From assembly GCA_016875025.1 (NCBI GenBank), contig VGSH01000008.1, positions 1-51,154 of the forward strand: a DNA stretch of 51,154 bases, given 5' to 3'. Under the pieces are notes generated by a model that was not told the origin of the DNA, ran no database searches, and was given only the letters and a program-made list of their open reading frames with translations. This document shows positions 1 through 51,154 of this stretch, in pieces. The first letter of the stretch is position 1. Each line of letters opens with the position of its first letter. The position numbers and the translations under genes were made by a program. Source of the DNA: Deltaproteobacteria bacterium. GTDB taxonomy: Bacteria; Desulfobacterota; WTBG01; CAIYCZ01; CAIRTM01.

Positions 1-1
1 G

Positions 2-157
2 CTGCCCGAAGGCGTTGAGATGGTGATGCCCGGTGACAATGTGGCCATCGAGGCCGAGCTGATTACGCCGATCGCCATGGAGAAAGAGCTTCGATTCGCG
101 ATACGCGAAGGCGGCCGCACGGTGGGCGCCGGCGTTATCAGTGATGTTATAGAATAA
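2..157 (+). CDS. tuf: Elongation factor Tu, first copy, 3' end only
   Basis: This is the C-terminal ~51 residues of EF-Tu, the GTPase that delivers aminoacyl-tRNA to the ribosome; only part of beta-barrel domain III is present because the gene starts outside the window. Base 1 is the last base of a codon, so the readable frame begins at base 2 with [13 protein letters not shown] and ends at TAA (155-157). The piece matches bases 14025-14181 of the complete tuf downstream except for three differences (121, 124, 127), all at third codon positions, so the encoded protein is the same. Identity stops at the stop codon. It lies upstream of rpmG-tRNA-Trp-secE-nusG, a common position for a tuf copy. 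Confidence 0.97.
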
Positions 158-233
158 TATAATAATAGCATTGGCGTGTCCGGCGGACGGTCAATACACT
201 TGTTACCTATAGTCTATACAGGGTTGCTGAAGG

Positions 234-383
234 ATGAGAGACATAGTGATACTGGCCTGTTCGCAGTGCAAGAACAGGAACTACAATACGACGAAGAATA
301 AGAAGAAGACGACCGGCAAACTTGAGTTTAAAAAGTACTGCCGATTCTGCCATACGCACACGGTGCATAAAGAGACAAAGTAG
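234..383 (+). CDS. rpmG: Ribosomal protein L33 (zinc-ribbon type)
   Basis: A 49-residue large-subunit protein that sits near the E site of the 50S subunit. It begins [17 protein letters not shown] and carries two Cys pairs (C9/C12 and C36/C39), so this is the zinc-binding form of L33. The ATG at 234 follows a GAAGG sequence. It lies between tuf and tRNA-Trp, ahead of secE-nusG, the usual setting of rpmG in many bacteria. Length and basic composition are normal. Identification is confident despite the small size. Confidence 0.95.
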
Positions 384-446
384 CCTGCGGTGCGGCATAT
401 TCTTCAGTCCTGGCAATCTTCAATGTATGTATTTGACAGATGTGCC

Positions 447-523
447 AGGCCAGTAGCTCTAACGGATAGAGCACCGGACTCCAAATCCGGGTGATGGGGG
501 TTCGAATCCCTCCTGGCCTGCCA
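447..523 (+). tRNA. tRNA-Trp (anticodon CCA)
   Basis: The acceptor arms AGGCCAG (447-453) and CTGGCCT (513-519) pair perfectly and are followed by discriminator G and an encoded CCA (521-523). The anticodon stem CCGGA/TCCGG encloses loop CTCCAAA, giving anticodon CCA, which reads UGG (Trp). The T-loop sequence GGTTCGAATCC is canonical. The gene sits between rpmG and secE, where tRNA-Trp is frequently found, and is probably cotranscribed and processed from the message. Confidence 0.98.
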
Positions 524-559
524 TACTTAACGCATGCGTGCGTGATGAACGGGGACGTG

Positions 560-766
560 ATGGCTGTGGATGTAAAAGGTATCGCTGATAAAGCCAGGCA
601 GTTTTTGCGTGAGGTAAAAACCGAGCTCAAAAAGATAACCTGGCCCGGCCGCAAGGAAACCATTGCGTCGACAGTGGTCGTGATCGTGATTGTTCTTATC
701 GTTTGCGTCTATCTTGGGATCGTTGATGTGATTCTATCCCGTTTGATCAGGTTGATAGTTTATTGA
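560..766 (+). CDS. secE: Preprotein translocase subunit SecE
   Basis: A 68-residue inner-membrane subunit of the SecYEG translocon. It has the short single-span form: an amphipathic region with VKTELKKITWPGRKET (the conserved K-x-x-W-P segment, about residues 19-34) and one hydrophobic helix at about residues 36-60. The ATG at 560 is chosen because GGGGAC lies a normal distance upstream and the product then starts MAVDVKG; an open frame continues back to 491 but would overlap the tRNA. The stop lies 13 nt before the nusG start, so the two are likely co-translated. SecY is encoded at 23149. Confidence 0.94.
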   Translation: MAVDVKGIADKARQFLREVKTELKKITWPGRKETIASTVVVIVIVLIVCVYLGIVDVILSRLIRLIVY

Positions 767-779
767 GTTGAGGCCCGTT

Positions 780-1328
780 ATGTCGAAGCAGTGGTATGTC
801 GTGCATACCTATTCCGGCTATGAAAATAAAGTCAAGGATATGCTGGAAGAGCGTATTAAAGCCTACGCGATGCAGGATATGTTTGATGATATCCTCATTC
901 CGACCGAGGATGTTGAGGAAATTATTAAAAGCAAAAAGGGTGAAAAGCAGGTTAAAAAGGCCTCGCGCAAGTTCTTCCCCGGCTATTTGCTGGTGCACAT
1001 GGACATGAACAATGAAACATGGCACCTGGTCAGAAACACGCCCCGGGTAACCGGCTTTATCGGCGGGAAAACCAAGCCTGTCCCGATTCCTGACGGCGGC
1101 ATTGATGACCTGCTTGATAAGATCAAGGAAGGCAAGCTGCGCCCGACCGTTAAGATGAATTTTGAAAAGGGTGATGAGGTTGTCATCGTTGAAGGCCCGT
1201 TTTCAAATTTTAACGGCACTGTTGAGGAGGTCAAGCCTGAAAAGGCCCGTCTGAAAGTACTGGTGAGCATCTTCGGCCGGCAGACGCCCATTGAGCTGGA
1301 GTACCTGCAGGTAAAAAAAATTAATTAG
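780..1328 (+). CDS. nusG: Transcription termination/antitermination factor NusG
   Basis: A 182-residue factor that binds RNA polymerase and couples it to Rho or to the ribosome. The N-terminal NGN domain begins MSKQWYVVHTYSGYENKV and contains FFPGYLLV and the TPRVTGFIGG segment; the C-terminal KOW domain (about residues 128-182) contains KGDEVVIVEGPFSNFNGTV. An in-frame TTG at 768 would add four residues (MRPV), but the ATG at 780 with a GAGG upstream gives the usual family start. It follows secE and precedes rplK, the standard order. Confidence 0.96.
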   Translation: MSKQWYVVHTYSGYENKVKDMLEERIKAYAMQDMFDDILIPTEDVEEIIKSKKGEKQVKKASRKFFPGYLLVHMDMNNETWHLVRNTPRVTGFIGGKTKPVPIPDGGIDDLLDKIKEGKLRPTVKMNFEKGDEVVIVEGPFSNFNGTVEEVKPEKARLKVLVSIFGRQTPIELEYLQVKKIN

Positions 1329-1368
1329 CGGCACTGTTTACATATTATAAAGAACAAAGGAAAGCCCC

Positions 1369-1791
1369 ATGGCAAAAAAGGTAATGACGCAGATTAAGTT
1401 GCAGATTCCTGCGGGGAAGGCCAATCCTTCGCCGCCGGTCGGCCCGGCCCTGGGCCAGCATGGTGTCAATATCATGGAATTCTGCAAGGCATACAATGCA
1501 AAAACGCAGGACAAGGAGGGTCTGATCGTTCCGGTCGTGATCACCGTGTATTCCGATCGCTCTTTTTCCTTTGTAACCAAGACGCCGCCGGCTGCGGTTC
1601 TTTTAAAGAAGGCCGCCGGTATCGTGAAAGGCTCAGGAGAGCCTAATAAAAACAAGGTCGGCAAGGTCAGCATGGATCAGGTGCGCGAAATCGCCCAGGC
1701 CAAGATGCCCGATATTAATGCTAATGATATCGATCATGCGATGAACATAATTATGGGTACCGCGCGCAGCATGGGTATTGAAGTCGTCTGA
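1369..1791 (+). CDS. rplK: Ribosomal protein L11
   Basis: A 140-residue 50S protein at the base of the GTPase-associated centre, where it contacts translation factors and RelA-type stringent factors. The N-terminus carries [20 protein letters not shown], with the Pro-rich hinge, and the C-terminal RNA-binding domain ends in [16 protein letters not shown]. An AAAGGAAAG ribosome-binding site precedes the ATG. It is followed 38 nt later by rplA. In enterobacteria L1 represses this pair by binding the leader; I could not confirm such a site here. Confidence 0.97.
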
Positions 1792-1829
1792 CTGCGCGTG
1801 GCGTAACGTACAGAACACAGGATGAAACC

Positions 1830-2525
1830 ATGGCAAAAAAAGGTAAACGTTACAGTGAGGCCCGTGCGAATATCGACCGGGACAGGCGCTATGAACTGGC
1901 CGAGGCAATTGATCTGGTAAAGCAGTCCGCCAGCGCCAAATTTGACGAGACCGCCGAAGTGGCGATCAGGCTCGGTGTCGATCCCCGCAAGGCCGATCAA
2001 ATGGTGCGCGGCACGGTTATGCTGCCACACGGCACCGGCAAATCGGTACGGGTGCTGGTGTTCGCCAAGGGTGAAAAGGAAATTGAAGCCCGCGATGCAG
2101 GCGCCGATTTCGTCGGCGCTGAGGACCTGGTTGAAAAAATCCAGGGCGGCTGGCTTGAGTTTGACAAAGCGGTTGCCACGCCGGATATGATGGGGCTTGT
2201 GGGCCGCATTGCAAAGGTACTCGGGCCGCGCGGCATGATGCCCAATCCCAAGGTCGGCACGGTTACCCTGAACCTCAAGGAGACGATCGGCGAGATCAAG
2301 AAAGGCAAGGTTGAGTTTCGCACCGATAAGGGCGCCAATCTGCACGTGCCGGTGGGCAAGGTTTCCTTTGACCGTGAAAAATTGCAGGAGAATATCGTTT
2401 CGCTGATTGATACCGTGAATCGCATGAAGCCGCCGGCAAGCAAGGGCCAGTATATGCGCAATATGGTGCTCTCCTCCACCATGGGTCCGGGCGTAAAGGT
2501 TGATATTGCCTCGTTAAAGGAATAG
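1830..2525 (+). CDS. rplA: Ribosomal protein L1
   Basis: A 231-residue protein of the mobile L1 stalk that guides deacylated tRNA out of the E site. Recognisable segments are the N-terminal KKGKRYSEA, the central [20 protein letters not shown] signature (about residues 120-145) and the C-terminal [11 protein letters not shown]. Length is typical (E. coli 234). It sits between rplK and rplJ as expected, with a 46-nt gap before the GTG start of rplJ. Confidence 0.97.
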
Positions 2526-2571
2526 AGCTTTAACGACATTCAAACACGTTTGACAGTGAAAGGTACTAACT

Positions 2572-3111
2572 GTGAGCAGACACGATCGAGAAGAAACAGT
2601 TGCGAGCCTGAACGCGCAGTTGCAGCGGGCCCGTGCAATGTATGTATTTGACTACACCGGTCTCAATGTTGACAAGATAACCAGCCTGCGGCGCGATATC
2701 CGGGGAGTCGGTTCAGAGGTAAAGGTCGCCAAGAACACGCTTTTAAAAATCGCCGTTAAAAATACTGCATTTGAGCCGCTCTGCGAGCATTTTGTCGGCC
2801 AGACCGCAGTTGCGTTTATCGAAGGTGATCCGGCCCAGGCGGCTAAGACCCTGACGCGATTTTATAATGATGCCAAAAAGGAAAATCCTGATCTGCGTTT
2901 TACGATCAGGGCCGGTGTGCTTGAAAATACGCTGCTGAGCGCTACCCAGATCAACCAGATCGGTGATCTGCCGGGCAGGGATGTGCTCCTTGCTCAGCTT
3001 GTCGGTATGCTTGCGGCACCGATTGCAGGGTTCGTTTCAGTTTTATCGGATATCCCGCGGAAGTTCCTGCGGGTTCTGGCTGCTGTTGCCGAGCAGAAAG
3101 AGGGAAAATAA
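2572..3111 (+). CDS. rplJ: Ribosomal protein L10
   Basis: A 179-residue stalk-base protein that anchors L7/L12 dimers through its C-terminal helix. It starts at GTG with the sequence MSRHDREETVASLN; the core contains FDYTGLNVDKITSLRR and KVAKNTLLKIA, and a helical C-terminal tail (PRKFLRVLAAVAEQKEGK) forms the L7/L12 attachment. Only 46 nt separate it from rplA, so if L10 autoregulates its message as in E. coli the target must lie within or just upstream of this gap. Confidence 0.95.
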   Translation: MSRHDREETVASLNAQLQRARAMYVFDYTGLNVDKITSLRRDIRGVGSEVKVAKNTLLKIAVKNTAFEPLCEHFVGQTAVAFIEGDPAQAAKTLTRFYNDAKKENPDLRFTIRAGVLENTLLSATQINQIGDLPGRDVLLAQLVGMLAAPIAGFVSVLSDIPRKFLRVLAAVAEQKEGK

Positions 3112-3163
3112 TTCACGCGGCGAAAGTAACGCATAATTCATTTATTTTCAGGAGGTTTTTGCA

Positions 3164-3547
3164 ATGGCTGAGATTACAAAGGATGATGTTATTTCTTACA
3201 TCGAAAACATGTCGGTGCTTGATCTGTCCAACATGATCAAGGAGCTGGAAGAAAAGTTCGGCGTATCAGCAGCTGCCGTTGCCGCGGCACCTGCTGCCGT
3301 TGCCGCGGGTGGTGATGCCGCTGCGGCGGAGGAAAAGACCGAATTTGATGTCGTGCTCGTCGGCGCCGGTGAAAAGCGCATCAACGTCATCAAGGTTGTA
3401 CGCGAGGTTACGGGGCTTGGACTGAAGGAAGCCAAGGATTTTGTTGATGCGCTTCCCAAGGCGGTCAAGGAAGCCATTCCGAAAGCCGAAGCTGAAGACA
3501 TTAAGAAAAAGCTCGAAGAAGCCGGCGCCTCCGCTGAGATTAAGTAA
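3164..3547 (+). CDS. rplL: Ribosomal protein L7/L12
   Basis: A 127-residue stalk protein present in several copies per ribosome that recruits translational GTPases. The N-terminal dimerisation domain is followed by an Ala/Gly-rich flexible hinge (about residues 36-58) and a globular C-terminal domain with KTEFDVVL and the factor-binding [12 protein letters not shown] helix. A strong AGGAGG site lies 7 nt before the ATG, consistent with the need for high output. A terminator-like hairpin follows the gene. Confidence 0.97.
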
Positions 3548-3574
3548 CTACTGCACAGTGCTTTCTGGTAAGAC

Positions 3575-3628
3575 TGCCTTATGCCCCTGACTGTATCGGA
3601 GGGAATAAGGCAGACTTTTATTTTTTTT
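3575..3628 (+). terminator. Attenuator-like hairpin between rplL and rpoB
   Basis: The arms TGCCTTAT (3575-3582) and ATAAGGCA (3605-3612) pair perfectly and are extended inward by CCCCTGA against TCGGAGGG; a T-rich tract (TTTTATTTTTTTT) follows. This is an intrinsic terminator by structure, but rpoB starts only 26 nt beyond it with no obvious new promoter, so partial read-through is implied. E. coli uses an attenuator at the same place to make less polymerase than stalk protein. Confidence 0.85.
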
Positions 3629-3653
3629 ACTCTACAGGCATATGGAGTTTTGC

Positions 3654-6600
3654 ATGGCTCAGGTAGGCGCACAGAAACTTCGATTCCGCAAAAGTTTTCA
3701 GAAAATTCCCGATATCATGGACATACCGAATCTGATCGACATTCAGAAACGGTCCTATGATAATTTTCTGCAAAAGGATGTCCCCCCCGAGCAGCGTCAG
3801 GTGTGCGGCCTGCAGTGGGTGTTTCTCAGCGTTTTTCCGATTAAGAATTACAATGAGACATCCTCTCTGGAATTCGTCAGCTATTCGCTCGGTCCTCCCA
3901 AATACGATATTGACGAGTGCCGGCAGAAGGAACTTACGCTGGCCTCGCCGCTCAAGGTGCTGATCAGGCTGGTGAACTACGACCCGGAAACGAAGAATAT
4001 TCGCGATATCAAAGAGCAGGAAGTCTATTTCGGCGAGATTCCGCTCATGACCGAAAACGGCACGTTTGTGATCAACGGCACCGAGCGCGTTGTCGTGAGC
4101 CAGCTGCACCGCTCGCCGGGCGTATTTTTTGATCATGACCGCGGGAAAACCCTCTCCAGCGGCAAATTTCTGTATTCGGCCCGTATCATCCCCAGCCGGG
4201 GGTCATGGATAGATTTCGAGTATGATCCCAAGGATATTTTATATGTGCGCATTGACCGCCGGCGCAAGTTCCCGGTGACGGTGCTGCTCAAAGCGCTGGG
4301 CTACAGCGACCAGAAGCTGCTTGAGTATTTTTATACGGTTGAAGACCTGGTGTTCGAGGACAGCGGCGTGCGCATGAGCATCCGCTCGCCCTTCTTCGGC
4401 GAGGGAATCGCCTGCAGCGATATTGTTGACAGGCGCAATGAGGTGATCGTCAAGAAGGGCCGCAAGTTCAACAAGGCCATCGTGAGCAAAATGCGCAAAG
4501 CCGGCATTGACGCTATCACCATTGCCGAGCAGGATATCGTCGATAAGGTCGTTGCCGCAGATGTCGTTGACCCCGCTACAGGCGAGGTTGTTTTCCGGTG
4601 CAATGAGAGACTCACTGCTGATGGTGTCCTGCAGATCAGGCAGCGCGGCATTAAAAAAATCAGCATTCTTTACATCGATCGCCATAACATTGATTCATCC
4701 CTGCGTGACACTCTTGAGATTGACAAGGTCAGGTCGCAGGATGAAGCGATCGTTGAGATATACAAGCGCCTGCGGCCTAATGACCCTCCCAGCCAGGAAA
4801 GTGCCAATGCGCATTTCAACCGGCTCTTTTTCGAACAGGATTTCTATGAACTGACAACGGTCGGCCGCCTTAAAATCAACTTCCGCCTCAATCTTGATGC
4901 GCCGATAGAGTCAACGGTCCTGAGCCCTGAAGACATTATGAGGACGGTAGCCACCCTGATAGACATTAAAAACGGGCGCGGTGATATCGACGATATCGAT
5001 CATCTGGGCAACCGGCGTGTGCGAACGGTCGGCGAGCTTGTTGAGAACCACTATCGTATCGGCCTTGTGCGCATGGAGCGGGCTATCAAAGAGCGCATGA
5101 GCCTGCAGGAGCTTGAAACCCTGATGCCGCATGACCTGGTAAACTCGAAAATGGTTTCAGCGGTCATTAAGGAGTTTTTTGGATCCAGCCAGCTCTCCCA
5201 GTTTATGGATCAGACCAACCCGCTCTCAGAGATCACGCACAAGCGCCGCCTGAGCGCTCTGGGGCCGGGAGGCCTGACGCGCGAGCGCGCCGGGTTTGAG
5301 GTGCGCGACGTGCACCCCACGCACTACGGCCGTATCTGTCCGATTGAAACACCGGAAGGGCCCAATATCGGATTGATCGCGTCGCTGTCGACGTTTGCGC
5401 GCGTCAATGACTACGGGTTTGTGGAAACGCCGTATCGCCGGGTTGAAAACGGCCGGGTGAGCAAAAAGGTCGAATACCTTTCCGCCCTGCAGGAGGAAAA
5501 GTTTGTCATCGCCCAGGCAAACGCTCCGATCGATGCAAAGGGAAAATTCGAAAATCAGCTCGTTTCCGCGCGCCGTGGCGGTGAGTTTATCATGGCCGCT
5601 GCCGAGGAAATCGAGTATATGGACGTCTCCCCGAAGCAGCTTGTGAGCGTGGCCGCATCGCTGATCCCGTTTCTGGAAAACGATGACGCCAACCGCGCGC
5701 TGATGGGCTCCAACATGCAGCGCCAGGCCGTTCCGCTGTTGCGCACGCAGGCGCCGCTTGTGGGTACCGGCATGGAGGGTATTGCCGCCCGGGATTCAGG
5801 CGTCGGAATCGTTGCAAAGCGCAGCGGGGTCGTGCGCAGCGTTGATGCCGAGCGCATCGTGGTCAAACACGACGTGGAGGCGGGTAGAATCGGTGCTGAT
5901 GTCGACATCTACAAGCTGACCAAGTATCGCCGCTCAAATCAGAACACCTGTATCAACCAGCATCCGATCGTGCGTGTCGGCGACTGGGTTGATGCCGGCG
6001 ATTTGATCGCTGACGGGCCGGCAACCGAGATGGGTGAGCTCGCTCTTGGCCGCAATGTGCTGGTCGCCTTTATGCCCTGGGGAGGCTATAACTTTGAAGA
6101 TTCCATTCTTGTCAGCGAGACGCTGATCCGTGAGGACGCGTTTACCTCCATTCATATCGAGGAATTCAATGTACTGGCGCGTGATACCAAGCTCGGCAAG
6201 GAGGAAATAACCCGCGACATTCCGAACGTCGGCGAGGATATGCTCGCCCAGCTTGATGAGAGCGGTATCGTGCGCATCGGCGCCGAGGTGAAGCCCGGCG
6301 ATATTCTCGTCGGCAAGATTACGCCCAAGGGCGAAACCCAGCTTTCCCCGGAGGAAAAGCTTCTGCGGGCGATTTTCGGTGAAAAAGCCCGTGACGTTCA
6401 GGACACCTCGCTGCGGATGCCGCCCGGTGTCGAGGGCACGGTTATCGGGGTGAGTATTTTTTCGCGCAAAGGCGCGGATAAGGATGATCGCACCCGCTCA
6501 ATCGAGGATGAGGATCGTGCACGTTTTCTCAAAGACCAGGAGGATGAAATCCGGATCCTGCAGGAGAGCGTCAATAAGCGTCTGAAAAAAATGCTGGTGG

Positions 6601-7757
6601 GCAAAACCATCGGCAAGAAGTTTATTGATGAGAAGAAGGGTAAGGAAATTTTGAAAAAAGGCGCCGTTGTAACGGCCGCGCATGTTGACTCAATACCGCT
6701 TGCAAAATGGACCAAAGTGAGTATTGCCGGCAAAGAGGAGACCGCTGAAAAAATCGAGAGCATCAAGCGTGATTTTGACGAACAGGTCCGCGTCATCAAG
6801 CTTGTGTTTGAAGAAAAAATCGAAAAGATCAAGCGCGGTGATGAGCTGCCGCCCGGCGTAATCAAGATGGTCAAGGTCAACCTGGCTGTTAAGCGCAAGC
6901 TGTCGGTCGGCGATAAGATGGCCGGTCGTCATGGCAATAAGGGCGTGCTTTCACGTATATTGCCGGTTGAAGACATGCCGTACATGGAAGACGGAACCCC
7001 GGTCGATATCGTGCTGAACCCGCTGGGCGTTCCCTCGCGCATGAACGTGGGCCAGATACTTGAAACCCACCTTGGCTGGACCGCGCGCGGCCTCGGCCAG
7101 AAGATCGGCCAGATGCTCAAGGATCAAACCACACCGCAGAAAATCCGCGCCTGGATCAAGAAGATTTACGGCGATAAGTCGGTGTCAGCCCTGATCGACG
7201 CGCTGCCTGATGATGAGCTGCTTGCGCTTGCCGAAAAGCTGTCCCGCGGCGTGCACATGGCAACGCCGGTTTTTGACGGTGCCCGCGAGGCACAGATCAA
7301 CGAGTGTTTTGAAGAGGCGCAGATGCCCAATTCCGGCCAGACGAAGCTGTTTGACGGTCGAACCGGCGAGCCGTTCGATAAGGAAGTGACGGTCGGCATT
7401 ATCTACATGCTCAAGCTGCATCATCTGGTTGATGACAAGATCCACGCTCGCTCTATCGGCACCTATTCGCTGGTCACCCAGCAGCCTCTGGGGGGCAAGG
7501 CCCAGTTCGGCGGCCAGCGGCTTGGCGAGATGGAAGTATGGGCGCTTGAAGCCTATGGGGCTGCCTACACGCTGCAGGAGCTGCTGACGCTCAAATCAGA
7601 CGACGTGTACGGACGCAGCAAGCTGTATGAAAATATCGTCAAGGGCGATCTCAATATCGCGCCGGCGCTTCCGGAGTCGTTTAATGTGCTCGTCAAGGAA
7701 CTGCAGAGCCTGTGCCTCGATGTTGAATTCATTGAGCCCGAAAGCGACAAAAAATAA
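3654..7757 (+). CDS. rpoB: RNA polymerase beta subunit
   Basis: A 1,367-residue catalytic subunit of RNA polymerase. The start at 3654 ([16 protein letters not shown]) is preferred because GGAG lies 6 nt upstream; an in-frame ATG at 3642 lacks such a site. The rifampicin pocket at about residues 506-535 ([27 protein letters not shown]) has the wild-type D, H and S residues, predicting a drug-sensitive enzyme. Downstream are the conserved [20 protein letters not shown] segment and, near the C-terminus, [21 protein letters not shown]. It is co-oriented with rpoC, 32 nt downstream. Confidence 0.98.
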
Positions 7758-7789
7758 TTCTATTAATCTCTTTGTAAGAGGTATTGCAT

Positions 7790-10700
7790 ATGAACGGATT
7801 TTTTTCAATTCATCAGGCCCAGTCAAGAATCGTTGACAGCTTTGATGCTCTCAAGATTTCGATTGCATCAGCCGACACCATCCGGGGCTGGTCCAACGGT
7901 GAGGTGAAAAAGCCGGAGACGATTAACTACCGCACGTTCAAACCGGAGCGCGACGGGCTTTTCTGCGCGAAGATATTCGGTCCGGTCAAGGACTATGAAT
8001 GCAATTGCGGCAAGTACAAGCGCCTGAAGCATCGCGGTATCGTCTGTGAGAAGTGCGGTGTTGAGGTTATTCCGTCGTTCGTGCGCCGCGAGCGTCTCGG
8101 TCATATCGAACTGGCCTGCCCGGTAGCGCATATCTGGTTTTTGCGCAGTCTGCCCAGCCGTATCGGCACCCTGCTTGATATGACGCTGCGTGATCTTGAA
8201 AAGGTGCTCTATTTCGAGTCCTATGTCGTTACCGACCCGAAGAAGACCGCCTATCAGGTCGGCGAGTGCATGGATGAGGATCATTACCGCAAGGCCTATA
8301 TCGAGCAGAATCAGGATTTCAATGCCGGCATGGGTGCTGAGGCGATCCGCGAGCTGCTCAGAAAAATCGATCTTGATGAGCTTTCAAAGCAGCTGCGTGA
8401 GGAGATTCACGTTACCAGCTCCGAGGCCAAGAAGAAAAAGCTTGCCAAGCGGCTGCGCATCGTCGAGGCCTTCCGCAACTCGGATAATGAGCCGGAATGG
8501 ATGATCCTTGACGTCATTCCCGTTATACCGCCGGACCTGCGCCCGCTGGTACCCCTGGAAGGCGGCCGGTTTGCAACGTCGGACCTGAATGATCTGTACC
8601 GGCGCGTTATCAACCGCAACAACCGCTTGAAGAAGCTGCTTGAGCTGGATGCGCCTGATATCATTATCCGCAATGAAAAGCGCATGCTGCAGGAGGCCGT
8701 GGATGTGCTGTTTGACAACGGCCGGCGCGGTAAGGTGCTGACCGGACGCAACAAGCGCCCGTTAAAATCGCTCTCCGATATGCTCAAGGGCAAACAGGGG
8801 CGTTTCCGTCAGAACCTGCTCGGCAAGCGTGTTGATTATTCCGGGCGAACGGTTATCGTCATCGGCCCCGAGCTCCGGCTGCACCAGTGCGGTCTGCCGA
8901 AGCGCATGGCCATCGAGCTGTTTAAGCCCTTCGTGTACAATCTGCTGATCGTCAGGGGGTATGCGACAACCATTAAAAGCGCCAAGAAAATGGTTGAGCG
9001 CGAAACGCCCGAGGTCTGGGACTGCCTTGAATCGGTCGTTAAGGAGTTCCCGGTCATGCTCAACCGCGCTCCGACACTGCACCGTCTGGGTCTGCAGGCT
9101 TTTGAGCCTCTGCTTGTCGAAGGCAAGGCTATCCAGCTGCATCCGCTCGTATGCACCGCGTTTAACGCTGATTTTGACGGCGACCAGATGGCCGTGCATG
9201 TTCCGATCACGCTGCAGGCCCAGATTGAGGCCCGCGTGCTGTTGATGTCCACGAACAATATCCTGTCGCCGGCAAACGGCAAGCCGATCATTATACCGAC
9301 TCAGGACATCGTGCTGGGCATCTATTACATGACGCGCGAGCGCGAAATGGTTAAAGGCAGCGGTAAGGTGTTCTCCGGCGAGAGCGAAGTGCATCTTGCC
9401 TATGACTCGGGCGTTGTTGACCTGCATGCCCGCATCCGGGCGCGGGTGGACGGCGATCTGGTTGAAACAACGGTCGGCCGGGTGATGCTGCGCGAGGCCG
9501 TGCCGCGCGATATTCCCTTTGCCCTTATCAACAGGGTCATGAATAAAAAGGAGCTGGCCAACCTGATCGATTACTGCTACCGCTACTGCGGAGACAAACA
9601 GACCGTTATTCTCTCAGACCGGCTGAAGGATATCGGCTATAAGTACGCCACCAAGTCCGGCATATCGATTTCGATTCAGGACATGCGCATTCCGTCGCGC
9701 AAGGATACGATGATCGAGGAGACCACGGTTGAGGTCCGGCAGATTCAGGACCAGTACAAGGATGGCTTGATCACCGACGGTGAACGCTACAACAAGGTAA
9801 TTGACATCTGGGCGCGCGTGACCGAACAGGTTGCCGATGAAATGCTGCAGGAACTCGGCACTGACGAGTATGTTGACAAGGACGGCAAGAAGCGCAATAC
9901 CCAGAGCCTTAACTCAATATATATTATGGCTGATTCGGGGGCGCGCGGCAGCACGCAGCAGATCCGGCAGCTTGCCGGTATGCGCGGCCTGATGGCCAAA
10001 CCGTCGGGTGAAATTATTGAAACTCCCATTACCGCCAACTTCCGCGAGGGGCTGACGGTGCTGCAGTACTTTATCTCGACACACGGCGCGCGCAAGGGTC
10101 TGGCCGATACCGCCCTGAAAACTGCAAATTCCGGCTATCTTACCCGCCGTCTGGTTGATGTCGCCCAGGACTGCATCATCAGCGAGTATGACTGCCATAC
10201 GATCGACGGGCTCTATATGAGCTCGCTTATCGAGGGCGGAGAGATTATTGAAGCGCTCGGCGACCGTGTTCTGGGGCGTGTCTCGCTTGACGAAATTATT
10301 GACCCGATAACGGGCGAAACAATCGTGAGCAAGAACCATGAAATCGATGAAGCCGCGGTGGAAAAACTGCAGGAAGCCGGTATCGAGCATGTGCGCATCC
10401 GCTCGGTGCTGACCTGCCAGTCGCGCCGCGGCGTGTGCGCCATGTGCTACGGGCGTGATCTTGCGCGCGGGCGCATGGTCAATATCGGTGAGGCGGTCGG
10501 CATTATAGCGGCTCAGTCAATCGGCGAGCCCGGCACCCAGCTGACCATGCGTACTTTCCATATTGGTGGTGCCGCCAGCCGCCGGGTGGAGCAGACAACG
10601 CTTGAAGCCCAGCACAGCGGAACGATCAAGTTTATCACCATGAGTACGGTAGTCAATCGCGACGGCGCAACGGTCGTTATGACCCGTAACGGCAAAATCG

Positions 10701-11944
10701 GCATAGTCGATGCTCAGGGCCGTGAGCGCGATCCCCAGGCGGTCGTGTACGGCGCCAAGTTGAAGGTGCGCGACGGCGACAAGGTGAAGCCCGGGCAGGT
10801 TCTGGCCGAGTGGGATCCTTTCGCGACGCCGATTCTGACGGAAGTCGGCGGCAGGGTTAAATTCGGCGATCTCAAGGAAGGCAACACCATGCGCGAGCAG
10901 GTCGACGAAGTTACCGGCCTTGCCTCCAAGGTTGTCGTTGAGCTCAAAGACCAGCGCGATCATGACAGCCGCCCGAGAATTTCGCTCAAGGACGCAAAGG
11001 GTAAAACCATTATGCTGCCCGGCGAGAAAGAGCGGCCGGCACGCTATTTTATGCCGGTCGGCGCGAACATCGTCGTGAGCGAGGGCGATGAATTGCAGCC
11101 CGGGGATGTGCTGGCGAAAATCACCCGCGAGACCTCCAAGACCAAGGATATCACCGGCGGCCTTCCGCGGGTTGCCGAGCTCCTCGAGGCCCGTAAGCCC
11201 AAGGAGGTTACGGTCATCAGTGAAATCGACGGCACGGTCACCTTCGGCAAGGATATTAAGGGAAAACGAAAGGTTATCGTCACGCCGGGCATCACCGATT
11301 TCGGCGGCAAGAAGCTCGAGCCCAAGGAATATCTCATTCCCAAGGGACGGCATATCAGTGTGCATGAAGGCGACCGCGTCAGAGCCGGTGAGGCCATTAT
11401 GGACGGGCTTCCCAATCCGCATGATGTGCTCAACATTCTGGGCGAAAAGGAGCTGGCCAAGTTCCTGGTCGATGAGGTTCAGGAGGTCTACCGCCTGCAG
11501 GGTGTGAAAATCAACGATAAGCACATTGAGTGCATCGTGCGCCAGATGCTGCAGCGCGTAAAAATCAAGGAGGTCGGCGATACCCAGTTTCTGCTGGATG
11601 AGCAGGTCGAAAAAACGCGCTTCGAGGCGGAAAATGAGAAGGTGCGCGAAATGGGCGGACAGGTCGCTATCGCCGAGCCGCTGCTGCTGGGCATTACCAA
11701 AGCCTCCTTGAGCACGGAAGGCTTCATCTCCGCGGCCTCGTTTCAGGAGACAACCCGGGTGCTCACGCAGGCTGCTATCGAGGGCAAGGTCGATTATCTG
11801 CGCGGTTTGAAGGAAAATGCCGCGATGGGGCGTCTGATTCCCGCCGGGACCGGGCTGGCCGAATATCGCAAGGTGGTCATTCACAGCGATAATGAGACCG
11901 CCCCATCAGGCGGTGTCGCCGCTGAACATACCGATGCGGTGTAG
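7790..11944 (+). CDS. rpoC: RNA polymerase beta' subunit
   Basis: A 1,384-residue subunit carrying the active-site magnesium motif [12 protein letters not shown] (about residues 458-469). The N-terminal zinc site is C71/C73/C86/C89 and the second zinc site includes C876, C883 and C886 ([11 protein letters not shown]). The trigger-loop region includes the [16 protein letters not shown] segment. The ATG at 7790 is used with AAGAGG 8 nt upstream; an in-frame TTG at 7784 is less likely. The 3' end is followed by about 140 nt with a promoter-like sequence before rpsL. Confidence 0.98.
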
Positions 11945-12015
11945 CCCTCAGGTGCCGGTTTTCCTGAATACTTTGCAATTATCGGCAAAAAAAAAGGTTA
12001 AAACAAATTTTATAT

Positions 12016-12044
12016 TTGACATCAATTTTATATTATGATAAAAA
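12016..12044 (+). promoter_or_regulatory. Candidate sigma70-type promoter for the str/S10 run
   Basis: A perfect TTGACA (12016-12021) lies in a markedly AT-rich stretch between rpoC and rpsL. With a 17-nt spacer the -10 position reads TAAAAA (12039-12044), only 4/6 to consensus; TATGAT at 12034 is closer to consensus but spaced 12 nt. The location before rpsL fits a separate promoter for rpsL-rpsG-tuf and perhaps the genes beyond. The assignment of the -10 element is uncertain. Confidence 0.5.
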
Positions 12045-12085
12045 ATATCTTTTAACTTTACAACGCATTTTTGAGGTGTCCGTAT

Positions 12086-12460
12086 ATGCCGACAATTAAT
12101 CAGCTCTGCGTCCAGGGCCGAAAAAAGATTGAAAAAAAATCAAAGTCGCGCGCACTGCAGAACTGTCCGCAGCGCCGGGGAGTATGTACGCGTGTGTATA
12201 CGGCAACGCCCAAGAAGCCAAACTCGGCATTGCGCAAGGTCGCCCGCGTGCGCCTCACAAGCGGCATTGAAATTACCGCCTATATTCCAGGTGTGGGCCA
12301 CAACCTGCAGGAGCATTCGGTGGTACTTGTGCGCGGAGGCCGCGTCAAAGACCTTCCGGGCGTGCGCTATCACATCGTGCGCGGAACCCTTGATTCATCC
12401 GGTGTTGACAGCCGCCGCAAGAGCCGTTCCAAGTACGGTTCCAAGCGGCCTAAAGCGTAA
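12086..12460 (+). CDS. rpsL: Ribosomal protein S12
   Basis: A 124-residue decoding-centre protein of the 30S subunit. It begins [14 protein letters not shown] and contains [15 protein letters not shown], with the wild-type Lys pair at the streptomycin-resistance site, and [13 protein letters not shown], which holds the Asp that is methylthiolated in many bacteria. An open frame extends upstream to 12071, but the ATG at 12086 gives the family N-terminus and follows GAGG. It is the first gene after the rpoC gap and is followed by rpsG. Confidence 0.97.
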
Positions 12461-12495
12461 ACCTGCAATTATAATAAAGCTGTTGGAGTCATATT

Positions 12496-12966
12496 ATGGC
12501 ACGAAGAAGAGTAGCCGCAAAGCGCGAAATCCTGCCGGACGCAAAGTACGGAGACTTAACGCTTGCCCGTTTTATCAATAAGTTGATGCAGAAGGGTAAA
12601 AGGAGCACGGCCGAGTCGATCGTGTATGGAAGTCTTTCCATCATCGGTGACAAAACCGGCGACCATCCCCTGGAGTCGTTTAAAACAGCGCTCAACAACG
12701 TGAAGCCGACGGTTGAAACCAAGTCGCGCCGAATCGGCGGCGCTAACTATCAGGTTCCCGTTGAGGTAAAGCCCGCCCGGCAGGTTGCGCTTGCCATGCG
12801 CTGGTTAATCGGATATTCCCGCCTGCGCCCTGAAAAAACCATGAGCGCGCGCCTGGCAGCAGAGCTGCTTGACGCGCTGAATAACCGTGGAACATCTATT
12901 AAAAAACGGGAAGATACGCACAAAATGGCGGCGGCAAACAAGGCGTTTGCCCACTATCGCTGGTAG
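12496..12966 (+). CDS. rpsG: Ribosomal protein S7
   Basis: A 156-residue primary binding protein for the 3' domain of 16S rRNA, lining the E site. Typical segments are [19 protein letters not shown] at the start, [13 protein letters not shown] in the middle and [14 protein letters not shown] at the end. In most bacteria fusA follows; here only 21 nt separate rpsG from tuf, so fusA is cleanly absent at this site. Confidence 0.97.
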
Positions 12967-12987
12967 TACAACTGCAGGAGGATTCTC

Positions 12988-14181
12988 ATGGCAAAGCAAA
13001 AGTTTGAGCGCACGAAACCGCACGTAAACGTAGGAACGATCGGACACGTTGATCACGGCAAGACTACGCTGACCTCTGCGCTGACGAAGTATCAGTCCCT
13101 GAAGGGTCTGGCCCAGAAGATGGATTTTGACCAGATCGACAAGGCGCCCGAGGAGAAGGAGCGCGGACTCACGATTGCCATAGCGCACGTTGAGTATGAG
13201 ACGGACAAGCGCCACTATGCCCACATTGACTGTCCCGGCCATGCCGACTACATTAAGAATATGATCACGGGCGCGGCGCAGATGGATGGCGCCATTCTGG
13301 TGGTGAGCGCGGCCGACGGTCCGATGCCGCAGACGCGCGAGCATATTCTGCTTGCCCGTCAGGTGCGCGTGCCCTATGTTGTGGTGTTTTTGAACAAGGC
13401 CGATATGGTAGATGATCCTGAGCTTCTGGAGCTGGTTGAGCTTGAGGTGCGGGAGTTGCTGAGCCAGTATGATTTCCCGGGTGATGACACACCGATTGTT
13501 ACGGGCAGCGCCCTGCGAGCCATGGAGTGCGATGATCCCAAGGCTGATCAGTTCAAGTGCATTCAGGCACTTCTTGATGCGATTGACTCCTATATTCCCG
13601 AGCCCGAGCGTGCGGTCGACAAGCCGTTTCTGATGCCGGTCGAGGATGTGTTCAGCATATCGGGCCGCGGCACGGTTGTGACGGGCCGCATCGAGCGCGG
13701 TATTGTGAAGGTGAGCGAGGAGATTGAGATCGTGGGCATTCGCGACACGGTCAAGACGGTATGCACAGGCGTTGAGATGTTCCGCAAGCTTCTGGATGAG
13801 GGCCGTGCGGGAGACAACGTGGGGCTGCTGCTGCGCGGCACGAAGCGCGATGAGGTTGAGCGCGGTCAGGTTATTGCCAAGCCGGGCTCGATCAAGCCGC
13901 ACAAGAAGTTCAAGGCCGAGGTGTATGTATTGTCGAAGGAAGAGGGCGGCCGTCATACGCCGTTTTTCAACGGCTACCGTCCGCAGTTTTATTTCCGGAC
14001 CACGGATGTGACCGGCAATGTGAAGCTGCCCGAAGGCGTTGAGATGGTGATGCCCGGTGACAATGTGGCCATCGAGGCCGAGCTGATTACGCCGATCGCC
14101 ATGGAGAAAGAGCTTCGATTCGCGATACGCGAAGGCGGCCGCACAGTCGGTGCCGGCGTTATCAGTGATGTTATAGAATAA
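12988..14181 (+). CDS. tuf: Elongation factor Tu, second copy, complete
   Basis: A 397-residue GTPase that carries aminoacyl-tRNA to the ribosomal A site. The P-loop GHVDHGKT lies at residues 19-26, the switch II DCPGH near residue 80, and the guanine-specificity NKADM near residue 135. The effector region reads [16 protein letters not shown], in place of the common KERGITINTAHVEYET. An AGGAGG site precedes the ATG. Its last 157 nt are nearly identical to the partial tuf at the window start. It lies directly between rpsG and rpsJ. Confidence 0.98.
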
Positions 14182-14195
14182 GGGACGGCACGGTT

Positions 14196-14525
14196 ATGAA
14201 AAAGGTTGATGGTCTCATTGAAAGTCAGAAAATCAGGATTCGTCTCAAGGCTTTTGACCACCGGCTGCTTGATCAGTCGGTTGAGGAAATCGTTGACACG
14301 GCCAGGCGTACCGGAGCCCGGGTCGTCGGTCCGATACCGCTGCCGACCGGTATAAGTAAATACTGCGTCCTGCGCTCTCCGCACGTTGATAAAAAATCCC
14401 GCGAGCAGTTTGAAACCCGAACCCACAAGCGTCTGATGGACATACTTGAGCCGACCGAGCAGACCGTTGATGCGCTCATGAAGCTTGATCTGTCGGCCGG
14501 TGTCGATGTTGAAATCAAGCTGTAG
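14196..14525 (+). CDS. rpsJ: Ribosomal protein S10
   Basis: A 109-residue 30S head protein that also acts as NusE in antitermination. The core [13 protein letters not shown] is preceded by about ten extra residues ([10 protein letters not shown]) compared with the common ~102-residue form; no closer standard start codon exists, and AGGGACGG lies upstream of the ATG. It starts 14 nt after tuf, so the str and S10 clusters are fused here. Confidence 0.95.
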
Positions 14526-14560
14526 GCAGAACGCCCCATCATTTTTTTGGAGACCGTAAC

Positions 14561-15184
14561 GTGGCTTTAGGAATAATTGGAAAAAAAATCGGTATGACCC
14601 AGGTGTTTTCACCAGACGGTGAAGTAATTCCGGTGACCGTAGTGCAGGCCGGACCCTGTATTGTTGTGCAGAAGAAGACCCCTGAAAAAGACGGCTACAA
14701 TGCGCTGCAGCTCGGCTTTGGCGAAAAGAAGTCGCAGAAGTGCACAAAGCCGCTGCAGGGGCACTTTAAAAAGGCCCTGGATGAGGCCTGTGCGGTTCTG
14801 CGGGAGTTTCGTATTGAGGACGGCTCAACCTATGATGTCGGGCAGTCGGTGACGGTGGATATTTTCGAGCAGGGTGAGATGGTCGAGATCATCGGCACCA
14901 GCAAGGGCAAGGGATTTGCCGGCAATATCAAGCGGCATGGATTCAGTCGCGGGCCCATGGCGCATGGTTCAAAGTTTCACCGGCAGGTAGGCTCGGTCGG
15001 GCAGAGCGCATGGCCTTCCCATGTTTTCAAGGGAAAAAAAATGCCCGGCCAGCTCGGCAATTCACGGGTGTCGGTCAGAGGACTGCGGGTGGTTGATGCA
15101 CGCCCGGAAGAAAATCTTCTGTTGATCCGTGGCGCTGTTCCCGGTCACAAAAATTCACTGATAATGATCTGCAAAACCAGGTAA
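14561..15184 (+). CDS. rplC: Ribosomal protein L3
   Basis: A 207-residue 50S protein that reaches toward the peptidyl-transferase centre and starts assembly. It begins at GTG ([16 protein letters not shown]) after TTGGAGA. The internal extension includes [19 protein letters not shown] and, further on, [17 protein letters not shown]. Length is typical. It stands second in the S10 cluster. Confidence 0.96.
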
Positions 15185-15218
15185 ACCTGACATAATTTTT
15201 CTTTCCGGGTAGACAACG

Positions 15219-15839
15219 ATGGCAACGTTAGATGTATACAACGTTAATCGCGAAAAAATTTCGCAGGTGGAAGTGGTAGACTCGGTGTTCGCCGCCGAGG
15301 TAAAGCAGCATCTGTTCTACGACGTCATCAGGATGCAGCTGAACAGGCGCCGCGCCGGCACATCATCAACCAAAACCAGGGCCGAAGTTTCGGGCGGTGG
15401 CAAGAAACCCTGGAAGCAGAAGGGCACCGGCCGGGCACGCTCCGGTTCGAGCCGCTCACCTGTATGGCGCGGCGGCGGTATTGCATTCGGCCCCAGGCCC
15501 CGGTCCTATGACATAAAAGTACCCAAGAAGGTCCGCCGTGCTGCGATGTGTTCCGCCCTGAGCTTGAAAGTGCAGCAGGAAAAGCTGCTGGTCCTGGATA
15601 CGCTCGAGATGCCGGAGATTAAAACCGCTGCGTTTGTTGCCATGCTTGAGAAGCTGCAGGCAGGCAGTGCGCTTATCATTGCCGACGCCGACCATAACCT
15701 GCTGCTCAGTTCGCGCAACGTACCGCATGTTAAGGTGCTTCCGCCCGAGGGTTTGAACCTGTATGACGTCTTGAAATACGATGAGCTGGTAATTACGCAG
15801 ACAAGTTTGAAGTCAATCGAGAGGAGCCTGGCTGCATGA
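15219..15839 (+). CDS. rplD: Ribosomal protein L4
   Basis: A 206-residue protein whose extended loop lines the polypeptide exit tunnel and which represses the S10 operon in E. coli. The loop is recognisable as KPWKQKGTGRARSGSSRSPV followed by WRGGGIAFGPRPRSY (about residues 65-92). The stop overlaps the ATG of rplW by 4 nt (ATGA), which implies translational coupling. Confidence 0.96.
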   Translation: MATLDVYNVNREKISQVEVVDSVFAAEVKQHLFYDVIRMQLNRRRAGTSSTKTRAEVSGGGKKPWKQKGTGRARSGSSRSPVWRGGGIAFGPRPRSYDIKVPKKVRRAAMCSALSLKVQQEKLLVLDTLEMPEIKTAAFVAMLEKLQAGSALIIADADHNLLLSSRNVPHVKVLPPEGLNLYDVLKYDELVITQTSLKSIERSLAA

Positions 15840-16126
15840 AGGACATATATGGAGTAATCCGCCGCCCCATAGTCACTGAAAAAAGTACCGTGCAGCGGGA
15901 AGCTGCAAACGCTGTGACGTTTGAGGTCGACCGGCGCGCGAACAAGATCGAGATCAAGGACGCTGTTCAGCGTCTTTTCAATGTAACCGTGACCGATGTG
16001 CGCGTCATGAATTTTCTCGGCAAGGCCAAGCGGGTCGGCCGGCATGTCGGCAAGAAATCGGACTGGAAAAAAGCGGTTGTCGTATTGAAGGCCGGAGATT
16101 CAATCGAGTTTTTTGAAGGCGTGTAA
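15836..16126 (+). CDS. rplW: Ribosomal protein L23
   Basis: A 96-residue protein at the exit-tunnel rim, the docking point for trigger factor and SRP. It contains RRPIVTEKST near the N-terminus and the KIEIKDAVQRLFNVTVTDVR helix-strand. Its start codon overlaps the rplD stop by 4 nt. Length and position are standard. Confidence 0.96.
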   Translation: MKDIYGVIRRPIVTEKSTVQREAANAVTFEVDRRANKIEIKDAVQRLFNVTVTDVRVMNFLGKAKRVGRHVGKKSDWKKAVVVLKAGDSIEFFEGV

Positions 16127-16175
16127 TCGGTCACGACGGGACTGGTATCTACAGCATTGAAATGGAGTTGCAATC

Positions 16176-17000
16176 ATGGCGGTAAAATCGTTTAAACCCA
16201 CATCACCCGGAAGGCGTTTTCAGACCGTTGCGGATTTTGCTGAAATAACCGCCAGCCGTCCAGAGAAAAGCCTGCTGGCGCCGCTCAAGAAAACCGGCGG
16301 TCGTAACTGTTACGGACGTGTTACCGCTCGACATATCGGAGGCGGACACAAGCGGCGCTACCGGATTATTGATTTTAAACGCAATAAGCACGAGATCCCG
16401 GCAAAGGTTGTCAGTATTGAATACGATCCCAACCGCACCTCGCGCATTGCCCTGCTGCAGTATGTTGACGGCGAGAAGCGCTATATCCTGGCTCCTGATC
16501 GTCTTGAGGTCGGCAATCAGGTTATGGCCGGTGAAAATGCGGAAATCGCCGTGGGCAATGCCCTGCCGATCCGCAGGATCCCGGTCGGCACCCAGATTCA
16601 CAATATTGAGCTGAAACAGGGCAAAGGCGGGCAGCTTGCACGCAGCGCCGGTGCGAGCGCGCAGCTGGCAGCCAAGGAAAATATGTATGCCCATCTTAAA
16701 ATGGGTTCAGGTGAAATCCGTCTGGTGCATGTTGAGTGTTATGCCACGATCGGTCAGGTCGGCAATGCCGATCATAAGAATATCAGCATCGGCAAGGCCG
16801 GCCGTACACGCTGGCTCGGGAAAAAGCCCAAAGTGCGCGGCGTTGCCATGAACCCCGTCGATCATCCGATGGGCGGCGGCGAGGGCCGGTCTTCAGGCGG
16901 GCGCCATCCCTGTACGCCCTGGGGTATCCCGACCAAGGGGTACCGCACACGGCACAATAAATCAACTGACAAGTTCATCGTGAGACGCAGGAACAAATAG
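16176..17000 (+). CDS. rplB: Ribosomal protein L2
   Basis: A 274-residue core protein next to the peptidyl-transferase centre. Conserved segments include [20 protein letters not shown], the [18 protein letters not shown] strand and the C-terminal [17 protein letters not shown], whose His (near residue 230) is required for peptidyl transfer in E. coli. Starts at ATG with GGAG upstream. Normal family length. Confidence 0.97.
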
Positions 17001-17011
17001 GGAGTTGCAGG

Positions 17012-17272
17012 ATGCCAAGGTCCGTAAAAAAAGGTCCGTTCATTGACGACCATGTTGCCAGAAAAGTTGATGCCGCGAACGCCACGGGCAATAAGCAGGT
17101 CATTAAAACCTGGTCACGCCGCTCAACGATAACGCCTGATATGATCGGTTTGACGTTTGCCGTACATAACGGAAAGAAGTTTATCCCGGTCTATGTTACC
17201 GAGAACATGGTGGGTCACAAGCTGGGCGAGTTCTCGCCGACCAGGACCTATCACGGCCACGGCAAGAAGTAA
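17012..17272 (+). CDS. rpsS: Ribosomal protein S19
   Basis: An 86-residue 30S head protein that forms a bridge to the 50S with S13. It starts [14 protein letters not shown] and contains [20 protein letters not shown] and the C-terminal [13 protein letters not shown]. The ATG is 11 nt after rplB. It is followed by a 59-nt gap before rplV. Confidence 0.96.
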
Positions 17273-17331
17273 TGTGCAGTAGGTTGAGCCCCTTGTACGT
17301 CAACATATGTTAGGAAGTCGAGTGTTGCATT

Positions 17332-17664
17332 ATGGAAATAAAAGCCTGCGATAGACATGTTGGTATTTCGGCCCAAAAAGTCCGTCTCGTTGCAGACCTC
17401 GTGCGCGGAATGCCGGTCAGCGATGCGCTCAGCACGCTGGAATACACACAGAAGGCCGGCAGCCGTTACGTCGGAAAGCTTTTGAGCTCTGCGGTTGCCA
17501 ACGCCGGCGCCCGCGACGGTGTCGATGTCGATACACTGTTCGTAAAAACGATATTCGTCGATGAAGGACCTACAATGAAGCGGTTCCGGGCGCGTTCAAT
17601 GGGGCGCGGAACGCGGATATTGAAGCGTTCATGCCATATCACCGTCGTGCTCGATGAAGGGTAA
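17332..17664 (+). CDS. rplV: Ribosomal protein L22
   Basis: A 110-residue protein whose beta-hairpin narrows the exit tunnel opposite L4; macrolide-resistance mutations fall in that hairpin. The N-terminal HVGISAQKVRLVADLVRG and the hairpin segment GPTMKRFRARSMGRGTRI are intact. It sits between rpsS and rpsC as usual. Confidence 0.96.
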   Translation: MEIKACDRHVGISAQKVRLVADLVRGMPVSDALSTLEYTQKAGSRYVGKLLSSAVANAGARDGVDVDTLFVKTIFVDEGPTMKRFRARSMGRGTRILKRSCHITVVLDEG

Positions 17665-17699
17665 CGGTTGCGTAGAATACAACTATCAGGAGGTGTAAG

Positions 17700-18353
17700 T
17701 TGGGACAAAAAGTACATCCCGTAGGTTTTCGGATCGGCATTATTAAAACCTGGAACTCCAGGTGGTATTCCGACAAGTCGTTCAGCACGCTGCTGCATGA
17801 GGACCTGAATATAAAGAAATTCGTCAAAGTCAGGCTCGCCCCGGCAGGCGTTTCAAGCGTTGAGATTGAGCGCGCCGCCAACAAGCTGCGGGTTAATATC
17901 GCGGCCGCGCGTCCCGGCATCATCATCGGGAAAAAAGGCTCCGAGATCGAGCGTCTGAAGGCGGATATCCAGAAGCTGACCGACCGCGAGGTGTATATCA
18001 ACATTACGGAAGTGCAGCGCCCTGAAGTGGACGCACAGCTGATTGCTGAAAACGTCTGCCAGCAGCTTATCAAGCGGGTCGCGTTTCGCAGAGCCATGAA
18101 GCGCAGCGTGGGTTCGGCGCTGAAGTTCGGCGCCAAAGGGATTAAAATATCGTGCTCGGGCCGGCTGGGCGGCGCTGAAATAGCCCGTACCGAATGGTAC
18201 CGTGAAGGACGGGTTCCACTGCACACCCTGCGGGCTGATATCGATTACGGATTTTTTGAAGCGCGTACAACGTACGGCATTATCGGGGTAAAGGTGTGGG
18301 TATATCGCGGCGAAACCCTGTCGAAAGGAAAGGCTGCACATGTTAGCTCCTAA
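17700..18353 (+). CDS. rpsC: Ribosomal protein S3
   Basis: A 217-residue protein at the mRNA entry channel with helicase-associated function. It starts at TTG, supported by a strong AGGAGGT 7 nt upstream and the family N-terminus [13 protein letters not shown]. The KH domain shows [15 protein letters not shown] at about residues 73-87. The last 14 nt overlap the start of rplP. Confidence 0.95.
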
Positions 18354-18759
18354 AAAAGTAAAACACCGCAAGATGTTCAAGGGCAGAATGAAGGGAACTG
18401 CCTACCGCGGCGCTACGCTTGATTTCGGAACCTACGGGTTGAAGGCGACCGAATGCGGCCGGATTACTTCACGGCAGATCGAAGCTGCACGTATCGCGCT
18501 GACGCGGCATGTGAAGCGCGGCGGCAAGCTCTGGATACGCATGTTTCCTGATAAGCCGATTACGAAAAAGCCGGCCGAGACCCGCATGGGTAAGGGCAAG
18601 GGCTCTCCGGAATACTGGGTCATGGTCGTGAAACCGGGCAGGATCCTGTATGAAATCGAGGGTGTTAACGAGGAAACCGCGCGTGAGGCCCTGCGCCTGG
18701 CGGCTCATAAGCTTCCAATTAAGACAACCTTTGTGATGAGGGAAACAAGTGAAGGCTAA
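18340..18759 (+). CDS. rplP: Ribosomal protein L16
   Basis: A 139-residue protein near the A-site tRNA elbow. It begins [19 protein letters not shown] and contains RKISR-like positions in [21 protein letters not shown]. It overlaps both neighbours: its first 14 nt lie inside rpsC and its last 11 nt inside rpmC, indicating coupled translation across rpsC-rplP-rpmC. Confidence 0.96.
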
Positions 18760-18943
18760 GGAGATTCGTGAATCCAGCGCTGAGGAACTGCTGATCAGGG
18801 AAAAAGAGCTGAAGGCCAAGCTTTTCAACCTGAGGATACAGCATGCCACCAAGCAGCTTACCAACACCGCCCAGATGCAGCGTGTCAAGCGCGATATCGC
18901 CAGGGTAAAGACTGTCGCGCGGCAGAAGACATCTCGGGATTAA
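18749..18943 (+). CDS. rpmC: Ribosomal protein L29
   Basis: A 64-residue, two-helix protein on the outer rim of the exit tunnel. It starts at GTG inside the rplP coding sequence; GATGAGGG lies upstream. The pattern [19 protein letters not shown] and [16 protein letters not shown] is typical. Predicted to be entirely helical. It precedes rpsQ by 19 nt. Confidence 0.94.
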
Positions 18944-18962
18944 TGCAGTTGAAGGGACGCAC

Positions 18963-19214
18963 ATGAAAAAGCAGAAAAAAACAAAAACAGCTGTCGTGGT
19001 AAGCGATAAAATGGATAAGACGGTTGTGGTGATGACGCACCGCCTGACCAAGCACAGCCTGTACGGCAAGTACATAAAGAAGCGTGTCAGGTTCAAGGCG
19101 CATGATGAGCAGAACCAGTGCCGCGTAGGCGACACGGTTCTGGTGCAGGAAACCCGTCCGTTGTCACGGGATAAATGCTGGATGGTGGTTGACGTTGTGG
19201 CGCGGGCGCTGTAG
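18963..19214 (+). CDS. rpsQ: Ribosomal protein S17
   Basis: An 83-residue OB-fold protein that binds 16S rRNA early in assembly. Core motifs are VVSDKMDKTVVVMTHRLTKH and VGDTVLVQETRPLSRDKCW. The ATG follows GAAGGGACG. It ends the S10 portion of the cluster; a 54-nt gap containing a TTATTTTTTTT run, but no clear stem, leads to rplN. Confidence 0.95.
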   Translation: MKKQKKTKTAVVVSDKMDKTVVVMTHRLTKHSLYGKYIKKRVRFKAHDEQNQCRVGDTVLVQETRPLSRDKCWMVVDVVARAL

Positions 19215-19268
19215 CAGCCGGCCGGGTAGGATGTTCTGATTAATTATTTTTTTTGCGGGGAATGAGCC

Positions 19269-19637
19269 ATGATTCAAATGCAGACAAATCTGCTGGCTGC
19301 TGACAACTCAGGAGCAAAAAGGCTGCAGTGCATAAAAGTGCTGGGCGGCTCAAAGAGACGATATGCCGGGCTGGGTGATGTGATTGTTGTTTCGGTCAAG
19401 GAGGCCATACCGAATTCAAAGGTTAAAAAGGGCTCGGTGATGAAGGCCGTGATCGTGCGCACCGCAAAGGAAACACGGCGTGTTGACGGCTCCTATATCC
19501 GCTTTGATGATAACTCGGCAGTGCTGATCAATCAGGCAAACGAGCCGATCGGAACCCGAATCTTCGGACCGGTTGCACGTGAGCTGCGCGCGAAGAATTT
19601 TATGAAGATTATATCCCTTGCACCGGAAGTCGTGTAA
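19269..19637 (+). CDS. rplN: Ribosomal protein L14
   Basis: A 122-residue intersubunit-face protein of the 50S. The sequence [19 protein letters not shown] and the later [16 protein letters not shown] and [10 protein letters not shown] are the conserved family blocks. It is the first gene of the spc portion. Length matches the family exactly. Confidence 0.97.
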
Positions 19638-19665
19638 GCGGAACACTTGTGAGGAGAAGCAGCAC

Positions 19666-19998
19666 ATGGCGGCAATGCAGCGAATGCATATTAAAAAAGG
19701 CGATATGGTCATTGTGACGGCCGGTCGCGAAAAGGGTAAATCCGGCAAGGTTCTCACGGTCAACAACGAGAAAAATACCGTTATTGTAGAGAAACTGAAT
19801 TTCATTAAGCGTCACACGCGCCCCTCACAGCAGGCCCCCCAGGGCGGCATCATCGAGCGTGAAGGCGCGCTGCATGCAAGCAATGTCAGTTTGCTGTGCG
19901 CAAAATGCAATGCTCCGGTTCGCACCCGCCGCAAGGTGCTTGACGACAAAAAGAAGGTTCGTACCTGTCACGCATGTGGCGAGGTTTTTGATAATTAG
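19666..19998 (+). CDS. rplX: Ribosomal protein L24
   Basis: A 110-residue assembly initiator of the 50S with a KOW domain ([20 protein letters not shown]). The start at 19666 is chosen because GAGGAG lies upstream; a longer open frame back to 19618 overlaps rplN. The C-terminus holds two Cys pairs (CAKC and CHAC) that could bind zinc, a feature found in a subset of L24 proteins. Confidence 0.94.
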
Positions 19999-20009
19999 GA
20001 GACATGTTC

Positions 20010-20552
20010 ATGGCCCGGCTTAAGGAAAAATACGACACGGAAATCGTGCCTCAGTTGATGACGAAGTTCAGCTACAGCAGCGTCATGCAGGTGCCCCGCC
20101 TAGAGAAGGTGGTTATCAATATGGGCCTGGGTGAGGCGATCCAGAATGTCAAGCTGCTCGAATCCGCGCAGAAGGAAATCGGCGACATTGCCGGGCAGAA
20201 GCCTGTTGTCACCAAGGCCCGCAAGGCCATCGCGAATTTCAAGCTCAGGCAGGGCATGCCGATCGGCTGCAAGGTGACCCTGCGGCGCGAGCGCATGTAT
20301 GAGTTTGTCGACCGCCTCCTGAATCTGGCGCTTCCGCGCATCCGCGATTTCAAGGGTGTTTCGGCAAAGGCATTTGACGGCCGCGGCAACTACGCGCTTG
20401 GCATCCGCGAGCAGATTATCTTTCCTGAAATTGAGTACGATAAAATTGACAAGATCAAGGGAATGAATATTGTCATCAACACCAGCGCACGCACCGATGA
20501 AGAAGCAAAGGCGCTGCTGGAAATGATGGGCATGCCGTTTGAGAAAAATTAA
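20010..20552 (+). CDS. rplE: Ribosomal protein L5
   Basis: A 180-residue protein that binds 5S rRNA and touches P-site tRNA. The ATG at 20010 ([16 protein letters not shown]) lies 8 nt after AGGAG; an ATG at 20004 is too close to that site. Conserved blocks are [27 protein letters not shown] and [17 protein letters not shown]. Confidence 0.96.
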
Positions 20553-20575
20553 ATACCAGTAATGAGGAGAGCCGC

Positions 20576-20761
20576 GTGGCCAAGACGTCGTTGATTGTAA
20601 AAGCGAGCCGGAAACCGAAATTCAGCGTGAGAGCCTACAATCGCTGCCCGTTGTGCGGGCGACCGCGGGCCTACTACCGGAAATTTGATATGTGCAGAAT
20701 ATGTTTGCGTAAACTTGCCCTGCAGGGAGATCTGCCCGGGGTTACGAAATCAAGCTGGTAA
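20576..20761 (+). CDS. rpsN: Ribosomal protein S14, zinc-binding type
   Basis: A 61-residue 30S head protein of the short, zinc-binding form, with CPLC (C24/C27) and CRIC (C40/C43). Starts at GTG after ATGAGGAGAG. The sequence [15 protein letters not shown] and the ending [10 protein letters not shown] are diagnostic. It sits between rplE and rpsH as expected. Confidence 0.96.
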
Positions 20762-20798
20762 TAATCCGGTAATATTATACATCAGGAGTAGCGTAGAT

Positions 20799-21194
20799 AT
20801 GATGACCGACCCAATTGCGGATATGCTGACCCGCATCAGAAATGCCATGAAGGCCCGGTTTGAAAAGGTTGCAATACCGGCATCCAGCGTCAAGGTGAAT
20901 ATTGCCAGTATACTGAAGGAGCAAGGCTATATTCAGAGCTATGTTGTGGTGCAGGACGGCAAACAGGGCGTGCTTGAAATCTCCCTGAAGTACGGGGAGA
21001 AAGGCGAGCCGGTTATAACCGAGATGATCCGGCTTTCCAAACCCAGCCGGCGTATCTATGTTAACAAGAACAATGTGCCGAAGATACGCAACGGGATGGG
21101 CATAGCGGTCATTTCGACATCAAAGGGTATTGTAACGGATGCCGTGGCGCGCCAGCAGGGCGTCGGCGGAGAGTTGCTCTGTTCCGTCTGGTAG
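20799..21194 (+). CDS. rpsH: Ribosomal protein S8
   Basis: A 131-residue primary 16S-binding protein that in E. coli represses the spc operon by binding its message. The start at 20799 ([17 protein letters not shown]) is supported by AGGAG 10 nt upstream; the open frame extends back into rpsN. The C-terminus [17 protein letters not shown] and GGELLCSVW is typical. Confidence 0.96.
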
Positions 21195-21210
21195 AGAAGG
21201 ATAAAATAGT

Positions 21211-21750
21211 ATGAGCCGAATTGGAAAAAAACCGATTGTTATTCCTTCCGGAGTCAAAGTGAGCTGTGCCGGCACGCTGGTGCAGGTTGAAGGTCCGCGC
21301 GGGAAACTGCAGCATGTTGTTCCGCCTCAGGTTGCCGTCGAGGTTGCCGACGGGCAGGTGCTGGTTACACGGGCGGTTGACAACCGTATTGAGCGCAGCA
21401 TGCACGGACTGACGCGCACCCTGGTCGCCAATATGGTCGAGGGTGTCTCCCGGGGATTTAAACGTGAGCTTGAGGTCGTCGGTGTCGGATACCGCGCTGA
21501 GAAAAGCGGCACAACGCTCAATCTGAATGTCGGGCTCTCGCATCAGGTCAACTTTGCCGAACCAGCCGGGATAACCATCAGTGTTGATAAACAGGTTATC
21601 AGGGTTGAGGGTATCGACAAGCACCTGGTCGGCCAGACCGCAGCCAATATCCGCAAAGTTAAAAAGCCGGATGTGTACAAGGGTAAAGGCATTCGCTACC
21701 TTGGTGAAAGCGTGCGGCGCAAGGCCGGCAAGGCCGGAGCGAAAAAATAA
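21211..21750 (+). CDS. rplF: Ribosomal protein L6
   Basis: A 179-residue protein near the factor-binding site and sarcin-ricin loop. It starts MSRIGKKPIVIPSGVKV and ends with the conserved VRKVKKPDVYKGKGIRYLGE-like block, here RKVKKPDVYKGKGIRY. Two repeated beta-rich domains are evident. Length is normal. Confidence 0.96.
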   Translation: MSRIGKKPIVIPSGVKVSCAGTLVQVEGPRGKLQHVVPPQVAVEVADGQVLVTRAVDNRIERSMHGLTRTLVANMVEGVSRGFKRELEVVGVGYRAEKSGTTLNLNVGLSHQVNFAEPAGITISVDKQVIRVEGIDKHLVGQTAANIRKVKKPDVYKGKGIRYLGESVRRKAGKAGAKK

Positions 21751-21796
21751 ACAGGGCGGCGTGTCCGCCTCATAGATGACAGGGCAGGTAATTACC

Positions 21797-22165
21797 GTGG
21801 AACAAAAGCAGAAAAAAAGCCGGCAGAGAGTACAGCGCAGGAAACGGATCAGAAGTAAAATTTCCGGAACAGCAGCGCTTCCCCGCATGAGCGTGTACCG
21901 GAGCCTGAACCACTGTTACGTTCAGCTCATTGATGACCAGTCCGGCCGCACACTGCTGGGACTGTCAACGATATCCGGCGATCTCAAGGCCGGGCTTGCT
22001 AAAACCGGCAATGTTGAAGCCGCGCGCAAGCTTGGAGAGGCGCTGGCCGAGCAGGCGCTGAAGCTCAATATCAGCAGGGTGGTTTTTGACAGGAACGGTT
22101 TTCTGTATCACGGCAGAGTCAAGGCGATTGCCGACGGCGCACGCGCCAAGGGATTACAATTCTAA
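21797..22165 (+). CDS. rplR: Ribosomal protein L18
   Basis: A 122-residue 5S rRNA-binding protein. The GTG at 21797 ([16 protein letters not shown]) is preferred because GGCAGG lies 8 nt upstream; the ATG at 21776 has no ribosome-binding site and would add seven atypical residues. The body contains [18 protein letters not shown] and [20 protein letters not shown]. Confidence 0.93.
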
Positions 22166-22179
22166 GGAGGTCTCACTTC

Positions 22180-22653
22180 GTGTTTGAAGGTCAGCAAGAA
22201 TCCAATTTGGTCGATCGTGTTGTACATATAAACCGGGTGGCAAAAGTCGTTAAAGGCGGCCGGCGTTTCAGCTTCAGCGCGCTGGTTGTTGTCGGCGACG
22301 GGCAGGGCAGCGTCGGATGCGGACTGGGCAAGGCCCGCGAGGTACCGGAGGCCATCCGCAAGGCGGTTGAGCATGCCCGCAGGACCATGGTGAGCTTTCC
22401 GATTGTTGACGGTACGATTCCCCACGAGGTGATCGGCTGTCACGGTGCAGGCCGTGTGTTTATGAAACCGGCCTCACAGGGTACCGGGATTATCGCCGGC
22501 GGTGCCGTGCGGGCAATCATGGAGGTGTCCGGCATCAAGAATATCCTGACCAAGTGCCTGCGCACCAATAACCCGCACAATGTTTTGAAAGCTACCATTG
22601 AAGGGCTTGAGCAGCTGCGCAGCGCCGAAGACGTCCAGCGCAAACGCGCATAG
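22180..22653 (+). CDS. rpsE: Ribosomal protein S5
   Basis: A 157-residue 30S protein at the mRNA entry channel that affects fidelity. It starts at GTG, with AAGGAGG 10 nt upstream. Key segments are [19 protein letters not shown] and the C-terminal [18 protein letters not shown]. Only 54 nt follow before rplO, so rpmD (L30), usually found here, is missing. Confidence 0.96.
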
Positions 22654-22707
22654 TGCGGATTCGCAGTGCCGTTATATATCTGAATTGAATGTTGAGAGGA
22701 TGCTCAC

Positions 22708-23148
22708 ATGGATTTGAGTACGTTAAGCCCGCCCAAGGGTGCTGTCAAGAACCGTAAACGTGTCGGCCGCGGACCCGGATCAGGACACGGCAAAACCAGC
22801 TGCCGCGGCCACAAGGGTCAAAAAGCCCGCAGCGGCGGCAAGGTCCGCCCCGGTTTTGAGGGAGGCCAGATGCCGCTGTCGCGGCGCCTGCCCAAGCGCG
22901 GTTTCACTAATATTTTCAAGAAGCAGTACGCGCTCGTGCAGGTGCGCGACCTGATGTCGTTTGAAAAGGGCTCCGTGATCGATGCGGAAGCGCTCCTGAA
23001 AAGCGGGCTTGTTACGAAACTCCTGGATGGCGTGAAGCTGCTGGGCAACGGTGATATCGACAGGCCCGTAACAGTGAAAGTACACAAGTGCAGTCAGGCT
23101 GCCGCGGCTAAGATCGTTGCCGCCGGCGGCACGGTTGAGGTGATGTAA
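22708..23148 (+). CDS. rplO: Ribosomal protein L15
   Basis: A 146-residue late-assembly protein of the 50S. The Gly/Arg-rich N-terminus (KKRVGRGPGSGHGKTS-like, here NRKRVGRGPGSGHGKTSCRG) and the FEGGQMPLSRRLPKRGF block are typical. The stop codon abuts the GTG of secY directly, so the secY ribosome-binding site (GAGGTGA) lies inside rplO and translation is probably coupled. Confidence 0.96.
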   Translation: MDLSTLSPPKGAVKNRKRVGRGPGSGHGKTSCRGHKGQKARSGGKVRPGFEGGQMPLSRRLPKRGFTNIFKKQYALVQVRDLMSFEKGSVIDAEALLKSGLVTKLLDGVKLLGNGDIDRPVTVKVHKCSQAAAAKIVAAGGTVEVM

Positions 23149-24483
23149 GTGGCCGGCGGCTTTCAAAACATACCGAAAATACCCGAGCTGCGCAAACGCA
23201 TCATCGTCAGTCTGCTCCTGCTCGCGGTCTATCGTATCGGCGTGCATGTGCCCACCCCCGGCATTGACGGCCGGGCGCTGGCTGCATTTTTCGAGCAGCA
23301 CAAGCAGGGCATGCTCGGACTCATGGATATGTTTTCCGGCGGAGCGCTGGAAAACATGTCGGTCTTTGCCCTTGGCATCATGCCCTATATCAGCGCCTCC
23401 ATTATTCTCCAGCTGCTGACGGTTGTTGTTCCGTATCTTGAAAAGCTGAAAAAGGAAGGCGAGGCCGGCCGCAAGAAGATAACCCAGTATACCCGCTACG
23501 GTACGGTTGTGCTGAGCATTATCCAGGGCTTCGGCATTGCCGTCGGCCTTGAGAAAATGACCGGTCCGGCCGGCAGCCAGATCGTGCTCGCGCCCGGCTG
23601 GGGGTTTCGCCTGATGACTGTCGTCACGCTGACGGCCGGCACCGCGTTCTTGATGTGGCTCGGCGAGCAGATTACCGAGCGGGGCATCGGCAACGGGATT
23701 TCACTGATCATTTTTGCCGGCATCGTTGCCAGCATGCCGTCGGCATCCTTTAATACCTTCCGGCTCATGCAGACCGGCGAAATGGGCCCGGTGACCATCC
23801 TGTTTATTGTTGCCCTCATGGTAGTCGTGATCGGCTGTATTATTTTCATGGAGCGCTCCCAGCGGCGCATTCCGGTACAGTATCCCAAACGGGTCATCGG
23901 CCGGAAGATGTATGGCGGCCAGAGCACGCATCTGCCGCTCAAGGTCAACACGGCGGGTGTTATACCGGCAATTTTCGCGTCATCGATACTGATGTTTCCT
24001 CTGACCATCGTACAGTTTATGCCGCAGGAGATGAAGGATGCCTATCCGTTTATCGACAGCCTGTTGAACTCATTGAGCCCGGGGCACCTTTTTTATAATG
24101 TTATCTATGTGGTGCTGATAATTTTCTTCTGTTTTTTCTACACCGCGGTGACGTTCAATCCGATTGATGTCGCCGACAACATGAAGAAACAGGGCGGCTA
24201 TATTCCGGGGATCCGTCCCGGCAAAAAAACCGCTGAATATATCGACTGGGTCCTGACGCGCATCACCTTTGTCGGGGCTCTGTATATCTCGGCCGTATGT
24301 GTGCTGCCGACGATTTTGATTTATCAGTTTAACATACCGTTTTATTTCGGCGGCACGGCGCTGCTGATCGTGGTCGGCGTCGCGCTCGACCTGGTCGGGC
24401 AGATTGAATCGCATATGCTTGCCCGTCACTATGACGGATTTCTTGACAAGGGTAAAAAAATCGGCGGACGCGGCAGACGGTAA
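23149..24483 (+). CDS. secY: Preprotein translocase channel subunit SecY
   Basis: A 444-residue integral membrane protein with about ten transmembrane helices that forms the Sec channel with SecE (encoded at 560). It starts at GTG, immediately after the rplO stop. Diagnostic sequences include [12 protein letters not shown] near the N-terminus, the plug/TM2 region [20 protein letters not shown], and [20 protein letters not shown] in the cytoplasmic loop before TM9. adk and map, which often follow secY, are absent; infA comes next after 48 nt. Confidence 0.97.
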
Positions 24484-24531
24484 CAGCCGCGGAACCGGTG
24501 GCGAAGCGCAGCCTATGAGGTTTTCTGGAAT

Positions 24532-24750
24532 ATGCCACGCGATGACATGATCGAAATGGAAGGCGAAGTACTGGAAACCCTGCCGAACGCGATGTTCCGT
24601 GTGCTGCTTGAAAACGGACATAAAGTGCTGGCGCATATATCCGGCAAGATGAGAATGCATTATATAAAAATACTGCCGGGCGACCGCGTGACGGTTCAGT
24701 TTTCGCCCTATGACCTTAATCGCGGGCGGATCGTGTATCGCTCGAAGTAA
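24532..24750 (+). CDS. infA: Translation initiation factor IF-1
   Basis: A 72-residue OB-fold factor that binds the 30S A site during initiation. The blocks [19 protein letters not shown] and [19 protein letters not shown] are diagnostic. The N-terminus reads MPRDDM rather than the usual MAKED. It lies between secY and rpmJ, as in many bacteria with an extended spc operon. Confidence 0.96.
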
Positions 24751-24785
24751 ATCGGACTCCTTTTAACAGTACGCAGGGACGGGAA

Positions 24786-24899
24786 ATGAAAGTCAGATCA
24801 TCGGTTAAAAAAATGTGCGAGAAGTGCAAGATAATCAAGCGCAAAGGTGTTGTGCGGGTTATTTGTGAAAATCCAAAACACAAACAGAGACAGGGTTAG
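24786..24899 (+). CDS. rpmJ: Ribosomal protein L36
   Basis: A 37-residue zinc-ribbon protein of the 50S. It reads [20 protein letters not shown] and ends [10 protein letters not shown], with C11, C14, C27 and H32 as the zinc ligands, so it is the zinc-binding form. GGGACGGG precedes the ATG. It sits between infA and rpsM, the expected place. Confidence 0.96.
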
Positions 24900-24933
24900 C
24901 TGGTAGCAGCCATATCTCAAAGGAGAGCAGGAA

Positions 24934-25314
24934 GTGCCTAGAATTGCCGGTGTAGACATACCCAGAAACAAGCCGATCGGTGTCGCGCTGACCTACATTT
25001 TCGGCGTCGGACAGGCGACAGCCGAAAAGATTCTGTTGAAGACCGACATCGACGCTGTGCGGCGCGCCGATTCGCTCAGCGAGCAGGAAGTAGCCTCAAT
25101 CCAGAATATCATCTTCAGGGATTTCAAGGTTGAAGGTGATCTGCGCAAGGATACGTCGCTCAATATCAAGCGCTTAATGGAAATCGGCGCATATCGCGGC
25201 CTGCGGCACCGTAAGGGCCTGCCGGTTCGCGGACAGCGGACCCATACCAACGGGCGTACACGCAAAGGACCGCGCCGCGCAATCGCCGGCAAAAAAATTG
25301 CACCGAAGAAATAG
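24934..25314 (+). CDS. rpsM: Ribosomal protein S13
   Basis: A 126-residue 30S head protein that bridges to the 50S and contacts P-site tRNA. It starts at GTG after AAAGGAGAG with [20 protein letters not shown]. The C-terminal [20 protein letters not shown] is intact. It begins the alpha-operon portion. Confidence 0.96.
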
Positions 25315-25333
25315 GAGGTTGTAAGGACGACCC

Positions 25334-25726
25334 ATGGCTGGCAAAAAGAAAATTATAAAGAAAAAACGCGAAAAGAAGAATATTCCGAACGGGATCGCCC
25401 ATGTGCAGGCGACGTTTAACAATACCATCATCACCATTACCGATGTCATCGGCAATGTGATCGCCTGGTCAAGCGCCGGCTCAGTCGGTTTCAAGGGCTC
25501 GCGCAAGAGCACACCGTTTGCGGCCAGCCAGGCCGCAGAGGATGTAGCCAAAAAAGCACAGGAGCACGGCGTTAAAAGCCTTGAAGTGCTGGTGCGCGGT
25601 CCGGGCTCCGGCCGTGAGGCTGCCATACGCTCCCTGCAGGCTGCCGGATTTTCGATTACGCACATACGCGACCGCACCCCGATTCCACACAACGGCTGCC
25701 GTCAGCCCAAGCGCAGAAGAGTGTAA
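25334..25726 (+). CDS. rpsK: Ribosomal protein S11
   Basis: A 130-residue platform protein that helps shape the mRNA exit region. The sequence [18 protein letters not shown], the [14 protein letters not shown] block and the C-terminal [18 protein letters not shown] are characteristic. ATG start, with GGAGG about 12 nt upstream. Normal length. Confidence 0.97.
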
Positions 25727-25779
25727 TGCACAGTTTTATTGATGGTCACTTGTTCTCATAGAGAGAAAGGAGAATCCTT

Positions 25780-26406
25780 TTGGCACGATATACAGGACCA
25801 CGGTGCCGGCAATGCCGCCGGGAAAATATGAAGCTTTTTCTGAAGGGGGAGCGCTGCTTCACGGATTCCTGTGCTTTTGACCGCCGGCAGTACGCACCCG
25901 GACAGCACGGGCAGGGCAGGGCCAAGTTTTCGGCCTACGGCGAGCAGCTGCGTGAAAAACAGAAGGTTAAACGCATGTACGGCGTTCTGGAAAAGCAGTT
26001 CCGCACGTATTACCACAAGGCCAGTCAGAAAAAGGGCGTTACCGGCGAAAACCTGATCGCGACCCTTGAGAGCCGTCTTGACAACATGGTGTTCAGGCTG
26101 GGTTTTTGCGGCTCGCGCAACGAGGCCCGGCAGCTGATCAAGCATGGTCATTTCCGGATTAACGGCAAGAAGGTCGATATTCCTTCCTGCCTGCTGAAGC
26201 CCGAGGATGTTATCAGCGTGCGTGAGAGCAGCCGCAAGATCCAGCGCATCAAGGATGCCATGGACACCGCCAAACAGCGGGGAATTCCGCGCTGGCTGGA
26301 GCTCAACGTTGAGCAGTTCGCGGGCAAGGTGCTTGCCGTGCCGGAACGCTCCGAAATAACTGCTCCGATCAGAGAGCAGCTCATCGTTGAATTGTACAGC
26401 AAGTAA
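25780..26406 (+). CDS. rpsD: Ribosomal protein S4
   Basis: A 208-residue primary assembly protein of the 30S body; in E. coli it represses the alpha operon. It starts at TTG, supported by AAAGGAGA upstream and the family N-terminus [16 protein letters not shown]. The Cys-containing N-terminal region ([12 protein letters not shown]) suggests a zinc-binding form. The S4 RNA-binding domain is at [20 protein letters not shown]. Confidence 0.96.
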
Positions 26407-26467
26407 ACGGGCGCGCAACTGGAGCAGGCAGTCGATACGAACACAAACATGTTGAAGGTGAGGAACT

Positions 26468-27493
26468 ATGCTTCGTAAATGGAGATCGATTATCAGGCCC
26501 AAGCGCCTTGAAGTGGACGAAGAAACCCTGACCGCATCCTACGGAAAATTCACCGCTGAACCGTTCGAGCGCGGGTTCGGTATTACCATCGGTAACTCGC
26601 TGCGCCGGGTTTTGCTGTCCGCTGTTCAGGGTACCGCCATCACGGCCGTGCGGATTGATGGTATTCTCCATGAGTTTTCCACGATTCCCGGGGTGCGTGA
26701 AGATGTGACCGAAATCATCATGAACCTGAAAAACGTGGTGCTGAAGCTTGCATCCGACGGACCTGAAACGCTGACGCTGTCGTATAAGGGTGCGGGAGAG
26801 GTCACGGCCTCCGATATCGCCGTCAACAGCAATGTTGAGGTTGTCAACCCCGACCAGCATATCGCCACGCTGAGCGCTGATGCCAAGCTGAACATAGAGC
26901 TGACGGTCGAAACCGGCGTCGGCTACCGGCCCTCCGAGCGCGGCAGGGACGAAGAGGCCCCGATCGGTACCATTCCCATTGATGCGATTTTCAGCCCGGT
27001 GCGGCGTGCAAACTACACGATAACCCACTCGCGCATCGGTAAAATAACCGATTACGAGCGCCTGACGTTCGAGGTCGAGACCGACGGAACGATAGCCCCG
27101 GAAGATGCGGTGGCCTATGCCGCCAAGCTGCTGCAGAACCAGTTCAGGCTGTTTGTCAATTTCGAGGAAGAGCTTGAAGATCTCATTGATGAAGAACCGC
27201 AGCCGCAGAGCTTTAATGAAAATCTGTACCGCAGTATCGATGAACTGGAGCTTTCGGTGCGCTCTTCAAACTGTCTGCGCAATGCCGACATAAAATATAT
27301 CTATGAGCTTGTGCAGCGGTCCGAGCCCGAAATGCTGAAGACCAAGAATTTCGGCCGCAAGTCGCTCAACGAAATCAAGGAAATTTTAACTGAAATGGGT
27401 CTGGCGCTTGGCATGAAACTGGACGGGTTCTCGGCGCGCAGCGCTGCCGAACGTCAGGCGGACACGCAGGCATCACACGACAGTGCAGAATAG
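26468..27493 (+). CDS. rpoA: RNA polymerase alpha subunit
   Basis: A 341-residue subunit. The N-terminal assembly domain has [20 protein letters not shown]; the C-terminal domain (about residues 250-318) has [18 protein letters not shown] and [15 protein letters not shown], including the Arg that binds UP-element DNA in E. coli. A linker and an Ala/Gln-rich tail complete the protein. It precedes rplQ by 14 nt. Confidence 0.97.
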
Positions 27494-27507
27494 GTAGGAC
27501 TGGTATC

Positions 27508-27921
27508 ATGAGACATTTGAAAGCGTACCGAAGACTGGGCATGAACGCAAGCCACCGCAACGCCATGATGCGCAACATGGTGACATCGCTTATCGAACAT
27601 GAGCGTATCGAAACGACAGATACGCGCGCCAAGGAAATACGCCGGCTGGCTGACCGGATGGTCACGCTGGGCAAGCGCGGCGATCTGCATTCCCTGCGGG
27701 TCAGTCTAAAAACCGTACGGACCAAGACCGCAGCCAAGAAGCTGTTTGATGAGCTTGCGCCCCGGTTTAAAGAAAAACAGGGCGGCTATACCCGTATTGT
27801 CAAAATCGGCCCTAGGCCTGGCGATAATGCGCCGATGGCGATTCTGGAATGGAGTGTTGCCAAGGCAAGCGAGACCGGCGCGAAAAAGAAACAGGCTAAA
27901 CAGGCTAAAAAGGCGGAGTAG
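27508..27921 (+). CDS. rplQ: Ribosomal protein L17
   Basis: A 137-residue protein at the exit-tunnel rim. The N-terminal block [20 protein letters not shown] and [20 protein letters not shown] are diagnostic; the C-terminus is a Lys/Ala-rich tail. It is the last gene of the ribosomal run and is followed by a strong terminator. Confidence 0.97.
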
Positions 27922-27950
27922 AGCTTTATTTTACCGCAATACAGTATACG

Positions 27951-27982
27951 GGCCTCAGCATTTTTGCTGAGGCCTTTTTTTT
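27951..27982 (+). terminator. Intrinsic terminator after rplQ
   Basis: Perfect 10-bp arms GGCCTCAGCA and TGCTGAGGCC flank a TTTT loop and are followed by eight T. This ends the long ribosomal/transcription run. Confidence 0.97.
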
Positions 27983-28048
27983 ATGCTTGAAATTGTGCCG
28001 CGTCTGGTATATGCAGTCATATAAACCTGCCCACAAACATCAATATAC

Positions 28049-28468
28049 ATGTACCGGATTTCCCTCATGAGCCTGCGCCAGGTAGAGCAACTCTATAAAA
28101 AACTTCATGGTACTGCTCGGTTGCGCGGCCGTTTGAAGCTCGATCCCGGAGAGCGCAGCGATATCTTCGATAAGATAATGGGTGATGTCGAGCGGCTGCT
28201 GAAAAAAGCTAAGAGCCTGGCACCGGGAAGCGATGCCCATGCAAAGGTCGATGCTGAAATCCGCCTGCTTTTAATGAAGGAAATCCAGGTAATTATCGAT
28301 GACTATGTGCTGTGCCGGCGCAGCGGAACATTAAAAAAATGGGATGCCATGTACGGCGATATACAGTACTATATTAACAATTACTATGTGTATCGTGACG
28401 GCCATGAAGCCGATGCCCGTACGGGTGCGCACCGCTACGGCCTCTATGATGAAGACTACCCCTTATAA
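28049..28468 (+). CDS. Hypothetical protein, 139 residues
   Basis: I do not recognise this protein. It is largely helical and charged, with an N-terminal segment SLRQVEQLYKKLHG and a Tyr-rich C-terminal part (GDIQYYINNYYVYRDGHEAD). No signal peptide, membrane segment or metal motif is visible. The start at 28049 has no clear ribosome-binding site; an in-frame ATG at 28067 is an alternative. It lies alone between the rplQ terminator and the Sir2 gene, on the same strand as both, and may share transcription with the latter (68-nt gap). Codon usage looks like that of its neighbours, so it is probably a real gene. Confidence 0.65.
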   Translation: MYRISLMSLRQVEQLYKKLHGTARLRGRLKLDPGERSDIFDKIMGDVERLLKKAKSLAPGSDAHAKVDAEIRLLLMKEIQVIIDDYVLCRRSGTLKKWDAMYGDIQYYINNYYVYRDGHEADARTGAHRYGLYDEDYPL

Positions 28469-28536
28469 TCCGGTGCTTCCGAGAGCTGCGTTGCAGGGCC
28501 GGGTATAAACATTAATCTGCTGCAGGAGGTTATGGC

Positions 28537-29292
28537 ATGGTGCCCGAAAGCGAGATTGTACGGCTTGCCCGCGATATTCAGAAGGCCTCCCGAATCGTGG
28601 CCCTGAGCGGGGCGGGCATGTCGATTGAGAGCGGCATAGCCTCGTTTCGCGGCCCCGGAGGGCTGTGGGAAAAATATGATCCCGAAGAGTACGGCCACAT
28701 CAACACGCTGCGCTACGAGCCGGCCAAGGCCTGGATCATGCTCAGCGACATGCAGCGCGAAATTCTGAAGGCACAACCGAACAAGGGGCATTACGCGCTG
28801 GCAGAGCTTGAGCGCATGGGCAAGCTGTGCGCGATCATCACGCAGAACGTCGACGGCCTGCATCATGTTGCCGGCAATCGCGAGGTTATTGAGTTTCATG
28901 GCCATCTGCAGTCGGTTTCCTGCATGGATTGCGGCTACCGGGTGCCCAGCGCCGAGGTCGATCTTGAGAAGCTGCCCCCGCGCTGCGCACAGTGCGGCGG
29001 TCCGGTCAAGCCGGATGCCGTGTTTTTCGGCGAGGCGATCCCCTCGGAGGCGCTCACGCGCTCGCACCGTGAGGCCTCGACCTGCGATTTGATGCTCGTG
29101 ATCGGCACATCCGCCATGGTCTATCCGGCAGCCTCAATGGCTGATATTGCCCATGACGCCGGCGCACAGGTTGTTGAAATTAACCCATCGCCTACCCCGC
29201 TTACCGGACGCATTTCTTCCTATATCGTTAAAGGTTCATCCGGCGATGTGCTTGAGCGAGTGGTTCAGCAGCTCAAGGACTGGTCAGCATAG
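28537..29292 (+). CDS. Sir2-family NAD-dependent protein deacylase
   Basis: A 251-residue sirtuin that removes acyl groups from lysine using NAD. The NAD-binding GAGMSIESG lies at residues 25-33, QNVDGLH at 103-109, the catalytic His at 121, and the zinc ligands at C129/C132/C150/C153. GTS (190-192) and a conserved late NP (EINPSPTP) complete the fold. When aligned by eye with E. coli CobB, the Tyr-x-x-Arg pair that favours succinyl-lysine is not present (the position reads IMLS), which suggests a deacetylase. AGGAGG precedes the ATG. No close functional partner is adjacent. Confidence 0.93.
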   Translation: MVPESEIVRLARDIQKASRIVALSGAGMSIESGIASFRGPGGLWEKYDPEEYGHINTLRYEPAKAWIMLSDMQREILKAQPNKGHYALAELERMGKLCAIITQNVDGLHHVAGNREVIEFHGHLQSVSCMDCGYRVPSAEVDLEKLPPRCAQCGGPVKPDAVFFGEAIPSEALTRSHREASTCDLMLVIGTSAMVYPAASMADIAHDAGAQVVEINPSPTPLTGRISSYIVKGSSGDVLERVVQQLKDWSA

Positions 29293-29321
29293 GTTCTTCG
29301 TGGGTTCTTCGAGCCGCTTCG

Positions 29322-29360
29322 GCCTGTTTTTTTTAGTTTATGACAGAAAAAAAGACAGGC
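29322..29360. terminator. Inverted repeat downstream of the Sir2 gene
   Basis: GCCTGTTTTTTTT and AAAAAAAGACAGGC form near-perfect arms around a short loop, with T-runs readable on either strand, so it could act as a weak bidirectional terminator. A nearby duplication of GGTTCTTCG (29292-29310) is also visible. The stem is mostly A-T, hence the moderate confidence. Confidence 0.45.
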
Positions 29361-29729
29361 AACCTCAGTACCGGCCTAATTTTGCGGTTAGTGTAAAGAA
29401 AAAAAACATACAGATGTTCAGTCTGTAAACACACCTGCCAAGCTATAATCATCTAGTTTTCCTTATCTTTTTATATAGATTTTAATCCTCGCATCGCAGT
29501 GTTATTAAAATAAACACATATTTTTCTATGGTAAAAAGCAATTAATTAAATTTATTAATAAATTAAGTATAAATTTATATGTATATGCACGATTATGTAT
29601 GTGACTAATTGTCGTGTTGCGCCTGTGTCAAATTGGCATGATTATTGAAAGTGTTTCTTTCATGAACACGAATGTAAACCAATACAGGTTGTACGGTACT
29701 TGAAAAACATATTTCAGAAGGAGGCTCAC
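29361..29729 (+). promoter_or_regulatory. AT-rich gap with a sigma54-like promoter
   Basis: This ~370-nt stretch is far more AT-rich than the rest of the window and has no convincing gene. TGGCAT-N5-TTGAA at 29634-29649 has the spacing of a sigma54 promoter (GG and the -12 dinucleotide 10 nt apart), but the -12 position reads GA instead of GC. It is 81 nt before the transporter start. An imperfect dyad GTGTT...AACAC follows at about 29651-29669. The AT-rich upstream part would suit DNA bending or activator binding. Confidence 0.4.
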
Positions 29730-31055
29730 ATGTCAGAAGCGGTAAGAAACAAAGGCTGGTCCGTAACTATGGCCGGAATCGGCATTAACCTGGCCCTTGG
29801 TGTTCTCTACGCGTGGAGTGTTTTCAAGGGCGCGATCGCCGAATCCATCACAAAAGGCGGCGAGGGCGCTTTTGCCTGGGATATGGCAAAGCTGAATGAC
29901 CCTTATGCACTGTGCTGCCTTGTGTTTGCATTTTCGATGATTCTGGCCGGCAAATGCCAGGATAAGATCGGCCCGAAGTGGACCGCCATGATCGGCGGCC
30001 TGCTGGTGGGTATCGGGTTTATCTGGATTTCGCAGACCACAAGCTATGCTGTCTGGGCTCTTGGGTTCGGCGTACTTGCAGGAGCGGGCATCGGTTTCGG
30101 CTATTCAGCAGCTACGCCCCCGGCCCTGAAATGGTTCCCGGCCGCTAAAACAGGCCTGATCGCAGGACTGGTCGTGTCCGGTTTCGGGCTTGCATCGGTG
30201 TATATTGCCCCGCTTTCCAAGTACCTGGTCGGCACGGTCGGGCTGCAGAAGGGCATGATGATTCTGGGTGTGGCCTTTCTGGTTGTTGTCTGCGTGCTGT
30301 CAACCTTTCTCAAAAACCCCCCCAAGGGCTATGTGCCTGCCGGCGCATCCGCTGCAAAATCCAAGGCTCCTGTTGCCGAAAACAACGTTGCACCGATGCA
30401 GATGCTGCGCTCGGGCAGTTTCTGGAAATTGTGGTTCATCTACTTTATCGGTGCGGGCGCCGGGTTGATGGTGATCGGTAATGTGGGCGACATGGCTAAA
30501 AAGAGCCTGGGCGAGGCTGCATTCATTGCGGTGGCCATCATGGCAATCGGCAATGCCGCCGGCCGTGTCGTGGCAGGCATACTCTCGGATAAGATCGGCC
30601 GCAGCAACACGCTGCTGATCATGCTGGTGCTGCAGGCGCTTATGATGGCCGCCTGTATTCCGATCGTGGGTTCGCAGAACTCCAGCGCCTTGCTGCTGGT
30701 ACTGCTGGCTACCTTTATCGGCTTCAATTACGGCACAAACCTTTCGCTATTCCCCGCGTTCAGCAAGAATATGTGGGGTCTCAAGAATTTCGGCATTAAC
30801 TACGGTCTGCTGTTTACCGCCTGGGGAGTTGGCGGATTCGTGATGAGCAGGCTTTCCCAGATGGTTATGGGCGCAACCGGCAGTTTTTCCTCCTCATTTA
30901 TGATTGCCGGCACGCTGCTGGTCATCGGCGCCATGTTCACCATGACGCTCAAGCCCCGGGCCGCTGTCGCGCCGCTGCCGGGTGTCATGTACCAGCCCGC
31001 GCTGGGTGCTACCATGGCTGACGGTGGTGAGAAAGTGAAACAGGAGAAAAAATAA
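29730..31055 (+). CDS. OFA-family MFS transporter (oxalate/formate antiporter type)
   Basis: A 441-residue membrane protein with about 12 hydrophobic helices and a central hydrophilic loop (about residues 205-225). The signature NLALGVLYAWSVFK near residue 20 and GKCQDKIGPKW between TM2 and TM3 are typical of the oxalate:formate antiporter subfamily. In anaerobic deltaproteobacteria relatives probably carry small carboxylates, but the substrate cannot be read from sequence. The ATG at 29730 follows AAGGAGG; the frame is open from a TTG at 29700. A GcvH-like gene follows on the same strand, and a Cache-domain kinase with an NtrC-type regulator is encoded nearby. Confidence 0.88.
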   Translation: MSEAVRNKGWSVTMAGIGINLALGVLYAWSVFKGAIAESITKGGEGAFAWDMAKLNDPYALCCLVFAFSMILAGKCQDKIGPKWTAMIGGLLVGIGFIWISQTTSYAVWALGFGVLAGAGIGFGYSAATPPALKWFPAAKTGLIAGLVVSGFGLASVYIAPLSKYLVGTVGLQKGMMILGVAFLVVVCVLSTFLKNPPKGYVPAGASAAKSKAPVAENNVAPMQMLRSGSFWKLWFIYFIGAGAGLMVIGNVGDMAKKSLGEAAFIAVAIMAIGNAAGRVVAGILSDKIGRSNTLLIMLVLQALMMAACIPIVGSQNSSALLLVLLATFIGFNYGTNLSLFPAFSKNMWGLKNFGINYGLLFTAWGVGGFVMSRLSQMVMGATGSFSSSFMIAGTLLVIGAMFTMTLKPRAAVAPLPGVMYQPALGATMADGGEKVKQEKK

Positions 31056-31068
31056 ACACCGGCAGATC

Positions 31069-31113
31069 GGGCGGCCCTGCGGGGAGTGCAGGGGACGAAC
31101 CGCAGGGCTGCCC
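31069..31113 (+). terminator. Long GC-rich hairpin after the transporter gene
   Basis: GGGCGGCCCTGCGG (31069-31082) pairs with CCGCAGGGCTGCCC (31100-31113): 14 consecutive pairs including one G-U, around a 17-nt loop. There is no T-run afterwards, so it may stabilise the transporter message's 3' end rather than terminate it. Confidence 0.55.
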
Positions 31114-31217
31114 GGGCTCCGGCTTTGATTGCTGCACGCAGCCATGCTGAACAAAAAGCAGAAACCGTTCCGGAGCAGCGTATGCTGTCAGAATAAAGCA
31201 AAAACGGAGTGTGCGCT

Positions 31218-31970
31218 ATGACTGCAAAACATCAGGTGATCCCCGAGCACGAGAACAAATGCGTGTGGATGGACACCGGGCTGATTTCATACAAGCTGTG
31301 CACGCGCAACTATCAGTGCGAGACCTGCATGTTTGACCGGGTTATGCGCAATGATTTCGGCGTTGCTCCTGCGCTCAACTGCGCTCACAGCGAGCGCGCG
31401 TTTGAGCCCGAGGCCGGTGTGCATGAAGCGTTGTTTTTCAACCGCCAGCACTGCTGGGCCCGGGTTGAAAATCCGGCCCTTGTGCGTATCGGCATTGACA
31501 GCATTTTGACGAACTTTGTCGTGAAGGTGCGCGCGGTTTCGCTGCCCAAACCCGGAGACCGGGTCGAGCAGGGCCGCGTATTCGCCCATGTCATTCAGGA
31601 CAAGCATGTGCTTGAGCTTATCTCTCCGGTGAGCGGCACGGTGAGCGCGGTGAACGCGCAGCTGGTCAAATCTCCCGAGCTGATTGTGGATGACTCCTGG
31701 GAGAGCGGCTGGCTGATAGCGCTGCAGCCCGACAATCTTGAGCATGACCTGCAGCATCTGCTGTTCGGCAAAAAAGCCCGGCAGTGGTATGAGCAGTGCG
31801 AACAGTCCGTATCTGAAACCGTCGGCGCCATGATCGAGGCCGGATCAGCACAGCTCGGCCCGACCCTGCATGACGGCGGCGAGCAGATCGCCAGCCTGGC
31901 AGACATGCTCAGCCACGAGCAGTATTATCATGTTCTTGAGTCATTAATCGGGGATCAGGCGGAGCGATAA
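31218..31970 (+). CDS. GcvH-like lipoyl-domain protein with N-terminal Cys cluster
   Basis: A 250-residue protein. The central part (about residues 68-155) resembles the glycine-cleavage H protein: HCWARVENPALVRIGID, then QDKHVLELISPVSGTVSAVN. K129 sits eight residues before the conserved Pro, exactly where the H protein's lipoyl-Lys lies, although flanked by DKH rather than SVKA. The N-terminus has a Cys set (C15, C28, C34, C37, with CVWMDTGLISYKLC and CETC), absent from ordinary H proteins and suited to binding metal or a cluster. A helical tail follows. No other gcv gene is nearby, so a role outside glycine cleavage is likely. The ATG at 31218 follows CGGAG; a GTG at 31209 is possible. Its last 16 nt overlap the end of the opposite-strand gene. 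Confidence 0.82.
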   Translation: MTAKHQVIPEHENKCVWMDTGLISYKLCTRNYQCETCMFDRVMRNDFGVAPALNCAHSERAFEPEAGVHEALFFNRQHCWARVENPALVRIGIDSILTNFVVKVRAVSLPKPGDRVEQGRVFAHVIQDKHVLELISPVSGTVSAVNAQLVKSPELIVDDSWESGWLIALQPDNLEHDLQHLLFGKKARQWYEQCEQSVSETVGAMIEAGSAQLGPTLHDGGEQIASLADMLSHEQYYHVLESLIGDQAER

Positions 31971-32491
31971 TCCGTGATGCATGCACGGCATGCAGCGCAG
32001 ATTTGATCGCTTTTCTGGTCGATGTCTTCGACATACGTTGAGGCATTCAGAGCGCAGCCCGGTGTTGTGCAGTGCAGCAGGCCGAAGGTGTGCCCCAGCT
32101 CGTGAATGGATTCCTTGATGAGCCGCTGCTGCAGCAGGGGCTCATTCTCGGGCAGGCCGTACATCCGGCTGTTAAGCCGGTGTGTCGATACCAGCGCGCC
32201 GATGCCGCCCAGCTGGGCCTCGCCGAATACGTAGGTGAGAATCGGGACAAACAGATCAACAGCTGCCACTCCCAGTATCCTGGCCGTATCCGGGGGTGCT
32301 TTTCTGATAAGCTGCAGCAGTATCTGCGATGAATTATACTGGCCCCTTCCGGTGTCAAATGTCTGTTCCAGGTCGATGTCACAGTGCGTGCGCCTGACCG
32401 GCAGGCTGAAGCAGGCTGCAAGCGCCCGCTCAAGCGGCGCAAGCCAGTGAGCGGCCGGAGCGGCGATCGGAACGATGTAGATATAGGGCAT
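31955..32491 (-). CDS. Archaemetzincin-type zinc protease
   Basis: A 178-residue metzincin-clan metalloprotease, predicted cytoplasmic. The zinc site is HELGHTFGLLHC (H130, E131, H134, H140), followed by the archaemetzincin Cys pattern C141-x4-C146 and CAAC (C165/C168) for the structural zinc. The Met expected in the family CxM segment is Leu here (CAL), and the spacing to the last CxxC is 16 rather than 17. The start at 32491 (MPYIYIVPIAAP) gives the family length; the frame is open back to 32767, and upstream ATGs at 32530 and 32539 are alternatives. It is convergent with the GcvH-like gene, overlapping it by 16 nt. Confidence 0.85.
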   Translation of the reverse strand: MPYIYIVPIAAPAAHWLAPLERALAACFSLPVRRTHCDIDLEQTFDTGRGQYNSSQILLQLIRKAPPDTARILGVAAVDLFVPILTYVFGEAQLGGIGALVSTHRLNSRMYGLPENEPLLQQRLIKESIHELGHTFGLLHCTTPGCALNASTYVEDIDQKSDQICAACRACITDYRSA

Positions 32492-32797
32492 AATCGTCAG
32501 GCTGCGCAGCGCGTTCTTTCTCAGGTACATATCAGGCATTCCGTCAGAGGGGCGGGTCTCCTCATACTCCCGCCGCCTGCTGTCCGGTTGTGATCCCGCC
32601 TCTGCCCCCTCCACTGCTTTTCTACAGGCGCCTTGAAGAACAGGCTCCGTATCAAGTGCCGGCGCCCATCCGGCCGCGATGCACCCGATGTTCATTGTGC
32701 GCACAGTGCGCACGCCATGCAAGGACAGCACATCCTGTCCGCCCCTCTGCCGGGCTGCCTGCCGCACGTTCGGGGCATTGCTGTCGTGCGATGCCTC

Positions 32798-32832
32798 AAG
32801 AGGCCGCTTCCTGCAGGGGGGAGCGGCCTCTT
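32798..32832. terminator. Hairpin at the 3' end of the response-regulator gene
   Basis: AAGAGGCCGCT (32798-32808) and AGCGGCCTCTT (32822-32832) form a perfect 11-bp stem that begins within the regulator's stop codon. A TTTTTT run follows on the + strand only; on the - strand it would act as a 3'-end hairpin without a U-tract. Confidence 0.65.
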
Positions 32833-34180
32833 ATTTTTTGAGCCGGTATTTTTCGATTTTTTTATAGAGCGTCAGGCGGCTTATTTTTAAAATGGATGCA
32901 GCCTTCGCAATGTTGCCGCCGGTAGTGCGCAATATTTTTTTGATGTGGCCGCGCTCAACGTCTTCAAGCGATCCGGCCTCCTGCGCGTCATCACCGGCAG
33001 GCGCGGGCAGCGGGAACGAAAGGTCAGCCGGGGTAATCGTGGTGCCGCGCGCGCTGACCACGGCCCGCTCAATGGCGTTTCTCAGCTCGCGCACATTGCC
33101 GGGCCAGCTGTAGCGCTCAAGCAGCTCAATGGTCTCAGGGGCCATGTCCATGCCGCCTTTGTTCATGGCCAGGGAAAACTTGTTGACGAAAAAGCGTGCC
33201 AGGCGGGCGATGTCATCTCTGCGCTCACGCAGGGGCGGCAGGGTGATAGAAAAAACATTGAGCCGGTAGTAGAGGTCTTCGCGGAACGAGCCGCTGCGCA
33301 CGGCTGCTTCAAGATCCTTATTGGTGGCGCAGATAATGCGGAAGTCGACGCTGATGGTCTTGTCGCCTCCCAGGCGGCAGAACTGGCGTGTTTCGATCAC
33401 CCGCAGCAGATCCATCTGCATCTTCATGCCGATGTTGCCGATTTCATCCAGAAAGATGGTGCCCTTGTCGGCCATTTCCAGCTTACCGCGGCGCTGATAC
33501 AGTGCCCCGGTAAAGGCGCCTTTTTCATGGCCGAACAGTTCGCTTTCAAGCAGGCCTTCGGTATAGGCGCCGCAGTTGATGGTGATGATCGGAAAGTAGC
33601 GCCGGTTGCTGTTGGAGTGAATCGCCCGCGCGATCAGCTCCTTGCCGGTGCCGCTCTCGCCGCGGATCATGACGGTTGAATCGGTCGGCGCGACCGTGGC
33701 GACCTTGTCGAGCACGGCTTTGAGCTGATCGCTCTGGCCGACAATGTCGTCGGTCAGGTTCAGCTCCTCGATCTGGCTGCGCAGCTGGCGGTTTTCATAA
33801 TAGAGCCGGCGCTGCTCGACCGCGTTTCTGATCAGGTGGCCCATGTCATCAGGGTCGACCGGCTTCACGATATAGTCAAACGCGCCCTCCTTAAGCGCCT
33901 GTATGCTGGTGTCAACCGAGGCGAACGCGGTGATCATGATCGTGATGATGTCCTTGTCGATTTCCTTGATGCGCCGCTGCAGCTCAAGGCCGTCCATGCC
34001 CGGCATCTTGATGTCCAGCAGCACAATGTCCCAGGCGGCGTCCTGCAGCTTGCCCAGCGCTATCTGCGCATCAGCGGCGCTGTCGACCCGATAGCCGTCA
34101 AACTCAAACCATTTATGCAGCGCGTCGCGCACCGAGGCTTCATCATCGACGATGAGTATTCCGATATCAGATGGCTTCAT
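32831..34180 (-). CDS. NtrC-family sigma54-dependent response regulator
   Basis: A 449-residue activator with all three modules. The receiver domain has acidic residues D12/D13, phospho-acceptor D56 (LLDIKMPGMDG), T84 and K106. The AAA+ domain has Walker A GESGTGKE (174-181), the sigma54-contact GAFTGA (221-226) intact, and Walker B TIFLDE (241-246). The C-terminal Fis-like helix-turn-helix is at GGNIAKAASILKISRLTLYK. Starts at ATG with AAAGGAG upstream, 62 nt after the kinase gene. A sigma54-like site upstream of the transporter at 29730 is a candidate target. Confidence 0.95.
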   Translation of the reverse strand: MKPSDIGILIVDDEASVRDALHKWFEFDGYRVDSAADAQIALGKLQDAAWDIVLLDIKMPGMDGLELQRRIKEIDKDIITIMITAFASVDTSIQALKEGAFDYIVKPVDPDDMGHLIRNAVEQRRLYYENRQLRSQIEELNLTDDIVGQSDQLKAVLDKVATVAPTDSTVMIRGESGTGKELIARAIHSNSNRRYFPIITINCGAYTEGLLESELFGHEKGAFTGALYQRRGKLEMADKGTIFLDEIGNIGMKMQMDLLRVIETRQFCRLGGDKTISVDFRIICATNKDLEAAVRSGSFREDLYYRLNVFSITLPPLRERRDDIARLARFFVNKFSLAMNKGGMDMAPETIELLERYSWPGNVRELRNAIERAVVSARGTTITPADLSFPLPAPAGDDAQEAGSLEDVERGHIKKILRTTGGNIAKAASILKISRLTLYKKIEKYRLKK

Positions 34181-34242
34181 GATTGCTGGGGCTCCTTTTT
34201 CGATAATGTGTCACACCTGCCTGTGTTCAGGCCTCAGATTTT

Positions 34243-35685
34243 TTATGCCGATTCCGGCACGTGCCGCCTGGGCAGCCGGATGGTGAAGGTGGTGCCGCTG
34301 CCCGGATGAGAGTCGACCTTGACCGTGCCGGCATGCCGCCGCACAATGCCGTACACGGCGGCCAGCCCCAGCCCGAGGCTTTTATTGGATTCTTTGGTTG
34401 AAAAAAACGGCTCAAATATTTTATGCAGATTGGGCTCAGGGATGCCGCAGCCGAAATCACGAATGCGCAGGATGATATGATCGGGATCAGTGCAGTCGCT
34501 TGCAAGAATGATATCGCTGCCTTCGGTGGAGGCCTCTATGGCATTGACTATCAGCGCAACCATGATCTGCTGAATGGCGCCGGCATCACACTGCAGCACA
34601 TCGTCTCCCAGGTCAAGTTCTGTTTTGAGGTCGATTTTTTTCATCCGGGCGCTGTGGTCGATGACACGCGCGCTGACCGAGATTATTTCATTCAAGTGCG
34701 CGGGCCCGACATCGCCGACGCTCTGGCGCGCGAACTGCAGCAGGTTTTTGACGATGTTGCCGCAGCGTTTGGCCTCGTTTGCAATCAGGGTCAGATTCTC
34801 GCGGATAGTGTCTATGTGCTCAGTGCAGTTTTTTTGCTCGAGATAGCGTCCGGTCAGGCGCGCATACGACAGGATCCCTGCCAGGGGATTGTTGATTTCA
34901 TGGGCCACCATGGCAGAGAGTTTGCCCAGCGAGGCCATTTTTTCGGACATCGCCAGACTTGACTGGGTCTGCTGCAGCTCAGCCTCGGCTTCCAGCTGCT
35001 GCAGGTGCGCCTTGTAGCTGATGCTTAATATGCTGCCCATGAGCAGCATCATAATGAGCAGGATAATGCCTGAGAACAGAATGACGCTGCGGTTGATCGT
35101 CGCTATTTCAGCCTTGACGTCATCAATATAGATGCCGGTGCCGATGATCCAGCCCCAGGGCGCAAAGCCTTTCACGAATGAGAGTTTGGGCACGATATGA
35201 TAGATATTGTCGCGGGCCTGCCACTTGTAGTGCACGAATCCGGAGCCGTTTTTGCGAACAGTGTCCACGATTTCACGGAAGATGTATTTGCCGTCCGGGT
35301 CCTGGTAGTCAGTAACGTCCTGGCCGTTGAGATCATTGCGATAGGGGTGTATGACCATGCGCGGGTGCATGTCGTTGATCCAGAAGTAGTCCTTCATCTC
35401 GAGGCCGTAGTGCATGCTGCGTATCTGTTCGATGGCCTGCTGCTGGGCCTGCTCGCGCGTCAGCAGTCCGCCTCTTTCATCGTTTTCGAGCTTGGCCAGA
35501 ATGTTCCAGGCCGAGCGGGTCAGCTCCTGAATCATTTCGCGCTTGCGGTCCATGCTGTTTTTCTCAATCAGCGGGATCAGCATGAAAAATATGGCAAGAA
35601 TGAACAGGGAAATGGTTAAGCTTGTCGGAATGACGAATCGCAGGATGAAGGACTGCCAGTTGTAGGCGATACGTCTGGAAGGCAT
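34243..35685 (-). CDS. Cache-domain sensor histidine kinase
   Basis: A 480-residue membrane sensor paired with the NtrC-type regulator. TM1 spans about residues 15-41, TM2 about 200-222, and between them lies a periplasmic single-Cache (sCache_2-like) domain with KDYFWINDMHPRMVIHPYR. The cytoplasmic part has a coiled segment, the HisKA motif AHEINNPLAG (H262), N-box NAIEAS (N381), G1 DFGCGIP (D410) and FFSTKESNKSLGLGL. The start at 35685 (MPSRRIAYNW) is preferred: the frame is open to 35772, but its first codons lie inside a repeat element. Family precedent suggests small carboxylates as ligands, which is inference. Confidence 0.92.
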   Translation of the reverse strand: MPSRRIAYNWQSFILRFVIPTSLTISLFILAIFFMLIPLIEKNSMDRKREMIQELTRSAWNILAKLENDERGGLLTREQAQQQAIEQIRSMHYGLEMKDYFWINDMHPRMVIHPYRNDLNGQDVTDYQDPDGKYIFREIVDTVRKNGSGFVHYKWQARDNIYHIVPKLSFVKGFAPWGWIIGTGIYIDDVKAEIATINRSVILFSGIILLIMMLLMGSILSISYKAHLQQLEAEAELQQTQSSLAMSEKMASLGKLSAMVAHEINNPLAGILSYARLTGRYLEQKNCTEHIDTIRENLTLIANEAKRCGNIVKNLLQFARQSVGDVGPAHLNEIISVSARVIDHSARMKKIDLKTELDLGDDVLQCDAGAIQQIMVALIVNAIEASTEGSDIILASDCTDPDHIILRIRDFGCGIPEPNLHKIFEPFFSTKESNKSLGLGLAAVYGIVRRHAGTVKVDSHPGSGTTFTIRLPRRHVPESA

Positions 35686-35702
35686 CGGCTGAGACCTGAA
35701 GG

Positions 35703-35721
35703 CCGGCACGGCGAGTGCCGG
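35703..35721. repeat. Short hairpin upstream of the kinase start
   Basis: CCGGCAC and GTGCCGG form a perfect 7-bp stem around GGCGA, about 18 nt upstream of the preferred kinase start codon. It could influence access to the ribosome-binding region; no function is proven. Confidence 0.5.
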
Positions 35722-35731
35722 ATGTTTAGCA

Positions 35732-35865
35732 GGCTGTTGAAAAACGTCCACCTGCTGCGTTGCGCTCGTCATTCGTCACTACGGCGTACGGTAGGGGCAC
35801 GGCATGCCGTGCCCCTACAAAAAATGATTTTGCGCGCCTTGCATCTGAACGATTTTTGAACAGCC
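35732..35865. repeat. Palindromic intergenic repeat, copy A
   Basis: A 134-bp element with ends GGCTGTTGAAAAA and TTTTTGAACAGCC, which are inverted copies with one mismatch. Its centre is a perfect 28-bp palindrome from GTAGGGGCAC to GTGCCCCTAC (35790-35817), and the flanks between ends and centre are imperfectly complementary. It resembles a small non-coding mobile element (MITE-like). A second copy lies at 36832-36964 in the same orientation. It falls in the leader between the candidate promoter and the kinase gene. Confidence 0.88.
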
Positions 35866-35870
35866 TGTGC

Positions 35871-35884
35871 GAAAAAATTTTTTC
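35871..35884. repeat. A/T palindrome beside repeat copy A
   Basis: GAAAAAATTTTTTC is a perfect 14-bp palindrome, with TGTG and CACA further out, lying in the leader of the kinase operon. It could be part of a regulatory site, but there is no further support. Confidence 0.45.
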
Positions 35885-35941
35885 AACACACTGTTAGTGC
35901 TGTTGGTGCTGCAAACCCACCAGCGCCAAGCGATTCATCTG

Positions 35942-35958
35942 CAGCCGTTTTTCGGCTG
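35942..35958. repeat. Leader hairpin of the kinase operon
   Basis: CAGCCG and CGGCTG form a perfect 6-bp stem around TTTTT, immediately downstream (on the - strand) of the candidate promoter, so it would be at the very 5' end of the transcript. On the - strand the loop reads AAAAA, so it is not a terminator. Confidence 0.45.
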
Positions 35959-35966
35959 ATGGGCGC

Positions 35967-35996
35967 AGTATAGCGTATTTTTCAGGATTTGCGCAA
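35967..35996 (-). promoter_or_regulatory. Candidate sigma70 promoter for the kinase-regulator operon
   Basis: On the - strand TTGCGC (35991-35996) and TATACT (35967-35972) are separated by 18 nt; the -10 matches consensus at 5 of 6. It lies just beyond the 3' end of the MurF-like gene and about 280 nt before the kinase start, giving a long leader that contains repeat copy A. Confidence 0.5.
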
Positions 35997-36003
35997 GCTG
36001 GTT

Positions 36004-36810
36004 TCAGGGCGCGTCACAGCCCAGATAACGCACGAGGCAGCGTGCCATGCTGAGATGGGCGCTTTCAGGTCCGCTGCCTGATGGCTGCTTTGTTTTTCCG
36101 CAGTCCGCGTCGCAGACAATAATTTTTACACCGGTGCGCCCGGGCAGGCTTGCTGAACGTGCGCCTGCGGGCACGAAAACGGCAGCCGGCGGATCGGGCG
36201 CGTCCAGCAGCGCGCGCGCAGCCGGTCCGTCAGCCGTGATCACCGCTGCTGCGGGCATGCTCATGGCGCAGAGGCGCGCAGCTGTTGCGGCGCAGTCCTC
36301 GGCGAGCTCAAGCAGCACCCAGCCATGATTGGCGTTCAGCTCAAGCAGGCGCAGGGCGGCCGTATGCAGCGAGTCGCGTGTGCAGCGCACATGCAGGGGT
36401 TTTTTTTCAGCTGTAAGCATTTCGCGCGCACGGCTCAAAACCGGTTCGCTGCCGGGTGAGCCGATAACAGCGCACGCGTTGATCTTATGCCGCCAGTAGC
36501 AGGCAAGATTCAGCAGGGCCTCAAGCGCATCATCGACCTCCACCACGATTTTACCCGGCCATTTTTTAACCACACCAGCGGTTTTCCCGCTTGATCGCGC
36601 GCACAGGACTCCTCCGGCACCCTTTTGCAAAGCCGCGTCGATATCGCGATGTCCGTCGGCAGTGTTCAGGGTGAGGGGCACAAACAAACAGCCTTGGGTG
36701 ACCGTGGCCGCGCTCACGCACACGCCGTTCAGCATGGTAAGGGCGCTGCCGGCTGCAAGCCTGCCGCTGGTTGCCTTGACAAGTTCATTGGGGATCAATC
36801 GTGCGCTCAT
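36004..36810 (-). CDS. Truncated MurF-like protein lacking the ATP-binding loop
   Basis: A 268-residue protein that follows MurF (UDP-MurNAc-tripeptide:D-Ala-D-Ala ligase) segment by segment. There is an N-terminal Mur domain with CLFVPLTLNTADGH and AALQKGAGGVL (about residues 41-69), a linker helix LEALLNLACYWRHKIN, and a central-domain start at AVIGSPGSEPVL (114-125) where MurF has its GTxGKTT loop. The Gly-Lys-Thr is gone. A later segment LLELAEDCAATAARL...AAAVITADGPA (166-197) matches MurF's ELG...GEI...AVITNIG region. The C-terminal substrate domain is missing (MurF is ~450 residues), so it cannot be an active ligase. The frame is intact. The gene is flanked by two copies of a palindromic repeat. 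Family assignment is by eye. Confidence 0.6.
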   Translation of the reverse strand: MSARLIPNELVKATSGRLAAGSALTMLNGVCVSAATVTQGCLFVPLTLNTADGHRDIDAALQKGAGGVLCARSSGKTAGVVKKWPGKIVVEVDDALEALLNLACYWRHKINACAVIGSPGSEPVLSRAREMLTAEKKPLHVRCTRDSLHTAALRLLELNANHGWVLLELAEDCAATAARLCAMSMPAAAVITADGPAARALLDAPDPPAAVFVPAGARSASLPGRTGVKIIVCDADCGKTKQPSGSGPESAHLSMARCLVRYLGCDAP

Positions 36811-36831
36811 AGATGTTCATGCTTTCTAAAC

Positions 36832-36964
36832 GGCTGTTGAAAAATGCCCATCTGCTGCGTTGCACACATCATTCGTCACTGCGGCGTACGGTAGGGGCAC
36901 GGCATGCCGTGCCCTTACAAATCATGACCTCGTGCGCCTTGCATCTGAGCATTTTTGAACAGCC
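36832..36964. repeat. Palindromic intergenic repeat, copy B
   Basis: A 133-bp copy of the element at 35732-35865, in the same orientation, with inverted ends GGCTGTTGAAAAATGC and GCATTTTTGAACAGCC (one mismatch). The central palindrome is preserved except for one base near its right end (GTGCCCTTAC). The differences from copy A near the ends are partly compensatory, so the fold is kept. It lies just upstream of the start of the MurF-like gene. Confidence 0.88.
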
Positions 36965-37257
36965 TGCGGATTAGTGTGACCGGCCGGATGTCTTTTTTCT
37001 CAACGAGTATAAATTCCGGGCGCATGCCTGTCAAGGCATAGTGCGCTGATCGGGCATTCCTGCGCCGCATCGCCCGGGCCACAGTGCCCGAAGCTTTTAG
37101 ATTTTTTTTGCGCTGCATCGGGAATAAACCGCAGCGCTTTGCGACAATACACGAGTGCATGTACCGGCTGCCCGTAAGGAGCGTATCCGTATGTAAGCGT
37201 AACGTCAGGATTATCGCGGTTAATAACTCTGAAATGTACGTATTTCCGTGAGGGGCT
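36965..37257. other. Intergenic region before the giant surface-protein gene
   Basis: About 290 nt between divergent genes. Short open frames on the - strand (up to 116 codons) overlap the start of the giant gene and look like chance. GC-rich inverted segments occur around 37045-37095, and a GAGGGG ribosome-binding site precedes the ATG at 37258. I see no convincing promoter or riboswitch. Confidence 0.4.
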
Positions 37258-40200
37258 ATGCGCCAGTTTGAAACAATCAGGAGTGCGCTTGCGGCAGTTT
37301 TGTTTGTATGTATTCTTTTGCCTGCGGCTCACGCTGGCACTCCCGTGCAACAGGTGACTGCTGCGCTGTCATGGCTTGAGCAGGCTCAGGACTCATTTGA
37401 CGGGCATTGGGGCCCGGATCCGGTTCTCGATACGGCGCTGGTACTGCAGGCCGCGCAGCTCTATCTCGGCAGCGGCCTGGATATTTCGACGGCTCAGAGC
37501 TATCTCAGCGCTCAGCAGCCTATTGCAACCGATTACCTGGCGCGGAAGATAATGGCCCTGGCCGATGACGCGCATGCAGTTCATCAGGACGTTGACGAAC
37601 TCCTTGATCAGCAGAACAGAGATGGAGGTTTCGGTTTTTCGGACGGGTATCCCAGCTCTGTAATTGACAGCATACTGGCGCTGGACGGGCTTGTTCTGGC
37701 GGGTGTTGATGGTGATCCCATCGCTTCGGCCCTTGGTTATCTCACTGACCGTCAGCACAATAATGGTGCTTTTTCCTGGCACGCAGTTGGACCGGATAGT
37801 TTTGATGTGACGTGCCGGGCGCTTATCGTCATGAACAGGCTGCGGGCACGCTATAACCTGTTGTCTTTTGCAGAGCGGGCGGCAGGCTATATCTCCGGGC
37901 ATCAGAACGCTGACGGCGGTTTCGGCGAGGATGGCAGCAGCGTTATTGAAACCGCTCTGGCGATTCTTGCTCTTCAGGCAGAAGGCGGTAAGGCTCAGTC
38001 CGTTTCCGGTGCGCGCGCCTTTCTGCTGAGTGTTCAGGATCCACGCAGCGGCAGCTGGAACGGCCGGGTTCGCGACACAGCGCTTGCGCTTGCAGCCCTG
38101 CATGCAAGCGCCGGCATCGACCTTCCGAATCTGCAGGTGCATTCCTCCGGCATCCGGCTGCAGCCGGCATATCCGGCCGCAGGGAATCAGGTTACGGTTA
38201 CCTGTGAGGTGCGCAATACCGGAAGCCGTGCGGCTGAAAACATAGAGATCGAGCTGTATCTGGGTGACCCGACAGCCGACGGGCAGTTTCTTGACAGCGG
38301 CGAGGTTGCATTGCTGGCAGCGGGCGGCAGCGCGAATGTTCAATTAGGCTTCATGCTGGGTCAGGAGCCGGGCCGGGCTGATCTGTATGCAGTCGTCGAC
38401 CCGCGTGAGCTTATTGCCGAGATCAGCACTGCCGACAATGTAGCGGTTAAAAGCCTGACTTCGGTCACTCTGCCTGACCTGACAATCACGGACATTGAGC
38501 TGAGCACATCCTCGCCGTCAGCCGGTGAGCCTTTTACTGTGTCGGCCACTGTTAAAAACCTCGGTGAAGCCGATGCCGGTCCTGTCACCGTGGGTGTGTA
38601 TGAGGGCGATCCGGCTACAAGCGCTCCCCTGCTTGAGGTGGCGCTCGGCAATGTCTGCGGCGGGTGCAGCGGACGGGCTGATTTCGATCTGACGCTGCCG
38701 GCCGGGGCCTATGGCTACGTGGTGTCGGTTTACGCAGGCCCCGGAATTGTTGAACAAAACTTCGCTAATAATGACAGCGCCTGCACGTTCACGGTTGTGC
38801 CGGGCGTGATTCAGGGTCTGGATCTTGCTGTTGAGCAAGCCGGCATTTCCTTTTTACCGGCCTGTCCGCGCGAAGATGAACCGCTATGCATTACTGCCGC
38901 AATCCTTAACCGGGGCGATATCGCTGCCCGCGATGCCGTGGTCGATATCTATGCCGTCGACGCACTGGGGGGCAGCACCCTTGTGCACACATTCAGCGGG
39001 GTCGATGTCGGCGAGGGTGTCAGCGCCAAACTGAGTTTTGACGGCGTCCGGCTTGAGGCTGGAATGTACACGATGTTTGTGCGCGTGAGCGCTTCACCGG
39101 TGCAGCAGGATATGGTGCCGGATAACAATATCGCTTCTAACACAGTGAACGTGCTTGGTGTTCAGGATGTCGTGGATCTCGCAGTCGATGATTTCAGCAT
39201 ATCGCCTGCCATGCCGCATGCCGGCGATCCCGTTATCGTCAGGTTCAGGATCAGCAATCACGGCAATGTCGGCCTTGCAGGCGTCACCTTCGGCGTGTTT
39301 GATGGCGATCCGCACAGCGGCGGCAGCCTGGTCCTTGATTCCCTCGCGACGATTGCCTGGCTCGGCGCGGGGCAGTCGCTGTACGCAAGCGGCGTGTTCG
39401 ACACTGCCGGCCGCGGCGGCGAGCAGACCCTGTACGTATTCGTAGATCCGGAAGAGAGCTTTGCCGAAGTGGATGAAGAGAACAATAGTGCCTCAGCCTC
39501 ATTTATGGTTGAGCACGATCCGGGGCCCGATCTCGCGATTATTGCGCACGGCCTTGAGTTTTCTCCGGCCAACCCGTCGATCGAAGACGACGTAACCATG
39601 TACGCGACGGTGTGCAATCATGGCTCCCGTCCGGTTGTGGAGCCTTTCGATATCGCCCTGTATGCCGGTCAGCCGCAGGCGGGCATGCAGCCGATTGCTT
39701 TCGCGACCTTTGACTCGCTGGAGGTGAACTCGTGCGCCCGCGTTGCTTTTTCAGCGCAGGCTGCGCTGCTTGCCGCATCGCAAAGTATTTTTGTGCATGC
39801 CGATTATCTGAACGCGGTTGCTGAAACAAATGAATATAACAATACAGTCACCATGGTCATACCGGTCAGCGCGCCCGATCTGGCAATAAGCGCTGATGAC
39901 CTTTCATCCGATCCCGCTTGTCTTCTGCCCGGAGAATCCTTCACACTGGATGCCGTTTTACGCAATATCGGTACGCATGATGCCCGCGATGTCGAGGCGG
40001 TTGTATACAGCGGACCGCCTGAGAGCAGTCCGGAGCTTTGCCGTGTGAGCCTGCCGCTTGTTGCCGCGGGCAGCAGCGCAACAGCCGCCTTTTCCATTTC
40101 CCTGCCGGCAGGCGCGCACACGCTGCATGTCGTGGTCGATCCGGGCGGTTTTGTCGCTGAATCCGGCACAGCCAATAACAGTGCGTCTATTACGGTAACC

Positions 40201-43200
40201 GTGGGGCTGCCGGATGAGGATCCCGTGCTCGACCTCGCGGCATCGCGTGTGCGTCTGAATTCAAACAGCCTGCCCGACAGCGCGGCAATCACCGTGCGTG
40301 TCAGCAACGCCGGCACCGTGGATGTTGATCCCGGTATAGATGTCGCCTTCTATAGCGGCGATCCGGCATCCGGCGCTATTCTGCTCGGTGTTGAACAGGC
40401 AGCCTCCGGGCTTGCTGCGGGCGCGTATGAAGATGTCGCGTTTACCTGGAACCACCCGGCTGAAGGAGAGTATCGACTGTTTGGCGTTGTTGACGACGAC
40501 GGAACCGGCCAGGGCCGGTTGACCGAGATTAATGAAATCAACAATATCGCCGTTGCAACGGTTACCATTACGTATTCACAGAACCAAAAGGATAGGGCGG
40601 TTTCACAGGGCGCGCAGTGGCTGGTAGAGCACCAGCACAGTCTGGGCGGATGGGAGGATGTTGCTCCCGCGCGGGCCAATGCTGCTGTGCTTCACGCGCT
40701 GCATGTTTCAGGCCTGCATCTCGATCCTGAGTTCATCGGCATGTATGCAGCAATTTTTCAGCGTGTTTTTGAAACGCAGGCAAGCAACGGCAGCTGGGAA
40801 AACAGCGTTCCTGCAACAGCAGATTCAGTCCTTGCTCTGCTTGCTGCTGGTGAGGACAACTCATCACCTGCAATCAGGAACGCGGTTATATGGTTGAAGA
40901 GCAAGCAGCAGGATGCCGGCGGGTGGAATAATGCGCCGCCTCAAACAGGGCATGCGGTTTGGGCACTGTTGGAGGCCGGCACAGGCAGGGATGATCCTTT
41001 CATAGCGAAGGCGCGTCAATGGCTGCTTGACAATTGTAACGCTGACGGGTTCTGGGCTTCGAAGACTGGAGAACCAAGCAGCCGCTGGGCTTTGCATTAC
41101 CCTGTTGTAGGCTTGTATGTGGCCTCTCATGGGAGCGACAGTGCCGCTCAGGCAGCGATTACAAAGGCGGTCAACTGGTATAAGGGAAACCGCAAGGGCA
41201 CTATTGATGAAACCCATGCATATCTCAATATGCTTTTCTTTACCGGAAGAAATGCAGGCGAGATAACGGCAACGATGAGTGCTCTTAAAAATTTACAGTC
41301 ATCCAACGGCGGCTGGGTTGAAGCCTCCCTGTCAAGCACGCCGCTTGAGGATCCCCGCATTACGTCCGAGGTTGTCATGAGTCTTTACCGGCACAGTCCA
41401 ACAGGCGGCGGGGCTGACATGCGAAAAGCGCACCGGTGGCTGAAGGCCATGATGACCGAGCCGAACGGGGACATGCCGTATCCGTATGATCAGGCCAGCC
41501 CCACGTCATCGGCCATGCTGGCATTGAATATCGTCAATGATCATGACGGATATAACGCACCAATCAAAGAGGCTCTTATGCGCTGTGTCAGCAGCCAGAT
41601 CAGTAACGGCAACTGGAACCCTGAGCTTTCCAAGGCCGCCCATCATCTTCTTGAAGCGGGTGCGGCAGTGCTCAGGGCGCTTGGTGAAACAGATATCAGC
41701 GCAACCGGCACAAGCAGCGCGATATCAAACGTGGTGTCATATCTTTTTGATAATCAGAACAGTGACGGCGGCTGGTTTAGCAGGGGCACTCCCTACACAG
41801 GCCCTTCGTATGTTAATAGTACCAATCTGTCGCTGCTGGGACTGCTGTCAAAAAATGTCGTTCTTACCGGAACCCAGCGCACCTGCGTACAAAAGGCAAT
41901 TACATGGCTGCTGCAGCAAAAGACCGGCTCGGCCAACTGGGAAACAATTGGATATACTGCCGAAATCGTAAAAATACTCGTCAGATTAGGAGGCTATCAG
42001 TCCGAGATCAATGGTGCTGTTGCCTGGCTGCGGCAGCGTCAGAATGCGGATGGCGGCTGGGGTGAATATGAAAGCACGGTGCCTGTTACTGCGCGTGTTC
42101 TGCTCGCGCTCATTGCGACCAATAACCAGGGTCCTGAAACCGCAAAAGCCGTTCAGTGGCTGCTGGCCGTGCAGAATGAAGATGGCGGCTGGCCCATTCT
42201 TGCCGGAATGTCAAACAGCAGCACGAACCCCACAGCCCTTGCCGTGCGCGCACTGGCCCTGGCCGAGTATACGCCGGGGCCGGAACTGACAATATCGTTT
42301 GACAAACCCTCGTATAAGCCCGGTGAAACGGTTACCGTAACGGTTGAGTCTAAAGACGATGCATACAACGTGCAGCAGGTCTCAGGCACCATCACTGAAT
42401 ATCAGAATGCCACCCGCAGCATCGCTTTTGCGAAAATCGGCAGGTTGTTTATCGGCACGCATGTCCTGAGCAGAGGCCATATCGCCGGAACCGATATCGT
42501 CAGTGTCGAAGCCCAGACCCTTGAGGGGGTTGCAGGATATGGTGTGAGCACTTTTGCAGTTGAAAATGTATCAGATCTCAAATGCGACCTGTCCGTTGCA
42601 GCCACTGATATCATGTTCAGCCCTGAGCTGCCCGACGAGGGCCGTATGGTGCTCATTGCAGCGCAGGTGCGCAATATCGGCCATGCAGTCTCCGGCGACA
42701 CCGTGGTCCGTTTTTTTAATGGTACGCAGCAGATCGACTCCGATCAGACGCTTGCCTCCCTTGCGCCCGGTGCCAGCGACATAATCTTTATGCAGTGGGA
42801 CACCCGTGGCTTTGAGGGCCGCAATTATATTCATGTTGTAGTCGATCCGCTCAATCAGGTCAATGATGTCAACTGGGTCAACAACCACGCGATCCGGCCC
42901 ATCGACGTTGCCCCGCGCAGCCTGCCTGACCTCGAGGTGCGCGATGCGGATATCAGCTTTGCAGACACGACTCCGGTTGAAGGCACACTGGTCAGCGTGT
43001 CAGCCGCTGTGCGCAATAATGGCGCTGCAGTCGACGGCGTTGTGGTGCATTTCTACGACGGCGAGATCTCGGATGATAGCCTGATAGCAAGCCGCATCAT
43101 CAATGAGATCGTGCCCCATGGCGGCAGCCGCACGGTAAGCGCATTGTTTGACACTGCCGGTCGAGCAGGCAGGTGCCGCATTATCGTGCAGGCTGATCCC

Positions 43201-45903
43201 CACACTATGATCAGGGAGCAGAATGAGGCCAACAACAAGGGCAGTGCTGAACTTGATGTGCAGTCCGGCGGACTTGGCCTCGAGCTGAGCCTTGAGCGTG
43301 AGAGCTATGTGCAGGCCGAGGATGTCCTCGCCGGCGCTGCTGTTACAAACAGCTTCGATCATGAGCGCGTGGTAACGCTTGATCTTGCAGTGTATGATCC
43401 GTCCGGCGCTCTGTTTGCTCAGGTTGCGCGGGCCACGGTTATTGTTGTGCCGCCCGGCGGCATGGTCGTTATCGATGACCTTGTCTGGAACACCGCCAGC
43501 GCGCCGGCCGGGCAGTGGAGTGTTGTCGTAACCCTGTTTGAAGACGGTCAGCGCCGCGCTGAAGACGAGGCCGCCTTTGTGATCCTGGCCGACAGAACTA
43601 TCAGAGCCGATATCAGCACGGAGCGCCGGCTGTATTATGATCATGCACAGGTGCGTATCAGCACAGTGCTGCAGAGCTTTTCACCGAATTATGCCTTTAC
43701 CGGCCTGAGCGCGTTTGTCGAGCTGCTCAGCCCCGGGGGTGATGTTCTCTATGCGGATGAGCACACCGTTGCAGTGCTGCCGCCGCTTGCTGGCCGCTCA
43801 TGGGAGCAGGCATGGAACACTGCGCTGCATGCCCCCGGCCTCTATACATTGAATCTGAGCATTGAGCAGGACGAGGACGGTACCCCGGTTGCATCCGACA
43901 GCACTCAGTTCACCATTGCGCGCAGCGCGGGCGGGGGCAGGGGCCTTATCGGCCATGTGAGCGCTGAACCGGAGCGGGTGCATCCGGGCCAGGATGTGCT
44001 GTTTACCTGGGGCATCAGCGCTGTCGGCAAAGTTATTCCCGATGAAGCGCAGGTGTTCATCAGCGCCGTCAACAGAGCAACGCAGGAAGTGGCGCTGGTG
44101 CTTGAGGATTCCTGTTATTTCGACGAGGGGAGCTGCAGCGGCACGCTTGTGCTTGACAGCAGCGCTCTTGCCTGCGGAGACTATGTGCTTCTTCTGGCGG
44201 CACAAACCGACGGTGCAATGCACAACCTTGCCTTTGCCCCGGTTGCGGTTCTTAACCGCTGCCCTGTAGCCGCGGCAGGCGTTGATGTGCTTGCCCATGT
44301 GGGTGATAGCGTACAGCTTAACGGGTCGGGCAGCTACGATCCTGACGGCCACAGCCTGACATACAGCTGGGTGATCGCATCGGCCCCGCCGGAGAGTTTT
44401 TCCGGGCTTGTCGGCGCTGATCAGTATAATCCAACGCTTGTGATCGATCGCCACGGCACCTATGAACTGCGCCTGAGCGTTTCCGACGGCATCTGCCAAA
44501 GCCCGAGCAACAGTGTGCTCGTCACAACTGACAACCGCCCGCCGGTTGCAGTAGTCGGCGAAAGCCTGCTCATTGATGCGGGTGAAACAGTGCAGCTTGA
44601 TGCCTCGGCAAGCCATGACCCGGACGGCGATGTGATCGAGCGCTACGAGTGGATTATGGTTGTCCGGCCGGCGGGCAGTGTAGCCGAACTTTCCGGCCGT
44701 TTTGTTCCAGATCCGCTTTTCACGACAGATCTGCCGGGAACATACCGGTTGCAGCTCACTGTGCGCGACTTTGAATATGCAAGCGACCCTGTTGAACTCG
44801 AGGTCACGACGCGCAACCGCCGCCCGGTTGCCGACAGCGGGCCTGACCGGAAGCTAAACGCAGCCGATGCTGTGCAGCTTGACGCATCCGCCAGCTTTGA
44901 TCCGGATGGTGATTTCCTCACCTGGCGCTGGTCAATATTAAGCGCGCCTGATGGCAGCACAGCTGTGCTTAATGACAGCACACTGATTAATCCCGTATTT
45001 ACGGCAGATAAAGCCGGTGCGTACATTGTTCAGCTTATCGTCAATGACGGTGAGATGGACAGCATACCCGACACCTGCACCATTACAATCCGCGCTCTGT
45101 CTGAATGCGCCGATGATCTGGGCATTGCGCAGGGCTACAGCATTTTTGCGCTTGGCGCGTTGAGTGCGCAGCATGCAGTCATCTCAGGCCGTATTGCCGC
45201 TGGCGGTAATGCGGAGCTGCATACTGTCGTCATGGCAAATCAGGTGCCGCGCGGAGCGCCTTCAGAGCCTGTGCTCTTATCCGGCGGCGATATTGTCTAC
45301 AGCAGCGGCGTGGTTCACCGGGGCAGCATCATTGCAGCCGGCAGTGTTGACGGCGTTTCTTGCGTGGTGCGGCGCACCATGGCGTGCGGCGCAACGGTCA
45401 CGGGTAACGCAGAGCTTCCCTTTGATTTCGCGCAGGAGTCATCGCGTTTGCGTCTGTTTTCGGCGCGTCTTGGCGGACTTGCGCCCACCGGAACCGCATC
45501 ATCATGTGCCGCTATTTTAACTTTGCGCGGCGACGGCTCAAGCCCCATCCAGCTTTTCAGTATCAGTGCTCAGCAGCTGCGCAGAGCGCGCAGCCTGCAC
45601 TTGCGGGATATCCCGCGCACTGCAACAGTTATCATCAATATCAGCGGGGAGCAGGCCGAAGTGTCGCATGTCGGCATGGCCATTCCGGGCTGGCTGCGCG
45701 GACAGGTGCTGTTCAATTTTTTTGAAGCGCGTTCGCTTGAGTTTACAGCTGGTGCTGTCAAGGGCAGCGTGCTCGCTCCGTTTGCCGAGCTCACCAATAG
45801 CAGCGGCATTATTTCAGGAACCGTTATTGTTGATTCCTGGCAGGGCTCCATGAATGTCGGCCATGAGCCGTTCATTGGCACGCTGCCTGAATGTGAACCA
45901 TAG
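37258..45903 (+). CDS. Giant secreted protein: alpha-toroids, CARDB repeats, PKD-like domains, choice-of-anchor A
   Basis: A 2,881-residue exported protein with a Sec signal peptide (residues 1-26, ending PAAHAG). Domains by eye: a first squalene-cyclase/prenyltransferase-type alpha-toroid (~30-290, repeats such as QNRDGGFGF and QNADGGFGE); seven CARDB-type beta-sandwiches (~292-1106, each with a PDLAI-like start and an NN-x-A end); a second, larger toroid (~1108-1671, repeats such as QNSDGGWF and QNADGGWGE); an Ig-like domain; two more CARDB (~1778-2002); further beta-rich sequence; three PKD-like domains (~2336-2611, with SYDPDG and SASHDPDGD); and a choice-of-anchor-A domain (~2620-2879) with SGRIAAGGNAEL and LEFTAGAVKGSVLAPFAELT. 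The cyclase DxDD catalytic motif and a CGEQ thioester were not found, so the toroids are probably binding modules. No sorting motif follows the anchor domain. It lies 1 nt from the next gene. Confidence 0.88.
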   Translation: MRQFETIRSALAAVLFVCILLPAAHAGTPVQQVTAALSWLEQAQDSFDGHWGPDPVLDTALVLQAAQLYLGSGLDISTAQSYLSAQQPIATDYLARKIMALADDAHAVHQDVDELLDQQNRDGGFGFSDGYPSSVIDSILALDGLVLAGVDGDPIASALGYLTDRQHNNGAFSWHAVGPDSFDVTCRALIVMNRLRARYNLLSFAERAAGYISGHQNADGGFGEDGSSVIETALAILALQAEGGKAQSVSGARAFLLSVQDPRSGSWNGRVRDTALALAALHASAGIDLPNLQVHSSGIRLQPAYPAAGNQVTVTCEVRNTGSRAAENIEIELYLGDPTADGQFLDSGEVALLAAGGSANVQLGFMLGQEPGRADLYAVVDPRELIAEISTADNVAVKSLTSVTLPDLTITDIELSTSSPSAGEPFTVSATVKNLGEADAGPVTVGVYEGDPATSAPLLEVALGNVCGGCSGRADFDLTLPAGAYGYVVSVYAGPGIVEQNFANNDSACTFTVVPGVIQGLDLAVEQAGISFLPACPREDEPLCITAAILNRGDIAARDAVVDIYAVDALGGSTLVHTFSGVDVGEGVSAKLSFDGVRLEAGMYTMFVRVSASPVQQDMVPDNNIASNTVNVLGVQDVVDLAVDDFSISPAMPHAGDPVIVRFRISNHGNVGLAGVTFGVFDGDPHSGGSLVLDSLATIAWLGAGQSLYASGVFDTAGRGGEQTLYVFVDPEESFAEVDEENNSASASFMVEHDPGPDLAIIAHGLEFSPANPSIEDDVTMYATVCNHGSRPVVEPFDIALYAGQPQAGMQPIAFATFDSLEVNSCARVAFSAQAALLAASQSIFVHADYLNAVAETNEYNNTVTMVIPVSAPDLAISADDLSSDPACLLPGESFTLDAVLRNIGTHDARDVEAVVYSGPPESSPELCRVSLPLVAAGSSATAAFSISLPAGAHTLHVVVDPGGFVAESGTANNSASITVTVGLPDEDPVLDLAASRVRLNSNSLPDSAAITVRVSNAGTVDVDPGIDVAFYSGDPASGAILLGVEQAASGLAAGAYEDVAFTWNHPAEGEYRLFGVVDDDGTGQGRLTEINEINNIAVATVTITYSQNQKDRAVSQGAQWLVEHQHSLGGWEDVAPARANAAVLHALHVSGLHLDPEFIGMYAAIFQRVFETQASNGSWENSVPATADSVLALLAAGEDNSSPAIRNAVIWLKSKQQDAGGWNNAPPQTGHAVWALLEAGTGRDDPFIAKARQWLLDNCNADGFWASKTGEPSSRWALHYPVVGLYVASHGSDSAAQAAITKAVNWYKGNRKGTIDETHAYLNMLFFTGRNAGEITATMSALKNLQSSNGGWVEASLSSTPLEDPRITSEVVMSLYRHSPTGGGADMRKAHRWLKAMMTEPNGDMPYPYDQASPTSSAMLALNIVNDHDGYNAPIKEALMRCVSSQISNGNWNPELSKAAHHLLEAGAAVLRALGETDISATGTSSAISNVVSYLFDNQNSDGGWFSRGTPYTGPSYVNSTNLSLLGLLSKNVVLTGTQRTCVQKAITWLLQQKTGSANWETIGYTAEIVKILVRLGGYQSEINGAVAWLRQRQNADGGWGEYESTVPVTARVLLALIATNNQGPETAKAVQWLLAVQNEDGGWPILAGMSNSSTNPTALAVRALALAEYTPGPELTISFDKPSYKPGETVTVTVESKDDAYNVQQVSGTITEYQNATRSIAFAKIGRLFIGTHVLSRGHIAGTDIVSVEAQTLEGVAGYGVSTFAVENVSDLKCDLSVAATDIMFSPELPDEGRMVLIAAQVRNIGHAVSGDTVVRFFNGTQQIDSDQTLASLAPGASDIIFMQWDTRGFEGRNYIHVVVDPLNQVNDVNWVNNHAIRPIDVAPRSLPDLEVRDADISFADTTPVEGTLVSVSAAVRNNGAAVDGVVVHFYDGEISDDSLIASRIINEIVPHGGSRTVSALFDTAGRAGRCRIIVQADPHTMIREQNEANNKGSAELDVQSGGLGLELSLERESYVQAEDVLAGAAVTNSFDHERVVTLDLAVYDPSGALFAQVARATVIVVPPGGMVVIDDLVWNTASAPAGQWSVVVTLFEDGQRRAEDEAAFVILADRTIRADISTERRLYYDHAQVRISTVLQSFSPNYAFTGLSAFVELLSPGGDVLYADEHTVAVLPPLAGRSWEQAWNTALHAPGLYTLNLSIEQDEDGTPVASDSTQFTIARSAGGGRGLIGHVSAEPERVHPGQDVLFTWGISAVGKVIPDEAQVFISAVNRATQEVALVLEDSCYFDEGSCSGTLVLDSSALACGDYVLLLAAQTDGAMHNLAFAPVAVLNRCPVAAAGVDVLAHVGDSVQLNGSGSYDPDGHSLTYSWVIASAPPESFSGLVGADQYNPTLVIDRHGTYELRLSVSDGICQSPSNSVLVTTDNRPPVAVVGESLLIDAGETVQLDASASHDPDGDVIERYEWIMVVRPAGSVAELSGRFVPDPLFTTDLPGTYRLQLTVRDFEYASDPVELEVTTRNRRPVADSGPDRKLNAADAVQLDASASFDPDGDFLTWRWSILSAPDGSTAVLNDSTLINPVFTADKAGAYIVQLIVNDGEMDSIPDTCTITIRALSECADDLGIAQGYSIFALGALSAQHAVISGRIAAGGNAELHTVVMANQVPRGAPSEPVLLSGGDIVYSSGVVHRGSIIAAGSVDGVSCVVRRTMACGATVTGNAELPFDFAQESSRLRLFSARLGGLAPTGTASSCAAILTLRGDGSSPIQLFSISAQQLRRARSLHLRDIPRTATVIINISGEQAEVSHVGMAIPGWLRGQVLFNFFEARSLEFTAGAVKGSVLAPFAELTNSSGIISGTVIVDSWQGSMNVGHEPFIGTLPECEP

Positions 45904-45904
45904 T

Positions 45905-46645
45905 ATGACTGAGCCTCTTATACCAAAGCACGGCGGCTACCGCGGCCTGAAAAATTTTCAGGTCGCCCGGATCGCGCATGACGTAACCGTGCGGTTTTGC
46001 GAGCGCTATATTGACAAACGCAGCCGAACGCGCGACCATATGGTGCAGGCTGCGCGCTCAGGCGTGCAAAACATTGCTGAGGGCAGCCAAGCTTCCGGCA
46101 CTTCGAAAAAAATGGAATTAAAGCTCACCAGTGTGGCGCGCGCAAGCCTTGAGGAACTGCGGGTTGACTATGAGGATTTCCTGCGCCAGAGGAGCCTGCC
46201 GCTCTGGCAGCGTGCTGATGCGCGCAGGCAGGCCCTTGTTGACCGTCGCTGCACAACTGCCGATGAATTTGCGCAGTGGGCGCGGGAAGTGCACAGCAAT
46301 GGACACTGTGGACAAGGTGGACCCAGTGGACATTTTGAAAAAACTATTGATAAAGGTTTTTCGTCCACCACGTCCACAAAGTCCCCTACGTCCACCCCCG
46401 GCTTTTCCGAAATTGCCGCCAACGGCGCCCTTGTGCTCCTGGCCGTTGCCTGCGCGCTGCTTGACCGGCAGCTTGCTGCTCTGGCACAGGCTTTTGAAAA
46501 CCAAGGCGGTTTCACCGAGCGCCTCTACCGCGTACGATCACAGCACCGGTCCACATCGTCCACACGGTCCACCGCGTCCACGCCGTCCACAACGTCCACC
46601 GTGTCCACCCAAAAACCAACAAAAGGCGATCCATTTTCAGACTAA
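45905..46645 (+). CDS. Four-helix-bundle 'suffix' domain protein
   Basis: A 246-residue protein. The N-terminal part (about residues 1-110: IPKHGGYRGLKNFQVAR, DKRSRTRDHMVQAARSGVQN, IAEGSQASGTSKKMELKL) matches the S23-type four-helix-bundle family with the 'suffix' architecture. A hypervariable linker (~129-167) follows, then the suffix domain (~168-212, NGALVLLAVACALLDRQLAA and GGFTERLYRVR), then an (x-Ser-Thr) repeat tail. The ATG at 45905 is 1 nt after the preceding stop; the frame is open from 45854. Its function is unknown; relatives are often encoded inside rRNA genes or in variable loci. The linker and tail are encoded by phased hexamer repeats. Confidence 0.85.
   Translation: MTEPLIPKHGGYRGLKNFQVARIAHDVTVRFCERYIDKRSRTRDHMVQAARSGVQNIAEGSQASGTSKKMELKLTSVARASLEELRVDYEDFLRQRSLPLWQRADARRQALVDRRCTTADEFAQWAREVHSNGHCGQGGPSGHFEKTIDKGFSSTTSTKSPTSTPGFSEIAANGALVLLAVACALLDRQLAALAQAFENQGGFTERLYRVRSQHRSTSSTRSTASTPSTTSTVSTQKPTKGDPFSD
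46308..46395. repeat. Phased GTGGAC / GTCCAC repeats in the linker
   Basis: GTGGAC occurs at 46308, 46317 and 46326, and its reverse complement GTCCAC at 46363, 46372 and 46390 (46381 reads GTCCCC), all at 9-nt intervals. The two groups are complementary and could fold together around a ~31-nt loop. Confidence 0.9.
46549..46608. repeat. 9-nt tandem repeat, seven GTCCAC units
   Basis: GTCCAC recurs at 46549, 46558, 46567, 46576, 46585, 46594 and 46603, exactly every nine bases, with only the three spacer bases varying. In frame it encodes seven x-Ser-Thr triplets. It shares its core with the linker repeats about 150-240 nt upstream. Confidence 0.95.
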
Positions 46646-46657
46646 AGGAGTTTTTTA

Positions 46658-49600
46658 ATGAAAAAGCTGTTTCTGCTTACAGGTGTCATTCTTTCTGCTT
46701 GTCTGGTGTTTGTTCCGTGGCTGTTCGCCCAGGGCATGTTCAATCCCGGCACGTATGAACGTTTCGAGCAGCTGGGCCAAGAGTTGTCAAGCCACATGCA
46801 GCAGCTCGACCGGCAACTGGAAGATGTGCAGACGCGCCGCACGGATAAAGCCCGCTCAGCGTTCTTGAAAAGTGCCGGCCGGTTTGCCGGCCGCGCCGGC
46901 GAGCTTAACCGGATGCTTGAGAAGATGGAGCAGGAGCTGCTTGCAAACGGAGTCGATGATATTTTTGTGGAGCGCCACCGGGCGCAGTCAGCCGCCCTGC
47001 AGAAGCGTTTTGCAACCATGGCAGAGAGCATCAGAAACGGCGACATTGACGATATCATCGAGCGGGGCATGCTCAGCGGCCGCAACAAGCGCCGCAAGGC
47101 CATGGAGCACTCGCGCGCACAAGGGCGCGACGCCCGGAAGCGCAAAACTTCCGGCGAAATTGTCAAGCCCAAAGGCCGCGAGCTGACCAGGGCAGAGATA
47201 GACAACTTTAACTCGCCCCGCCCCAGCATTGGCCTGCTCTCAGAGAACGGCACCTTTACAATGGTAAAATTCGATTCCAATGACTCCCTGCCCGCCGGGC
47301 AGCCACAACATGCGCTGCTTTCTCCTGTTGCGGCCTGGGACCTGGATGTGCCCCGAAACGTGCGGCCCATTCAGGTTGCCGGCCTTTCCACGGTTCACGG
47401 TCTTGTACGTCAGGCAACGATTGCCGCAATTGCGCCTCCGGTTGCCGCTGATCTGCTGGAGGATGAGCTGGGCGATGTAGTGTTTACCGCCTCCATCCGG
47501 GCGCTTGCCGACAGACTTGGCAAAAACCCGATACGTATATACGAGTGGGTTAAAAACACAATCGACTTTCAGCCCTACCGGGGCAGCCTCAAAGGGTCCG
47601 CACAGACGCTTGCCGAAGGCTGCGGCAATGATGTTGATATCGCCTCGCTTCTGATAGCCCTGTTGCGCTATTCGGGCTATCCGGCCCGCTACGCCGAGGT
47701 CCGCGCAATTGTTGACATTGATCGCGCAATGCAGTGGCTGGGGGTGAAGTCGCCTGAAATGGTGGGCTACTACCTTTCAACCGGCGACATCGGCAATGTC
47801 GAGGACCTCTATCGCGGCAGCGCAGTCGCGCAGTCCAAATTCCAGCACACCTGTGTCGAAGTGTATCTGCCCTACGCTGATTATCGCGGCACCGAAGAGA
47901 GCGAACGGCATAAACTGTGGGTGCCGCTTGCCCCGGCTTTCAAGCAGTACACAAGCACCGCCGGGGCGATACATGACCCGGATCTGGGATTTGATGCTGA
48001 ACAGTTCATCCAGAGTCTTGATCAGTTCAGCAGCATCGCCGACAGCGGCCTGGTTGATATCGACAGTGCTTCGTTTCAGGATTTCATGACAACAGCCACG
48101 GCGGATTACCAGGCACAGCTGCAGGACTATCTGGACGCTCATCCTGACATGAAGCTGCGGGATTTTTACGGCAATGATGAAGTCGCGCAGGAGACATTTC
48201 CGATTCTGCCGATAACGCTGCCCTTTGAGACCGACCCGGCGCATTACCGGCCCTACAGCGCTGTTCCCCTGGAAGAGCATCATCAGGTGTGCGTGCAGCT
48301 TTCCTACTGGGGCGTTGATCTGGATATCGAGCTTGAAACGCTTGAAATTGACTATCACGCGCCCACCTCGCTGGTGGCAGGCCAGCGCCTGGTGCTGTCC
48401 TATGTGCCCTCAACGAGTGAAGACTATAAAACCCTTGCCAGATATACAGGCACATTTTTTGAGATACCCTGCTACATGATCTACATGCGCCCGCAACTGC
48501 GCCTGAACGGTCGCCTGGTTGCGGAGAACCTTGGCAAGGATGCAGAGATATCCATGGGCCTTGAGGAGACCCTGCGCGTGTCAATCGTCCGGCCGGGCGA
48601 GGACGTCAAAAACCCGTCCCGCACAAGCGATTACGTCACCACAGTCGGCGATCATACCGCGATTGTGCTTGGCCTTGGCCGGGGCAGTTCAGAAAACATC
48701 ACCGCGGCAATTGCGCGGTTTGGCGGAGCTCTGGATGAGCGTACCAAAGAGATTGACCGTCTGCTGGGCGAGCAGCTGCACATCACCGGCAGTTCCTATT
48801 TTTATCAGCTCGATACGCACGCTGATCTGATCGCCCGGCAGCTGGGCGTGCGCTGGTTTCGCAACCCGTCGGATGTTCGCGTTGCCCGGCACCTGAAGGT
48901 GTCCTATCTTTTCGATGTATGGCCCGTGCGCATCACTGAGACCAATATCCGGGTTGATCTTTCCGAGCGGGTGCAGGCAGTGCCGCAGGATCCGGACTGG
49001 AACCTGCGCGACGCTTTTCTGCGCGCTGAGAGCATGCAGGGGTCGGTGTTCGAGCATTTGGTGCTGCAGCAGCTGTTCCGGCAGGAGTCCGTTTCAGCCG
49101 TGAAGCTTGTGGCTGAGGCCGTGAACAGCGGCGTGCCGCTGTATCAGTTCACGCAGGATATGGAGAGCTTTGACCTCTCCCCGCTGCAGCTTGAGGCCGA
49201 AGACCTTGAAATCATAAGACGTGAACTCACCGAATACGGGCAGGACGTGCTTGTTCCCGCCGCGCGCATCGATGTCGGCACCTTTACCGGCGTGGGCATC
49301 ATATCGACAACGCCGCCCGGCAATCCTCTGGGGCCTTACCGCATGGGCTATTTAATCAGCCTCAAGGGCGCTGATCCGTACGTCATCGATGGCGGGCAGA
49401 TTGTCGAAGAGATCGATACGTGGAACCGGGATTTTGTCGATCCTGACTACCGCGACTGGATACAGGTTGCAGGCCTTCTCTCCGACGCTGCAACCGCAAT
49501 AATTACCAATTCCGAGTCGATCCGCGCAGGCAATGTGCCTGTCAACACGCTCATTCGCGGCATTGCCCAGAATGTCATGGCGCTGCAGCTGGCGCAAATT

Positions 49601-51154
49601 CAGTCAATGGGTGTGGGCGGCATCGGTTTCACCCTGGCGGGCGCCATGGGCCAGATCGGCGCCATGTACCAGGCCCGCGACAGCCTGAATGAATTCATGA
49701 ACGACACCTGGATACTCTATATCGACTATGAGAACGAGTTGTACAACTGGGAGAATTACTACTTTCCCGCAATGGACAATGGCGAGCGCACGGTCAAGTA
49801 CGCGCTCATTAATCTGAACGGCTTCGGCGTGAGCGGCCAAACGCCCGCTATTACATCGACCAACCCGGACTTCGAGCTGGTTGGACAACCCGTGCCCACC
49901 GCCGGTACTCTGGGCGAGGGTTACTTTACCTTCCGCATGCATAATGCGGACAGTCTTATGCCGGGCGATAGAATACCTGTTACCCTCTCAATCCAGTCGC
50001 CTGAGGGCCGCGATGTGCGCACCACGGCCACGTTTCTCGCAGCCCCGTGCCGTCTGCAGAACATTTATATCGACGCGCAGGATGACAGAAGCTCCTATCC
50101 GCTCATGCCGGGAGCAACAGTTTCAATACACGCCGATGAGCCCTATGAGGGCATGGAGCTTGAATGGGCGATTGATTACGAGAGGACCTCACCCGGTATT
50201 TTTGGCAGCATCATAGCGCAGAAGGAAAACAGCTGCTGGCTGTCTATCGATGAGAACACCCGTCTTGAGGGCAGCGGGTATATAGTTCTGAAAGTAAAGG
50301 ATGCGAACATTCCGGGCTGTGAAATTACCCGCGCCATTCTCGTGGGATGCGAGTCCTGCTCGCAGGGCGGTGGCTGCCCGGACGGCTCGCTTAAGTGTGT
50401 TGATATCCAGCAGGGTATTGATTTTAAGATCAGTTTGGGCAGGGCAGCGGGCGGCATGAGCGCCGGGTCGCTCTATATTCAGGCTGATAAGCTGCGCCCG
50501 GATGCCGCAAAGACCAAATCTTTAGATGCCGTCGGCGAGCATATTGGCGCGGCCCTGGGGGTAGAGTCCCTGGCACAAGGGCTTGAAATTGTGTATGCGG
50601 CCTCAGGTGATTTCTCATCCGAAATCTACGATGTCAACGAGCTCTACTCCAAAGATACGCTGCGCCAGATTGTTGCGCCTGAGGCTTTCATTGATATCCT
50701 GAGCACTGATGAGTATTCCTACCAGATACGTTTTTATCCGCCCTCGGCACGGGGCGAGAAAAATGATGAGGGTATTTACGAGCTCAACTCCGGCGCTGCC
50801 CCGACCGGGCTGTGGACGATTCGCAACCAGAGCGCATCCGTTGATGTGTGCGAAAGCCTGCTGATCACGGAAAACCGCGGCAATGTGGTAAAGAGCTACG
50901 AATACCAACACCAGGCAGGCTCTAATCTCTGGAGGCTCATCAAGGGCGAGAGCGATCAGGTGATAGAGGTCCAGACCACCGCCCTTGGCAGAAACGAGTG
51001 GGTCGAGGTACGCACGGAAAAGGACAGCCAGGGCCGCATTGCATCCAAAAACAGCACGCTGTACCGCAAGCATGCCTGGGGCCGGGCCGTGAAGGAGCAA
51101 ACAATTGATCCGGATGCGGCCCGTCTCACCACCCGCACGCAGCACGATCCGACT
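46658..51154 (+). CDS. Exported transglutaminase-like / RHS-type giant protein, 3' end beyond the window
   Basis: An uninterrupted frame of 1,499 codons from ATG (GGAG 8 nt upstream) to the window's last base. The N-terminus (MKKLFLLTGVILSAC...WLFAQ) is an export signal; LSAC could be a lipobox, but the hydrophobic stretch continues, so cleavage after LFA is equally possible. A helical region follows, then a transglutaminase-like core (~262-445): GSAQTLAEGCGNDVDIASLL, RYSGYPARYAEV, HTCVEVYLPYAD and WVPLAPAFK. The usual nucleophile Cys position reads Asp (D325; a Cys lies at 322), His is kept (H397) and the Asp position reads Ala (A425), so activity is doubtful. From about residue 1255 the sequence (DIQQGIDFKISLGRAAGGMS) resembles the start of an RHS/YD-repeat shell. 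It closes the putative three-gene operon. Confidence 0.8.
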   Translation, partial: MKKLFLLTGVILSACLVFVPWLFAQGMFNPGTYERFEQLGQELSSHMQQLDRQLEDVQTRRTDKARSAFLKSAGRFAGRAGELNRMLEKMEQELLANGVDDIFVERHRAQSAALQKRFATMAESIRNGDIDDIIERGMLSGRNKRRKAMEHSRAQGRDARKRKTSGEIVKPKGRELTRAEIDNFNSPRPSIGLLSENGTFTMVKFDSNDSLPAGQPQHALLSPVAAWDLDVPRNVRPIQVAGLSTVHGLVRQATIAAIAPPVAADLLEDELGDVVFTASIRALADRLGKNPIRIYEWVKNTIDFQPYRGSLKGSAQTLAEGCGNDVDIASLLIALLRYSGYPARYAEVRAIVDIDRAMQWLGVKSPEMVGYYLSTGDIGNVEDLYRGSAVAQSKFQHTCVEVYLPYADYRGTEESERHKLWVPLAPAFKQYTSTAGAIHDPDLGFDAEQFIQSLDQFSSIADSGLVDIDSASFQDFMTTATADYQAQLQDYLDAHPDMKLRDFYGNDEVAQETFPILPITLPFETDPAHYRPYSAVPLEEHHQVCVQLSYWGVDLDIELETLEIDYHAPTSLVAGQRLVLSYVPSTSEDYKTLARYTGTFFEIPCYMIYMRPQLRLNGRLVAENLGKDAEISMGLEETLRVSIVRPGEDVKNPSRTSDYVTTVGDHTAIVLGLGRGSSENITAAIARFGGALDERTKEIDRLLGEQLHITGSSYFYQLDTHADLIARQLGVRWFRNPSDVRVARHLKVSYLFDVWPVRITETNIRVDLSERVQAVPQDPDWNLRDAFLRAESMQGSVFEHLVLQQLFRQESVSAVKLVAEAVNSGVPLYQFTQDMESFDLSPLQLEAEDLEIIRRELTEYGQDVLVPAARIDVGTFTGVGIISTTPPGNPLGPYRMGYLISLKGADPYVIDGGQIVEEIDTWNRDFVDPDYRDWIQVAGLLSDAATAIITNSESIRAGNVPVNTLIRGIAQNVMALQLAQIQSMGVGGIGFTLAGAMGQIGAMYQARDSLNEFMNDTWILYIDYENELYNWENYYFPAMDNGERTVKYALINLNGFGVSGQTPAITSTNPDFELVGQPVPTAGTLGEGYFTFRMHNADSLMPGDRIPVTLSIQSPEGRDVRTTATFLAAPCRLQNIYIDAQDDRSSYPLMPGATVSIHADEPYEGMELEWAIDYERTSPGIFGSIIAQKENSCWLSIDENTRLEGSGYIVLKVKDANIPGCEITRAILVGCESCSQGGGCPDGSLKCVDIQQGIDFKISLGRAAGGMSAGSLYIQADKLRPDAAKTKSLDAVGEHIGAALGVESLAQGLEIVYAASGDFSSEIYDVNELYSKDTLRQIVAPEAFIDILSTDEYSYQIRFYPPSARGEKNDEGIYELNSGAAPTGLWTIRNQSASVDVCESLLITENRGNVVKSYEYQHQAGSNLWRLIKGESDQVIEVQTTALGRNEWVEVRTEKDSQGRIASKNSTLYRKHAWGRAVKEQTIDPDAARLTTRTQHDPT

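What the first reader, a model, noticed from the sequence alone, without database searches (positions are those of the whole stretch)
37258..45903. 2,881-residue protein with two alpha-toroids and an anchor-A end without a visible anchor
Two squalene-cyclase-like toroids of different size are spaced by seven CARDB domains and followed by two more, three PKD-like domains and a choice-of-anchor-A domain. The toroids lack cyclase DxDD and complement-type CGEQ motifs, which points to binding rather than catalysis. The anchor-A domain is normally followed by a sorting signal, yet the protein ends a few residues later.
Basis: partly seen in the sequence, partly recalled or inferred. Interest (0 to 1): 0.66.

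Follow-up and report, generated by a model that had tools for sequence, protein, structure and literature searches.

The report
Toroid adhesin beside an RHS toxin
A giant secreted bacterial protein carries three ring-shaped, non-enzymatic squalene-cyclase-like domains on a long stalk with a probable carbohydrate-binding tip, and in several bacterial families its gene lies beside a gene resembling toxins that bacteria use against each other, so it is probably the binding partner of such a toxin.

Summary
The 2,881-aa ORF is real and has a full-length relative in the same genus (70% identity). Segment 28-290 is a single alpha6/alpha6 toroid. Segment 1107-1672 is not one bigger toroid: its model has 24 helices and matches the two-barrel fold of squalene-hopene cyclase, with one barrel apparently inserted in the other, so the protein has three toroids. 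No DxDD or CGEQ motif occurs. Domain counts hold, except that one of the nine CARDB units is below Pfam's cut-off. The C-terminal domain is a complete choice-of-anchor-A/adhesive domain. No sorting signal follows it in any of three family members, and those genomes lack exosortase; elsewhere in the phylum 7 of 8 such domains end in PEP-CTERM. The missing anchor is therefore lineage-consistent, and in Acanthamoeba this domain is a cellulose-binding lectin. The main new point is the neighbour: a secreted inactive-transglutaminase protein of the type that heads RHS polymorphic toxins. Toroid and transglutaminase genes lie together at 14 of 15 testable loci in seven families. The nearest relative's RHS protein ends in a Tle3 phospholipase domain. 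I read the protein as a fibrillar-adhesin-like companion of a contact toxin. The pairing is well supported; the mechanism is inferred.

The parts
37258..45903 (+). giant secreted protein, 2,881 aa
   Evidence: 70% full-length relative in G001
37258..37335 (+). signal peptide (residues 1-26), the only clear TM-like stretch; no clear lipobox
   Evidence: hydropathy scan; cleavage site inferred
37339..38127 (+). toroid 1 (residues 28-290): single alpha6/alpha6 barrel, 12 helices
   Evidence: AF2 pLDDT 89.6; squalene-hopene cyclase barrel Z 28.3, rmsd 2.2, 253 aa
38125..40542 (+). seven CARDB units (six over the Pfam cut-off, one weak)
40576..42273 (+). toroids 2 and 3 (residues 1107-1672): two-barrel module like squalene-hopene cyclase, apparently nested
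   Evidence: AF2 pLDDT 79.9, 24 helices; 2sqc Z 28.9, rmsd 6.9, 456 aa
42271..42573 (+). MG2 / bait-region-like beta segment (sub-threshold)
42565..43266 (+). two CARDB units
43255..44262 (+). about three unassigned Ig-sized units
   Evidence: no Pfam family over cut-off
44239..45102 (+). three PKD domains
45118..45879 (+). choice-of-anchor-A / pAdhesive_15 domain (residues 2621-2874), flanked by Cys2617 and Cys2879
   Evidence: Cys positions; disulphide inferred
46658..51154 (+). downstream secreted protein, cut by the contig end: inactive transglutaminase domain at about 47522-47872; RHS repeats seen in the relatives' full-length versions, not in the visible window part

Best explanation
The protein is a secreted, fibrillar-adhesin-like binding protein that works as the companion of the RHS-type protein encoded next to it. 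Shown by sequence and model: it is one long exported chain with one single and one double cyclase-fold toroid, none carrying cyclase catalytic motifs, a stalk of about nine CARDB, three PKD and other Ig-sized units, and a C-terminal adhesive domain with no sorting signal. Shown: toroid genes of this type lie beside inactive-transglutaminase genes in seven families. Inferred: the toroids are ligand-binding heads (peptide, lipid or glycan), the C-terminal domain binds a polysaccharide or neighbouring-cell surface, and the protein holds or targets the RHS toxin at the cell contact, perhaps by docking its inactive transglutaminase domain.
For: Fold. Catalytic motif absent. Domains. No sortase/exosortase in own genome. 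Adjacency of toroid and transglutaminase genes in G000, G001, G002, G003, G005, G008 and, outside the family, G034 (two loci), G324, G266, G313, G249, G292, G219. The two were sought separately over the same 395 genomes: 14 of 15 genomes with this toroid are among 26 with the transglutaminase (hypergeometric 7e-18; outside the family 7 of 8, 2e-9), and the chance of all six outside families being within 12 kb is about 1e-13. Partner identity: catalytic Cys replaced in all aligned members, RHS repeats and RHS core in relatives, Tle3 phospholipase tip in G001, different tips in G003 and G004. Inactive transglutaminase followed by RHS is a described polymorphic-toxin layout (PMC3482391). An Acanthamoeba Jonah lectin with a choice-of-anchor-A domain binds cellulose (PMC6541295).
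Against: No direct evidence of a physical or functional interaction. The window's own RHS part and tip lie beyond the contig end, and the 1,499 visible residues gave no RHS hit. In G004 the two genes are on different contigs and its transglutaminase protein shows no RHS core motif. In G023, G075 and G012 a transglutaminase gene occurs with no toroid found. Gene order and the C-terminal domain differ between lineages. How the protein crosses and stays at the outer membrane is unknown. Ligands of the toroids are unknown.
Confidence: 0.45

Rival explanations
1. Ordinary fibrillar adhesin or extracellular-matrix protein that attaches cells to polysaccharide; its neighbourhood with an RHS gene reflects a shared regulon of surface proteins, not joint action.
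For: Stalk plus adhesive domain layout; anchor-A domain protein is a cellulose-binding lectin in Acanthamoeba (PMC6541295); about half of a training set of fibrillar adhesins lack a recognised anchor (PMC9210967).
Against: Adjacency recurs in seven families with gene order changed and unrelated stalks and tips.
Confidence: 0.3
2. Scavenging receptor: the toroids capture a cofactor or lipid (B12-like compound, isoprenoid, hopanoid), as the toroid of transcobalamin does.
For: Cyclase-type barrels; extracellular bacterial toroids of the transcobalamin type are known (PMC1796856).
Against: No SLBB/DUF4430 domain, which pairs with the toroid in that clade, was detected; the toxin-type neighbour is unexplained.
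Confidence: 0.15
3. Macroglobulin/complement-like protease trap or covalent binder, with the toroid as thioester domain.
For: TED_complement over its cut-off at 1471-1667; MG2 and bait-region-like segment right after the double toroid; TED structures among fold matches.
Against: No CGEQ thioester; cyclases score better than TED; MG2 and bait hits below cut-off.
Confidence: 0.05
4. Secreted enzyme of the cyclase or (alpha/alpha)6 glycosidase/epimerase fold with an unrecognised active site.
For: Such enzymes are among the fold matches.
Against: DxDD absent and the aligned column is LEAG; only about 10% identity to the glycosidases.
Confidence: 0.05

Closest known systems
Squalene-hopene cyclase and class II terpene cyclases (beta-gamma fold)
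   Same: Same single- and double-toroid folds with QW-like repeats; about 16-24% identity on structure alignment
   Different: Secreted, in a 2,881-aa stalked protein; DxDD absent
Inactive-transglutaminase RHS polymorphic toxins (Zhang et al. 2012, PMC3482391)
   Same: The neighbouring gene has signal peptide and inactive transglutaminase; relatives' versions add RHS repeats, RHS core and variable tip
   Different: A linked toroid-bearing partner does not appear in that paper (search for squalene, toroid, CARDB found nothing; the held text is cut at 300,000 characters)
Choice-of-anchor A family (TIGR04215 / PF20597), including Acanthamoeba Jonah lectins
   Same: Full-length domain over cut-off
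   Different: No PEP-CTERM or other sorting tail; C-terminal on a giant toroid/CARDB/PKD protein
Fibrillar adhesins (PMC9210967)
   Same: Very long, Ig-like stalk, adhesive terminal domain
   Different: Toroid head after the signal peptide, no recognised anchor, Gram-negative host
Bacterial transcobalamin-type toroid-SLBB surface proteins (PMC1796856)
   Same: Secreted toroid fused to extracellular domains
   Different: No SLBB/DUF4430 domain found; toroid closest to cyclases

Membership tests
Squalene-hopene / class II terpene cyclase (enzyme) | alpha6/alpha6 toroid fold | tested here: met
Squalene-hopene / class II terpene cyclase (enzyme) | catalytic DxDD motif | tested here: not met
Complement/A2M thioester (TED) family | CGEQ thioester | tested here: not met
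Complement/A2M thioester (TED) family | TED fold as closest match | tested here: inconclusive
   TED chains listed, cyclases rank higher
Choice-of-anchor A (TIGR04215) | full-length domain over curated cut-off | tested here: met
   171 bits vs 29, positions 1-255
PEP-CTERM / exosortase substrate | PEP-CTERM tail on the protein and exosortase in the genome | tested here: not met
   bare C-terminus; no exosortase hit
LPXTG / sortase substrate | sortase in the genome | tested here: not met
Fibrillar adhesin | long stalk of repeated Ig-like units plus adhesive domain | tested here: met
Fibrillar adhesin | cell-surface attachment | not testable with these tools
   no anchor seen; localisation needs experiment
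RHS polymorphic toxin (neighbour) | inactive transglutaminase after signal peptide | tested here: met
RHS polymorphic toxin (neighbour) | RHS repeats, RHS core and variable C-terminal toxin | tested here: inconclusive
   contig ends in the window gene; met in G001 (RHS core, Tle3), and RHS core found in G003 and G219
Transcobalamin-type SLBB proteins | SLBB/DUF4430 domain | tested here: not met
   no Pfam hit at E 0.1

The most novel reading that the evidence does not exclude
A previously undescribed two-protein contact-toxin system: a non-catalytic cyclase-toroid protein with exchangeable stalk and tip acts as receptor-binding or display partner for inactive-transglutaminase RHS toxins.
Probability: 0.35. 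Interest if true: 0.75.

Novelty: new variant of a known kind. Interest (0 to 1): 0.6.

Why it matters
For RHS toxins that appear to leave the cell by the general secretory route, how they find and dock on their targets is poorly understood. A conserved partner made of an inactive cyclase fold plus an adhesive tip would be a concrete, testable candidate. It also adds a secreted, apparently non-enzymatic use of the squalene-cyclase fold.

Tried and rejected
Anti-phage defence library: no hit. The WXG100 hit of the neighbour is below cut-off and was not taken as a type VII signal. Five small secreted single-toroid proteins (320-370 aa frames, E about 1e-23) were set aside as a different group. 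A toroid protein in the phylum of a Labilithrix genome (G582, the only one in 331 genomes) has no transglutaminase within 31 kb upstream, but its downstream side lies off the contig. G286's 5,917-aa toroid ORF fills its contig, so linkage there is untestable. Literature searches for a toroid/CARDB/RHS link found none.

Full report
Observation. The frame 37258-45903 (+) is open from ATG for 2,881 codons. A second genome of the same genus encodes a full-length relative at 70% identity, and five more genomes of the same family encode relatives of up to 4,093 residues or parts of them. The window is a whole contig of the genome; named relatives are Thermodesulfobacteriota metagenome assemblies.

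Toroids. AlphaFold2 on residues 22-300 (three sequences) gives 12 helices at pLDDT 89.6. It matches the catalytic barrel of squalene-hopene cyclase at Z 28.3, rmsd 2.2 over 253 residues, 24% identity. Residues 1107-1683 (four sequences) give 24 helices at pLDDT 79.9, pTM 0.71. The best matches are two-barrel cyclases: 2sqc Z 28.9 over 456 residues (rmsd 6.9, so the barrels are probably oriented differently) and drimenyl diphosphate synthase Z 28.5 over 433 (rmsd 5.4). Single-barrel cyclases align 277-292 residues spread over model positions 1 to 567, which indicates that the first and last helices share one barrel and the other is inserted, as in squalene-hopene cyclase. That nesting is inferred from the aligned ranges.

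No catalysis. DxDD and CGEQ are absent from the whole protein, and in a sequence alignment the DxDD column of four cyclases falls on LEAG in the double toroid.

Stalk and tip. CARDB: six of seven units between the toroids and both after the second pass the cut-off; the third is weak. Residues 1672-1772 weakly resemble MG2 and bait-region domains. Residues 2000-2330 match nothing over cut-off. Three PKD domains and a full-length choice-of-anchor-A domain follow.

The missing anchor. In 395 genomes of the phylum the domain scores over cut-off in 11. Outside this family, 7 of 8 proteins end in PEP-CTERM. Within the family all three end bare, each with a cysteine near the end. Exosortase is not found in those three genomes and is found in the three PEP-CTERM genomes tested; sortase is not found in the window's genome. 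Other family members end in an unassigned C-terminal segment instead of anchor-A (no Pfam hit in that part). The bare end is thus consistent within the lineage and is unlikely to be a truncation. In Acanthamoeba a protein with this domain is an abundant cellulose-binding cyst-wall lectin (PMC6541295), so the domain can be read as the adhesive tip.

The neighbour. The next large gene (46658 to the contig end) encodes a signal peptide and a transglutaminase-like domain. The usual catalytic Cys position is Asp, Ala or another non-Cys residue in every aligned member; the window protein also has Ala for the catalytic Asp. Relatives' versions carry RHS repeats and the RHS core. In the sister genome the protein ends in a Tle3 phospholipase domain (64.9 bits, cut-off 27), followed by a 117-aa hydrophobic ORF that could be an immunity protein (inferred). 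The tip in G003 looks unrelated and has no Pfam hit. Inactive transglutaminase plus RHS is a described layout of polymorphic toxins, with a suggested role in anchoring by peptide binding (PMC3482391).

Linkage. A toroid profile and the transglutaminase query were run separately over the same 395 genomes. Toroids at E of 4e-27 or better occur in 15 genomes, 14 of which also have the transglutaminase (26 genomes at E about 1e-13 or better). Of 15 testable toroid loci, 14 lie within about 6 kb of a transglutaminase gene; the exception is G004, whose copies are on different contigs. Seven families are represented. Chance estimates: 7e-18 for co-occurrence, 2e-9 outside this family, 1e-13 for proximity with one locus per outside family. 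These are rough: they ignore relatedness beyond family level, the toroid profile was built partly from the linked loci, and the cut-offs were set after seeing the data. In most linked proteins the toroid comes soon after the signal peptide, while the stalk and the far domain vary: CARDB, carboxypeptidase-regulatory-like, FG-GAP propeller, dockerin, F5/8 type C.

Reading. The two proteins share a plan: export signal, inactive enzyme-fold head, long repeat region, variable end. The simplest account is a display or targeting partner for the toxin. The pairing is shown; the interaction, the ligands and the route to the surface are not.

Noticed in passing
window 45905-46645 (+): A four-helix-bundle protein with the TIGR04258 suffix (70.4 bits, cut-off 40) lies between the toroid and transglutaminase genes in this genus only; its likely start falls one base after the toroid gene's stop.
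   Followed up: partly
window 36004-36810 (-): ORF matching only the N-terminal half of MurF (59 bits against a cut-off of 288.6): a fragment or a divergent protein.
   Followed up: no
window 32831-35772 (-): Sigma-54-type response regulator and histidine kinase near the toroid gene, with similar genes beside it in G001; below the cut-off of the PEP-CTERM regulator family (416 vs 502.6).
   Followed up: no
L178 2942-7144 (+): A 1,401-aa protein with IgGFc_binding (273 bits) and MG2 domains sits between the toroid and transglutaminase genes in G249.
   Followed up: no
L213 351-18104 (-) and G292:C16: Very long toroid ORFs: 5,917 aa in G286 and an 8,231-aa open frame in G292.
   Followed up: partly
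L173: G324 carries two toroid ORFs and two transglutaminase ORFs interleaved in 14 kb, with WD40-like propeller genes between.
   Followed up: partly
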